Shown: positions 1 to 64,000 of the stretch, piece by piece
Numbering within the stretch: position 1 is the first letter of the stretch
Layout: every line of letters starts with the position of its first letter
Origin: Hydnum rufescens UP504
Taxonomy: Eukaryota > Basidiomycota > Agaricomycetes > Cantharellales > Hydnaceae
Direction: 5' to 3'
Length of the DNA stretch: 64,000 nt
Assembly: GCA_014904985.1 (NCBI GenBank)
Contig: MU128912.1
Span: 33,368-97,367 of the forward strand
Notes under the pieces: generated by a model
What the model was told of the DNA's origin: nothing
The model's input: the letters and a program-made list of their open reading frames with translations, nothing else
Database searches by the model: none
Translations under genes and position numbers: made by a program

Positions 1-246
1 GGGCCCATAGTTAGATTTCTTCACATTTTCTGAAACCTTCTCATGTTTAGAGGGCGAGGGGTTGACAGCATTGGAATTGTTGGCAGAATCAAATATACTA
101 GGGGCATTCCATGTGTCCAAGGCCTCTTTGTCAGACTGGATAGAAGTTGAATCATGGGAATGCCACTCTCTTTCCAGCCTTTCCTCCACCACCTTCTTGT
201 TTTGTGCCTTTTTCTGCTTCTTCTTCACAATAGGGACACTACTTTG
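1..246 (-). pseudogene. C-terminal fragment of a KDZ-transposase-like protein
   Basis: The minus strand is open across the whole segment and reads as a lysine-rich, then Ser/Asn-rich tail (SVPIVKKKQKKAQNKK, then VVEERLEREWHSHD). That style resembles the charged C-terminal tail of fungal KDZ transposases. A TAA lies in frame just inside the adjoining terminal repeat. The minus-strand KDZ reading at 20244-21713 ends at the opposite copy of the same terminal repeat, so these two pieces may once have been one gene split by the ~20 kb unit between them. This is inference; the family match of the tail alone is weak and the segment is cut by the window edge. Confidence 0.35.
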
Positions 247-292
247 GACCTCTTAGGCTGGCTTCCACTACGCAGGAAAGGACCTAAGAGGT
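247..292 (+). repeat. Left terminal inverted repeat of the giant KDZ unit
   Basis: Begins GACCTCTTAGGCTGGCTTCC and ends CCTAAGAGGT. Its reverse complement recurs at 20196-20243 with only a few differences. The repeat is itself flanked by CCTCTTAGG and CCTAAGAGG, an internal inverted 9-mer. Confidence 0.7.
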
Positions 293-2410
293 CTCAGGCT
301 GCTAAGTGACCACTAGGTCAAGTGAGGCTGCTCATAGGGTCTGAGAGCTTCAGGAGCTGATACTGTCTCATTGGAGCCTCATTTGCTTTGACATTGGAGC
401 TGCTTCAAGGCACTATTGGAGCTACTCCTAAGCTGTTAATACTACTGTACCTATTATGACCAGCTCATTTCTGCATTCAGCAGCTGCTCTTGAGGGGCCG
501 AGTAGCTGCAACAAATTAGCAGCCTCAATAATTCTATATTCTAGTGGCTCATTTCTTCCTTCAGGAGCTATTCCCCATAGAGCAGCTACTGGTATTAATC
601 CAAGTAGCTGCTCATTGCTCTGTTTCAAAGCTACTCACCTTGGAGCAGCTACTAGTCTTCACTCAAGTAGCTCCAATACATCAGGAGCTCCAATCAATTC
701 TTCATTGGAGCCACCCATTTCTTAATTTAGCAGCTGCCTTTGATTTGAGCAGCTGAAAGAAATAAGCAGCTCCAATTAATTCTTCTTTCAGGGGACTGCT
801 CCCCATAGAGCAGCTACTGGTATTAATCCAAGTAGCTGCTCATTGCTCTGTTTCGAAGCTACTTACCCTGGAGCAGCTACTAGTCTTCACTCAAGTAGCT
901 CCAATACATCAGGAGCTCCAATCAATTCTTCATTGGAGCTACCCATTTCTTAATTTAGCAGCTGCCTTTGATTTGAGCAGCTGAAAGAAATAAGCAGCTC
1001 CAATTAATTCTTCTTTCAGGGGCTGCTCCCCATAGAGCAGCTACTGGTATTAATCCAAGTAGCTGCTCATTGCTCTGTTTCAAAGCTACTTACCCTGGAG
1101 CAGCTACTAGTCTTCACTCAAGTAGCTCCAATACATTAGGAGCTCCAATCAATTCTTCATTGGAGCTACCCATTTCTTGATTTAGCAGCTGCTTCCATTT
1201 GAGCAGCTCCAATTAATTCTGTATTGCAGCTGCTCATTCCTTCATTCAAGAGTTCCTCACATTGGAGCAGCTACTAGTTTTGGCTCCCAGTAGCTCCAAT
1301 GGATGAGGAGCTCCAACTACTTCTATAGTGGAGCTGCTCATGCCTTCATTCAGCAGCTACTCTCCATCCCAGTAGCTGCAAAAAATGTGCAGCCTCAATT
1401 AAATCTATATTGAAGCTGCACATTCCTCCATTCAGCAGCTCCCCTCCCCACAGCAGCTACTCGTCTTGATTTAGGGAGCTCCAATAGGTGAGGAGCTCCA
1501 TTTAATCCTACATTGCAGCTGCTCATGCCTTGATTAAGCAGCTACCTTTGATGCAAGCAGCTCCAATCACTTGATATTGAGGCTGCTCATTCCTTTCCCC
1601 ACTAGCTACTCACCCTCATACAGCTCCTAGTATTGACCTGAGCAGCTGCAAAAAATGAGGGAGTTCAATTCATTCTACATTGGAGCTTCTCATTTCTTCA
1701 TTCAGGAGCTACTCTCCCCACAGCAACTACACTAGTCTTGATCCATGCAGCTACTCATTTCCACATTCAGGAGCTACTCACCTTGGAACAGCTGTAACAA
1801 ATCAGTAACTCCAATGAATTTTCTATGTTGGAGCTGCTCATGTCTCCATTTAGCAGCTATTCTCCTTGATGGCAGCCACTATCATTAACTCCAGCAGCTG
1901 CAATGAATGAGGACTCCCCATTAAATCTCCATTGGAACTGCTGATTTCTCCATGCAGGAGTCAGCCTTCTTGCAGCCACCACTAGTACTGATCTATGCAG
2001 TTGCAACAGGTGACAAGCTCAAATTGATTCTATATTCAAGCTGCTCATTCTCCATCCAGCAGCTATCCTCCTTATGACAGCTCCAAGTATTGACCCAAGC
2101 AGCTGCAGTAAATGAGGAGCTCCTATCAATTCTATAGTGAGGTTGCTAATTCCTCCATTCAGCAGCTACCTTTCCCACAGCAGTAACTAGTACTGATCCA
2201 AGGAGCTCCATCTGGGTATTGGTTGTCTTTCTGGCACTGGTATTAATGACCCAAGTAGCTGCTCATCAGATGCTATTCCTCTTACAGCAGCTACTTGTAT
2301 TGATCCAAGTAGCTGCAAGAAATGAAGAGCCCCAAAATAACTCCACATGGGAGCTGCCCATTTCACCCCCTTCAGCTATCTCAAAAACTGTAAGCACAGT
2401 ATTAACACAT
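293..2410. repeat. Left subterminal AGCAGCT-rich array
   Basis: About 2.1 kb dense in GAGCAGCTAC, AGCAGCTGC and AGGAGCTCC words with no convincing coding frame. Three tandem copies of a ~235-bp unit are visible starting near 559, 795 and 1028 (each with CCATAGAGCAGCTACTGGTA). Further right the units decay into scattered AGCAGCT words. It abuts the 3' end of the KDZ gene. Subterminal repeats like this commonly bind transposase; that role is inferred here. Confidence 0.75.
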
Positions 2411-2425
2411 CACTGCCTAACTGGC

Positions 2426-5400
2426 TTAAAGTCCACCTATTTCATCTTCCCAACTTTCACAATCCTCCTCCATCCTAGACTGCAAAACAAACTCTACTAA
2501 GTAATCATCTACCTCCGTCTCCTCAGGCTGCAGTTCCTCTATAGTGGTCCCATCAATCTCCTCTTCTTCTGGACTGAAACCAACATTTTGCAGGTCTCCT
2601 GGTAACTCCTTTTCCATACCTTTCAGATGTTCTGGCCATGGCAAGTCACGCCCTAACTGTACAGTTTTCAGGACTGCCCACCAGGTAATCCCAAGTGAGT
2701 GTAACCACTTCTTGCGATTGTTCAGCTGGAATGTAAGAGCAGGATCTAGAATGGGCCCAGCCACAGCACATCAGATAGTATCTGAAGACTTGACAAATGA
2801 GAACAAGCCTTTGCAATCCAGTTGTACACACTGCGTTGCCTCCCATTCCTCCGTGAGCCACAGTGCCAGTGCCCGGAACTCATGGCAGAGCCGGACAATC
2901 TCCTCGCGTGCGCGATCAAATACCTGGATGGCCTTGATACCTTCTCGGGTGGCATCATCTGCAAGCCAAGCAGGAGGTGTATCCCCCTCATCCAGATCGA
3001 GACCCGCATCCTCCCACACACTTTCATCAAGATCTATGTTAAAGAGTCGGTCTATGTCAATTTCCTTTGGGATCTGTTTTTTCGCGTGCACTGTTGATCG
3101 CTGTTTCAAGTCTTTGAGGCGGCTGCAAATTTCATTGTAACGTCGGGCGAGTCTCTTGATCCCGGGGGACCGCCGTTTGATGGCATCGGCTGTTTGAGCA
3201 TGGGCCTTATGATCTGTGAAGGATAAAGTTCAATGTTAATTACAATAGAGCAAGCTTGATCTCGTACCTAAAGATGCCCGAAAGTAGGCACGTTCCAGTC
3301 GTTCTGATTCAAAGCGACGTTCGCGCACACGGTTCCGAACCCGTTGTTTTAATGCACGAGCTTGGAGGCGTAGTGCCAGGAAAGCATCACTTTGAGCCTT
3401 GCGTAAAGTTCTGGCACACGCTTTGTCTTTGTCCATCAGCTGTTGGACACCTTTCTTAATGCGGCCCGATAGTCGTGCCAGGGATGCCTCTAAGTCAGCT
3501 TGTTGAATCGAGAGATCCAGCCGACGGTCAGCAGCACTGTCATCGTCTGGAAGTGTTGCCAAATCATCAACTATTCGTTTCATAGTCGCTTGGGTTGTTG
3601 CTTGTGACTCAATCATACTGAGAAGATTGCTGACAAATGTGCCAACCAGGTTCTTCGAAGCGACTGAAACCATTTGTCAAATTTCAATTATAGCTAGATG
3701 ATGTGCGGTAGCAGAAACCCTAGTACAACATACCAGGTAGCGGCTTGGCTTGGGCAGCCACTTGGTCCTTCCAACTTGAACGTAGTGTATCGAAGTCAAT
3801 ACCACAGCACTCGAGACGAATTTTTGCCTCTTCTTGGCGTGTTACTGCGCGCATCAAGTGGTTGACTAACCAGCTACCTATGTGTTGCATGCTCGTCTCA
3901 TCCATATGCGTAATTTGGAGATTTAAAAGAAATAGACGCCGGTTATGCTGTCGTTATAATATCATTAATTTAATCTTCTACTATACGAACCGAGTACTTA
4001 CACCTGACACGCGGCAGATTGAGATGAGTTTCTTCAGTGCGCCCCAACAGCGTTCACACCCTTCACCATCAGATAAACCGAACCCATCTCGTTTTTGCGG
4101 GTGGTAAATGCACTGGCAAGGCCACTGATGTCCGAATGCGTGGAATACCGAGATTCCCCATTCGATCCGATCTGATATCTTAGGCATCAAGTTCCACTAG
4201 ATGAATTACAAATTATAGTCGCCCAGTTCTCAATGGAAACCATCAACTCACTTTGACGGTGCTACGATGCAAGTTACAGCCCACATCATACAACACCCCC
4301 GCCCTCCACCATGTAGGGAGTTCACGAAACAGAACCTCCAGTAAGGCAACAGCATAATACTGTTTTTCCCCCGCTGAAGTTACGTTCGCCATCAAGATGA
4401 CCCGGTCATGGCGGCATATCATTCCCATAAGGCCTGTATCCGCAAACACACTCGTTGACGCCTTCTCACGATGTTCATTTGCTGCTAGGAAAGATCTCTC
4501 ACAGCCGTCCAGGACCGAGTCTGGGACCCTCAGACCAGGTTCCACACGATCTTCGGCTTCAAGATCATCGGTCCCTTTAGATGCCTTTGCCCTCGTCGAT
4601 TTCGTTCCACGTCGGCTTTCCACGTGGTTTTTCGCACTCGCAATATCTGCTGGTGTCACGAAACAAGTGCGCACCAGCTCGATCTCGATGTCCCCTGCAG
4701 TGCCGCGGCAACGCACCTGCTGAAAGCATGCGTCAAGACACTGTATAGAATCGAAGCTAATTGGATGCATAGGGATTAAATAATAATCAAAGTGCTGTAA
4801 TTACTCCCCAAAACTTACTGTTTGTTCGGAGCCTTTTCAGGTTTCGAGGGGAAACAGAGTGAACATCGTGAACGCAAGTATGGGCTTGGTGCTTCGTCGT
4901 TCCCAGATGGCTTGTGGTCCTCCTCCTTGAAATAATGTGATGTCGCCGTACGATCCCTGCTCATCTCTTCTACCACCTCACTAGACAACACGCGTGCACT
5001 AGGCAAACCCCCCCCGCAGCACGATAGGCTTCCACGACGTTGCGTGTTAGTTCATCAGCGCGTTGCTGAACAAGTTGGAAATATTGCAATGCCTTTGAAA
5101 AAGGCTTCCGTAAAGACTCCTACAAAAATTTGATCAGAACGCGATAGATGCAGTCCTAATAAGTGAATCATACCGTGGAAGGTACCTCGTATGCCTTCTG
5201 GCCCAGGTATGCTGTGAGAGCTGCAGTCCATGCGGAGATGTTCGGGATACCATTCAAAAAAAAAGTCGACGCCCAGAGTAGATGGTTGATGTCGAATGCA
5301 AATGTCGGGCGTACTGGGCTGCCCGGGAACAGTCCGAGCCCCAAAAGTGTTAACGGGAGAGGCTGGCAGTCGCAATACGTGAGGGAGAGGTGATCAATCC

Positions 5401-6036
5401 CTAATATGTCAGGGAATATGTGAGAACGGACCCTGAAGAGGGGAGTTGACTGTACATACGGTCTCCGTATATAGCAAGCACACGAACATTTCGTGCTGGA
5501 ATGCCACATGTGCATGGCAAGGGATCTGGGGGTGGGCAACTAGAGCGCCCATATTTGGTTCCCTCACACCATCGTAGGAAAGGCATTACGAGGTTGGGGA
5601 CCAGGTTTCGCCAGCGTTGTGCGGTCAGGTGTTTCCAACGGGTATGACGTGAGGTAGTCTCCACATCAAATGAGAGCTGGGAGGAATAACCTTCCCCCAG
5701 GAGTTGCGAAGGGCGCAAGTCGCTTAAATCAAGCCAAGGTGACAGTGGAGTGTCAGCACAGTCTTGGTCCCTTGTTTCGACGGCAGCGAAATTCCGGGAG
5801 AGGTATTCTGATGTAGGTGTCGCCAGGACTGACGAGTGTCCTGGCGAGGCTTCGAGTGGTGCTTGGATCGTAGCTTGTTGGGAAGGGGGGGTCGATGGGA
5901 CAGCTCGAATTCCCCCATACGCAGATGTGGTCAACCTCCGGCCTCGAAAAGCAGCCCCCACACCAGGGAGCCGACGTTTGCGAGGTTGTTGTTCTAGTGC
6001 TGCATGAGTCAACAACCAAGTTCCACGAAAAAGCAC
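2426..6036 (-). CDS. KDZ-family DNA transposase (CxC-type), multi-exon
   Basis: Minus-strand split gene. The N-terminal cysteine-cluster region has CTCGIPARNVRVL (about 5510) and then SLTYCDCQPLPLTLLGLGLF (about 5360), the CxC-type domain that accompanies fungal KDZ transposases. The core follows with CLDACFQQVRCR (about 4740), ADTGLMGMICRHDRV (about 4430), AGVLYDVGCNLHRS (about 4290), SVFHAFGHQWPCQ (about 4140) and GLSDGEGCER (about 4070), all typical KDZ blocks. A long helical C-terminal part continues to about 2426. Introns that fit GT-AG include 5401-5459 and 5120-5173. There is one frame problem at the eight-C run near 5007-5014 and one TAG near 2775, so the gene is nearly but not provably intact. 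The start is uncertain. It is the likely mover of the surrounding unit, cutting and pasting DNA in the nucleus. Confidence 0.85.
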
Positions 6037-6719
6037 GACTACTCACCTAAGACCCCACCCTGGCTTACTGGAGGTGCCAATTTCCGCGAGAGGCGACCTC
6101 CGGGCCTGCTCATTATAGAGAGATGGAAGATGGCACGTATTCCTAGCTTCCGTGTGCACAGGGACGGTTTTGTGAATGCAAGCAAGCAGCCTTGAGGCGA
6201 GCACAGCAGAGTCTGGGCCTCCGAGAAGACCGTCTGACGTAGTGGGGCACGTGGCGCTTAGGTAATACCGGAGGCGATCCATCGAGTCAGCCAGAGAGGG
6301 GGAAGGGGGGAGAATAGGGGGGCATCCGATCAGGAGGAAAGAGGCATACTGTGGAATATATAGTAAACGTCGTAAAATAAACCGAGTAAGGTGGCAAGCC
6401 TAGCCGGCAGTTGTTGATCGGCTCTTACGCACCGTGCATTGTGCCGAAACTAAGACTTCGTTAGACACAGACTGGTCTCAGTATCCTAGTACAAGATCTT
6501 GGGGTCAGATCAGATCCAACCTGATTCCAGGTGCTTAGGTCCCATGATCAATGACAATAATACATATTGTATTTTCAAGTCTACATGCTACAATGGACCT
6601 AATTACCCGAGAGTAGCCTTCAAGGTGCTACAATCGGAAAAGAGAGGACGAAAATGTCAGAAGGAAACATTACGGGTGTAATGTACGTAGTTCCTAAAGA
6701 CGACTTTTTTGGCATGTGA
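6037..6719. other. Intergenic segment upstream of KDZ gene
   Basis: No gene recognised. It holds the presumed promoter side of the minus-strand KDZ gene, and an open minus-strand stretch at 6043-6282 could be an additional 5' exon. A G-rich stretch lies near 6296-6321. Confidence 0.4.
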
Positions 6720-8104
6720 CTTTAGGCTAGAACTCATGGTAGCAGGAGAGACACTCCCATATTCTCCAAGGGCAATGGCAATGATTCCAGCGACATATGG
6801 GGCAGCCTATTATTACAATCGCATGTAAGTTGTTTAACGCAACCTCCCAAAAGAGAAATGTATTTCACCAGAGATTCCTGACAACACGGTGGTAGCGGTT
6901 GGGGCACCGATATACGCCAAGAGGATGTTGACACCGGGGGCCCAAACATCCTTCCATGTGGAGTGCCGCATGAGAACATTGCGAGCATCATGTCAGTGGA
7001 AAATCATCTCACCAAGATCGCCCCATAGTTCGAGAAGTAGGCCTTGACATTCTTGGAATCAATAGCACCAGCGGTGTTGGCGGTAGAGACAGTCGCAGGA
7101 GACGTGGTCTTTGCATCTACGTTCGAATTACCACTGTAAGTCGAAAATAGTCAGCATCTTGGATTAGCTGTATGACAGGAACCTGGCACTGACGCCGTGA
7201 TGGTGAAATGAAGGCCCCCAGAGATGGCCTGAACACCGGTCGATGAGAATTAGTTGCAGGAATCGGGCAAGGAGCGTGGTTTTGTGCTTACATTACTGAC
7301 TGCGGTATTCAGAGCTGTGTTCAGGCCACCGCCCAGGCTCATGTTGACGACGGATGGCCGTCTGGAAGCTTTGGCACGTTGGTAGGCAAAATTGACACCG
7401 GAAATGACATCTGAGGTCCACCCACTGTCCGCATCGGAAAGGACCTTGACTGCGATACCCTTAGTGCGTGTTGCGAATCCGTATTTTGCACCAATGGCCT
7501 AGGGGAAATGACCTTAGCACTGGCATCGAATGAGGCTTGTGATATGAATAAATACTGTGGCCATGGTGTGGGCTCGTGGCTATGACATAAGTTAAGACAA
7601 TGAGTGTTCCGGGTTGGGGCGAGGCACTGACCCATTCCCATCCTTATTGGCATAACTGCCAAATGTGGTGCCCCCAAGACACACGACCAGCGAAGGCGAC
7701 GTGCCTGGTATATACTCCAGTGTCTGGAGTGAGGACCCGAAATCAAAACATGAAGCGAGCCACTAACCAATTCCATAAACGTCAACTCCATAACCTCCTG
7801 TCGTCCCCTCGGTCTCGACCAAGTCTCGTCCATCGAGTATTTCGGCAGAAAAACTTTCATCCCGAACACTACAGGACGAGGACGAAATAGAGAGGGTGCA
7901 CATCAACTGCGAGTCTTGCGTCCCACTTTCAGCGTACTTACTGGAGGCGATGCTGTCCTGTTCTATAAAATCGACGTCGTTGGAGTTAAGCACATGATCG
8001 AGAGCAGCACCTCGAGGAATGCATGCATATCTGTTGAAGGCAGTATTATAAAGATGAGTGACTTCTTGATAGGCTGAGGCATCTTGAGTCGTGACTCTGG
8101 CCAA
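6720..8104 (-). pseudogene. Subtilisin-like (S8, proteinase-K-type) protease remnant
   Basis: The minus strand reads in pieces as a secreted fungal S8 protease. The inhibitor-I9-like propeptide end is HVLNSNDVDFIEQDSIAS (about 7940-8020). The Asp block is DTGVYTR after a spliceable intron (about 7700). The core has KGIAVKVLSDADSG and ASRRPSVVNMSLGGGLNTAL (about 7330-7490), GNSNVDAKTTSPATVSTA (about 7090), DVWAPGVNILLAYIG (about 6930) and PYVAGIIAIALGEYGSVSP (about 6760). The catalytic His region has no clean HGTH, a G-run near 7675 shifts the frame, and the Ser block reads SGIS before a frame break instead of GTSMA. Family activity (broad endopeptidase, secreted) is probably lost. Its position inside the transposon suggests capture of a host gene. 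Confidence 0.75.
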
Positions 8105-8875
8105 GGAAGTAACATTAAGTGATTCACCTGATTCACATTATCTTTGAGGACACTACGGAGTCAAGCCTATTAGAGCAGACAAGAGGTGCATGATGAAACA
8201 AGTCGTACACGATATACGAGTCTGGTTTAACAGGGCCAGATGACTTTATGAGAGTACTTGGGGTAGAGGTGCCATGAGTAGGGAAAAAAGGGCGAGAGAA
8301 GGGGGGTTCGTCTTTGGCCGGATTTCAGCCTCACGTGCGAATCAATCGTCCCTGATCTCGGTGCATCAGAACTTGACGGCATGGCGGATGTGTCTGATAT
8401 GCCAATATCCACACCTAGTGTTGCCACGACTTGCGCTCGCGCACCCAAGTCACAAGTCAAGTCGCCGGAAGTCGTTCCGAAGTCGAGTCAAGTTGAGTCG
8501 TTCCTACGAGTGTACGACTCCATAGTAAATGAATGCAACGATGTGCGGCTCGAGCCGACTCAAGTCGCAAGTCAAGTTGCCGGAAGTCGAATCGAATCGA
8601 GTCGAGTCGAGTCAAGTCGAGTCAAGTCGAGTCGCGGCGACACTATCTACGCCCAAGTCTCTAGGACAAAGCACAATTATTTTCATTTCCAGGTGATATC
8701 ATGACTTTCAGTCTCGTGTAGACAGGTAAGCATCAAATCCTTTTATTCGCCTTGTCCAGGTATTGCTGAATGAACTGAGACTTTTACAGTAAGACAATTC
8801 TAGCTCAGCAAGGCCCGACGAGCACTACTTCAAACAACTCAAGTATGACTGGAGACAACAAACGTGCGATTGCAG
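8105..8875. other. Intergenic segment with GTCGA microsatellite
   Basis: No gene supported. It contains a short impure repeat of GTCGA/GTCAA near 8585-8636, with related AAGTC words from about 8448. Confidence 0.5.
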
Positions 8876-9539
8876 TCAGACATGGTCACTGTTAAGTCCC
8901 TTCCCCCTCTCCAATTCTTCAGTCAACTGGTTGTTAATCATTTCCAGTTTTTCCCCATATTCTATCGCCGCTCCCCATTTCTCTTCCAATTCTTGAATCC
9001 GCCACTTGGCCTGACGGATTTCCTCCATCAATGCAGCGACGTCCATGTCAGTGTGGCCGGGTTGCTTGCCAAGGTATTTCTTGGATTTCCTTTGCATCTC
9101 TCCTTTCGTTTGCGTGTTTGGTTCACCCCCATTTTCGGTCTCAGCTTCTGGATCGCCTTCCATGTCCGTGTCACCTTCCGTGTTGCCTTCTGTATCGCCT
9201 TCTGTCTCGGCTTTACCTCCCAACTGAATCAATTCTGGCTCATGGTCGGGAGCGTCGTTTTTGCTGTTATTCTTCAGTCGGGTCTTGCGCATCCATGCAG
9301 TTTGCAATGGGGTTCTCACCTTATCATATGGAGGGTAGGGAGTTTACTTTGTGGCCCCGAAGAATGGATAGTGAATAATTAGAGATAGTGAATAGACACA
9401 GATATTGATATCTTCCTAACCTTTTACTGCGTGCATATCTCGCCCGCCTGTTGGCTGCCTTAGCCACAAGCCTCTCTTTTTCAGAAGCATATTTAGCAGG
9501 TCGTCCACGGCGCTTTCGGTTGGTTGGGGAAGGGTCCAT
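8876..9539 (-). CDS. Small AT-hook / coiled-coil protein, KDZ-associated copy 1
   Basis: Exon 1 starts at an ATG (9537-9539) and encodes an AT-hook core, KRRGRPAKY, followed by a basic Arg/Ala segment (ANRRARYARSK); a donor fits at 9419-9420. A later exon (about 9319-8876) encodes an acidic Glu/Gly/Asp/Thr repeat (EGDTEGNTEGDT) and then a coiled coil (RIQELEEKWGAAIEYGEKLE). The exact acceptor is unresolved. A paralogue with the same order lies at 25969-26622, also beside KDZ sequence. AT-hooks bind the minor groove of AT-rich DNA; a role in binding element DNA or as a KDZ partner is speculation. I do not recognise a named family. Confidence 0.55.
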
Positions 9540-10233
9540 GAATTGGCTGTGACAGAGTAACCACTGCTAGATCTTGAAGGATCCTCTTAGATATTAAGCC
9601 AAAAATACAAGGGTATGCATGTTGAGTCCAATTACATAAGAGGGCGCTTAATGTCGCCAAAATTCGTGTGAGGTGGAGTTGTGTCTCAATGACCAGCAGC
9701 ATTCCATCGATGCACATGGTTACCATGCAGTAGTGAAAGACATATTTTGTTAATATTTAAACTGTATTTTTCGACTTGTCGCCGAAATTCGTCCTTAGCT
9801 ATGGGCCAACTCCAGTATTGTCCTTAATCAGTGGCAACTTGCTACGTGTAGTCCATTGATACATACTAATGCACATCAGATATAGTTATTGTATCGTACC
9901 GGAAAAACTTGCCGCCTTGTAATGATCTCCACGTTAAATTGCTTGTCTCGATTGGATACTCACCCGGCTGCTCAATTCGGAGATTGCCTGATCACCATGC
10001 ATTCAGTGCATGGCCTTAGAATTACCCAATGCTTTCTCCGTTCACCGTTGTCACCGAACCCGAGGGTTTCTTTGTATTATATCATACTTCGGCAGCTTCT
10101 GTAACGGAGTTTTCGAGCGCCTGCCCATCAGTAAGATCTACCACACTTAGGAGCCTGCATCGCTGACAATCGTGCCACTCCATAGTTTCGACCGTATATC
10201 TGCTTTGTTAGAACAACACCCGTGTTGTATCCC
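9540..10233. other. Intergenic region between divergent genes
   Basis: About 700 bp separating the minus-strand AT-hook gene from the plus-strand gene at 10234. No repeat or RNA gene seen. It presumably holds both promoters. Confidence 0.4.
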
Positions 10234-13200
10234 ATGGCTAGGAAGAAAGTACCACCATCTGCCAATGAGACTCGGGCCACAGGAAAGTCGTCCATACTCA
10301 CAAATGACCCGCCAGCCCCGAATCGTCCTAACACGAGGTCTTCAGCAAATGTTGCTGCTAACGTTGATACCGTCAATATCAAGGCGAAGCCATCTGGTTC
10401 ACGAATTGTGATCTCCGACAATGAAGTCGATATGATGTCTGACGACGATGGCGACTTGCTCGAACTCAGGAATCCGTCCTTCATACTGGAGAAGTCCTCC
10501 AAGCGTGGAGCCAAACGTCCAGTCCCTCGCTTGAGGGGTCCAAACGTGCCTATCCATTTCGATCGTCGTCTGGACAGACAGAAACGTGTCAAACCACCGT
10601 CACCGTCGTCCATCTCCCATGTCCCTCTCGGAGTTTCGCGACACACTTCCCTCGATGACGACGCAGCTGTCCAAGATGCTGTGAACGATTTTCCTGCTGA
10701 TCAATTTGATGAATCTGACGACACGACTGCCGGTCAGGAATTGTTGAACCGGGCCACAATGCGGTCGCATTTGCCTTCACATACACCGACTCCCCAGAAT
10801 TCTCGTCGTTCTACCCTCCTAACCCAACCCGGTGATTTCCACAATATCGATGACGTGGGCAGTTTTGGCGACGCACTCAATAATGCCTTGGGAGCCGCTT
10901 CCCCGCAAGCCCACACGCCTTCAAGGAGTCTTTCTCCCTCTCCCTCCGCCTCCCCTTCGTTTGAAGATTCTTCATCCAATGAGGATTACATGGATGCCCT
11001 AACGGATGCGATTTCCACCACTGCTGCTGATGAGAATAAGTATGAGGCCTTGGTCGCCTTGAAAAAAAATCTTCTCCAAAAAAAGCGAGCCCGGCACGTT
11101 GATGATTCCCGGGCCTACCGTGAGTGGCGTGCGAGCCAAGCCGCCATCCGGAAGGGTAAGGGAAAAGAAGGCGACACCAATCCGCCCCCTCGTAGGCGGG
11201 TTATTACGAAGAAAGACAAGGAATTCCTCAAGTCTCGGATGGAGCAGCACACGCAAGAATGGACCGAAATCGCTGGTGAACTCGGGATTGAGACCGAAGA
11301 CGTTCTCCAGTACGTCTCCCAGGTACGCCAATCTCGGCGGAACAACAAATGGTGTGTCTGGCAGCGCCTCTACGGTGCAGAAAACCCCGGCCATGGTAAG
11401 AGGCGATTCTTTTCCTTACTGTATTCTAGTCAATAACGAGAGTCTTTTCCAGGACTCAGCTCAAAGGAGCTTTCGGCTCTGTATAGCAAAGAAAAGGCCA
11501 AGGTGGCTTCCGAAGGAAAAGAACAACTCGAAGAATGGTACGCTACCAATAAGGACCGCCTCGAGAAACTCGAGAGTGACGTCGTTTGGACCTCAATGTC
11601 GTCGACAACGCGTACGAATATGATGGCGAAAGAAGCTCGCGATCTGAGCGAACGCGTATGCTTTCCCCTTATCTACTTTAATGCCTCATTAACAAAGTTG
11701 GCGACTTAGGCTCGAGTTGCTTCAAACAACTATCAATACGAAATTTTTGGGATTATCATGAACAGGGAGGTTCTCGATGGGCAGGCGACGGCCAATGCCC
11801 ATATGTTCTCGAGCTCCAAGGGAACTGGGAAGATTCTAGAGAAACATATTTGGAGTAATATGGAGCTTCGCAAGAAGCTGCAATTGGATTTAATGTCGGT
11901 TTTATTTCGTTTTAATTCTTACATGTTCCATAGGGATAGTGACGTTATTGCAGAAACGTTGATACTCCCTCTGCGGACGACAACAATGCGCCCACACTCG
12001 CAATGTGGGATGCGTACCGGGACACTCTCACAAGCGCATCCGGTACTCACACCCTTGGTCAGAATGAGGTCAGGACCGCCGTGTCCGCCAAGATGACCCA
12101 TCTTCTCAGTAAGTACCAAAAATCGATTCTAGCGTGAACATTAACGCTTTTTATTTGGGATTGTAGGAACAGTCCTCGAATCGCAGGGCTCCGGCGTCTC
12201 GATAGGTCGAGGGTTCCCATGGAACAGTTTGGCGAATTTCATATATTTGAATCGTCCCAGTTTCATTATCCGGAACTGGCCATCTACCGTCCCTTTCCAG
12301 TGGGTAGGAGATATGAATGCACGACAGGCACAACTTCTCTTGCAAAGTCTCATCGTTGGGTTCATTTACAAGGAAGAGGGCTCCAATCAGAGTGTCTTAA
12401 TGCCGAATTCTCGTATACGATTTGAACCCTTTAATCCTGGTGAGGGTTCCCTACTTTATATACATGAATGCTAATATTTTTAATTAGATGATGAGGATCA
12501 TGCTTCAAACGATTTCGGAAACTGCGTGGTGATGAGCGATGAGACAGGCCGCACACTGATGCGCATCAAGGATAGCGCGAAGTGGCGAGATCTCCAAGTC
12601 CGGAACCAGGTTGGTCACGAGAAGAAGGTGACGAAGAGGGCTAAAGAGGCCTCGCGCACCCGCGGGCGCGCTCAGACAGGTGTGTGTCCATCTCTTTAAG
12701 AATTCATCCATAGTTAACGTGGATTTTCCGTTAACAGAAGTGAACATTGTTCGTCGCAAGGTTAGCGATGATCAAGGTTCCGGCAGCGACGATCACCCCC
12801 GCGTGAGGGCCCACGTACCCAAGCTAAAGCGGGCCAAGGTAAGCCCCCACAAAGGCGAGTACACTTTTCCTTAATAGGTGTGAGCACTCAGATGCTAATA
12901 GATATTCTCCAAGCTCGTAATCGTTCCCCAAGCGAGGACGACGAGAGCGATGACAGTGAACACAACGTTCGCATTCAAGTCCATTCGAAGCGGGCCAAGG
13001 CAGGTACCCGCAAAAGTGAGCACATTACTGTATATGGAGGTAAGCTTTGGGATGTTAATGCCTCCCTTTTCAAGGTCGTAATCACTCCCCAAGCGAGGAT
13101 AATGAGGACAAGAACGACTCGGATGACGAAGATGATGATGACGTCTCCGTTCACCCATCCCGGTCTAAAACAGCTTCGAAGATGCACTCGTATACTAAGG

Positions 13201-14102
13201 TCTCAACGATCCAAGGGAAGGTCTCCAGAAAAGGTGTGAAACTCTAGTCTTATTTCAGACTTAACATCAAGGTTGAAATGTGCTTCGAGACTACCGCCGC
13301 TCACCCACCGTCCGTGATGAAGAAGATGAACATGAAGAAGAGACCGAAGAGGATGAGGATGGAGGGCAGGTCTTCAAGGCCAAGCCGAAACATGCCAACG
13401 GTGATATTGCCTACGTACGAATATGAACACCAAATATCTAACGGTTCCTATTTTAAAGCATATCGTCACACTGGGAACGACGAGGATGCTGAGCTTTCAC
13501 CCCAGTCGAAACCAGGTCCACCGAAGAAGCACGTCGCGACATCGTCGAAGGCCGTTGTGGCGCCTAAGAAGGTGGCGCTATCCAAGAACGCTCCGACTCC
13601 TAAGAGTGCTCCGTCGCCGAAGAAGGCCATGACAAAGGTGGTCAAGAAGCCGCTGAAGAACGTGGGTGCTATCACCTCATCGAAAGCCCTCGTGAACCAG
13701 AAACGTCGTTCCGAGGCATCACCTGAGCATAGTCCCATGGAAGGACATGGGTCCAAGCGCGTGCGTGGGGAAGAGAAAGTCGGACCTCCACACCGATCCA
13801 AAAAATTGCCTCAAGCACACGACACACAGGAAGGCGAGAAAGCCAGAGCTCAGGGAAAGTCTAAGAGACTCCCTCAGGTGCCAGCGAGTCCTACAACGGG
13901 GAAATTTGTCGTCGAGGGTAAAGCAACCAAGAAGCGTTCTGCCGAAGGCAAGCTTTCGTCTTACAATGATATAACATTCTGTGCTCATTCCACTGGTTTC
14001 CTGTTAGACAAGGGCGAAGGGCTTACTTCCAAGCGTCAGAGAAGTAAAACAATCCACTGTAGGGATTTAATGTGTCCTAATAATCGTTTCTCCTTAGAGT
14101 AA
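10234..14102 (+). CDS. Large multi-exon cargo protein, 'WNxF/FPW' family (function unknown)
   Basis: The start ATG at 10234 opens a long exon (10234-11395) with a Pro/Asp-rich, disordered N-terminal half and a basic segment. Splicing to 11453-11655 and then 11710 keeps frame. Conserved-looking blocks are NNKWCVWQRLYG followed by a coiled segment, MWDAYRDTLTSASG, and GFPWNSLANFIYLNRPSF with NWPSTVPFQWVGDM. The same block order recurs in the gene at 39068-40850. The tail (12738-14102) has three repeated Ser/Asp-rich exon units (SPSEDDE...SKRAK) and ends in a Lys/Pro-rich, histone-H1-like stretch (KKVALSKNAPTPKSAPSPKK), suggesting DNA binding. I do not recognise a characterised family. The gene appears mostly intact, although the intron near 11895 and the tail exons are approximate. 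Confidence 0.6.
12738..13240 (+). repeat. Tandemly duplicated exon units within the cargo gene
   Basis: Three successive exon-intron units share wording: SPSEDDE or SEDNE acidic runs followed by a basic HSKRAKA or HPSRSK end, at about 12738-12838, 12915-13015 and 13075-13210. Intervening introns share AAG/GTAAGC-like donors. Best explained by local unequal exchange. Confidence 0.5.
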
Positions 14103-14431
14103 ATGAGCACCTATCATTTGCTTGGATTGGCTTCGTTCTTGTGTGTTCCCGCTTCCTCCCACCCCTTTCAAATCATTTCCAGATGTCACTTTCTTGGTAA
14201 CATTCATTTTCGCCTGCTGCTTCTTGCCTGTTTGTTTCACTGCAGGTTTGCTTCCCTTATCGACACATCCCTCGCTTGTTTGATATCTTGCTATTGTCGT
14301 CGTGACATCGCATTCCTTCGCCTTTCCCCCCACATTTTCGCGTCATCCCCTCCCCCAATTGTTTGAACATAGATTTTGTTTATTAGCGCATATGTTGGAT
14401 TTCTGCGCATGAATACATCTTGTCTTTCTCG
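14103..14431. other. Intergenic segment
   Basis: Follows the stop of the long plus-strand gene. Pyrimidine-rich, no gene recognised. Confidence 0.35.
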
Positions 14432-15136
14432 CTACCAATCCGGTACATGCCGGTCGGCTCCTGAGCCCAAGTCTGTCGCTGCTAGTGGGCACACTAGGGC
14501 TCTCCTCACTGCACTTGGCCACAACTGCGGAGTCTCGAACCAGAACACTAACAAATCGTCGTTAGAGGCTTCAGACTCTGAACCAAGAAAGACACAAATA
14601 ACTGCGACATCCTCGTCGCTCGAGTAATTCACCTTCCGCCTCAAAGACTTTCTCAAACTGACTTGTGGAATCTCGGATGAATCTGTGAGTAATCTCGCAA
14701 GGTGATACCCACTGTACTCTCTAATGCGCAGCCCCAGGCGGTTGAGCACAATGTACCGGAGCTCATTCACAGGCATCGTGATGGTCTTGCCGACGTCACA
14801 ATCGCCGGACCATCCCTTCACTGGTCATTCCACGGGCCAATCGCCATCAAGGAGAAGGATGGGCGGCATCGTTCGCAGCGTCATCGCCACCTCCCTATCA
14901 TCTTGGTATCTCACGAACCTCATCCCCTCAATTTCGCTCATTCCCGCTCCCTGGGATCCCTGTTGATGAAGATGCCCACTCATCGACCTTCTCTGACAGA
15001 GTATGTATATGGTGCCCTCTTTCTTTGTCTCCTTATCCTCTAATTCATACCTATGATAGAGGGACGAAAGCCCTGGACCAGGTTCATCAGATCGCAGGTT
15101 ACTTCGATCGTCCTCTCCCGGGGATAACACGGACAA
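14432..15136 (-). pseudogene. Possible minus-strand gene with one in-frame TGA
   Basis: About 235 codons lie in a single minus-strand frame, broken by one TGA at about 14822-14824. The upstream part has LSSLYHRYELEDKETKKEG and GMRFVRYQDDREVAMTL. The downstream part has MPVNELRYIVLNRLGLRIRE and a Ser-rich end. No family recognised and no good start codon upstream. The opposite strand also has partial open frames, so the coding strand is uncertain. If real it is either broken or contains an unseen intron at the TGA. Confidence 0.3.
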
Positions 15137-15155
15137 ACAGCTTGCTCAAGCTACG

Positions 15156-15937
15156 ATGAACCTCGAAGTGGCCGAAGCCTCGAATCGTGCTTTATTGCGC
15201 GAGGTTCAAGAAGCCCGTGCTGTCGTTACCCGATTATCTGCCACTGTTGCGAGATCTGCCGGCTGGGAGGACCGAGTCGCAGCCCTGACTCAAGAGCGAG
15301 ATGATGTGTACCAAGAGAGGGATGCCGAGAGTAACAGAGTTCGGTCATTGGAGATGAAGGCCGTGACCATCTCTGCCAAATGTAGTCAGTGTCACTTTGG
15401 CTATCCCTTGAAGCCTCCCTTTCAGTTGAATGTGACGTCTTCTTTTTAGCATCAATGCAAGCAGAAATCTACCGTCTATTAGACCAAATCAATGATCAGC
15501 ACTCTCCAGATCGGGTGTTTTCTGAAGAACTACTTCGGGATGCTCGTGCACGCCTAGATATGCTGTACAATTCTGTCTGGTGATCATCCCTTCTCTGCAG
15601 AAAATGCGATCCTGACACTCGCACATAGATGGGGCAAACTTCGATGACCGAGAACCCTGAAATCACAATCATCCTCGAGAAACTGGTCGCAGATGGCGAA
15701 GCACTGAAACGAGACAACGCCGAGTTGCAGAATTTGTTGACAGAATCTCGATCAGAGTTACGTGCTCTCACAGAGGAGGTCCAGGAATACCGAGCGGTGG
15801 CATCTCCAGTCCATCCAGGTCTATTTTTTCGAGCTTCGTCCGAAGATAAAAGTTTTGTCATCTTACAATCTCAACTCGACAGTGGATACGGTTTTGAAAT
15901 CAGGATCACCCCCGTCGACCGCTTCGCTACATCGTAG
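15156..15937 (+). CDS. Coiled-coil protein, unknown function
   Basis: An ATG at 15156 opens MNLEVAEASNRALLREVQEA, continuing as heptad-rich sequence. An intron at about 15383-15448 joins to MQAEIYRLLDQINDQHSPDR, and a second intron near 15582-15620 precedes EKLVADGEALKRDNAELQN and LLTESRSELRALTEEVQEYR. The last block resembles a coiled-coil segment I associate with widespread uncharacterised Agaricomycete proteins (from memory, not searched). It lies directly upstream of the COQ6 fragment on the same strand, so both may derive from one captured stretch of host chromosome. The C-terminus looks truncated. Confidence 0.45.
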
Positions 15938-16139
15938 GCAGTCCATTCTCATTTATCATCCCCTCCTCACCGAATCCGTCTTCCCTAGGTACCTCCTCCA
16001 TTCTTCACCCCCAAACGTCTCGCGGCCCGCAATTCTGTACTCATATCGCTCATCACGTCCTGGTACCCCTCCTTTGGGTCCCTCGTCTCCTCTCGCCCAA
16101 TCATTTCGCGGGCATCTAGAATCGTGTCTCATGTGTCTG

Positions 16140-17600
16140 CTAGGGTCACTCCCTTTGGCGAGGGAGCTATTGAACATCGCCCTGGTGGATGCAAGTGATC
16201 TCACTCGCAAATATAACTGGAATTCGGATCCGTATACATATTCGAGCAGCGTTTGTTCTACCAATGCCTCTCGCGAATTCCTCGATAGTACGCAAGACCT
16301 GTCTTTTTCCGTCGTGCCAAGTAATATAGGCATCGGTGTGTGGCAGCATGTCGAACAATCACGTACATCCCCGATTGAGAGCATGCAGGTATGTCGCCAA
16401 GTCCCGGATGCCCCGGCTCATTGGTATCAATTACCCACTCTCCTAGGTCTGGGACGGGATTAGCAACTCCAGAATCTTTTTTCCAATTCGGATATCGACC
16501 CCGGCGGCAGCACATTTGAGATGGCCCGTCTGACGGAAAACCTCAATTTGCACCGTGCATTGCTCTGCAGATTGGATGAGATCCCAGAGAGGGTCGAACT
16601 TATAGATCAGGTCAAAGTGAAGTCGATCACTCGAAGCGGGACCTGGCCCGTCGTCAACCTTTCGGGTGGGCGTTCATTGCGAACTCGTCTATTGGTATGG
16701 GTCTTTCTTAGGGGGGTGCCTGCGTGCTGACCCAAGCTAAATTTATTTCCTAGATCGGTGCTGATGGTTTCAAGTCGTCCGTTCGGTCCTTCGCGGAGAT
16801 TGGATCCTCTGGGTGGGCATATCCTTCGCATGCCGTCGTTGGTACATTGCATCATCCATCGTCGAACCATCCTCAGCACAATACTACTGCCTATCAACGT
16901 TTCCTCCCCACTGGCCCAATAGCCTTCCTCCCGCTCACGAAAGAGGTGTCCACCGTGGTCTGGTCCACCTCTGTACAACTAGCCTCAATCTTGCGCTCTG
17001 TCCATCCAGACGTGTTAGCACACCTTATCAATGCCGCCTTTCGTCTCCCGGAGGTGTCTATTCGTTACTTGTACTCCATACTCTTGGAACGCGGGGCGGA
17101 CGGAATAACCCCTGAAAGTATTTCCGAGGAAATAAAATTCCGCGAAAATGCACACGGCATTGGGGTGCATTCTGCGCTGTATCCCAGTGACGTCGTCTCA
17201 TCGGGTGTTGGTATCCCGCCGATGGGTTCTGGAGCCTACCCACCTCTGGTACACTCCGTCCAGGCTGGCTCGCAAGCGTCCTTTCCCCTGAAATTGAGTC
17301 ATGCCGATTCGTACGTCGGTCCCTCTCCCTCGGTGGTGATATCGGTGCGGTGGCCCTGTGGTTTGTGGGGTGTGGTGCGGCGTGGTTCTGATCGCGGATT
17401 TTATTTATTTTAGGTTCTTACATTTCATTAGTCCCGTATCACACCATATGCCAAAGGGGAGCAGTGTGAGTTCTTGCATCACCTTCCACAACACATCGAC
17501 ATCCAGGGCCTTACTGCTGCCATGCATCGCGTGGATATTGCTGACGACCGGGAGCCATCGGGCAATCCCCGGAACGATTCCCTACACTTTCCCAAGCTGA
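16140..17600 (+). pseudogene. COQ6: Truncated COQ6-like ubiquinone-biosynthesis monooxygenase
   Basis: Recognisable COQ6 (FAD-dependent hydroxylase of the mitochondrial coenzyme Q pathway). Blocks are GSLPLARELLNIALVDASDL (about 16150), TNASREFLDS, VWQHVEQSRTSPIESMQV, FEMARLTENLNLHRALL (about 16515), RLLIGADGFKSSVRSF after an intron (about 16690-16790), and TAYQRFLPTGPIAFLPL (about 16885). Introns at 16289-16330, about 16390-16447 and about 16694-16753 fit GT-AG. Defects: no GxGxxG FAD-binding start upstream; a one-base frame break at the T-run near 16477-16482; and after the junction near 17310 the conserved GDAAHTTHPLAGQG block is absent, replaced by an unrelated 71-codon open frame (17425-17640, contains HIDIQGLTAAMHRVDI). 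This is a captured, chimeric, probably dead copy. Confidence 0.8.
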
Positions 17601-17640
17601 CATGCGAAATGGAAGACGGGGATCTCATGTTCGACCAGCG

Positions 17641-17879
17641 GACCTGAGCTGAACATGATGGGCGACCACCGTGAAGAAACCCCTCCGTTGCCCACTGTTC
17701 GTCCAGGGAATGGCAGTAATGTGGCTGATCACCCTGTGGTGCGATCAATTAACAGCCCTGTAGCCTGGCCTTCACCCAGGATTTGCCTGTGCCCAGCCTC
17801 AGTTCTTCCGACTCTTCTGACGGGCGATGCCCTGAATAGGCTATACAAATAGTAGCCCCTCTAATACTGTGTAATACTA
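17641..17879. other. Spacer between COQ6 remnant and right array
   Basis: No gene supported; it grades into the AGCAGCT array from about 17890. Confidence 0.4.
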
Positions 17880-20195
17880 GACTATATGCAATGATGTAAT
17901 CAGTGTAGCAGCTCAGTTCCTCATGATGATGCTGCAGTGGATGTGAGCCTGTTTAGGAGCTGTGGATTGCTGATAGCAGCTCTTTGGAGATACTTATGAG
18001 ATGGAATGGCTGCTATGGACTAGGTAGCTGCTGCTGCTCCAAACCTCAGCAGCTGCATGGCCATATAGCAGCTCATCATGCTATCAGCAGCTCTTTGAGA
18101 TCATGTATTCATGTATTAGTGACTTGGAGACAGGATTGGATCTGCTATAGAATGGCTAGGTGCTGCTGGTTCCAGATCTCACTAGTGCATGGCACAGCAG
18201 CTGATCAATGCTATAAAGGAGATCTTTAGAGATATCAGTGCTTATAAGACTAATCAGAGCTGCTATAGAATGGGTATGTACTCCTTGTTGAAGATCTCTG
18301 CAGCTGTATGGAAACATAGCAGCTGATCAATGCTTATGAACAGATCTTTTGAAGATATAAGCTACTCATGGAATGAATTGGAGCTCCTCTGAAATGGATA
18401 GGGCTGAATGTTCCAGATCCTCAGCAGTTACATGGCATATAGAAGCTCATTCATGCTCATCAGCAGCTCTCTTGGTATATATCAGCTATGTATGGAATGG
18501 GTAGGAGCTGTATAGCAACTGATCAATCCTCATTAGTAACTCTCCTGATATATATCAGCTACATATGGCATGGGTAGGAGCAAGGAGTTCCAAATCTCAG
18601 CAGTACATGGCCCACATATAGCAGCTGATAAATGCTATGTATCAGCTACTCATAGAATGGATTGGAGGTGATTATTCCAGATCTCAGCAGCTAGATGGTC
18701 CATATAGCAGCTGATAAATGCTATGCATCAGCTAGTTATGGAATGGATAGGAGCTGCTACAAATTGGATAGGAGCTGCTACAAACTGCACAGGAGCTGCT
18801 ACAAACTGGGTAGGAGCTGCTGGTTGCAGATCTCAAGCAGCTGCATGACCACATAGCAGCTGCTGATTGCAGATCTCAAGTAGCTGCATAGCCACATAGG
18901 GGCTACTGGAATGGGATGGAGCTGCTATGGGATGGGTAGCAGCTGCTGAGTGCAGATATCAAGCAGCTGCATGGCCACATAGGAGCTGCTCAACATTTTA
19001 ATATTATGCATCTGCCACTTATGGAATGGGACGGAGCTGCTATAGATGGTAGCAGCTGCTGATTGCAGATTTAAGCAGCTGCATGGCCACATAGCAGCTG
19101 CCCAACATTTATTTAGCACTCGAAGGTAACAGCTACTTATAGATAGAAATGGAGCTGCTATGGTATGGGTAGCAGCTGCTGATTAAGATCTCAAGTAGCT
19201 GCATGGCCACATAGCAGCTGCCAACATTTATTAGCACCCCTCTTGAAGGTGAAACAGCTACTCATAGATAGAATGGAGCTGCTATGGAAATGGGTAGCAG
19301 CTGCTGATTGCAGATCTCAAGTAGCTGCATGGCCACATAGCAGCTGCCAAACATTTATCAGCACCTCTTGGAGGTGAAACAGCTGCTCATAAATGGAATG
19401 GAGCTGCTATGGAATGGGTAGCAGCTGCTGATTGCAGATCTCAAGTAGCTGCATGGCCACATAGCAGCTGCCAAACATTTATCAGCACCTCTTGGAGGTG
19501 AAACAGCTGCTCATGAGATGGAATGGAGCTGCTATGGAATGGGTAGCAGCTGCTGATTGCAGATCTCAAGTAGCTGCATGGCCACATAGCAGCTGCCCAA
19601 CATGTATCAGCACCTCTTGAAGGTGAAACAGCTACTCATAAGATGGAATGGAGCTGCTATAGTATGGGTAGCAGCTGCGGATCCTAAATTTCAGTAGCTG
19701 CATAGCCAAAAGAGCAGCTGCCCAACATTTATCAGTACCTCTTGGAGGTGGAAACAGTACTCATAAGATGGAATGGAGCTGCTATGGTATGGGTAGCAGC
19801 TCCTCTTCCAAATTTTAGTAGCTGCATAGCCAAAGAGCAGCTTGGTTAAGCTTTTTAGCAGCCCCTTTTAAATACAGCAGACACATATGCAATGGATTGG
19901 AGCTGCTTGTTTTCAGTATGGCATCAGCTGCTAGAAGTAAGCCCACATAGCAGCTCATATCATTGGTCATAGGAGCTTGAATAGCAGCTGATGACCACTC
20001 AATAGGAGCTGCTAGATGGCACTGTCCTAGGAGCTCCTAGAGATGCCACCATATAGCAGCTGCAAATGCCTTATTAAGAAAGCACTAAGCAGCCTACACC
20101 TCATGGGCATAACCAGTGAGCAGCTGCTTCATTGGAATGTAGCAGTAACACAGGAGCTCCTACAGAAATGTCTAGTAGCTGCTTCCTACAGGGCT
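17880..20195. repeat. Right subterminal AGCAGCT-rich array
   Basis: About 2.3 kb rich in AGCAGCTGCTGA, GGAGCTGCTA and GCAGCTGCATGGCC. It includes a clear tandem of ~124-bp units (about 19030-19830; GGAGCTGCTAT recurs near 19151, 19275, 19400, 19525, 19650 and 19775). The part 17968-19038 is duplicated at 21848-22937. It mirrors the left array and ends at the right terminal inverted repeat. Confidence 0.8.
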
Positions 20196-20243
20196 GACCC
20201 TCTTAGGTCCTTTCCTGCATAGTGGAAGCCAGCCTAAGAGGTC
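20196..20243 (-). repeat. Right terminal inverted repeat of the giant KDZ unit
   Basis: Reverse complement of 247-292 with a few changes (one extra C near 20199, A for G at the CATAGTGG position). It lies exactly at the edge where minus-strand KDZ coding resumes. Confidence 0.7.
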
Positions 20244-21713
20244 TAAATCTTGATGCCCCGGATCTGTCCCCTTCCCCCAAAGCTTCATCATCTCCCTTCG
20301 GATCTCCTCATATCGCTTTAGAGCCCCTTGTACTCCAGAGACCCGGCTCTTCATTGCCTTTTCAACATGCTCCTTCATTCGGTGGTCAAGCTTGTGGCCA
20401 GTATCTGCATGATCCAATACCGCAAGTTCAAACTTCCGCGCTCACAGTTTTATCAGAATTTGATCTTGAACAATGTGTATATTGAGCTGTAGGTTCACCC
20501 ATTTATCGGTCTTAAGGTGATCCAACTCTTTATGGGACATCTGATCAGAGAGATGCAGTTCCTCTGTCTTTTTCTTGATGTTACTCTTGATGTGCTTTAT
20601 ACTTGACCGCATAGCCTCAATCTTTGCCTGTAGCTCATCCTCCACCACCACAGTGCTGCTATCAGTTGCAAGCTCTCCCAGCTCATCCACCATTTCCTTG
20701 AGATGGATCTGCAGGGATTGTGCAGTCTGTGTCATGGACAAGATGTGCTCAATTGCATGAGCTCCTTTGGTTTTCGACTGGCAGGGCATCGGTTTGCTTT
20801 GGAAAGCTCGTTGTGACTTGAACTGATCCAGGAGGTACAAGATAGACTGCCCACCAAGCCTTGCCATCGCCTCTCCTTCCCACTTGTGAGCAGATAAAGT
20901 GCGATCATGCAGCCATTTCGCCAGGCCCTGCTGCTTCAGTTCATCAATGTGCTCCACCTGGAGGTCAATGATAAAGAGTCGTCGGTGATAGCCCATAACC
21001 CTTAGAGAGGGAATAAGTCTTCGGAGTTCACTCCAAAACCTCTCACAGCCTTCACCATCAGAAAGGCCCCAGATCTCCAACTTCCGAGGATGATACCATA
21101 GCTGGCACGTCCATTGGTGGCCATACGCATGGAAGACTGAGACACCAAAGATGATGCGACTATGCCATTCAGGCATAAAGTTCCATTTTAGGAGACTTCG
21201 ATGGATTTGACACGCAATGTCATACAATATCCCCACAGTCCACCATTCCAGCAACTCCTTGAAAAGAGCTGCGACGAGGGCAAATGCATAAAATTGTTTC
21301 TCGCCAGCTGTGTGCATGTTGGCAACATAAAGGGCAATGTCATGGCAACACAGTAAGGCCATGAGCCTGGTATCATCAAACTGCTGGGTAGAAGCTTTAA
21401 TGTGATCGCCATCCGCTGCAATGAAAGAGTCGCCACACGTATCGAGAACTGAGTTCAGAACATTCATCCCAGGTTCCACTGCATCATCTTCACCTGGGAC
21501 AGCTCGATCATCCTCTGTCATCTCAGTCGCTTTTCGTTTTTGCCCCGAGTTGACATGGGTTTTCGTTGTTGGTCGGAGCTCATTAACATGGGCTTCCAAT
21601 CATATCGAGCTCTACTTGGGATAGCTCCACCGTTCTTGGCGAAAAGATCTCGGGGTCTCTAGCTCCGGTTTCGCCTTTGAAGCCCTTCTGCCGATCTTTG
21701 TCACAATTGGCGT
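20244..21713 (-). pseudogene. C-terminal half of a second KDZ transposase
   Basis: The minus strand encodes the KDZ core and helical tail: RLMALLCCHDIALYVANM (about 21340), GILYDIACQIHRSLLKW, SVFHAYGHQWTCQLWYHP (about 21120) and GLSDGEGCERFWSELRRL, then a long coiled tail (IKSNIKKKTEELHLSDQMSH). Lesions: a TGA at about 20441-20443 (context IKL*ARKFEL, a CGA-to-TGA change would explain it), a frame break near 21595 just before MEAHVNELRP, and RH replaced by CH in the CRHD block. The 3' end runs into the terminal repeat at 20243. The 5' side stops at the N gap. Inactive as it stands. Confidence 0.8.
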
Positions 21714-21738
21714 NNNNNNNNNNNNNNNNNNNNNNNNN
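21714..21738. other. Assembly gap (25 N)
   Basis: Run of N separating KDZ coding sequence from a duplicated AGCAGCT array. The join is unverified. Confidence 1.
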
Positions 21739-22937
21739 GCAGTTCCTTAGATAGTACTAATATAGGCTAGTATGGTAGTGGGTGGGAGCTGCTGGCTCTC
21801 AGTATGCTAGCAACTGGTGGAAGAAGGTCTGTGTAGGAGCAGATCAATGCTGATAGCAGCTCTTTGGAGATACTTATGAGATGGAATGGGGCTGCTATGG
21901 ACTAGGTAGCTGCTGCTGGCTCCAAACCTCAGCAGCTGCATGGCCATATAGCAGCTCATCATGCCTATCAGCAGCTCTTTGAGATCATGTATTCATGTAT
22001 TAGTGACTTGGAGACAGGATTGGATCTGCTATAGAATGGCTAGGTGCTGCTGGTTCCAGATCTCACTAGGTGCATGGCCACACAGCAGCTGATCAATGCT
22101 TATAAAGGAGATCTTTTAGAGATATATCAGTTGCTTATAAGACTAATCAGAGCTGCTATAGAATGGGTATGTACTCCTTGTTGAAGATCTCTGCAGCTGT
22201 ATGGAAACATAGCAGCTGATCAATGCTTATGAACAGATCTTTGAAGATATATAAGCTACTCATGGAATGAATTGGAGCTCCTCTGAAATGGATAGGGGCT
22301 GAATGTTCCAGATCCTCAGCAGTTACATGGCCATATAGAAGCTCATTCATGCTCATCAGCAGCTCTCTTGGTATATATCAGCTATGTATGGAATGGGTAG
22401 GAGCTGTATAGCAACTGATCAATCCTCATTAGTAACTCTCCTGATATATATCAGCTACATATGGCATGGGTAGGAGCAAGGAGTTCCAAATCTCAGCAGT
22501 ACATGGCCCACATATAGCAGCTGATAAATGCTATGTATCAGCTACTCATAGAATGGATTGGAGGTGATTATTCCAGATCTCAGCAGCTAGATGGTCCATA
22601 TAGCAGCTGATAAATGCTATGCATCAGCTATTATGGAATGGATAGGAGCTGCTACAAATTGGATAGGAGCTGCTACAAACTGCACAGGAGCTGCTACAAA
22701 CTGGGTAGGAGCTGCTGGTTGCAGATCTCAAGCAGCTGCATGACCCACATAGCAGCTGCTGATTGCAGATCTCAAGTAGCTGCATAGCCACATAGGGGCT
22801 ACTGGAATGGGATGGAGCTGCTATGGGATGGGTAGCAGCTGCTGAGTCGCAGATATCAAGCAGCTGCCATGGCCACATAGGAGCTGCTCAACATTTTAAA
22901 TGTTATGCATCTGCCACTTATGGAATGGGACGGAGCT
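21739..22937. repeat. Second copy of the AGCAGCT array, inside KDZ gene 2
   Basis: 21848-22937 matches 17968-19038 nearly base for base, differing by scattered single-base indels (mostly bases missing from the first copy). It stops abruptly after GGACGGAGCT at 22937, where KDZ coding sequence begins. It may be a real insertion or an assembly duplication, since an N gap borders it. Confidence 0.8.
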
Positions 22938-24139
22938 ATCTCTCTCTTTTTGATTTGGAAGTTGGCATCAATACATGCTATGGTGCTGACACCTAGTCCG
23001 CTGGTGTGACTTCCCCAAAACAAAGGGGACACCGGATTGCAAATAAATGCTTGGCCCATCTTGCACATGCCCCGCAGAATTGTGCGCGTTAGTGTAGTTT
23101 CGAAAAGGTATTGGCGTCAGTTTCATCTAGCACTGGGTACGTCGGGGTCCTGCTGATGTCGGGGCCGCAGAAGGTAGAGAAGAAATTGAGGGCACTGAAG
23201 GCCCTGAGGACCCAAGGGATGTTGGGGCCCCAGAGGGCAGTGATGTCAAGGAAGTTGATGACACTGAGGGCACCAGCGAGGGGTCACGAAAGGAATCTAT
23301 GATTTTCGCCATCTCCGCGTTGACGAGACGGACAAGGACTTGATAGTGCGACAAAGCATTAGCAAATCGCCGATGAAGTGAGTCCGCAGTGGCGAATTCA
23401 TGGCCACGAGCCTTGAGATACTTCGTCATGGTGGCCGCCCATGCCCGCTCATTGGGACCCATGCGAACAAAGAGTTCCGATGCAAACTCTAGGACGTCCA
23501 TGTTGACAGCCAATGTCGGAGACAAAGGTGCGCAGGGGAACAATCCTCGACGTACGAGCTGGGCTGCGGCAGGATTGCGTTTGCAGATGACGAGTTGAAC
23601 ACGCTCCAGGTACTCCATGTGGACACACACAACCCTCAGTACACGATGCTTTTCATTGCAGGTGCATAGCGATGGTGCTGGGTCCACCTTGTCCCCCGCG
23701 TCTCGCCCCCAGTTGAAAGCTCATATAGGGTCGAATCAAAGACGGTAGCACCTCATCTCCCCAGTGCCGGGCTTGGGCATGCTTCCAGTCGGGCATGACG
23801 AGAACGTTTATCCTGGTCGAGATGTATATGAACCTCAGGCGCAAGCTCGGGCTCGAAGTCGATATCCAATGGGCGTGATTCAACGAAGGTCGACCGAACG
23901 ACGGGACCAGAAGGATATCCTCCAATCCGGCTCGACTCAGTCATTATCACGCCACTCGGACCCGCACCGACAACTTCGGCAGTTGGGAATTTGGAGCGAT
24001 TGCGTCTTTTTGTTCGAATTGAGGGGTTAAGACGAGAACTGCTTGGGGACGATGAGGAAGGTGCTGAGGAAGTGGTGAGAGGAGGAGTGGGAACACGAGC
24101 CGCCCCCTGGCGAAGTAAACGTTTCGTCGTGTTGTTCAT
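22938..24139 (-). pseudogene. N-terminal half of a second KDZ transposase
   Basis: The ATG at 24137-24139 starts MNNTTKRLLRQGAARVPTPP. A downstream exon has a CTCNEKHRVLRVVCVH motif (about 23650) and LVRRGLFPCAPLSPTLAVNM with LEFASELFVRMGPNERAW (about 23480-23560), the CxC-type domain of fungal KDZ transposases. A Ser/Pro-rich linker follows, then SACIDANFQ-like wording (STIACIDANFQIKKRE) at about 22960, the start of the KDZ core. The frame then stops at the array boundary. With 20244-21713 it makes up most of one transposase, split by the array and gap. Introns between these blocks were not resolved precisely. Confidence 0.75.
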
Positions 24140-24324
24140 TCCGTAGGCCCCAAGTGCGAGAAGATCGAGTGTTCGCGGAGGTACGTGTAGTTTATGACGA
24201 ATATTCTAATCGAACCAGTGGGTATACGGCGGAGGTCACGCTGCACGACCTCACAAACGCTCGTCGTAATCTGTACGCGTCGGGCATAAGAGACAAGACA
24301 ATTAATCGCAAGAAACAACAAAAT

Positions 24325-24423
24325 ATACTAAATATACTCACCAAGGGACAAACTCAGGATGCAGCTGGAACGTCGAGAACACGCACAACACAGGCAGGCT
24401 GGATGTACGCCTTCACGGTTCAA
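24325..24423 (+). repeat. Direct repeat, copy 1 (partner 24570-24668)
   Basis: Shares GGAACGTCGAGAACACGC, CACAGGCAGGCTG and CGCCTTCAC blocks at the same spacing with 24570-24668; about 245 bp apart. Confidence 0.75.
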
Positions 24424-24569
24424 CAGTATGCAGCAAATAGGACAACAGCACACAATCAAAGGCAAGCTTGTGATGCGCACTTCGTCCAAAACTGGCAAGG
24501 GTGCGGCAATTTGCACAAAATGGAGGCTAAATTCAGAAGAGAAAATAAATCAATCGATACAGGGAAAAA

Positions 24570-24668
24570 ATACTAAATGAACCCACAGAGGGATACAGTC
24601 CAGGATGCGGCGGGAACGTCGAGAACACGCGCAGCACAGGCAGGCTGAATGCACGCCTTCACAGTTCA
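24570..24668 (+). repeat. Direct repeat, copy 2 (partner 24325-24423)
   Basis: Second copy. Lies in the probable upstream region of the gene at 24960, so it could carry regulatory sites, but nothing more can be said. Confidence 0.75.
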
Positions 24669-24959
24669 AAAAAAGGGACGTGGAACGGCACAGTGGATCG
24701 GGAGACAGCGCAGTCGCAAGTTGTTCGTCCTCGAAGTCGGTTCGAGCCGGCTTCCGACATTTGCTTCCGCTTTCCCCTTCCATACCTAGACGGTACGTGC
24801 AGCGTAGAGTAGGGCACGACACCTGGATGATTTATGCCCTTCAAAATATGACTTCTACTAATATTTGCCCATTTAGATCATTTATATTTGCCAACTTCTT
24901 GCGCGAATTCGTGGTGTCTTAGTTTACCTTTGACAATCGCGTCTTCCGACACTTTGGCG

Positions 24960-25950
24960 ATGATGGATGCCGACATGGAACTGAAAAGGCAGTATGCCCT
25001 CATTGACTCAATTCCTGGCATTAGTCTCCGCGCTGTCTCTTGTGGAACCTACGATGCCTTATGGCGCCACTGTGTCCGGCATTTGATAGCATTTTGTCGC
25101 GTCATTAAGATGCCCGTTAGGGCAGTTTGGTGGCACCGAACGGTTAGTTCTATGTCTGGCTTTGCTCGTTCCAGCTCATTCAGTGACATTCATTAAGTCT
25201 TCTATCTATGTAGTGGAGTTGGCAGAGAAAAACTCAAAGACTGGGCGATACCGGCTTTCCGACATCGTTGCCGAAGATTTGGGTGGTTCGCGGCCGTCCT
25301 TCACGCGTATATTTCACTGCTCCCTTTCATGTGATGCTGACCTCCAAAGAAATGGTATGAGATAAGCCTCTCTCGTTTTGGAAAAGTTGCTCACTCCTGC
25401 CGCAACCGTAGGTCTCGTCAAATGCCCTATGATATGGTGCGAACCTTCCGACAGCACGAATTCCGCGACCGATAAGGATCATCCCTTATTTGCGGAAGCC
25501 CTCGCAAGAATAAAACCGCAGGTCGGCCTACCCCTCGATTTCATGAATCAGAACGAGTTTGTGAAGGGTGTGCCCTCCTCGTGGTACCGTGTTCGTGACG
25601 TTCAAAGGCCCAATCCGTTCTGGGCCTCCCTTGCTGGGGCCAAGCGAAAGTCCACTGACACCAGCGGTGGTACGCCGTCATTCAAAAAGTGGAAGCCAAA
25701 TCCGCCTCAGGTAGATGCAGACGGTGACACGACTATGGGGCTAGGCAACTCCAGTGGTAGTGCTGGCTTGCCCAGTGCTGACATCGGAAAGTCTACGAAG
25801 GGATCTCCATCGTTGGATTTCATCGAGCCAGGTCAACTGCCTGATGCTATCGACTCAGTTGAGGTCCAAGGCCGACCTGTGCTTGGCAGGGATTCATTTT
25901 GGGTGGGCCCTTATTCGCCAATGTGGAGTAATCGGTCTGCTCGTCCATAA
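24960..25950 (+). CDS. Three-exon gene of unknown function
   Basis: Exons 24960-25142, 25198-25354 and 25412-25950 join in frame with GT-AG introns of 55 and 57 nt, giving 292 codons plus stop. The protein begins MMDADMELKRQYALIDSIPG; it contains YDALWRHCVRHLIAFCRVIK and YRLSDIVAEDLGGSRPSFTR, and a Ser/Pro/Lys-rich end with FKKWKPNP. No signal peptide or membrane segment is evident and no domain is recognised. It sits between KDZ gene 2 and the second AT-hook gene, whose 3' end is only 18 bp away in convergent orientation. Confidence 0.65.
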
Positions 25951-25968
25951 GAGCGAGAATGATGTAGT

Positions 25969-26622
25969 CTATGAATACATCCTCAATCTCGCTTTCAACT
26001 CTGCTACCTCCTCTTGAAGGTCCTTGTTCTGCCTTTCCAACACGTCGACTAGTCCCATCGCAGATGCCCACTTTTCCTCGAGTATTGCCAGTTCCCGGTC
26101 AGCCCTCCACCTCAGGAAGTTGCCATCGTACCGGATGGACTGACCCCTATGTCGATCGTGCAATATGGGACCCTCCGCACTTCCCTCCTCCTCCATGTCG
26201 TCGTCCCCCACACCTACTTCCTTGCCTTCATCTTCCTCGCCCCTGTCCTCATCACCGTTATCCTCGTCGCCGTCGTCCTCATCACCATCCTCCCCACCCC
26301 CATCTTCCTTTCCACTATTAGCGATCTTTTTGGAATCGCTCATTTCGTGATTGTTCATGTCGCTGTTCGGATCATTGTATCCAATACGTAAAGCAGTGCG
26401 TGCTTGGGGAATCCCTTTTAGCTTTCCTCTGGTAGTACTTTAATTAACCCATGTAGTTAAATAGTATAATAATTTGAGTAAAGACCTTCGTGATAGTGCA
26501 TATCGTGCTCTTCTTTGGGCATTCTTGGCCTCTCTTTTGAGATCCGGGGAGTCATATTTACGGGGCCGACCACGCCCACGTTTAGTTGACGTGGGGTCAG
26601 AGCTCATATAGTTTGTCGCCAA
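25969..26622 (-). CDS. Small AT-hook / coiled-coil protein, KDZ-associated copy 2
   Basis: Exon 1 reads MATNYMSSDPTSTKRGRGRP then RKYDSPDLKREAKNAQRRAR, an AT-hook core followed by a basic helix-like stretch. A second exon (about 26400-25969) has a long Asp/Glu/Gly run (about 26200-26310) and a coiled coil (RWRADRELAILEEKWASAMG then VDVLERQNKDLQEEVAEL). The domain order equals that of 8876-9539, and several residues around the splice junction agree (ARTAL versus VRTPL). Function unknown; a DNA-binding accessory of the KDZ element is one possibility. Confidence 0.55.
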
Positions 26623-26993
26623 AAATGCCGCCGTGGTACTTTAATTCGGTGATCACCGGACTTGCCGCATGAGACCTTACAAGAATGACTTTGACCATTG
26701 CCACTGATCCACGTCACTTTGTAAAATTGATAAGGAACTCCCATGTCTGATAAACTAAAAGAACTTGTCGAAGTGCCGAAGACGCGGTACAAGGACGCAC
26801 CTCCGGTATTGTTTCATCGTTCTTTTCATCATCGCAGGTCTCGATTATGTAATCGGTAGCGGCGACAAGCACCAATCCCCGACTCATGCAGTTGGGACGG
26901 TGGGGTGATATATGGGGATTGTCTAAATTATTTGAAGCATTGCCCCCAGTTTGGCCATTTTTCTGTTTTTCATACATTTAAAGAGGATAGAAG
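26623..26993 (-). other. Unresolved segment between two minus-strand genes
   Basis: A short open minus-strand stretch (MSRGLVLVAATDYIIETCDD) sits at about 26800-26880 but cannot be joined convincingly to either neighbour. Confidence 0.25.
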
Positions 26994-28175
26994 TCAAGGC
27001 GTAAATGATGAATGGTGTATGTATTTCCTGAAATTGTGTACAATTATGACATGTATAACAATGAGCCCAGTAGTCAGTTTCTCTAGAGCAGCTTGTGAAA
27101 CCGTCGTACTGCGAACTGGGCACGCGTCGCGAAAACTTATAAAAGGCGGTGGGGAGGGTCCTTGGCCCATGTTACGGATGTCCTCGTCCGTAAATTTCTT
27201 CACAGGTTTGTCTTTTGGAAGATCACGACGAGTGTGCGTAAGATACACGCGCGATTGATTGCGACTCACGCATTGTCTACAAAGAGTTGCAAAATTAATG
27301 GATTGATACTAGTGGCCAGTAGAGGAAGAGTACTTACTCACAAGAAAGGTCTTCTGTGTCAGGGGCAGAGGACAGGCAATCTTGCGTTGTCGACAGAAAA
27401 AGCAGGCTAGAGTTGGTCGACCAGTGTGATTTATCGAAGGCATTACATGCCTTGTTTTCGATGCTGGGGTCGACCTAGCTTCAGAGGAAGAACTTGATGG
27501 GCGCGACTTGGTTGAGCGGGGTAGTTTTCGGGTCCCAGGGTTCGTAGAGGGACGCGGTCGGGTAGAACGGGCGAGGCCACTGTCAGGTTCGGAGGACGTC
27601 GTGATCTGTTGCGCCGTTGGAGGAGGCGTTGGGAGGGGTGTGCTGGCGAGAGAAGACTGGCCCGAAATATCGACAGAGGACATGGTAGGCTTGTCAGTGC
27701 TTTCTGGAGATGGCTGGGAGTAGGCAAAGGGAACATCGGGAGAAAAAGACGATCTTGTGGGCGAGGGAGAAGCGGAAGAATCGGATGTGGTGGAACTGCT
27801 GCTGAGAGCTGGGGTAGGGCAGTGAGCATAGATACGGGACGGGTCAATCATTTGATCATATGAACGACGTCGGGACGCGGGGATTTGACAGGGAGATGGG
27901 GTGATCATTGGTGGTAGTGGTTGATGGCAAGATTGTGGCCACTGCTGTTGCGTGAAAGGCTGCTGCAGCACCGAGGGGATCGTGTGCGTGAGCGGGCGTT
28001 GTGAAGGGGTGAAAAAACACGAGACGCAGGCAGCATGGAGATGGGTAATGGAGGTGCTGTTGCGGGTGGAAATTATTGCGGGCCTCTCGTCCGCATGACG
28101 ATTGTCGAGGGGAGGATGAGAGTCGAAAGTCACAGTTCCACCAGAGCCAAAAGACTGACTTGAAGGATCGAACAT
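26994..28175 (-). CDS. Zn2Cys6-like putative transcription factor, atypical zinc cluster
   Basis: The first exon (28175-about 27345) encodes a Ser/Pro/Thr-rich low-complexity region and ends in TLACFFCRQRKIACPLP, the first half of a fungal binuclear zinc cluster (C-x2-C-x6-C). After an intron at about 27264-27342 the next exon reads RQCVSRNQSRVYLTHTRR and KPVKKFTDEDIRN. In the usual second half, C-x2-C-x6-C is expected; here only one Cys is present and the final one is Arg, and the junction phase is imperfect. Either the gene is degenerate or the splice is wrong. Normally such proteins bind CGG-type DNA in the nucleus. Confidence 0.5.
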
Positions 28176-28471
28176 TAACTGACTGGGACCATTGAATGAC
28201 TGGGGGTTGAGGTCAAAAACCCGACGGCTGATGATAGCTGCTATTTGGGATAGCTGTTATCCGTGTCAGTGGCATTTTTAATCTCAGTAATAAGCGTGCA
28301 AGGACGTACCAGGAGCCCTAAACCTCCTTCATCAATGGGGAGAAACAGCCAAAGCGCAAAGATAAAGTGAGTCGAATGTGAAGTGAGAGCAGGAGATCCA
28401 TGTGAGATGTACATACTTCGACGAGAGAGGGCGGGAGATTCCGCGGATCCAAATATCTCAAGTCGTATGTC
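28176..28471. other. Intergenic region between divergent genes
   Basis: Roughly 300 bp upstream of the minus-strand Zn-cluster gene and of the plus-strand gene at 28472; no specific motif recognised. Confidence 0.35.
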
Positions 28472-31100
28472 ATGTCCCTTGTGGCTGCCTCTTCATCCCA
28501 CAGCGCACCTGTTTCCGTTGGTCGCACGGCAAGGGGTGTTTTTGCTGGCGATCCGACGTTTCTGGCCGGTGCGTCCTCACTTGCTGCCACCTCCGGTGCA
28601 GTGGCGGGTGAGGGCCCCGCCAAGCTCAAGCCCGTAACGTGGATCGACTCCCTAGGGAATTTGGGAGATGCGCCGGAGTTCTCTAATGCGCACATGGATA
28701 CTCCGGATTATATGGCATGGTCCGACCGTTCAAAGAACAGTGAGTTTGGGTAGAACATGTTATGCTCGACGACGAAATTTTCTGACTTACAAACAGATTT
28801 TGGCTCTGTGCAGGGCGTTCCACATGACGATGGGCACGATCATGATTCTTTACATTCCGCCATCACACGGGTGGAGTGGGCGGTCATGTTCACAAATAGC
28901 CGCCGACCCTTCCAGCTCTCGTTACAGTGCCCACTCGACTTCACCCCTGAACTTTACGGCAGGGAACAGGCTTTTTATTCTCGCCATTACATATCTACCC
29001 ACAAGGACGCGTGTATGGCCCCCATCTTTCGATTTTACGCAGTCGCCGATGTTGTATTCAACCCAGATGCCGTATCTCGCTTACATCTCACGTCAACCTT
29101 CCGACCCCTCCCCCCCAGCTGAAGCAGATATTGTACGGGTTCCCAATGTCGGTGTCAAGCTAGTTAACCAGTATCGGCGACACTTAGAGATCTTTGTCTC
29201 CGCTCGATATGATCGCTTTAGAAAGTGGTGTTCGGCTGGTCAAGCTGTAGGACTCCAGGGCGCTCTGAGTAATGTGATCCTTCCCATTCGACCGGAAATC
29301 ATCCGCAATGCCTCTTTTTTCGACGTTGATTTGCTATCATACACTTACAAGGATTTCGACGCGTTGCGTGGGCTCGTTATGGATTACATTCGGGTTGCAT
29401 ACGAATACGGCGCCTTTGCACGTATGATGATGCACTGGTGTATCGATCGCATGGTCTCTGAAAATTCAGACCCCGTGCTTATTTTGGTGTGGACGACGAT
29501 CTAATGGGTGCCGTGTATGTCCATTCAACGGAAGGTCCTTGGCTCCAAGACCTCCTCCATCATGGAGTCCCTGTGTGGGGTATCTGGCTCGGACAGCGTG
29601 GCATAGATGTTAAGCTTATGCATGGCCTTCGTCGCAATTCTCCTGATGGCAATCAGTCCGGTGGCATCCCAGATGAAGCCAAAAGGAAGATGGTCGCTCA
29701 CAACGTTTATGTCCGGCTCCTCATGGAGCACGACTGTCCTGATCCTTGGATCATCGCCCCTCGTCGTTATCCTGGAGTCCTTCCTGATGAACCCATGGAA
29801 GATATAGTCCTGCGCTACGTTATCGGGAACGATTCTCCGATTCTTGGGACTGGTTCTCTAACTCCTAATCCATCTATGATGTATCGCCTGAAGAGTACCT
29901 TCGGCTACGGTCCTTTTACTCCGGTTCGTGCTTCCGGGGATCATCCTGTGACGGGGACGGAGATATTCTCGGAAAGCTCATGGGATTCGGATCCTGAGGA
30001 TGAAAGTTCGGGTTCCGATTCGCCCGTACATGTTCAGCCTATAAGAGGCGAGACAGACGCAGAGTACGATCAACGGGTTGTCATTGCAACTGCGAAGAAG
30101 AGGAAAGCGAAGGAGGCTGCCAATAAGACGCAAGAGGCGGCTCGCCAGTTGATGAAGCGAGCCCATAATGGTGACGAGGAGGCTCTACTCGATATAAAGC
30201 ATCGGCGGGCAGCTGCCCAGGGCAAAAAGGCAAAATCTCTCAGCCCTTTTGATGCATGCCTCGTTATAGAATGGAGGGATCCTCGCAATGCGCAAGCGAA
30301 TGCGATTCGGAAGGAGAAGAAGCTTCGGGCACGAGCAAGGCGTTATGGTTGGGATGTTGACGAGACTCTTGGAGCTAGCACTAGCTCAGGCTTGGCGAGT
30401 GCACATCCAAGCACTCATCAGGCTGCCTCGTCCCATCATCCCCCTTCGAGATCTCCCCTTCGTGTCCTGATACCCCCTCCTAGCGCACCTCCACCTCCAC
30501 CTCGTCGCACCGACACACCTCGCGTTCCTACGCCCCATCGCGAGTCTACACCCCTCCTCGCATACCAACACCACGTCCCGCGTGCCTACGCCCCCTCGCG
30601 TGCCGACATCCCCTCCTCGGGAACCGAACGCCTCGGAAATCGACACTCGCACCTTGCGAGTTGACCCCCGACCTCGCGAGTTGACTCCCCCCCCTTGTGA
30701 GTTGACCCCCCTCCCACCTCGCGAATTGACTCCCTGCCTCGTGAGTTGACCCCCCCCTCATGAATTGACTCCCCTGCTTGTGAGTTGACACCCCCCCCCC
30801 CTCGTGAGTTGACACCCCGCGTGACCCCCACCTCGCGAATTGACTCCCCCGCCTCGTGAGTTGACCCCCGCCTCATGAGTTGACCCCCCACCTCGTGAGT
30901 TGACTTCTCCGCCTCACGAGTTGATGCCCCCACCCGCGAACGAGTCCTTCGCGTGCTGACCCCCCCTCGATGTCTGGACCGATGATGAGGAGCAGAGGGC
31001 TCATAAGAGGGTAGATAGTGAGTACTATCCTTTTGTCTCGAGTGTTCTGTGGTACCAGGACAAAGTGCTTATCATTCATGCTTGGGGTCTCCAGGCAACT
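28472..31100 (+). CDS. Large proline-repeat protein, copy 1 (unknown function, one frame break)
   Basis: Exon 1 (28472-about 28739) ends WSDRSKN. Exon 2 (28797-29071) has RVEWAVMFTNSRRPFQLSL. A third begins near 29119 and includes FDVDLLSYTYKDFDALRGLV and HWCIDRMVSENSDP. At the C-run 29472-29475 the frame shifts by one; the duplicate at 34640 has one more C and reads through, so here it is an error or mutation. Downstream are VYVHSTEGPWLQDLLHHGVP, VPVWGIWLGQRG, a Lys/Arg/Ala-rich helix (AKKRKAKEAANKTQEAARQL) and a Pro/Arg/Thr tail with repeats of the type PRVPTP / PRELTP. After the minisatellite, DSEYYPFVSSVLWYQDKVLI (about 31015-31075) is conserved in the duplicate. No family recognised. Confidence 0.55.
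30640..30960 (+). repeat. Coding minisatellite, ~15-24 bp units (copy 1)
   Basis: More than ten irregular units built on CTCGYGAGTTGACNCCCC. In the upstream frame they encode (P)CELTP / PRELTP repeats, but variable C-runs soon break the frame. The paralogous array is at 36110-36490. Confidence 0.75.
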
Positions 31101-31420
31101 CTAGGTCAGACATCACCCTCGCTCTCGCTCTTCTCGCTCTTCTCGTTCCCATTCTCATCCTCCGCTCCCAGTTCTCGTCCTCGCTCCCATTCTCGTCCTC
31201 ACTCCCGTCTCATCCGTCGCTCCCATCTCATCCTGCACCCAGTTCTCATTCTCACGCATTTCCCGATATTGCACCCGCTCCCCGCAAAATTCACACCCCG
31301 CTCCCTGCAAAATCACACCCACTTCCCGATGATATTGCACCCACTCCCCTCGATATCGCAACCGCTCCCCGTGATATTGCATACCCATCCCGAATATTCA
31401 TCTCAGTTCTCATCTCGATC
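31100..31420 (+). repeat. Pyrimidine-rich low-complexity and short tandem repeats
   Basis: Begins with CTCGCTC and CTCGTCCTCGCTCCCATT words, then GATATTGCACCC and CACTCCCCG-type units of about 20 bp. Could encode Ser/Arg/Pro-rich sequence. The equivalent region of the duplicate (36660-37060) is much diverged. Confidence 0.6.
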
Positions 31421-32676
31421 TCACCTTGCCTTCATTCTGATCCTTGGGCTTCTCGCCAATGCTCCCGTCTTGTCTCCATTTTCCCTCGAAATTGGACTCA
31501 GAAACTCAAATCCCCTCGATCCCGTATGGCTTGTCCTCGCAATCACGGTACAGGAACGTCAGGGGGTCCCAATCCCTTCACATCTAGGGGTACCGTCAAT
31601 GCACATCTATTGGCCTGCACCACACCCCCAGCCAGCTTAACTTCCGTGAGTTATGTGCATTCGATGCCCATTGTACAGAGAGGGAGGAGCGCATTGGTGC
31701 CAGAACTTTCTGCCTGTCATAGTGGAAGGGGCCAGGGAAGTTCTCAAGGGCAGGGGAATTATCAGCAGCAGGGTGGTCCTTTTGGGGATCAGGTCTTCAA
31801 GGTTCATGTGCATGCCTCGTGCATCTGGCTGGCCGGGTCATGGATCTTGGGCCAGTGCAGTTAGTGGGTCGCCGACAATGGTCTTGGTGCCTCAGCAACC
31901 GGTGCAGCCACGGCGACACCATATGACCCATTATAATTGTCGTTTGCTCAATGACTTAAGTAGACCCACCCCTAATGTTTCTGGTGCCTCAGCCACAGGC
32001 AGTGGTGTCGGGATCGCATTTACTCCCATCCAGTGGGCAGGCCGTTGGGCCATCATCTCTCATGGGCCCTGTTCCAGAAGGCTTCCACAACACCTGACGT
32101 CACTGGCTGGCTCATGCACCCACAAGGTGATTGCAGCTCGCACAGAATGCAAGAAGGCAAAGTTTTTCAATTCAGCTTCTGTCAAACGGAGCCGCCAGCA
32201 ATGGAGCTGAAGGTGATTTGGAGGGGATGAGGCTTGCAACTCGTGTAGGCCGACCGGTCACAACTGTCACGATCGATGCTCCATTGCGCCGTCTGAGCAT
32301 TCACACTGGGTTGAGAGATTTAGAATATATCAATCAGGTTAATGTCAATGCTCGCAGCCAGCAGGAACTGACAATCTTTTTGGGCATATAGCACCTCCTT
32401 TGATTAAGGAACAAAGACTTCTAGTCTCGATTATGGGAGTACTTCTCAACTATGACCAGTATCCGCCAATCGTTGTCGTATAATACTAGGACCAGTCGCT
32501 TATGTCGCTCCAAGTCGTCGAATTTGACACATGCATGGTTGGTTGCCCGGCTCGCCCCCAATTTGCCCCATCCAAACTGTTGATCTATCAATCTTCGTCG
32601 AATGGAGATGATGATCCAGTGCATAGCAATTGCGTGATGAGTGTTTGGTTCACGTGACAATGATCTCTTCTTTTTT
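31421..32676. other. Distal part of duplicated block, no gene resolved
   Basis: Matches 37065-38325 with many substitutions and indels. Fragments of open frame on the plus strand, none convincing. Ends at the N gap. Confidence 0.4.
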
Positions 32677-32701
32677 NNNNNNNNNNNNNNNNNNNNNNNN
32701 N
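32677..32701. other. Assembly gap (25 N)
   Basis: Run of N between the duplication and unrelated sequence. Confidence 1.
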
Positions 32702-34639
32702 TGGGCACTTTTCTTCATCCGTCCTCGAGAGGCAGTTTGTGAAGAAGGGCCCATGGGATCGGGGGCAATTATCCCGGCCTCCATTGAAACCCCAGAAGTG
32801 TGGCCAATAAGACTTGCCAATCCTTCTCCAGATTATGGGAAGGAAGGGTTGAGTGCTGCCTGACTGTCGAATGTGTCAACAAATCTGGTTCAGCCCCAGA
32901 TGTGTAGATGGAGACTGTATTCTTTTGTTATTTCATTGGTGGTCGCTACCAGATGGTTGAGATCACACTTGCAAGAATGTTGTATTGGTGTTTTCGAGTT
33001 AGAAAATTAGGATGGGAATATGCGACTAGGGCAATAGTCAATGCTATAATTCATCGGGATGCTTGTAGTTAGAGGAAAGGGTTTATAACCCATAGAGGCT
33101 TGTAGAAAGGAGGCCTTATATGTTCATCCTGGGATGGCTATGGAAAGGTTATCATGTCTGGGTGGCTTGTGAAAGGGCTTTATACGTGTTTGTTTGCATT
33201 GGTTTGTTTACTGATATTGTTATTTTTGTTTAGGTCCTCTGGTCCCAATGAAATGTGGATAAATCTGGGGCACCAGATGGTCCGAGTAGCTTGTTTGGGT
33301 AGTGTCCTGTGTTAGGTATGGTTTTTCTTCCTTCCTTTTTTCTTTCCAAAAGGGACCTATTTTGTATTATTTTATGCTAACTTTTCCCTTGGGATGTGCC
33401 TTGGCAAAAAACTCTAAACCTTAGGTCCTGGGCAACATATCCTGGCCTTTAGTGGATTGTGTACCAAGGGTTTAGCTGTGTCTCAACAAACCCCTGAAGA
33501 TTGAACTTAGCTTCCCGGATGGCTATAGAATAAGCTGTTCTTAGAAGGCAAGGCAGAAGAAAGTTGGAACGCAGTGGGGTTGACGTTGATGTGTTCCCCA
33601 GGATTAGAGGGAGATGAGTTAGTGGATACCAACAAATCTACCAGCCTTTGATACGCCTTTTTCTGAGGTGGCTGTGTTTAAAGAAATGACTCCCCTCGCA
33701 TTGGGGTGAAGTCATAGTGAGTCATAGGAACAAAAAAGAAGTGAAAAGAATAGAGTCATGCATTAAGAGAAAACAAAACAAGAGAAATCCATGGAGGGAT
33801 GTCACCAATTGCTGCTGAGCATGTGGGAATGCTGGAGCATATCACTGACCAGTGGAGCCCCATTCGGAGCGAAATGAAGGATATTTCTGGTCGATAATTG
33901 AGGCCCAGGTCCAATTTAAGGTGTTGTTGCTGGATAAGGACAGTGGCAATGGATGGACGATGCAGAAACAGGCAGTTTATCCATAAAGAACATTCTTTGT
34001 ATCATTGAGGCAGACTGGGAACAATTGTCTGGGCATGGGTTCGAGGCACGATCAGATGCAACTGACAGAAAATTCAAAGATACTGGATGGCGGTGTGGAT
34101 TTTCTGAACCACATTCTCTGTAGATTTCAGGGTTATTCGTTCTCAGGTGCGAGTGGTGGTAACCCAGTGATGCATATTTATCAATCTGTTCCAGGGGGCA
34201 ATTTCGAAATGGATTGTAATGCCGAAACACGATGGAAATTGTTTTTGACTGAAGATACCCCAGTGATTAGTAAAAATTTCCCTGGACCCTGGGATGCAGT
34301 CCTTCTTGGTCTGGTCCCGACTTGGTGGGTACCCAAGAAAGTGTGAATTGTGGGCTTTCCAAGGATAATGGCTACCTCTCTGAATCAAAAACTGACAAGT
34401 TATGAATGGAATGATTCCATTGGTGTAGCCTGGTAACTTGAATTTCGCAAATTTGTCATGTTGATCATCCCCAAAGCTGGGGTGGTTGATTTTCACATTT
34501 TTCTGATACTGGATGTTACTCTTCCAGTGTTCCTTCAATCCTACTGTTCCCAGTGTAGCCTCAGAAGGAAAGTATGAGGCCTCATTTCCTCCTTTTTTTA
34601 TGTGTTTTTTTTTGTTTTTTTTTATGTTCGTCTATTTTT
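32702..34639. other. Region without recognisable genes
   Basis: About 1.9 kb, AT-richer than its neighbours and with no long open frame on either strand. A T-rich stretch with short T-runs (34590-34640) directly precedes the second duplication copy. I see no TIR or LTR boundary. Confidence 0.45.
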
Positions 34640-36680
34640 GACACTTAGAGATCTTTGTCTCCGCTCGATATGATCGCTTAGAAAGAGTTTGTTGTGTGGT
34701 GTGCTGGTCAAGCTGTAGGACTCCAGGGCGCTCTGAGTAATGTGATCCTTCCCATTCGACCGGAAATCATCCGCAATGCCTCTTTTTTCGACGTTGATTT
34801 GCTATCATACACTTACAAGGATTTCGACGCGTTGCGTGGGCTCGTTATGGATTACATTCGGGTTGCATACAAATACGGCGCCTTTGCATGTATGATGATG
34901 CACTGGTGTATCGATCGCATGGTCTCTGAAAATTCAGACCCCCGTGCTTATTTTGGTGTGGACGACGATCTAATGGGTGCCGTGTATGTCCATTCAACGG
35001 AAGGTCCTTGGCTCCAAGACCTCCTCCATCATGGAGTCCCTGTGTGGGGTATCTGGCTCGGACAGCGTGGCATAGATGTTAAGCTTATGCATGGCCTTCG
35101 TCGCAATTCTCCTGATGGCAATCAGTCCGGTGGCATCCCAGATGAAGCCAAAAGGAAGATGGTCGCTCACAATGTTTATGTCCAGGCTCCTCGTGGAGCA
35201 CAACTGTCCTGATCCTTGGATCATCGCCCCTCATCGTTATCCTGGAGTCCTTCCTGATGAACCCATGGAAGATATAGTCCTGCGCTACATTATCAGGAAC
35301 GATTCTCCGATTCTTGGGACTGGTTCTCTAACTCCTAATCCATCTATGATGTATCGCCTGAAGAGTACCTTTCGGCTACAGTCCTTTTACTCCGGTTCGT
35401 GCTTCCGGGGATCATCCTGTGACGGGGACGCGAGATATTCTTGGAAAGCTCACGGGATTCGGATCCTGAGGATGAAAGTTCGGGTTCCGATTCGCCCTGT
35501 ACATGTTCAGCCTATAAGAGGCGAAGACAGACGCAGAGTACGATCAACGGGTTGTCATTGCAACTGCGAAGAAGAGGAAAGCGAAGGAGGCTGCCAATAA
35601 GACGCAAGAGGCAGCTCGCCAGTTGATGAAGCGAGCCCATAATGGTGACGAGGAGGCTCTACTCGATATAAAGCTGTCGGCGGGCAGCTGCCCAGGGCAA
35701 AAAGGCAAAATCTCTCAGCCCTTTTGATGCATGCCTCGTTATAGAATGGAGGGATCCTCGCAATGTGCAAGCGAATGCGATTCGGAAGGAGAAGAAGCTT
35801 CGGGCACGAGCAAGGCGTTATGGTTGGGATGTTGACGAGACTCTTGGAGCTAGCACTAGCTCAGGCTTGGCGAGTGCACATCCAAGCACTCATCAGGCTG
35901 CCTCGTCCCATCATCCCCCTTCGAGATCTCCCCTTCGTGTCCTGATACCCCCTCCTAGCGCACCTCCACCTCCACCTCGCACACCGACACCACCTCGCGT
36001 TCCTACGCCCATCGCGAGTCTACACCCCCCTCCTCGCATACCAACACCACGTCCCCGCATGCCTACGCCCCCTCGCGTGCCAACATCCCCTCCTCAGGAG
36101 CCGACGCCTCGGAAATCGACACTCGCACCTTGCGAGTTGACCCCCCCACCTCACGAGTTGACTCCCCCCCCTTGTGAGTTGACCCCCCTCCCACCTCGCG
36201 AATTGACTCCCACCCTCCTCGGAATGATCTCCCCCCCGCTCGTGAGTTGATGGCCCCCCCCCCGGCCTCGTGAGTTGACGCCCCCCCCCCCCCCACGAGT
36301 TGACCCCTCCCCGCACCCTCGCGAATGACCCCCCGCCTCGTGAGTTGACGCCCCTGCCTCCATGAGTTGAACGCCCCCGGCCAATCCCGAATGAGTTGGA
36401 CCCCCCACCCGTCGTGAGTTGACTTCCTCCAGCCTCCACCCGACGTTGACGCCCCCAGCCCCGTGCACCGTGAACCCAAGTCCTCAGCTGGCTGACCCCC
36501 CCCCTCGATGTCTCGGACGCGTGATGAGCGAGCAGAGGGACCTCATAAGAGGGTAGGAGTAGTGAAGTACTATCCTTTTGTCTCAGAGTGTCTCTGTGGT
36601 ACCCAAGGGACAATCAAGTGCCTTATCATTCATCCCGCTTGGGCCTTCAACCAGGCAACTCTAGGTCAGATGATCACCCC
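34640..36680 (+). pseudogene. Proline-repeat protein, truncated copy 2
   Basis: Lacks exons 1-2 and the start of exon 3. Reads through the C-run that breaks copy 1 (ENSDPRAYFGVDDDLMG), but is itself shifted by an extra A near 35185, an extra T near 35371, an extra C near 35426 and others up to about 35675. The Pro/Arg/Thr tail (PTPPRVPTP, PRELTP) and the YYPFVS block after the minisatellite remain visible. With no start and several frame breaks it is unlikely to be functional. Confidence 0.7.
36110..36490 (+). repeat. Coding minisatellite, copy 2
   Basis: Irregular units on GAGTTGACNCCCC with longer C-runs than copy 1 (for example near 36284-36294). Same location within the gene as 30640-30960. 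Confidence 0.75.
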
Positions 36681-38325
36681 TCACTCTGCTCTTATCTCCC
36701 GCTCCCTTCTTTGTTCCCAATATGTCTCATCTCGCTCCTGTTCTCCATCCTCGCTCCACCGTTCTCGTCCTCCTGCCCATTCTCGTCCTCGGCCTCCGTT
36801 CTCATCCCTGCTCCGCCTACTCTCCCGTCTCGCACACCGTTCCGTCTCTACACCCAATTCTCCCCGCGATATCGCACCGCTCCCCCCGCCGAAATTGCAC
36901 CACTCCCAAAGATACACACCGCAGCCCTCCGATATCCGCACCCGCTCCACAATATCGCAACCCCACGCATCCCCCGCCGATATCGATTCTCGCTCTCGAG
37001 CCTCTGTTCGATCCTGCTCCTCGGACCGCATCACACCCACCGCTCCCGTCTCGTCTCCCATTTCCTGAAATTGGACTCAGAACTCATTCCCTCAAGTCCC
37101 GTATGCGGACCTCCGCGATACGGTACAAACAGGAACCGTCACCACGGCGGGGGGTCAATCCTTTTTTCACACCTTCACCGGGTCGCGCGTCCAGAATGTA
37201 TTGGTGGGACCAACCCAGCGGCTTCACTTCTGTGGGCGTTATGGGCGCTCGATGCGTTGTAGAGAGGGAGGAAGCAGACATTGGTGAGAATTCTGCCGTA
37301 CTTTCACGTGAGGGAGCGAGTTCTCACACAGCGCGCACGGGGACATACTCCAGCCGCAAGGCTGGCTCTTTCGCGGCAATCGGGGTTTCAAGGTCATGGT
37401 GGTTATGTGTGCGTCCTGGCTGGCCAGGGTCACGGATCTCTGGGCCAGCTGCAGCTTAGTGGGTCCACCGTAATGTCTTGGTGCCTCAGCAACCAGGTGG
37501 CAGCACCAGGGACACATACGACGCGCTTTTAATTGCGCTGTTTTGCTCAACTGCCTTAGTGGACCGCCCCCTAAGTTCTGATGCCATCAGCGCCACAGCG
37601 GCGGTGTCGCAGAGGAGGAGATCACCTCCATACTCCACCAGATGGGGAACCGTAAATGGGCATCATCATCTCTGGGCCTGATATACAAGGCTCACAACAC
37701 TGAACGTATGGGCTGCTCTGTAACCAAACACAGTGACATTGCAGCCTCGCATGGAAGCGCAAGAAGGGCAAGGTTTGATTCAGCTTCCTATAAAGAGCCA
37801 GCCACCACCACGATGAAAACATGAAGGTGACTTGTGGAGATGGGCCCGCAACCTCGTGCGGGCCGAGGTTCCACGACAATGTCCACGATCGATGCTGTCA
37901 CCATGGCCGTCCTAGCATACAACTGGGTTGCAGGGATTTAGAATATATCGATCAGGTATAATGCCTCATGGCTCTGCAGCCAGCAGGAACTGGCAACAAT
38001 CTTTTGGGCAACTAGCACCTCCCTTTGATTAAGGACAAAGATTATAGGTCTCCGATACCAGGGAGTACTTGTCTCCAACTATGACGCAGTATCCGCCAAA
38101 TCGTTGGCCCGTTAATACCTAGGGGACCTGAGCGCGCTGCGCGGGGTCGCTGGCAGCTGCTTAACGTCGCCTCCAGTCGTCGAATTTGACACTCGCGTGG
38201 TTGGTGGGCCCGGCTCACCCCAATTGCCCATACCAAACTGTTGATCTTCCCATCTTCATCGAATTGGAGATGATGACTGCTGCCCTAAAGCATCGCATGA
38301 TGAGTGTTGGGTTCGTGACAATGAT

Positions 38326-39067
38326 GTGGCCTACCCTCGGGAACTGTGACACCCCATGCAGTATTCGTCAGATCTGTCGGTTGGTAAATGAGGGTCCGCG
38401 CAACACTTGGGCAGCCCAATTCCTACTGTCCAGTATGAATTCTTTGATTGCGAAGTCTCTCCTGTTTTTGTGTATCAACGGATTTGAACCCTCGAGCACC
38501 CCGAATACTCCAAAACCCGCTGAGCCTCCTTGCCCTCGTAATCTTTTGTCCTTCTCCACGTTCTTTTCCTTTGTGTATCTCTAATAAGAGTAAGTTAATA
38601 TCATATAGGGGTAAAGTTTAATTCCTATACACGTTGCAATGCTATTCAGCATGCTGCCAGTGCCGAGTTTTTTCCCATCGAACACTTTACACCCACCCGA
38701 CCGCGTAGTTGAAGAAGTACTCAGCCTTGCGTTGGATGCTTTAGGCTACGTGCTTGATGCTGTTAACTGTGTGTGTATTCTGTGCCAGTAAAGTGATATT
38801 GCCTTGCTTCTCCATTGTCTCCTCTCTCCGTTGGTCTCCCGCCATTCTCTTGTCTCCCACCCTCTCTGGTCTCCCATAAACTGGCAGCTTTTTTGTTCGA
38901 CCTGTGACGTACAATCTACCTTGCGTAATCTGTATTTAGCCTGTAGGACTTCTCCCCCCACGAGTCACAATATCTTTGCGGAGAAAATGTGATGGTCAGG
39001 CTTCTTAAGCTCCCTCCCACAATTTACTTCACATTGCCTGTTCAATACTCGCAGCTACTGCGTAATC
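38326..39067. other. Intergenic segment
   Basis: No gene recognised. Short CTCTCTGGTCTCCC-type words occur near 38815-38880. Confidence 0.35.
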
Positions 39068-40850
39068 ATGATGAATGCGCCGGTACGGACCCGCTCTCGC
39101 GCACCCTACGCTCCATGTACCAGATCCCACCAAGACCTGAGTCTCCCGGAAGCCTCCCACCCCTTCGCTCTCATCATTCTAATACCAGAAGTACCAAGGC
39201 CTTGGCTTCTAAATCTCGCACCAAAGCTCCACCCAAGATCGGCCCCAAGTCTAGAGTCCCTCAAAAAACACGCTCTATTGATCCCCCGAGACCTCTTCCG
39301 AGTCCGACGAAGAAGATGCGGACCCGCCTACTACATTGAAAGATCCCAAGTCTCGCGCCAGGATTGGAGCTGGGCCCGCGGTGCCTCAGGGGGAATCCAG
39401 TGTCTCTCAGGGTGCCGGGAGTGATACCCAATCTCGTGATGGAGCTGATGATGATGCAACTCGGCGACCGTCGCGTCTTGTCGTCGAAATCGATTCGCGG
39501 TCGACTCGTCCTTCAAATCCGAACTCACATGTATCTGTGGGCAGCAAGGTACTCCTCATCAGTCGAGTATGTCTCTGTCCCTCCAGCGTCGGGCCGAGTC
39601 CCAGAGCACACAAGCGCATGGCTTTTCACCTCCACCCTCGTCCTCTCGTACATCACCTTCCCCTCCTGTTTTGCTTCCTCAGTCGCCCCCTCTGCCCTCG
39701 TTCTCATCGCCACGTTTGACCACTCAGACTGCTCTCGACAATACTCGTAACATGGATCCCGATCATGTTGATGATAATGAGGGCATGCACCTTGGTGGGC
39801 GGTTCAGTGCCGAACAGGTAGCCTGGGCTCAAAACCGATGTATCGAGTTCCTTGCGGACTTGGATGCAAAGGCAAAAGAGTGGAAACGAAGTCCTGAATC
39901 CGTTAGGCGCATTGCCTTGGCGGCAGCCCCGTCGAAATTCCAGCGAAATGGAAATGCGTGGAATGCCTTCCAGTCTTCGTATCGCCAGTCAAATCCAAAC
40001 CTCGATTCTTCAGGTATGCCTACCCACATTTACATGGCCGTTCTTGCGCTGACAATCTTATACGCAGTCTCTGCCTCTGAATACACAAGTAATGTGGTTC
40101 GGCCGGCATACCTTAAGCTTATCGAGTCTTTTGGAGGCGAGGACTCTGATACTTGGGCAGCAGAAGCCACAAGGCTCATCGCGGAACATGATGGTGTGAA
40201 GGCTGCTGCTGCGAAACAGATTGCGCAGTCAGGAGGGGATATCGCTCGGATTATGTCTGCTCAGAAGGAAAAATGGCAACACATGATGATCGCACATGGC
40301 TTGCCCTGCACCGATGGATGGCATGCGATGTTTCATTATGGGTTTAGCGCCCGGTAACGCTGCATCCCTGCTTGCCTCATCCCGCGCAACAATGACATGG
40401 GCGGCTGGGATCTACTGAGATGTCTAAATGGTTTAACGCCAAATTCTCGCATGGCTGCCGAAGATTTCTGATATATATTGTTTCATTCTTTCGAAACGTT
40501 TCAGCCACGAGCATTGCGCGGAGTTTACGGCTGGAGGATCCCAGAAGAAGAGAGCATTTGATCTCAGCAAGCCTCTACAGACCCGCGACAGCTGCTCAGG
40601 GCATGCTTGCGTGCCCTATTCAGGCCATACGCTTGGAATTTTCGCGTCTTCCCATGGCATGAACTTGCGGTGAAGGATTTATCGAGCACAAACTCGTACT
40701 CAGGAATTTTTGGCCCAATGCCCAGTTCCAAACTTCACGTTCTGAGTATAGGTGATCACTATGCGAACGTCACATTTGAGGGGCCTTATACTCGCGCTTC
40801 AGGATACAATCCTGGAGGAGGAAGGTACAAACTCAGCAGCCTCGATTGAT
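39068..40850 (+). CDS. Cargo protein paralogue, 'WNxF/FPW' family (possible frame break)
   Basis: N-terminal disordered Pro/Arg/Ser-rich exon, then 39587-40013 and 40068-40357 spliced in frame (introns 39549-39586 and 40014-40067). Blocks: GRFSAEQVAWAQNRCIEFLA, NGNAWNAFQSSYRQSNP and EYTSNVVRPAYLKLIESFGG. A later exon near 40600-40720 has FRVFPWHELA with an RNFWPN-like reading in a neighbouring frame. These match the order of NNKWCVWQRLYG and GFPWNSLANF...RNWPS in the gene at 10234-14102, so the two are paralogues. The upstream exon needs a one-base shift at the C-run near 39280-39284 to join SIDPP to ETSSESDEED. Start and 3' end uncertain; function unknown. Confidence 0.5.
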
Positions 40851-42623
40851 TGGCCAGAGGGGATCATCGGATATCCCTTGATGTGATCACAATCGGCGGA
40901 CGTGATATATCGCTTGAAGGGGGCTAGGGATGCTGCCTCCAAGGAAGGTCGCTGGAGGGGAGCTTCGGGTGGTCTGGTTGCTAAGTGGAAGGAATGCCGG
41001 TGATAGTCTCGTTGACGGTGGGGTGACAAAGAAGATACGAGAGTTGTCATTCAGATCCTAAGGAAGGGACAAGAGGGCAAAGGAAGCGGAGTCGACACCG
41101 CTCTCTAGGCCTATATCAACACAAAGTGACAATGGCTGTAGAGAGTGACCCCTCTTGGGCCCTCCGAGGTACATCTTGGAAATGAACTGCAACCACAACC
41201 CAAAGGGCCCCGGCCTCGCGTTTTTCCAACTCACAAGCCTGCTCCCCTCTGTCTCTGGTGTCACCCAGCCCCTCCGCCTCCACTGATACCTCCCAAAGGA
41301 CGCGACTGAGAGGGTGGACTTGTCATATTTCGATCCGGCCTGTTTGATAATACCTTCATGCATTATCCTGGATCTGTGATGGAACCGATGGACCGCAAGC
41401 GACATGATCGCTCCGCAGACTTCTACCTACAACACGATTACCGGAACTGCAGCAACCTGAATGACCTATTTTGGGTCTTTCAATGGGCACCAAACAAGGA
41501 CATGCGGAGATTGGCATGGCATGATTTTGGAGGTCCCAAGCTACATTCGGAGTATGGTCTCAACATGAAATGGTTGCACTAATTCTATGGATGTTACCTG
41601 GGATTGACAGCCTTGGATTATCTACATCATTTCAACAGTGTTGACTTAGTGTCCATGCTCCTCTCGGGTTGATGCCCTTATGCACCTTTAACTTAGTCTC
41701 ATGTTTCTCGCTAACTTGCCTATAGTAACTTCTTAATGCTATAAGTCTACCCTTGCCATAAGTATATGTATAGGTTGGTGCATGTTGCAGGCATGAAGTT
41801 CAGGAGACTGGGGCCCCATTGGGGCCCAACTTGGTCTGGCCGATATGGGTATTTGGCCAATTGGCCCCATGTCGGGAGGGCCTCCCTAGGTACCAAAAAG
41901 TGCCTGGGATTTGGTACCTAAGAAGGTCCTGATATACGGTGGTCCAAGGTGTTACAATGTGGGATGTTTGATGATGCAGGGATGTTTGATGATGGGGAGA
42001 CATTTAAGGATGCAGAATCACTCAAGGGCCCTGGGATGTTGGATAGTGTGGCAGTGTCAGCAGAAGAAGATGCATCATATGCTCTTGTGGATTCAGAAGT
42101 GGAGGGCAACATGGCATGGTTCCTGCCTGGACTATGGTGTTGTTTGGGGTTCTATGCATCTGTTAGCACTGCAGCACATCTATATCTATGAGAGCAAGTC
42201 AAACATACATCATCAATAGGAGGACCTGGTTCTCCAAGAAGACAGTTAGAGGTCATACAACAGTTTGGGTGGTGGAAGACTGGTTAAGCTGTGAATAAGG
42301 CCAGGCCACATGATGGGAAACCACCCCTTTCAGAGATGTGCCTAGTCTACTCATAGTGTAGCCCAGAACATCATGTCAGGGTTGGTTGGTGTACTTGACA
42401 TACATTGGATGGAGTGCTTTGACATTTACAGAATCAGCTGGTTTGACAAGGCAAATGCTAGCAAGAAAAAAGTGAGGAAATGGCAGCCTGGTCAGTCACT
42501 TTTCTGCATCGTATTATGGTATCATGGGCATTTCACTTATCATATCTAACTAGGTCTTTACATGTGGGGGGCCCCAGGTTATGCTTGCTGAAGTCAGGTT
42601 ACAAACCCTGGAAACCTGAGTTC
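40851..42623. other. Region without recognisable genes
   Basis: Short open frames on both strands (for example plus 41358-41582) have no recognisable domain. GGGGCCC-rich words appear near 41810-41880. Confidence 0.4.
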
Positions 42624-42658
42624 AAACCTGAACCTGACCTGTGGTCAGGTTCAGGTTT
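42624..42658. repeat. Perfect 16-bp-arm palindrome
   Basis: AAACCTGAACCTGACC, three-base loop TGT, then GGTCAGGTTCAGGTTT. It lies 22 bp outside the left end of element A1. Could be a terminator hairpin, a recombination relic or chance in a repetitive area. Confidence 0.8.
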
Positions 42659-42707
42659 TGGCCCTCATGGGTGATTTCAGCAACCTGGGTCAGCACAAAA
42701 TGGTAAT

Positions 42708-43415
<708 letters not shown>

Positions 43416-43776
43416 CGTTAGATACAACAAGCTTGCATTTAAATAGTCCAACTAGATGTTTTTAGGTGGGGGCCCCTGGGGCCTCCAGGGGTGATTTTGG
43501 ACCCTCAGACAAGGGGCCCCAGGGGCCCCTGGCTCTGAACTTAGAAAATGACTGGGGCCCCCAGAGGCCTGTGTGAGACTTCACACATCAAACCAAGCTC
43601 CAATGTATAGATCTCAACCAGGGCACTCTCCCACACCACTGTAGTATTATTCTTACATACCCCTCTGGGGTGGTGTGTTTTGTTTATAATCATTTATTTA
43701 GTATTGTTATTATTATTATTATACATATCCTCCCCTGACTCCCAGCCCATCTCTGGCATGATTTTCTGGAGGGGAT

Positions 43777-44090
43777 CTAGAACAACAAATAATAATACAT
43801 TAGTAAAAAGAAAACAAGGGGCCAAAAGAGCAGCAGAAGCTGCTTTTTTGGCCCCTTGTATGTCCTGTAATTAAAAACTTACCAGGTGCTTTGCCCATCA
43901 TCATGTCAGTTGCAGGTGTTTGAGGGCTAGGCCCTCAGGCATGGTTGTCAGCAGCTGTGCCTCCATATTTCATGTGGGGTTTTCACACAGGGAGGGAGAA
44001 GGCACCTAGATTGGTAAATAATACATTAATAAATAAAAAAATGGAGCAGTGCCAAAAGAGCAACTTCTGCTGCTCTTTTGGCACCATCAT
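43777..44090 (-). repeat. A1 left-arm intron-like hairpin modules (first two)
   Basis: Minus strand: module 43777-43882 (donor GTAAGT, acceptor TTCTAG side AGATC) with stem-loop at 43817-43856. The next starts at 44006-44007, has its stem-loop at 44049-44084 (GTGCCAAAAGAGCA...TGCTCTTTTGGCAC), and is interrupted by the LTR element; its donor is found at 60551-60552. Confidence 0.65.
44086..44090 (+). repeat. Target-site duplication ATCAT, left of LTR element
   Basis: ATCAT precedes TGTTAG at 44091; an identical ATCAT follows CTAACA at 60525-60529. Confidence 0.85.
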
Positions 44091-44577
44091 TGTTAGTGGT
44101 GTCTGGAGTCCCTTAGGCCACTTGGCAAACTCACAGGCAGAGTCATAGCTCTTGCCTCCCCTTTTCTCTTTCTTTTCTCTTTCATCCTTATTCAAACCCA
44201 GTGGAAAGCTTCTCCACTGGAGTTTGGTGCTGCCCTGCCTTATAGTTAGATTTGTCTCTTATTACATAATCAGTCTAGTGATAGCCAGCCATGGCAGAGT
44301 CTGAAATGTATCTTTTCCACCATCATCATCTGTCCATCTCGCAGAGTTGCAGACTTACAGATTATGCACTACACACTGTGCGACCCCAGTCTTAATGACT
44401 AAGCCCACCTATTTTGCCCTTGTGGGCATAGAGACTCTTTCCCTCCAAGAGTTACTAACTTGTCGGGCTATACAAAATGGCCATAGTCCTACAGACTGGA
44501 CTAATCCCTTGGACCCAGAACCTCCACCACCTTCCAGTTCCTCCCAATTCCTTAGTTCAGATATGACCAAACTAACA
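44091..44577 (+). repeat. 5' LTR
   Basis: TGTTAG...CTAACA, 487 bp, differs from the 3' LTR at about 14 positions by eye, almost all C/T or G/A. Confidence 0.9.
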
Positions 44578-46394
44578 CTGGTGGAGTGTGTAAGAACTCC
44601 ATTGGCAGGTCCCTACAGGACTGCCCATGGTTCATACTTGGCACCCTCTTCCTCATCCTGCCACCCAGATGCAGATATCCATGATTCGAACGTTTTCCAG
44701 AGCACCTCTAAGTCCTTGATGACTCAACCTCCAATGTCCTCATCCACTTATGGGAATCAGGTGCCTAGCCCCCTGCCTTGCAGGGTGGATACCTCAAGAA
44801 GGGTGGCTACTCCCCTAAAAAAATATGTGGAGTCCATGAGGCCTGAGCCTACTGGCACCACATCTCGATTATGCGAGACTATCCATACTTCACTTGAATG
44901 AGGCAACAAATATAGTCCAACCCGGGCCATGAAGATTGTCTGCACCTGGCTCGACTGGATACTTTATGACCTAGACACAAACTCCACTCATTTCCTCAAC
45001 TGGGTTGTACACGACTCTCATGCAGGGTCCGTTTGCTACAGTTGGACCCAGTGTTGGCACATGCTATCTGGCAGTGCAGACTCATTCTAGAGGAAGCCAT
45101 ACAGGGAACCTCCTTGTTCCATGGAGCTACTACTAGTAATAACTACAGGCCCAGACCATGCAATCTTGAGAGGTCTGACCTTATAACTGGATTCCCCACC
45201 TTGGATCAACTCCAGCTTATGGTCTCCCAGGCAAAATGTCACCTTCGGGATGCCTCGAATATATTGGCCTTCCATCTAAAGGAACCAGCCTCAGCTCAAG
45301 GGAACTATGCTGCCATCAAAGGAATCCACGGTCCTCTAGGTATACCTCAGGACACAGACTCTGGACTAGCATGACTGGTAATGAAGGAAGCCCCAGCCTT
45401 ACATTGTTGCAGAGCCAACCTCCTGGACGTCATTCCTGGTACCAATGGGATCGACCAGAGACTGACTCTGGGATGGGACACTAATTGGACTCCTGAAACA
45501 CTCATATGGCATGAGGCCTCCCCTTGCTGACTGTCCATCAAACTCCAAGAGTCCAGTCTGAAGACCAAGGGTGCCCCAAATCTTGGCACAGACCTGTCCC
45601 AGATTTCGAATTGCACGGATGACTGGACCATGGTTCAGGGTTGTCCTAATACTCATAAGATCGAACCTAAGCATACCATAGGACCCAGATCTAGCATAGG
45701 ACCCATCACTCAGGATGTCACAGTGGTGTTGCCGAAAAATATTGGAATTCCTGTGTTCAAGCTCATTCACAGTTTAGGACTAAAACCAATGTCCGAACCA
45801 CCTAGACCTTTACAGGAATTGTCATGGTCTGATTCATTATCAATAAGGTCGTCCCCAGAACATTCAGACATACGAGGCATCGTGTATTACAGCAAGACTT
45901 ATAGAGTCACAAACCCTGGGTCAGGGATGAAGAACAAGCTTCCCTGTAATGTGTGTCAAGGCCTGGAACTGGAAACCACAGGGGAAGGCCCAATAGTCAA
46001 AGGGAGAACCCTATACAGAGAAAGGATTCACATACCCACACTCGATGGAGAAGCAGATGCTAAAGGGGAAGACTCCGAGCCCGAAATGAGTGGAATGGCC
46101 AGGCTCAAACCCATGGGTCATTGGAATGATGTGGCACTGCCACTTCCACAAGGGGACTTGATCCAATGAAAGGGGCCCCTGCCTTTGAGCCTCACGAGCA
46201 CTTGAAAAGGCTACTTCAAGGTTACCGGAAGGTGGTTGGACTCGACCATCTTTCATCAATGATTCCTAGATGTCTACCTTGTGGCCGGCATTGAATACTG
46301 TATCTCATGTTGCATATGGGGACCACTCAGCATTTTTGTGTATGGACTTAGCCAGCTTATCGCATGAGAACTCACCGATGTCCCAAACAAGTAT
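44578..46394 (+). other. LTR-element interior, left of A2
   Basis: No domain recognised. Open plus-strand frames exist, e.g. 45630-46169. The stretch 45930-46300 is related to 56880-57180 (shared GTGGCACTGCCAC/ATGGCGCTGCCAC and ATTC-TGGATACCTGCC-type wording), so the interior contains diverged internal repeats. Confidence 0.5.
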
Positions 46395-46402
46395 GCTATG
46401 TG
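46395..46402 (+). repeat. 8-bp target-site duplication GCTATGTG, left of A2
   Basis: Identical GCTATGTG at 52574-52581 immediately after the right end of A2. An 8-bp duplication is typical of hAT, P and KDZ-type elements. Confidence 0.9.
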
Positions 46403-46781
46403 CAACCCAGTCAGCCACAAATGTACATCTAGTTAGATACAATGAGCCTTGCATTTAAATAGTCTAACTAGATGTTTTTAGGCGGGGGCCCCTGGGGCCG
46501 GCTAACATGATTTGCATGATTCAGGCAGGGGCCCCAGGGGCCCCTGCCTCTCACCTTAGACTGGGACTTAGAGATTCTCAGACAACAGTGGACTACACCT
46601 GGTGTGATATTATACATATGCTCCCTGGGGTCAGCAGGGTTTCACTCAGCAGTCATGTTGTGTTTTCATTGACTGGTTTATTTATTTATTTATTCAAAAA
46701 TTCACAAACATACCACACCTGCTTGGGCAGGCATGTGGTACTGTCCATAAAAAAATTAAAAATTAACAAAAGAAAACACTA

Positions 46782-48385
46782 CAGTGACCCACAAAACTGT
46801 TGCAATGTTTGCCACTTTTGACCTTCTTTGGTTATTCCTCCCCAGTCAGGCCTTCAAAAAATTTGGAAAAATATGTCCAAGATATGTATGCTTCTTGTCT
46901 ACATATGTGCCAAATTTCATGGCAATCCATTAACATTTGACAGAGATATGCCCTCAACAAGTCACTTATGTCATTGCAACAGTTTTGTGGCTGACCTTTC
47001 AGATCAGAGAAACATGACATTACTGTCATGTGACATTGTTTATACCCAAAGGTACAAACACAGCCAAATAAATAAACATCGGAAAAGCATAAATACCAGC
47101 AGTCCCAAGGCTATATGCCCCCCAATCAACCATGCGTGCTTTATCAAATGCACAACTTGACAATGTCCTTCATCTCATTGACTCCAAGCACTCTGCCCAC
47201 AAAATCTCCTCCATTACTGGTCTCCACACTTCTACTATCACCCGTGTCTGGTCCAAACATCGCCCCCATGTTTCCAAGTCCTCTGGTGGTTGTCCATCAA
47301 AGCTTTCCCCCACTGATGTCCGCCATGCCATCCATCTTATCCACACTGGGAAGGCTACCACTGCCACCCAAGTTGCCCATTCCCTCCAATCCATCACCAA
47401 CCAGTCACTCTCCAATGAAACAGTCCGCCGCCATCTGAAGAGTGCTGGTTTAAAGGCTGTGGTGAAGAAGAAACGTCCCCTGCTCTCCCAGCGCCACAAG
47501 CGTGAGAGACTGGACTTTGCCCTAAGCCATAAGGACTGGACTGTGGATGACTGGAAGCATGTTGTGTGGTCTGATGAGACCAAAATTAATCGCCTGGGCT
47601 CTGATGGGCGAAAATGGGTGTGGAAAAAGGCTGGGGAGGGCCTCTCTGATCGTCTGGTGGAAGGGACTCTGAAGTTTGGTGGTGGTTCCTTGATGATGTG
47701 GGGGTGTATGACATGGGAGGGGCCTTGATATGCATGCAAGATTGATGGCAAGATGGATGCCAACCTCTACTGCCAAATTCTGGAGGATGAACTCCAAGGA
47801 TCCCTCGAATTTTACAACAAATCACCTGGCGATGTGGTTTTCCAGCAGGACAATGACCCCAAACACACCAGCAAAATGGCCCAAGCCTGGTTCAAAGACC
47901 ATGGTTTCAATGTCATGAAGTGGCCTGCCCAGTCCCCAGACCTCAATCCAATTGAACACCTCTGGCATCACATCAAAACAAAGCTTGGAGGATATGAAGA
48001 ACCCCCCAAAGGCATCCATGAGCTATGGGAGTGAGTAGAGGCAGAGTGGGAGAAGATTGAAGCAGGGGTGTGTCAAAATTGATAGAAAGTATGCCTAGGA
48101 GGGTGGAAGCAGTGTGGAAGGCAAAGGGGGGTACACAAAATACTGAACTGTAATGATTTGTGTCACAATTTCATGTGCCACAAAACCGTTGCAATGATAT
48201 AGGTGGCTTGTTAAGGGCATATCTCTGTCAAATATTGATGGATTGCTGTGAAATTTGGCACATGTGTAGCCAAGAAGCATATACATCTTGAACATATTTT
48301 TTCAAATTTTTAAATGGCTGGTTGGGGAGGTATAAACAAAGAGAGTCAAAAGTGGCAAACATTGCAACGGTTTTGTGGGTCACTG
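46782..48385 (+). mobile_element. Tc1/mariner transposon (DD34E), TA target
   Basis: Starts CAGTGACCCACAAAACTGTT and ends in its inverse, flanked by TA at 46780-46781 and 48386-48387. Terminal regions of about 210 bp are inverted repeats. Each is bounded inside and outside by the same 19-mer in opposite orientation (46789-46807 and 46972-46990 on the left; 48178-48196 and 48360-48378 on the right). Contains a broken transposase. Confidence 0.95.
47132..48150 (+). pseudogene. Tc1/mariner transposase, broken
   Basis: ATG at 47132. An N-terminal helix-turn-helix (ISSITGLHTSTITRVWSKHR) is followed by a second one (LSNETVRRHLKSAGLKAVVK). The catalytic DDE domain has VVWSDETKIN (first Asp), [14 protein letters not shown] (second Asp) and [11 protein letters not shown] (Glu, DD34E spacing). 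It normally cuts and pastes the element at TA sites. Defects: TGA after WEGP at 47726-47728, TGA after HELWE at 48032-48034, and loss of one A near 48077 that shifts MPRRVEAVWKAKGGYTKY out of frame. All catalytic residues are otherwise present, so inactivation is recent or partly sequencing error. Confidence 0.9.
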
Positions 48386-50090
48386 TATCTAACACACCCA
48401 CTTGGGTGGGTGTGTGGTACCGGGGACGTGCATTACTTATATTTTACAGAGCCACACCCGCTATCGCAGGAGTGGGGTTCCTATGGTTTGGCGTCACTTC
48501 ATTTCGTCGTTTGGTGTCCTGTTCATGGATCCTGCTTTGCGGGCGAGTTATCATTCAGGGGGGGGAGGCTCATTCTATGGGTCTTCATTTGTTGCTAGCC
48601 TAGAATAATAGATCATTAGTTTAAAAAATTAAAACAGGCGCAAAAAGAGCAGCAGTGCTGCTCTTTTTGCACCGTTGGGGGTGCACTTACATTATATAAA
48701 ACCACACCTGCCGCAGCGGGTGTGGTACATGATTTCGCCGATCGTCGTGTTCAGGGGGCGGGCACTCAAGGCCTGTGGGGCTGTGCATTAAATGGTATAC
48801 TGGGGGGGGCTCATCCGTGTCCTCATCGGGTGAGTTTTCATGTAGGGAATGGACCTAGAACAACAAATAATAATATATTAGTAAAAAAAGAAAACAAAGG
48901 TGCCAAAAGAGCAGCTTCTGCTGCTCTTTTGGCACCGGTGGGATTAAGACGTACCTAATATTTACCACACACCCGCTTTGGCAGGTGTGTGGTACGCAGT
49001 TCCATCGATCGTCGTTTCAGGGGGCGGCTTGGGTGGCTGCGCGTATTGGGGGCTCATCTGTGTGTTCGTTCGTCAGGTGGTTTTCACAGAGGAAGAAACC
49101 TAGAACAACAAAAATAATACATTAGTAAAAAAAAAAGAAAACAGATGTGCCAAAAGAGCAGCTTCTGCTGCTCTTTTGGCACCGGTACGATTAGACATAC
49201 CTAATATTACCACACACCTGCCGAAGCGGGTGTGTGGTACATGCGTTCGTCAATCGTCATTGTGGGGGGCGGGCACTCCGGGCTTGGGTGGTTGTGGGTA
49301 CTGGGGGCTCGTCCGTGTGCTCGTCGGGTGGTTGTCACAGAGGGAAGGGACCTAGAAGAGCAAGTATAATATATTAGTAACAAAAAGAGAACAGAGGTGC
49401 CAAAAGAGCAGCTTCTGCTGCTCTTTTGGCACTGTTGTATGTCTCGCAATGGAGAACTTACCAAGTATCAGCACACCTGCCGCAGTGGGTGTGTGGTACT
49501 GTATATCAACCGTCGATGTGTTGTGGGTGTTCGGGTCCTGGGTTCTTGGATCAGGGTGGCGGGTGGCTGCGCATGTCCATTTTTTGTTTGCTGTGTTCTT
49601 GTCGGGTGGGGTTTCATGCATCTAGGGGGAGGCCTAGAATAATGAATAGTACATCAGTCCAGAAAAAAAAAGCAGTGCCCAAAGAGCAGCTACTGCTGCT
49701 CTTTGGGCACCATTGTACATACTGGGAGAAACTTACCAGTTGTTACCACACATCCGCCTCGGCGGATGTGTGGTCCTATACTTAGTTGGTTGTCGTGCAG
49801 GTTCGGGGTTGGGGTGGCTGCGCATGGGCCCGTATTTCACCGGGGTCTTGTCGGTGCATTCGTTGGATCGGGGTTTTACAAAGGGAAAAAACCTAGAATA
49901 ATGAGTGATGTCAGTTAAAAAAATTAACAGCAGCAACGCCAAAAGAGCAGCTAGTGCTGCTCCTTTGGTGTCGTGGTACACACCATAAAGAAAAGAACTC
50001 ACCTAATAGTGCCACACACCCGCCCTGGCGGGTGTGTGGCACCATTCTGCTTGCTTCGGGCGCCTCGATGTTGAGTACAATCTGAGCTAT
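48386..50090 (-). repeat. A2 left-arm array of intron-like hairpin modules
   Basis: Six modules on the minus strand: 48600-48690, 48855-48954, 49100-49200, 49352-49461, 49634-49736 and 49893-50002 (91-110 bp). Each runs from GTA(A/C/T)GT or GTGAGT through a stem-loop of the type GCCAAAAGAGCAGC...GCTGCTCTTTTGGC, an A-rich or T-rich stretch with an ACTAAT-like branch site, to TTCTAG or a close variant. Between them lie 145-175 bp segments, each with a second stem-loop of the type ACCACACACCTGC...GCAGGTGTGTGGT. No open frame continues across modules. Confidence 0.75.
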
Positions 50091-50720
50091 TCAACGCTGG
50101 GACTTTCCGGGCTCGAAAGAGCACCCAATTAGGGGCAGTACCAACCCCATATGGATAGATAATAAATACCTAGATCAAAAATAAATAATAAGTAGTAGAT
50201 ATCTGTCTAAAACAGGTGAAGAAATAAGTGATAGTCTATTGAATTGCACTAAGGCACCATGTGTAAAGAAGAATTGGGGAACTTTCACGCACTATAATTG
50301 GCCCAAATTTCAGTATCTGGGTGGTATGTATATATATATTATGGGTGATGAAATGAATTGGATGATTGCACCAATTTTCAGTTTCTTGCGCCTTCAATTT
50401 CCTGAATAGGAAATTGAAGGTGCGAGAAACTGAAAATTGGCGCAATCGTCCAATTCGTTTCATCACCCATAATATATATATACATACCACCCAGATACTG
50501 AAATTTGGGCCAATTATAGTGTGTGAAAGTTCCCCAATTCTTCTTTACACATGGTGCCTTAGTGCAATTCAATAGACTATCACTTATTTCTTCACCTGTT
50601 TTAGACAGATATCTACTACTTATTATTTATTTTTGATCTAGGTATTTATTATCTATCCATATGGGGTTGGTACTGCCCCTAATTGGGCGCTCTTTCAAGC
50701 CTGGAAAGTCCCGGCGTTGA
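50091..50720. repeat. Central 630-bp palindrome of A2
   Basis: Inverted arms of about 315 bp around a centre at 50405/50406 (CCTGAATAGG). Few mismatches, including AT-rich parts, so an RNA crossing it would fold into one long hairpin. Modules on both sides point away from it. Confidence 0.95.
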
Positions 50721-52408
50721 GTGGTTTGTTTTGATGCTTACTTAATTCACAATCATTCGTATATAGGACTCAACCACAGGGACCCGAGGAACTAGAAGAG
50801 GACCACACCCCCCGCTGCCACGGGTGTGTGGTCATAGGTGAGTACCTCTCCACTATGTACAGCCATGCAAAAAGGGCTGCCAAGGCTACCCTTTTTGCAC
50901 ATCTTTAACACTTTAACTAACATTCAGTAATATTTTCATTCTAGGTATAAGGTTGTGCACCCTGCATACGATGATACAAAACCCACCCGCAAATGAATGC
51001 GGGCCGAAATGGGTCCAATACACCGCATACACGCGCAGCCCCCAAGGTCACGCGACGACAGATAAAGGACCACACACCTGCTTCAGCAGGTGTGTGGTCC
51101 TACTAGGTGAGTGTTCAACCAGAAACCTACAGTAGCACCGAAAGAGCAGCACTAGCTGCTCTTTTGGTGCTGCTTCTCTTTGGTTTTTCTAACAGATCAT
51201 ATTATTTGTTATTCTAGGCTTCCCCCCTGCACAAAAATCCGCCCAGCGAGAACGTGGATGAAGCCTCCCCGTAATACTGACGTACGCAGCCACCGAAGAT
51301 CCCCAGGACCCTACGCAACACCCGATTAGGCATGAACACCGGAACGAACGAATGGCAACACGCACACAAAGCCAGAGTTCAGCACAACCTCATTCTCAAC
51401 TCCTTTATCGGAGACACAGACCGAGACCGAGCCTGATACAGATCACCAGAGAATGGCTGGGCAGCAGACGGAACCCAGCCCGCACTGTCTGCGCCACCGC
51501 CGCCCAGCTACAGATTCAGAAGGTCCAAACTGCTCTGCTGCTGCTCAACGAGGGGTTCGTCCTCCACGTAAAGCATGCTTTGAAGACAGTATACGTAAGG
51601 TAAGTCTTTTTTCTTGATTTTTTATTCTCGTGGCGCAAAAAGAGCAGCATGAGCTGCTCTTTTTGCACTACATTAATCTAACTAATTTATTATTTAGTTC
51701 TCTAGATCTTGGACCAGAGCCCCCACAAACAAATACCGATGCAATGCCCCCGTAACCCCCCCTTATCGATGCCCGCCCGAACGACGGGTGCCCATACGAA
51801 CTGCCGCATGTATGAGGCAGAGTACAGGGCTCCAGTACCCCACACCAGTGCAGCAGGTGTGGGGTGCTACAAGGTAAGTTCTTTTTTATTTTTATTTCTA
51901 TTCTTGTGGCGCAAAAGGAAGCACATGCTGCTCTTTTGTGCTGCATTACTGTTGTACTAACATTTCATTAATTATTTCTCTAGATCCTGAACCAGAACCC
52001 ATGCGAACCACCAAGTACGAACCCACAGAATGATAGCCACAAACGATAACTGCAAACGAGCCCCCACAAACGAAAACTGACCCCCTCAAGGGAGTGCCCC
52101 AATGGAACCGGCCCTGACCGCACTTGAACCATGCAAACCCCTGACTACAGACCCGCCAAACGACACCCCGGGAACGAAAACTGGGAACGGAACCACACAC
52201 AACTGCATGAATGAAAACCGCGAAGGCCGCATGAACAAAAACTCCCAACGACACCCCCTTGAGGGATCACCCAAATGGAACCCAGGCCCTGACTGGGGTG
52301 AATTCCAGGTAAGTGTTTTTTTCTTTAGCTACAATTGCACAAGAAGAGCAGCCTCTGGCTGCTCTTCTTGGGCACAGGGTGAGCCCCACTGGGCAAGCCT
52401 ACAGATGT
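50721..52408 (+). repeat. A2 right-arm array of intron-like hairpin modules
   Basis: Plus-strand modules 50838-50944, 51107-51217, 51600-51705 and 51874-51983 (107, 111, 106 and 110 bp). Each is GTGAGT/GTAAGT ... stem-loop ... CTAAC or ACTAA ... CTAG. A fifth donor at 52309 is followed by a stem-loop (AAGAAGAGCAGCC...GGCTGCTCTTCTT) and a possible AG at 52377. Intervening segments of 162-382 bp carry CACACACCTGC/GCAGGTGTGTG-type hairpins just before the donors in three cases. Continuous coding across joins was not found. Confidence 0.75.
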
Positions 52409-52573
52409 ATATACTAATATAATACTAATAATAATAATAATAATAAATATATAAATTAATAATGCATAATCTGGCAGGGGCCCCAGGGCCCCTGGTAAAA
52501 ACATCTAGTTAGATATAATAAATGCAAGGCTCATTATATCTAATATGATGTGGAAAAGTGGCTGACCAGCCTG
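52409..52573. repeat. A2 right terminus
   Basis: TAA/AAT microsatellite (52415-52462), GGGGCCCC run, then the inverted terminal sequence ending GACCAGCCTG. The same arrangement ends A1 at 63750-63940. Confidence 0.8.
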
Positions 52574-52581
52574 GCTATGTG
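52574..52581 (+). repeat. 8-bp target-site duplication GCTATGTG, right of A2
   Basis: Partner of 46395-46402. Confidence 0.9.
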
Positions 52582-55348
52582 AGTAAACCTGTTTCAAGGG
52601 AACATGCCCCAGATTCTAATTTGGGTGCATGCCCAGAATACAACAGCCCGAGGACCTAAGGCTTGGAGAACTGTACCTTTGCTATCGAAGAATACTAGGG
52701 TTCCCATGTCCAATCCAGGTGGAGGGCTAGAGCCAAAACCTACAGCAAAGAGGGCCATATTTGTAAGGGAAAACTCATTTAAAGGGACAACCTGTGTGTC
52801 CGTTTTCAGTGAGGATGTAATCCTAGAAGAATACGATCAGAAAGCTTTGATGCGGCTGGATTTGGCAATAGGAACTGGACGCGCCTCCTACAAATGTTTT
52901 GACCTATAGACCTTACAGAACATGGAATGGCTCATAGTCAATTTATCACCTAATCTGCACAGCTACATGGCAAGATGTCCCTATTGGAACAGGCATACCT
53001 TAGTGTACTGCCTTCTCGACCCCCAAGTTTACTTGAACCTTATGTGGAATTCCATGGAATCCGTCCTGGCCCTTATTTCTGAAATCGTCGAAGTCACCAC
53101 GGATTTGTCAAGGACTGTTCCTTCCGAAAGCACAGGGACTTTACCATGGGTCAACTTCCAAATGGATGCAAACACCATATCCATAAATGACCACCTTCGG
53201 CCCTATTCCAATGGCCCTGAGCCTTTGCAGACACAAGAAGATGTACTGAATGGGTCTAGCTGCAGAAGGCTGCATCAAGACCATTATCAACAACTGAATT
53301 GGGGTGACATTGCACAATCAGACCAACAAGCTCAGATTGAGGTTTCGAATTCACATGCGAGCCGTTGCCAACTGGGCATTGTTATGACTCAGAATGATGG
53401 ACTTACACCACGAAGCTATCATCCTCAAGCAAATCGGAATGACAAGCTCACGGATAGTACGAATGCTCAAAGTACAAACAACAAGGGTCCCTTCCACATG
53501 TGTAAGATCCGACCTGGGTGAGAGTATGGGTCTGGAAGGGGCACAGAGGACATTGAGACTAATGATGAACCCCAAGATCTGCTGTCGTGTGCCTACCAGT
53601 ATCCAAGGATCTGTAATCCTGGTGTAAACATGGGCCTGAATACGAAGTCTTGTCTGCAAGCCCCTTCCTCATCCTTAGTATTGTTCGCCTGTTGAGATCA
53701 AGGAGGCCAGAGCCAAAACACCATGGTGTCAATGTTCCCAAGCAATGAAGCCGGGGACAACAGAGCAAAACTCCTTATTGCAGTACAATTCAGAACGACT
53801 GCAGGACTCAGATGAAAAACCCCAGAGGTAGTCAAGCCATCCAGATCCTGTGCAAAGACTATTAAGCAAACGGCTTTGGGAAATGACTCTAAATCCAACG
53901 AATGATGTCTTGGTTGGGTCAGCTTCCATCAACGATTCCCGGACACCTGCTTTGTTGTCAGCATCTACAAGATGATCCAGAATAGAGGAATTATACTCTC
54001 CGACTTCAAGAACATTGATACAGGCCTCCTTCGCGACAGGACCCGTATTTGGGAAGACAATATAGTCGATCTCATCTTCGAGACCATCATTGAGTACCAT
54101 ATTCCACACTGTGCATATGAACCATTTGACACCATCATGTCTGGATTTAATGAGCTTAGGCTCACTAGTGCCTTCAATGAGCACGAGCTTGAGTTCATTG
54201 ACAGCATGTTTGATACTGATGTTGCAGAACCTCCTAAGGATATGCCTAAACCTTCTGGATCCGTATCCCGACCAGACCAGCCAGTAATAGGAATGGCGAA
54301 GTACTGGCATTCCATCAAAATCACGAGCGGGGTTGAAAAGAACTGATCTCACAAACTTCTACAAAATGCCATTCGAACCTTAGAAAGGCTAGCCTCCACC
54401 AACATGCCCAAAGGGAGCATGGATATGAAGAATCTCTACTGTGTAGCCTTGCGGAGCCTTGTACTCCTATGCAGATCAACAGAGTCAGCCGGAGCCTGTA
54501 CAACTACTGAAATGACCACAGAAATCTTATTTGCGAATGGTATGGAGCCTCAACGTGACGTGACCGGGCAGATTGGAGCTCCTATGACTCACAGAATAGA
54601 GGGATTCTTGCGACCTGAACATTCCGTTGCAACCGTGAGCACTGCCGCAACCAGAAGGAATGAGTACATGTCACGAAATGGTCCCTCAAGCTCTAACATT
54701 GTCATGAATGAGGAAGAGGAACGAAACCACTCACAGGAATCCCAGTTCCATTACAAAATAGTGTTGTGGAGCTGTCCTCAAGTCAACCCTGGCTACATTA
54801 AGCTCTCTTGAGCCTACATAGATGTACATGAGATAACCTGCCAATGAACTCAAACTAAGGTCTGGAAGTCCCTACTATCATTAACAAGTAAAACAGGGTG
54901 GCCCGGTGTTGGAGGGATAAATCCCTACACCATAGAATCCTCATCCTCAGCCCATTTTCCCTACGAACAAATCAATTATATGTCACCGCGCTCATTTAAT
55001 TATATCGCCATTCGTTTATTCATGAAATCAATTGGATTCCTACCCTTTCCAACCCATAATATCGCCTCATTCCTTTACCATGTCCACCAGTCAATTTATT
55101 GACTATCCGTCAGACTTCAACAGTCCTCATCAAAAAGGGGCAGTTTATGCCCTACTTCAAGTCCATTTTCTTTGGACAAGGCAATTCAACTTGCCATCTT
55201 TCTTCAAGACTGGGTGACTTGCCTGCTCTTCCAAGTCATCCTACTGCCTTAAGGGCGACAGATTGTGATTATGTAACGACGCGGACCGGGCCTAGTTCCA
55301 ATTCTGGACTCGCGGATTCATCACATGATCCAGATAGGGGCTGCACTA

Positions 55349-55462
55349 CTCTGAAGGAGTATTTTTCGAATTTCTCCGTCAGATTTGATCGGATCGACTC
55401 AAAACGACCGCGCCCAGAAAGATACGAATCGTACCTATCGAACGGTACCAAACACGAAACGA
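55349..55462 (+). repeat. Direct repeat copy 1 (partner 55510-55624)
   Basis: Shares CTCTGAAGGAGTATTTTTCG, GGATCGACTC and CGAACGGTACCAA with 55510-55624. CpG-rich compared with the surrounding interior, suggesting a younger insertion or different origin for about 54900-56250. Confidence 0.8.
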
Positions 55463-55509
55463 ACGGATCAAAAATGCGGTCCCTGTAACAATATCTTGCC
55501 ATGATTCAT

Positions 55510-55624
55510 ACTCTGAAGGAGTATTTTTCGAATTTCTCCATCAGTTTTGATTGGATCGACTCGAAACGACCATGCCCTGAAAGCTGTTGAAAATGCGCAT
55601 CGAACGGTACCAAGGGCAAAACGA
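55510..55624 (+). repeat. Direct repeat copy 2 (partner 55349-55462)
   Basis: Same blocks in the same order. A weaker third echo (ATCTCCATCAGTTTTGAAT) lies at about 55850. Confidence 0.75.
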
Positions 55625-57139
55625 GTGGACGCGAACTCCATTTTTCACAAGACAACTCCCTCCCCATGACTCCCCCTTTGCTCCACCATTCAAAATAGCG
55701 AATTACTTCCGGCCCTCTTATGTCCGATGGAGAAGACCCTCAGGGCGACCTATTCCACTTTTCCTTAAGGGAACTTGTCCAGGTTTGAAGGAGGAATAGC
55801 ATGTAATGTGTCAATCTCCCCTTTTATCTTGAAATTGGAATATCTCCATCAGTTTTGAATATTTTAACTTGATTTCTTTTTCTCTGTGTGTCTCTTAAGT
55901 CCGACTTTTTCACTTTCTATTGAGTCAAAGTCTGGATTGTATATTAGGTGCAGTTAGCACACAAATTCATTAGTTCTCCCCCTTCCTCCAGTTTGAAGCT
56001 CCTTGAACAGCTGCTGGTCCCTGGGTGATTTCTCACTACAAAAAGCGAATTCTAACTACACTTTGACTAAGGTCTCAAGAAGAGATTCTTAGGGTGTGGT
56101 AATTTGACTGAAAGACACATTCTCACTTAATTGCTTGGGCTTTGTTGGCTCACTGCAATTTCCCCTGTTCAAAAGACCTTCCCCCACTCAGACCTGAACA
56201 TCTGGATTAGATCTGTGATCCCCACTTTCATCCCCGGCTCAACATCATGGACAGTAGTTGGATTGGTTTAATAACCATCCTGCTTACACCGGCGCTGCCA
56301 TCTTCATGAATGAAATCCCAGAGCCTGGATACAACACTGTTGAGCCCAGAAAACCCAATACCATTGATGAAAGGGTTGTAAGAACCAAAGTCGGGAGTTA
56401 TGGTGGAGCGTGGCCACCTCTACAAGTGAACTTACTCCAGGGCCCCAATGACTATGAGGTCAGATCTGAATGGAGGACTGGGCTTGGGTCCAACTTAGGG
56501 TCCATTGTCTGAACCACCCCTAAATCTTCTTGTCATTGGATTAAAGACCCACGATCAGACAAAATTACAGGGCTTCCGTATGACACAACAAGTCTAGGTG
56601 GTCATGAGCAAAGCACTAGACCCTGTTCACTGAGCTCGAGCTTTGTCACTAACTCAGAAGGCAAACAAGCTCGAAAACTTGGCCAGCAAGTAGCTACTAT
56701 GTACCTGTGGGTACAAACAAGTTCACCCCTGTGGAACAAAACCCTGAACTCCAGACCATTTGGATATCTGCGACAGGGGGGTCGAGACTCGAGAAGCTAT
56801 GATACAATAGCAGTGAGATGACAGGATTACCAGCTGCAGACTGGGGCTTCCAAGGGTCAAGTCATTGAACTCGAGTCACCTGTGAATCCCGCCCAAGTTG
56901 AGTGTTCCATTGAAACCGAATGGAAGAGCAATACATGCAGTATAGAGTCTGTGGACCAAGACCCTGAGACTGTGAATACTCCTGCCTTGAAGCCGAGATT
57001 TCATATGAAGATAAGGCCCTACATAACCCTTGTCAAGAACAGCCAAGGCTCCTCGCAGCCTAAGCATCTTGTTGCAATTGATGACATGGCGCTGCCACCT
57101 CCGCAAACAGACGTGTTCCAATGAATCAGATGTCTTGGG

Positions 57140-58297
57140 TTGGTGACCTTCTGTCGACAATTCATGGATACCTGCCTTGCTGTTGATTCCTGCAAGATGA
57201 TCCTGAGGAAAAAGATTACACTCTCTGACCTTGAGAGTATGTATACGAACCTCTCTTGTGGCACAACCTGGATTTTGGAAAACGACATCACTGGCCTCAT
57301 CTCCAAGACCGTCATTAATGTCCTTATCATTAGAAAGGGATTGGGCCCAACGAAATGGGTTCCCATTACCGAACCTCATGAGTACTTGAGGCACAGTAGA
57401 CAGAAGCTTGTCTTGAGCCAGACGACAATCCCTGGAGGCAGTTCCCAGACCCCATACAATGTCTATCAGGCGCATGGTCTTAGGAAACCATGTCCAATTC
57501 TTCCGAAGATGCCTCGGTTTGACTCTTGCCCATTGATGATTCTTGAATACCTCCCTTATCGCTTGGATAAAGTGGTTGCTATTGAACCCAAGCCAAATGG
57601 TCCTGACACACCCTCCACTGAGGAAAATAAGAAAGAACACATGAAACCATTATTGAGTGCCTCACATTGTCGTATTGATGTCCCTGATGAGCTTGGGCTT
57701 GAGCTCCTCATTGGTGGCATGTCTGATACTGATGTTGAAGACTGGACAAAGTCCGCAGAAGATTGGGAGTATAAAATGAACAAGGTCACCCAGTGGTCTC
57801 AGTGGGTGGTTCGAAACTGGCCCACCAGGTATGAATCTGGGCTGTGGCAACCTGCCACCGAGGCACCGCGAAGTCTTCGGTTGCCAATGTATGACCGGAT
57901 CTGTGTTAAAGGATTGTCAGAGCTCCATCAAAGGATTCAAATGGAAATTCTGTCATGCTGCTATTGGACAGCTCTGATTAGAAGGGAAGGATATGATGAT
58001 GCTCTGATCCAAAGCTCACTGTGGCAATTCCCTCTGAACTACAAAATAATGCAGTGGTGCTACCTTCAATCCAATACCAATGATACCAAGCTCTCACAGT
58101 TGCACAAGACCCAGTCAAGTATCGTCACAGTCAGGGGGGATGAGTACCCATCATGGTACTATGACAATGCACAGCCTCCACAGTTGAATGAAGCCACAGT
58201 GTCTCTGACAAAATTGCATCAAGAGCCAGCAAACAACCAAAGGTTTCTGTACCATAGGAATGCACAAGGGGTCGAACGAGGCCAACTATCCAATTGA
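57140..58297 (+). CDS. 385-codon open frame in LTR element, unknown
   Basis: The longest open frame of the LTR interior. Its length is unlikely by chance at this composition, so it was probably coding once. No gag zinc knuckle, protease DTG, reverse-transcriptase YxDD or integrase motif is visible. Its first half is related to the 53972-54346 frame. Starts only near an ATG-like or alternative codon; no clear promoter. Could be a gag-like remnant or an unrelated captured gene. The minus strand 56876-57640 is also open, which lowers confidence. Confidence 0.3.
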   Translation: MVTFCRQFMDTCLAVDSCKMILRKKITLSDLESMYTNLSCGTTWILENDITGLISKTVINVLIIRKGLGPTKWVPITEPHEYLRHSRQKLVLSQTTIPGGSSQTPYNVYQAHGLRKPCPILPKMPRFDSCPLMILEYLPYRLDKVVAIEPKPNGPDTPSTEENKKEHMKPLLSASHCRIDVPDELGLELLIGGMSDTDVEDWTKSAEDWEYKMNKVTQWSQWVVRNWPTRYESGLWQPATEAPRSLRLPMYDRICVKGLSELHQRIQMEILSCCYWTALIRREGYDDALIQSSLWQFPLNYKIMQWCYLQSNTNDTKLSQLHKTQSSIVTVRGDEYPSWYYDNAQPPQLNEATVSLTKLHQEPANNQRFLYHRNAQGVERGQLSN

Positions 58298-60037
58298 TTT
58301 GCTGTGGTGGAACTTGATATAAGAAGGGGATTCCAACATGTTTGTTACTCTACCATGATCGTGGACAATGGTGCAAAGGGGGATTCATCTTATGAGGTCC
58401 CACAAGGCTTTGTAATTTCCCCTAGTACAGATTCAATTTCCATCTTGCACTGCACACTCGTGATTAGGCATAGGGGCTACAGTCCACCCCACGGAACTAC
58501 GACAAACTTGGGACTTGAAGTTCTCCATTGTCAGGCTAAAAAACCACAGACAGGAGCCAAACGGTATTCCAAGGTGATCATAGTCATTATCACAGAATCA
58601 GTAGCTACACAAAAGGTCACCTTGAACTCTTGCCCGACCCCCACATCTTTAGTCATACTTAGTAGACTAGGGATGTGTCATACCTTCAACTCCCAGTCTC
58701 TCCTATGACTGCCTGTAAACAAATGTAGTCTCATAGACCAAAGCAATGAAGTTAGTGCCATTGACTATGAAACAATGTTGCAGGGTTGTCGCCAGTCCGA
58801 CCTCAACAGTCTCAGGATCTCACGAAGACACAGGGGTGAACCAAAAATGTCTAGCCAGTGGGCCTGGACCAAAGTTTTGAACTCACCCAAAAAACAGAGT
58901 GACAGTACACAGAAACCCAAGTCAACTGCGATGTCCGTATGAGCTAGGGATCCCACCACAAATGCAGGTTTCCTTACAATGGAAAGGAACGAGTACTCAC
59001 CACAAAGCCATTGTTCATGAAGGAAACAGAGTGACAACATGGTGCAGCCACCCCCCTGGGTGGGCCTACTCCAAAGGGACGTGCTTGGGATCTTGAACTT
59101 GTCCCCAAAAGGTGTTGGAACACCTATACCCAAATCGGGACAAGATTCAGTGTTAGAATCTATGACCAAAGGGGCTGTGTTCACAGGGGAAAACCCATCT
59201 AACAAAATAGTTGGTACACTCATTCTATGTAGAAACATGAACCCAAAAGAATGTGAGCAAAGGACACCAACATGGCCAGATTCATCAATAGGGATAGGCC
59301 CCTCCACCTACAGATGTTGGGACACATGGGCGCCATGCAGTATTGCACCCCTCATGATCAATTGGTCACCTAGCCTGTGTGACTACATTGCATCCCATCC
59401 ATCCATAAATGAAAAGGATGGTCATGTTAGCATACGATGCCAAGCCAAACGTAACAGTCTACAAATGTACTGCCTTTTGGATCCCTGGACTCATCTACAT
59501 CTCTGGCAGAATCCCATGAGATCCATCCTTAGTCTCATCGAGGGGTTCCAAGTACCCAAAAGGGGGAACTTGTCCAAGCCATCCAGGACGCACAGGAATG
59601 GTGATGGAAGATGTACCCCACATTCAAATGAACCAGCATCGCACAGTACTCACTTATCAATATCCACCCCACTGGATTGGAATGAAGGGACTGGTGTCCT
59701 ACCATATAGAGGTTCGACTTCACCCAAGGCACCACACTGGATGCAGGGAAGATCTGTCAATACGTTGGGCATATGGAGAATTGTGGTCATGGACATCACT
59801 GCAAGTTTAAATCATCTGCAGCTCATGGAAGCCACGACCAGAACCCAAACCCATCCAAGCAAGCAAACTATGCCTGGGCCCTGGTTACCAGAGTCACAAC
59901 AAGACTCTACTATGAAGGTTGAAACAATGCCACCAAAGCACACATTGCCACACATACGGATTATGATGTGTGTTATATGTTGTAGAACCGGGAGATACTA
60001 GGGAACACCCCTTCATGGCCAAAGGGACTGGGGGCTG
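58298..60037 (+). other. LTR-element interior, last part, with polypurine tract
   Basis: No recognised domain; an open frame runs through about 59039-60001. It ends with purine-rich AAAGGGACTGGGGG just upstream of the LTR, a plausible polypurine tract. Confidence 0.45.
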
Positions 60038-60524
60038 TGTTAGTGGTGTCTGGAGTCCCTTAGGCCACTTGGCAAACTCACAGGCAGAGTCATAGCTCTT
60101 GCCTCCCCTTTTCTCTTTCTTTTCTCTTTCATCCTTACTCAAACCCAGTGGAAAGCTTCTCCACTGGAGTTTGGTGCTGCCCTGCCTTATAGTTAGATTC
60201 ATCTCTTATTACATAATCAGTCTAGTGATAGCCAGCCATGGCAGAGTCCGAAATGTATCTTTTCCACCACCATCATCTGTCTGTCTCACAGAGTTGTGGA
60301 CTTACAGATTATGCACTACACACTGTGTGACCCCAGTCTTAATGACTAAGCCCACCTATTTTGCCCTTGTGGGCATAGAGACTCTTTCCCTCCAAGAGTT
60401 ACTAACTTGTCGGGCTATACGAAATGGCCATAGTCCTACAGACTGGACTAATCCCTTGGACCCAGAACCTCCACCACCTTCCGGTTCCTCCCAATTCCTT
60501 AGTTCAGATATGACCGAACTAACA
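60038..60524 (+). repeat. 3' LTR
   Basis: 487 bp, TGTTAG...CTAACA, followed by ATCAT at 60525-60529. Confidence 0.9.
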
Positions 60525-61922
60525 ATCATATGTCCTGTAATTGAGAACTTACCAGGTATTACCACACACCTGCCACAGTGGGTGTGTGGTACCATATTTC
60601 ATCCTTCATCATGTAGGTCACAGGTGTTCAGGCATTGGGGTTGCGGGTGGCTGTGCACATCCATTTTTGGTCTTGGACCTTGGCTGTGTTCTTGTTGGGT
60701 GGGGTTTCATGCATTGAGGGGAAACCTAGAATAATCAATAATATGTTAGTTAAAAGAAAAAAAAACAAAAACAGAAGCAGCACCCAAAGAGCTGCTGCTG
60801 CTGCTCTTTGGGCAAGTAGGCATACCTGTATTACCACACACCCACTTTGGTGGGTGTGTTGTACATGATTTTGTCAATTGCCATGTTTGGGGGGTGGGCA
60901 TGCAGAGCTTGGGTGGCTGTGCCATACTGGGGGCTTGTCCATATCTTCACCAGGTGGGTTTCACATAGGGAAGGAACCTGGAATGAATAATAATGAATTA
61001 GTTTTAAAAAAAAAAACAGAGGTGCCAAAAGAGCAGCTTCTGCTGCTCTTTTGGCACCATTGGAGATTAGACATACCTAATAACCACACACCTGCTTTGG
61101 TGGGTGTGTGGTACATAGTTTCATTGATCATCATGTTCAGGGGTGGGCATGTGGTGCTTGGGTGGCTCTGCCATACTGGGGGCTTGTCTGCATCCTCATT
61201 GGATGGGTTTTCACATGGGGATGAGTCCTAGAACAAATAATAATGCATTGGTAAAAAAAAAAAGAAAACAGAGGTGCAAAAAGAGCAGCTTCTGCTGCTC
61301 TTTTGGCACCAAGACCTCATGTCACCACACACCCACCAAAGTGGGTGTGTGGTGCTGTATTTGATTCATTATTGTACTGGTTTCTGGTAGTTGAGTGTTG
61401 AGGTCTTGTGTGGCTGCACGCGCACCCATATTTTGCCTTGGCTGTCTGTGCTTTCTTCGCATGGGGATTCCTGGAGGGAGACCTACAAATAATGAATATG
61501 TTAGTAAAGAAAAAATTCCAACAAAGCCAAAAGAGCAGTGGGTACTGCTCTTTTGGTGTCATCATATGCCCCTTGATACAATAACTCACCTAGTATTGCC
61601 ACACACCTGCTTTGGTGGGTGTGTGGTGCAGTGTATGCTTCATCATACATTGCAAAAAATCAAGGGTTTGGGGGGCTGCATGCTCCCATATTTTGGTCTG
61701 GCCCTTGTCTGTGCATTTGTGGGGTGGGGCATTGAGCCATGGAGGTCACTAGAATGACAGTACATTAGTAAAGAAAAAAAAATCGAAGGGAATGCGAAAA
61801 GAGCAGCTGGTGCTGCTCTTTTGGCATCATCCTATACTCTGTAACAAGGACACTCACCTAATAGTGCCACACACCCACCAGGGCAAGTGTGTGGCACCAT
61901 AATCATCTCACCTTTGAGAACC
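60525..61922 (-). repeat. A1 left-arm intron-like hairpin modules (remaining five)
   Basis: Minus-strand modules follow the end of the LTR-interrupted one (donor at 60551-60552): 60726-60825, 60978-61076, about 61228-61317, about 61483-61590 and about 61749-61859. Each keeps a GCCAAAAGAGCAGC-type stem-loop; splice-like ends are kept in most (one donor reads GTGACA). Spacers keep ACACACC...GGTGTGT hairpins. Confidence 0.7.
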
Positions 61923-62536
61923 CAACACTGGCAATTGCCAGTTTTGAAAAAGCACCCAAGGTACAAGCAGTACAAGGGTCATCTAGAGACAATAGATACC
62001 TACACATAGAATAGTACTAAATAATAAATATTTGTCTACTAAAAGTGAGGAAGGAAGGGATTGTGAGTTATATTTCACCAAGGCACTATATGGCAACAAA
62101 GAACAGTGAATTGGGGGACTTCCCTGCATCAGAATTGGCCCATATTTTGATATGTTGGTGGCATGTATGTGTAGCACATGGCCAGTGAAGAAAATTGGAT
62201 GATCAGGCCATTTTGAAATTTCTCACACAAGGGTGAGAAATTTTAAAATGGCCTGATCATCCAATTTTCTTCACTGACCATGTGCTACACATACATGCCA
62301 CCAACATATCAAAATATGGGCCAATTCTGATGCAGGGAAGTCCCCAATTTACTGTTCTTTGTTGCCATATAGTGCCTTGGTGAAATATAACTCACAATCC
62401 CTTCCTTCCTCACTTTTAGTAGACAAATATTTATTATTTAGTACTATTCTATGTGTAGGTATCTATTGTCTCTAGATGACCCTTGTACTGCTTGTACCTT
62501 GGGTGCTTTTTCAAAACTGGCAATTGCCAGCATTGA
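61923..62536. repeat. Central ~614-bp palindrome of A1
   Basis: Arms of about 305 bp around 62229/62230 (TCTCACACAAGGGTGAGA). The internal sequence is related to but clearly diverged from the A2 palindrome (shared GGCCCA(A/T)ATTT, GCACCATG/GCACTATA, TAGATACC), while each keeps its own arms matched. Confidence 0.95.
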
Positions 62537-63749
62537 GTGGTTTGTTTTGATGCTTACCTAACCTCCTTTTTCATATATAGGACTCAACCAACAGGATCCA
62601 TGACACACCTGCTGTGGTAGGTGGTCATATGAGGTGAGTTTTTTTCTAGTAGATACACCTGCGCAAAAAGGGCAGTGAAAGCTGCCCTTTTTGCACTCCT
62701 TTAACATCTTAACTAACCACACTATTTCCATTTTAGGTTTAAACTTATCACCACCAACCCAAATAATGACAATATAATGACAATACAAAACCCACAATGG
62801 CCACCCAACAATCAATGCAGGCCAAAATTCGTGCAAGACCACACATATATGCGCAGCCCCCATGCAATGACAGATAAAATGGCACCACACACCCACTGTG
62901 GTGGGTGTGTGGTTATATCTGGTGAGCCCCTCACTACAGTATGTACAATGGGTGCCAAAGGAGCAGCATATGCTGCTCTTTTGGCACTGTCTCTTCTTTT
63001 TTTTTACTAATATTATTATTTGCTATTCTAGGTCCCCCTCCCTGCACAAAACCTGCCTGACAAGGTAAAAAACCAAGCCCCACATGAAAGAATGATGCAC
63101 AGCAGTCAATACTGGCAGCCCCCAAATGCATGCAATGACAAATCAAACACAGCACCACACACCCACTGTGGCAGCTGTGTGGTGATTTAAGGTAAGTATT
63201 TTCTCCATTAGGCCCTATCATGCAAGAAGAGCAGCCGCAGGCTGCTCTTCTTGCACCATTGTAAATTGTAACTAACTTAGGTGTTCTATTCTAGGTCCCA
63301 ACTGCCCACCCAAGCAAGAAGACCCATGAACATCAAGGAGAACCCACACAACCATGGGATCATGCAAACAAACACCCACACAAGCACCCAGAGGACAATG
63401 AGGGACCATACACCCACTGTGGTGGGTGTATGGCCATTTTAAGGTAAGTAGCATATCCTTAGATACTTTCGCACAAGAAGAGCAGCCTATGGCTGCTCTT
63501 CTTGTGATGCCTATATTCTTTAACTAACATATTACTTGTTTTTTCTAGATCTCAGACTCAAACCTGCATGAACCCCCAACCCCAAGACTGCTGAATGAAG
63601 ACCCACCAAGCCAGACCCCACAATCCCAAGCCTGAAATCCTGCTGAGCCAACCCCCTGCACCAAGGTAAGTATTCTTCTTTAACTACACAAGAAGAGCAG
63701 CCTCTGGCTGCTCTTCTTGGGCACAGGGTGAGCCCCACTGGGTGAGCCT
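62537..63749 (+). repeat. A1 right-arm array of intron-like hairpin modules
   Basis: Plus-strand modules 62634-62736, 62922-63031, 63192-63294 and 63444-63548 (103, 110, 103 and 105 bp), each with GT(A/G)AG(T/C), a stem-loop (e.g. AGAAGAGCAGCC...GGCTGCTCTTCT), CTAAC or ACTAA, and TAG. A fifth donor at 63666 is followed by a stem-loop. Module number, order and length match A2 although CpG sites and spacer sequence have changed. Confidence 0.75.
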
Positions 63750-63940
63750 ATGTATATACTAATATAGTAATAATAATAATAAATAAATAAATAATGCATC
63801 ATTTGGTGGGGCCCCTGGGCTCATTGGGGGGGCCCCTTAATTGTATTGCAGGGGCCCCCTGGTGTAAACATCTAGTTAGATATAATAAATGCAAGGCTCA
63901 TTATATCTAATATGATGTGGAAAAGTGGCTGACCAGCCTG
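63750..63940. repeat. A1 right terminus
   Basis: TAA microsatellite, GGGGCCCC runs, then the inverted terminal block ending GACCAGCCTG, nearly identical to the A2 right end. Confidence 0.8.
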
Positions 63941-64000
63941 TATTCTTGTCCATTCACACAAAGGGGGGAGCTCTAAGCTGCCCTTTTTTAATTTGGTACT
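63941..64000. other. Sequence outside element A1
   Basis: Sixty bases of flank; nothing recognisable. Confidence 0.3.

Follow-up and report, generated by a model that had tools for sequence, protein, structure and literature searches.

A non-autonomous DNA transposon of Hydnum rufescens carrying divergent rows of hairpin-bearing introns that are likely spliced

The window analysed here, a stretch of 64,000 nucleotides from Hydnum rufescens UP504 (contig MU128912.1), harbors at positions 46403-52573 an element, denoted A2, which judging by its sequence is a non-autonomous DNA transposon. Within A2 a unit consisting of hairpin exon, donor, hairpin, branch site and acceptor is repeated in tandem in two arms facing away from a central palindrome. 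The element family likely makes spliced non-coding RNA, and this RNA may help each copy to escape silencing. We infer a divergent transcription unit devoid of a protein gene, the introns of which are spliced and selected copy by copy. The outward, hairpin-bearing and protein-free plan put forward in the first-pass annotation fits the sequence layout of the window copy as well as that of the relatives read.

A2 is delimited by 16-bp inverted ends, the left one at 46403-46418 (plus strand, CAACCCAGTCAGCCAC) having a start point common to most homologous left ends and the right one located at 52558-52573 (minus strand, GTGGCTGACCAGCCTG), and is flanked by an 8-bp target-site duplication (GCTATGTG at 46395-46402 and 52574-52581). 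A subterminal inverted repeat relates 46410-46490 (plus) to 52486-52566 (minus) with 78% identity. Short inverted ends starting with CA(G/A) (CAACCCAGTCAGCCAC / CAGGCTGGTCAGCCAC) and 8-bp target duplications, found in A2 (GCTATGTG) and in C266 (GAAAACCC), are both characters of the hAT superfamily. In locus L050 a relative is inserted in a hAT gene with 7-8 bp of target duplicated, and the uninterrupted target is found elsewhere; no target duplication was seen in C28, C35b and A1, where it was looked for. No hAT transposase is present within A2, and the enzyme would be borrowed from an autonomous element, possibly of hAT type. In L051 a hAT C-terminal domain and an A2-like left end are separated by 380 bp; it is probably not such a partner and looks like a separate insertion, because the same hAT sequence stands without an A2-like end in L050. 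KDZ transposases, with 154 matches scored genome-wide, were discarded, none being tied to A2-type ends in the loci read. The end-sharing loci L052-L054 are further unit rows, and no transposase was recognised by eye among the listed frames of L052 and L053. Positions 46780-48387 are occupied by an unrelated Tc1/mariner copy with transposase remains nested inside A2, so that the earlier term protein-less is valid for the element proper and not for this insertion.

The intron-like units comprise six on the minus strand, at 50002-49893 (110 nt), 49736-49634 (103 nt), 49461-49352 (110 nt), 49200-49100 (101 nt, donor GTATGT), 48954-48855 (100 nt, donor GTACGT) and 48690-48600 (91 nt), and four on the plus strand, at 50838-50944 (107 nt), 51107-51217 (111 nt), 51600-51705 (106 nt) and 51874-51983 (110 nt). 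All ten had been predicted in the first-pass annotation and are present with the lengths of 91-111 nt given there; its count of at least four on the plus strand is probably to be raised by a fifth, longer intron at 52309-52477 (169 nt), where a GT donor is followed by a stem, ACTAATA and CAG. All 18 aligned right ends have the GT donor of this candidate (16 of them as GTAAGT), followed by the stem; ACTAATA is present in 16 and CAG in 17. We dismissed the alternative that 52309 is an orphan donor spliced to sequence in the host flanks, since downstream of it, and still inside the element, there are a branch-like site and CAG. Sets of donor, branch and acceptor spanning 85-117 nt occur eight times in A2; the 50 dinucleotide shuffles contain 0.22 on average and never more than 2, and in them the unit profile yields a best match of E=0.52. 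The stem-loop claimed for each intron is borne out by RNA folding: nine of the ten introns fold better than every one of 200 dinucleotide shuffles and the tenth, at 51874, is equalled by a single one (z from -2.9 to -7.9 across the ten).

A hairpin differing from the intron type is found at the end of the exon ahead of nine of the ten introns, namely at 50015-50040, 49749-49774, 49472-49497, 49213-49238, 48968-48993 and 48702-48725 before minus-strand introns 1 to 6, and at 50802-50831, 51069-51098 and 51837-51865 before plus-strand introns 1, 2 and 4. Two further exon-type hairpins lie on the minus strand in the left terminal exon (48393-48418 and 46714-46739), the latter being followed on that strand by GTATGT and AATAAA repeats. 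Ahead of the intron at 51600 the exon hairpin is absent and a captured host-gene fragment of 226 bp takes its place (51375-51600, plus strand, in sense orientation, 94% to C156, locus L055 839-1064); the different stem-loop ascribed earlier to the exon spacers is missing there and stands before the other nine introns. A2 and five sister copies share the fragment, and capture was encountered in one subfamily only. No exon hairpin was found in viral contigs.

The lengths of the internal exons are confined to a narrow range (quartiles 153-174 nt, 142 exons), as might be expected if neighbouring introns paired via their self-complementary stems and back-splicing released circular RNAs of about 165-nt hairpin exons. 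Since the intron stems are nearly self-complementary they are also complementary to those of their neighbours, and the arms of neighbouring introns, 211-216 nt apart, are 76-89% complementary. The local hairpin should nevertheless form first and no sequence feature demands circles; we consider this explanation improbable.

The internal exons show no coding signal. Their lengths modulo 3 are distributed as 58/33/51, and 81 of the 142 lack an open sense frame versus 97.8 expected from shuffles; they are somewhat more open than shuffles, and their antisense is more open still (45 without an open frame). This slight openness, together with one frame in the plus arm which is open across two introns, would agree with a decayed many-intron protein-coding gene that has lost its frame. 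Part of this open plus-arm frame, though, is the captured host fragment, no protein relative of the longest frame in the unit rows was found, and splice sites no longer under selection would not outlive the frame. Given the exon phases, the stops and the missing protein relatives, a coding origin was rejected and is regarded as very improbable indeed.

An Rfam scan of A2 gave 12 matches at an E-value of at most 0.5, all of them below cut-off. The best is mir-3914 on the palindrome (55.7 bits, cut-off 97), SNORA31 reaches 27.9 bits (cut-off 40) at 52260-52386, and mir-4766 weakly matches three intron stems, each site being counted once (25 bits, cut-off 72, E 0.15). Among these 12 there is no group I or group II self-splicing family with its catalytic core, and no snoRNA family exceeds the Rfam cut-off as it should in a snoRNA host gene.

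Comparison of copies depicts a strong conservation of the splice signals. The fetched copies provide 211 introns with both borders, of which 205 start with GT and 210 end with AG; donor, CTRAY and acceptor are jointly present in 200, the signals typical of introners and spliceosomal introns, and CTRAY occurs in 206 of 212 introns with 35.6 expected by shuffling. When changes are counted along a tree comprising 189 distinct introns, the two donor positions changed 3 and 2 times, the branch A once and the two acceptor positions 0 times and once (7 changes over five columns), as against a mean per column of 17.1 between donor and stem, 10.5 between stem and branch and 14.4 between branch and acceptor, averaged over the columns listed. 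The branch A was counted on a fresh alignment, the first profile alignment having carried the branch box in two registers; these counts refer to units picked by resemblance to A2, 14 of 235 short units were dropped from the first alignment, and tandem units are not independent of each other. AG shows no depletion in the interval from the branch site to the acceptor (observed in 57 of 204, shuffled 49.8). The first-pass annotation had named free variation of the GT, CTAAC and AG positions in related copies as the observation that would speak against it, and this expectation fails because donor, branch and acceptor are strongly conserved and rank among the slowest positions. We infer that selection maintains the splice signals.

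The stems are as slow as the splice positions, and both form the slowest parts of the unit. The intron stem is nearly constant in its letters and not in its pairing alone, unlike the variable loop and flanks; both intron and exon stems covary, i.e. pairing is kept despite changes on both sides. For the inner intron stem 20 origins of GU are counted and 6 of AC, as expected of an RNA on the unit's own strand. This asymmetry is weak in the exon stem (19 versus 12 outside CpG pairs, 57 versus 60 in CpG pairs) and absent from the outer intron stem (41 versus 39), so that these two may or may not act as RNA. Together with the symmetrical filling of both arms by units, and with subterminal repeat arrays being common in hAT and CACTA elements, the little wobble asymmetry of these two stems might point to units acting as DNA, as cruciform or protein-binding arrays recognised by a transposase or chromatin factor, the splice-like motifs being part of the binding site. 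Donor, branch and acceptor at spliceosomal spacings and among the slowest columns, the excess of GU in the inner stem and the composition of the units (38% T in introns, 16% in exons) argue against such arrays, to which we assign little probability.

The two rows of units diverge from a palindrome of about 630 bp, the arms of which (50091-50403 and 50408-50720) are 97% identical and represent the predicted outward promoters of a minus-strand and a plus-strand transcript, respectively; each would drive one outward transcript per side. A GGCCAAT block is present in eight of ten diverse palindrome arms, and its lack in the other two counts against the promoter reading. All 158 of 158 units around 21 palindromic centres are oriented outward. 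In diverged elements the palindrome arms are homogenised within the element, those of A1 being 98.3% identical with about 74% to the best other arm. A1 is a second, diverged copy in the window, one part of which (43417-44087, minus strand) lies to the left of an LTR element, while the rest (60529-63940) consists of minus units, a palindrome (61920-62538) and plus units up to the right end at 63940.

Exact stem patterns amount to 3,507 of the intron type and 5,663 of the exon type in 63 Mb, with no match for the reversed patterns; the repeated units are very numerous and probably distributed over hundreds of element copies, and one transposon carries up to eight introns per arm. Three isolated-looking unit matches were examined as candidate introners in host genes and rejected, all three lying in unit rows and none in a gene. 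Exon-joined copies were not found among the matches listed in two genome searches with 40 candidates scored in each; the listed matches end at exon borders, in contrast to a processed, retrotransposed element. Their lack is as expected for DNA transposition, yet provides no genomic proof of splicing.

From these observations we propose that A2 and its relatives are non-autonomous transposons without a recognisable protein gene, whose divergent intron rows would be transcribed outward and spliced, intron removal protecting the copy in cis; we give this reading about an even chance. The intron hairpin would loop out about 36-45 nt, and an intron of 106 nt would thereby behave as a short fungal intron. 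On a unit that resists splicing the spliceosome would stall while the RNA is still being made, channelling that copy into RNA-dependent silencing, and mobility would be left to copies with sound introns. Such a route resembles SCANR in Cryptococcus (PMC5851062), the stalled-spliceosome RNAi of poorly spliced transposon RNA, which is likewise a pathway letting intron quality in transposon RNA decide on silencing; it is a Cryptococcus system and for the A2-type family and its host an analogy. RdRP and Piwi domains are found in the genome. The stem columns, as slow as the splice columns, are more than looping-out alone needs and count against the proposal.

Multi-copy snoRNA genes and mirtrons release small structured RNAs from host transcripts, and the hairpins of A2 could correspondingly be the product, set free from the introns (or exons) of a long host RNA, with the host or the source of the transposase as their target in trans. 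The fixed stem letters beside variable loop and flanks, the likeness to imprinted snoRNA arrays, in which non-coding exons and introns likewise recur as a unit and each intron holds a structured RNA, and the faint mir-4766 matches favour this explanation. On the other hand all snoRNA and microRNA matches stay below cut-off, and with about 13-18 bp the stems would be short substrates for Dicer. Moreover, splice sites are retained in single units of single copies, and selection against a defect limited to a single unit in a single copy works best through an effect in cis and hardly through a trans-acting RNA. We hold trans-acting hairpins to be unlikely, and rank the cis role of splicing above the small-RNA precursors, circular or lariat products and self-regulation suggested earlier. 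A farther-reaching form of the cis reading, to which we lean somewhat less than evenly, would see in the family a spliceosome-dependent selfish DNA with thousands of introns per genome in non-coding exons and a bidirectional, self-homogenising palindromic promoter, each intron being selected as its removal licenses the copy against RNA silencing.

If spliced, the rows, with 3,507 exact stem cores of the intron type and further inexact ones, would constitute a large intron set outside protein genes, and the spliceosome would act as a filter through which mobile DNA has to pass. They would also offer a natural experiment in which the constraint on each splice base is readable across very many repeated units, and would connect the hairpins of introns with transposon RNAi and with the origin of introns, being possible donors of hairpin introns to genes. 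Gene finders may call such rows as genes, which should be kept in mind in annotation.

No element of this plan was found described in the open-access literature searched. With non-autonomous hAT-type elements A2 shares the CA-starting inverted ends and the 8-bp target duplication, but A2-type ends are linked to no hAT transposase in the loci read, and among other non-autonomous elements none is known to us with rows of conserved introns or with a palindromic core kept homogeneous. In Pack-type elements such as Pack-MULEs a host-gene fragment is enclosed by inverted ends, as in A2, whereas among A2-type elements capture was seen in one subfamily only. The tandem snoRNA host genes of the Prader-Willi region are likewise built of recurring non-coding exons and introns, every intron holding a structured RNA where the A2-type rows have a hairpin; those genes, however, form one chromosomal locus and contain snoRNAs, while the A2-type rows are mobile, divergent, present in many copies and without a snoRNA family at cut-off. 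Introners are repeated spliceosomal introns which bear hairpins in fungi, and for many of them an origin from non-autonomous DNA transposons, recognisable by inverted ends and duplicated target sites, has been traced (PMC9860276, PMC9024468). A2-type elements also repeat hairpin introns with spliceosomal signals and transposon ends; in contrast to an introner as described there, which is one intron dropped into a host gene, an A2-type transposon carries up to eight introns per arm in non-coding exons of its own.

The element A2 (46403-52573; ends CAACCCAGTCAGCCAC and GTGGCTGACCAGCCTG) consists of two rows of units running outward from a 630-bp palindrome (50091-50720, arms 97% identical), each unit comprising an exon hairpin, a donor, an intron hairpin, a branch site (branch box CTRAY) and an acceptor. 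Six introns lie on the minus strand left of the palindrome and four on the plus strand right of it, each of 91-111 nt; all ten harbor a stem, and for nine of them a second, different stem closes the upstream exon. The left arm also contains a nested Tc1/mariner copy (46780-48387) that has a TA duplication and whose transposase is broken. Eight donor-branch-acceptor sets of 85-117 nt occur in A2, versus a mean of 0.22 and a maximum of 2 in 50 dinucleotide shuffles, and on 50 such shuffles the unit profile gave no match below E=0.52. Superposition of 18 right ends depicts a GT donor in all 18 (GTAAGT in 16), followed by a stem, ACTAATA in 16 and CAG in 17. Judged by sequence, 52309-52477 is probably the last intron of the plus arm and is probably followed by a terminal exon within the inverted repeat, carrying AATAAA.

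Among the matches listed (40 candidates scored per search), many copies are found elsewhere in the same 63.2-Mb assembly. In the loci examined at that stage, a profile of the ten A2 introns matched at 235 separate positions, of which 221 with at least 125 columns covered were counted and 14 dropped. Of the 162 units lying within 2.6 kb of one of 21 palindromic centres, 158 face outward; since the four exceptions are right-arm units of a neighbouring element (locus C28) with its centre 2.6 kb off, the outward rule holds for 158/158. Arms carry two to eight units, some being clipped by locus ends, and three more loci found via the left-end sequence likewise contain unit rows. Genome-wide, the exact pattern of the intron-type stem has 3,507 matches and that of the exon-type stem 5,663, the reversed patterns of both types none. 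In a sample of 211 introns the exact intron pattern is present in 130 and the exact exon pattern upstream in 133, so that the real totals exceed these counts. Near the left end, several consecutive exon-type hairpins without an intervening intron are seen in L052 (451-637), L053 (476-595) and L054 (523-708), and at about 1020-1280 of L058 the exon is a short GCGT-rich tandem repeat, the adjoining units being otherwise normal.

The splice signals are highly conserved. The 211 unique introns with both borders, out of 342 profile matches including overlapping loci, show GT (205), GC (3) or AT (3) donors and AG (210) or AT (1) acceptors, and GT, CTRAY and AG are all present in 200. Among 212 distinct units, 206 have CTRAY close to the acceptor versus 35.6 in shuffles, and the T and A of this box are invariant across 45 diverse introns. 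In a fresh alignment of 189 distinct introns, parsimony counts on their tree give three and two changes for the donor G and T, none and one for the acceptor A and G, and 2 (A), 2 (C), 1 (T), 4 (R) and 1 (branch A) for the branch box, while the mean per column is 17.1 between donor and stem, 10.5 between stem and branch and 14.4 between branch and acceptor. The earlier profile alignment agrees (donor 4+2, acceptor 0+1, versus 19.6, 14.1 and 15.3). Neither the mutation rate nor gene conversion nor common descent would be expected to pick out those columns, so the splice signals appear to be kept by selection. An AG-poor zone between branch site and acceptor was not found (AG in 57/204 versus 49.8 shuffled).

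On the same 189-intron tree the stems evolve as slowly as the splice signals, most of their columns having 0-6 changes. Pairing survives two-sided changes: at intron pair 72-99, 106 of 208 cases are C-G and 87 A-T, and at exon pair 6-29, 134 of 199 are A-T and 39 C-G. Shifting one arm by 1-3 columns lowers pairing from 89-90% to 27-59%. RNAalifold finds 15 pairs in 45 introns, 10 of them with double changes. The inner intron stem shows 20 origins of GU against 6 of AC, an excess which favours RNA from the unit's own strand. The outer intron stem (GU 41, AC 39) and the exon stem (GU 19 versus AC 12 without CpG pairs, 57 versus 60 in CpG pairs) do not decide on RNA action; the symmetric CpG decay of the latter looks like methylation damage.

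The internal exons carry no coding signal. Lengths of 142 internal exons modulo 3 are distributed 58/33/51 for 0/1/2, and 81 lack an open sense frame versus 97.8 expected by shuffling and 45 in antisense; the exons are thus slightly more open than shuffles, and the wrong strand most. A protein search at E 0.001 found no relative for the longest frame of the unit rows. In the predicted spliced plus arm the longest open stretch takes in a captured host-gene piece (51375-51600, sense, 226 bp, 94% to L055 839-1064), whose source gene has a 376-aa acidic frame. In A2 and five sister copies this piece occupies the place of an exon hairpin.

An 8-bp duplication GCTATGTG flanks A2 on both sides, and copy C266, with ends close to those of A2, has GAAAACCC duplicated; at the inspected borders of C28, C35b and A1, the diverged second copy in the window, target duplication is absent. 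In L050 a unit-row element (2240-6592) interrupts a hAT transposase gene with 7-8 bp (CACCAGG) repeated, while L051 holds the uninterrupted form, there adjoining an A2-like left-end fragment. Inverted ends, 8-bp duplications and this interrupted/uninterrupted pair establish that the A2 family moves as DNA. A T-rich tandem array (42707-43415, about 700 bp, six-base period) lies between the A1 left end and its first units; an LTR-type repeat pair (44091-60524, 97%, 5-bp duplication ATCAT) sits within an intron of A1, and A2 in turn is nested between these LTRs. KDZ-type transposase gave 154 scored matches genome-wide, one of them in the window (about 20943-21512, minus), and a direct repeat of about 3.7 kb (29179-32664 and 34640-38325, 82% identity) is without link to A2.

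In diverged subfamilies, the ones in which this can be read, palindrome arms are closer to each other than to arms elsewhere (A1 98.3% versus 74%, C244 98.7% versus 89%, second centre of C28 94.6% versus 82%) and are therefore homogenised inside the element. A GGCCAAT block is present in 8 of 10 diverse arms; it may represent a CCAAT box, and the arms are predicted outward promoters.

Since conservation extends down to individual units within individual copies, an effect in cis is favoured; rival readings are that hairpin products act in trans, that circular RNA is the product or that the units serve DNA-level binding. In Cryptococcus, the stalled-spliceosome RNAi pathway SCANR converts poorly spliced transposon RNA into siRNA (PMC5851062), and RdRP and Piwi domains are found in the host genome. 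Based on these observations and the cis-type conservation, we propose that sound introns would keep the transcript of their own copy host-like and that copy mobile.

An element of this plan was not found in the mainly open-access literature searched. While transposition by inverted ends is commonplace, the payload is unusual. The cargo of Pack elements consists of gene pieces, and snoRNA arrays, unlike the A2 family, are immobile. Introners are single introns in genes, in contrast to the rows of units that form the payload of the A2 family (PMC9860276, PMC9024468).
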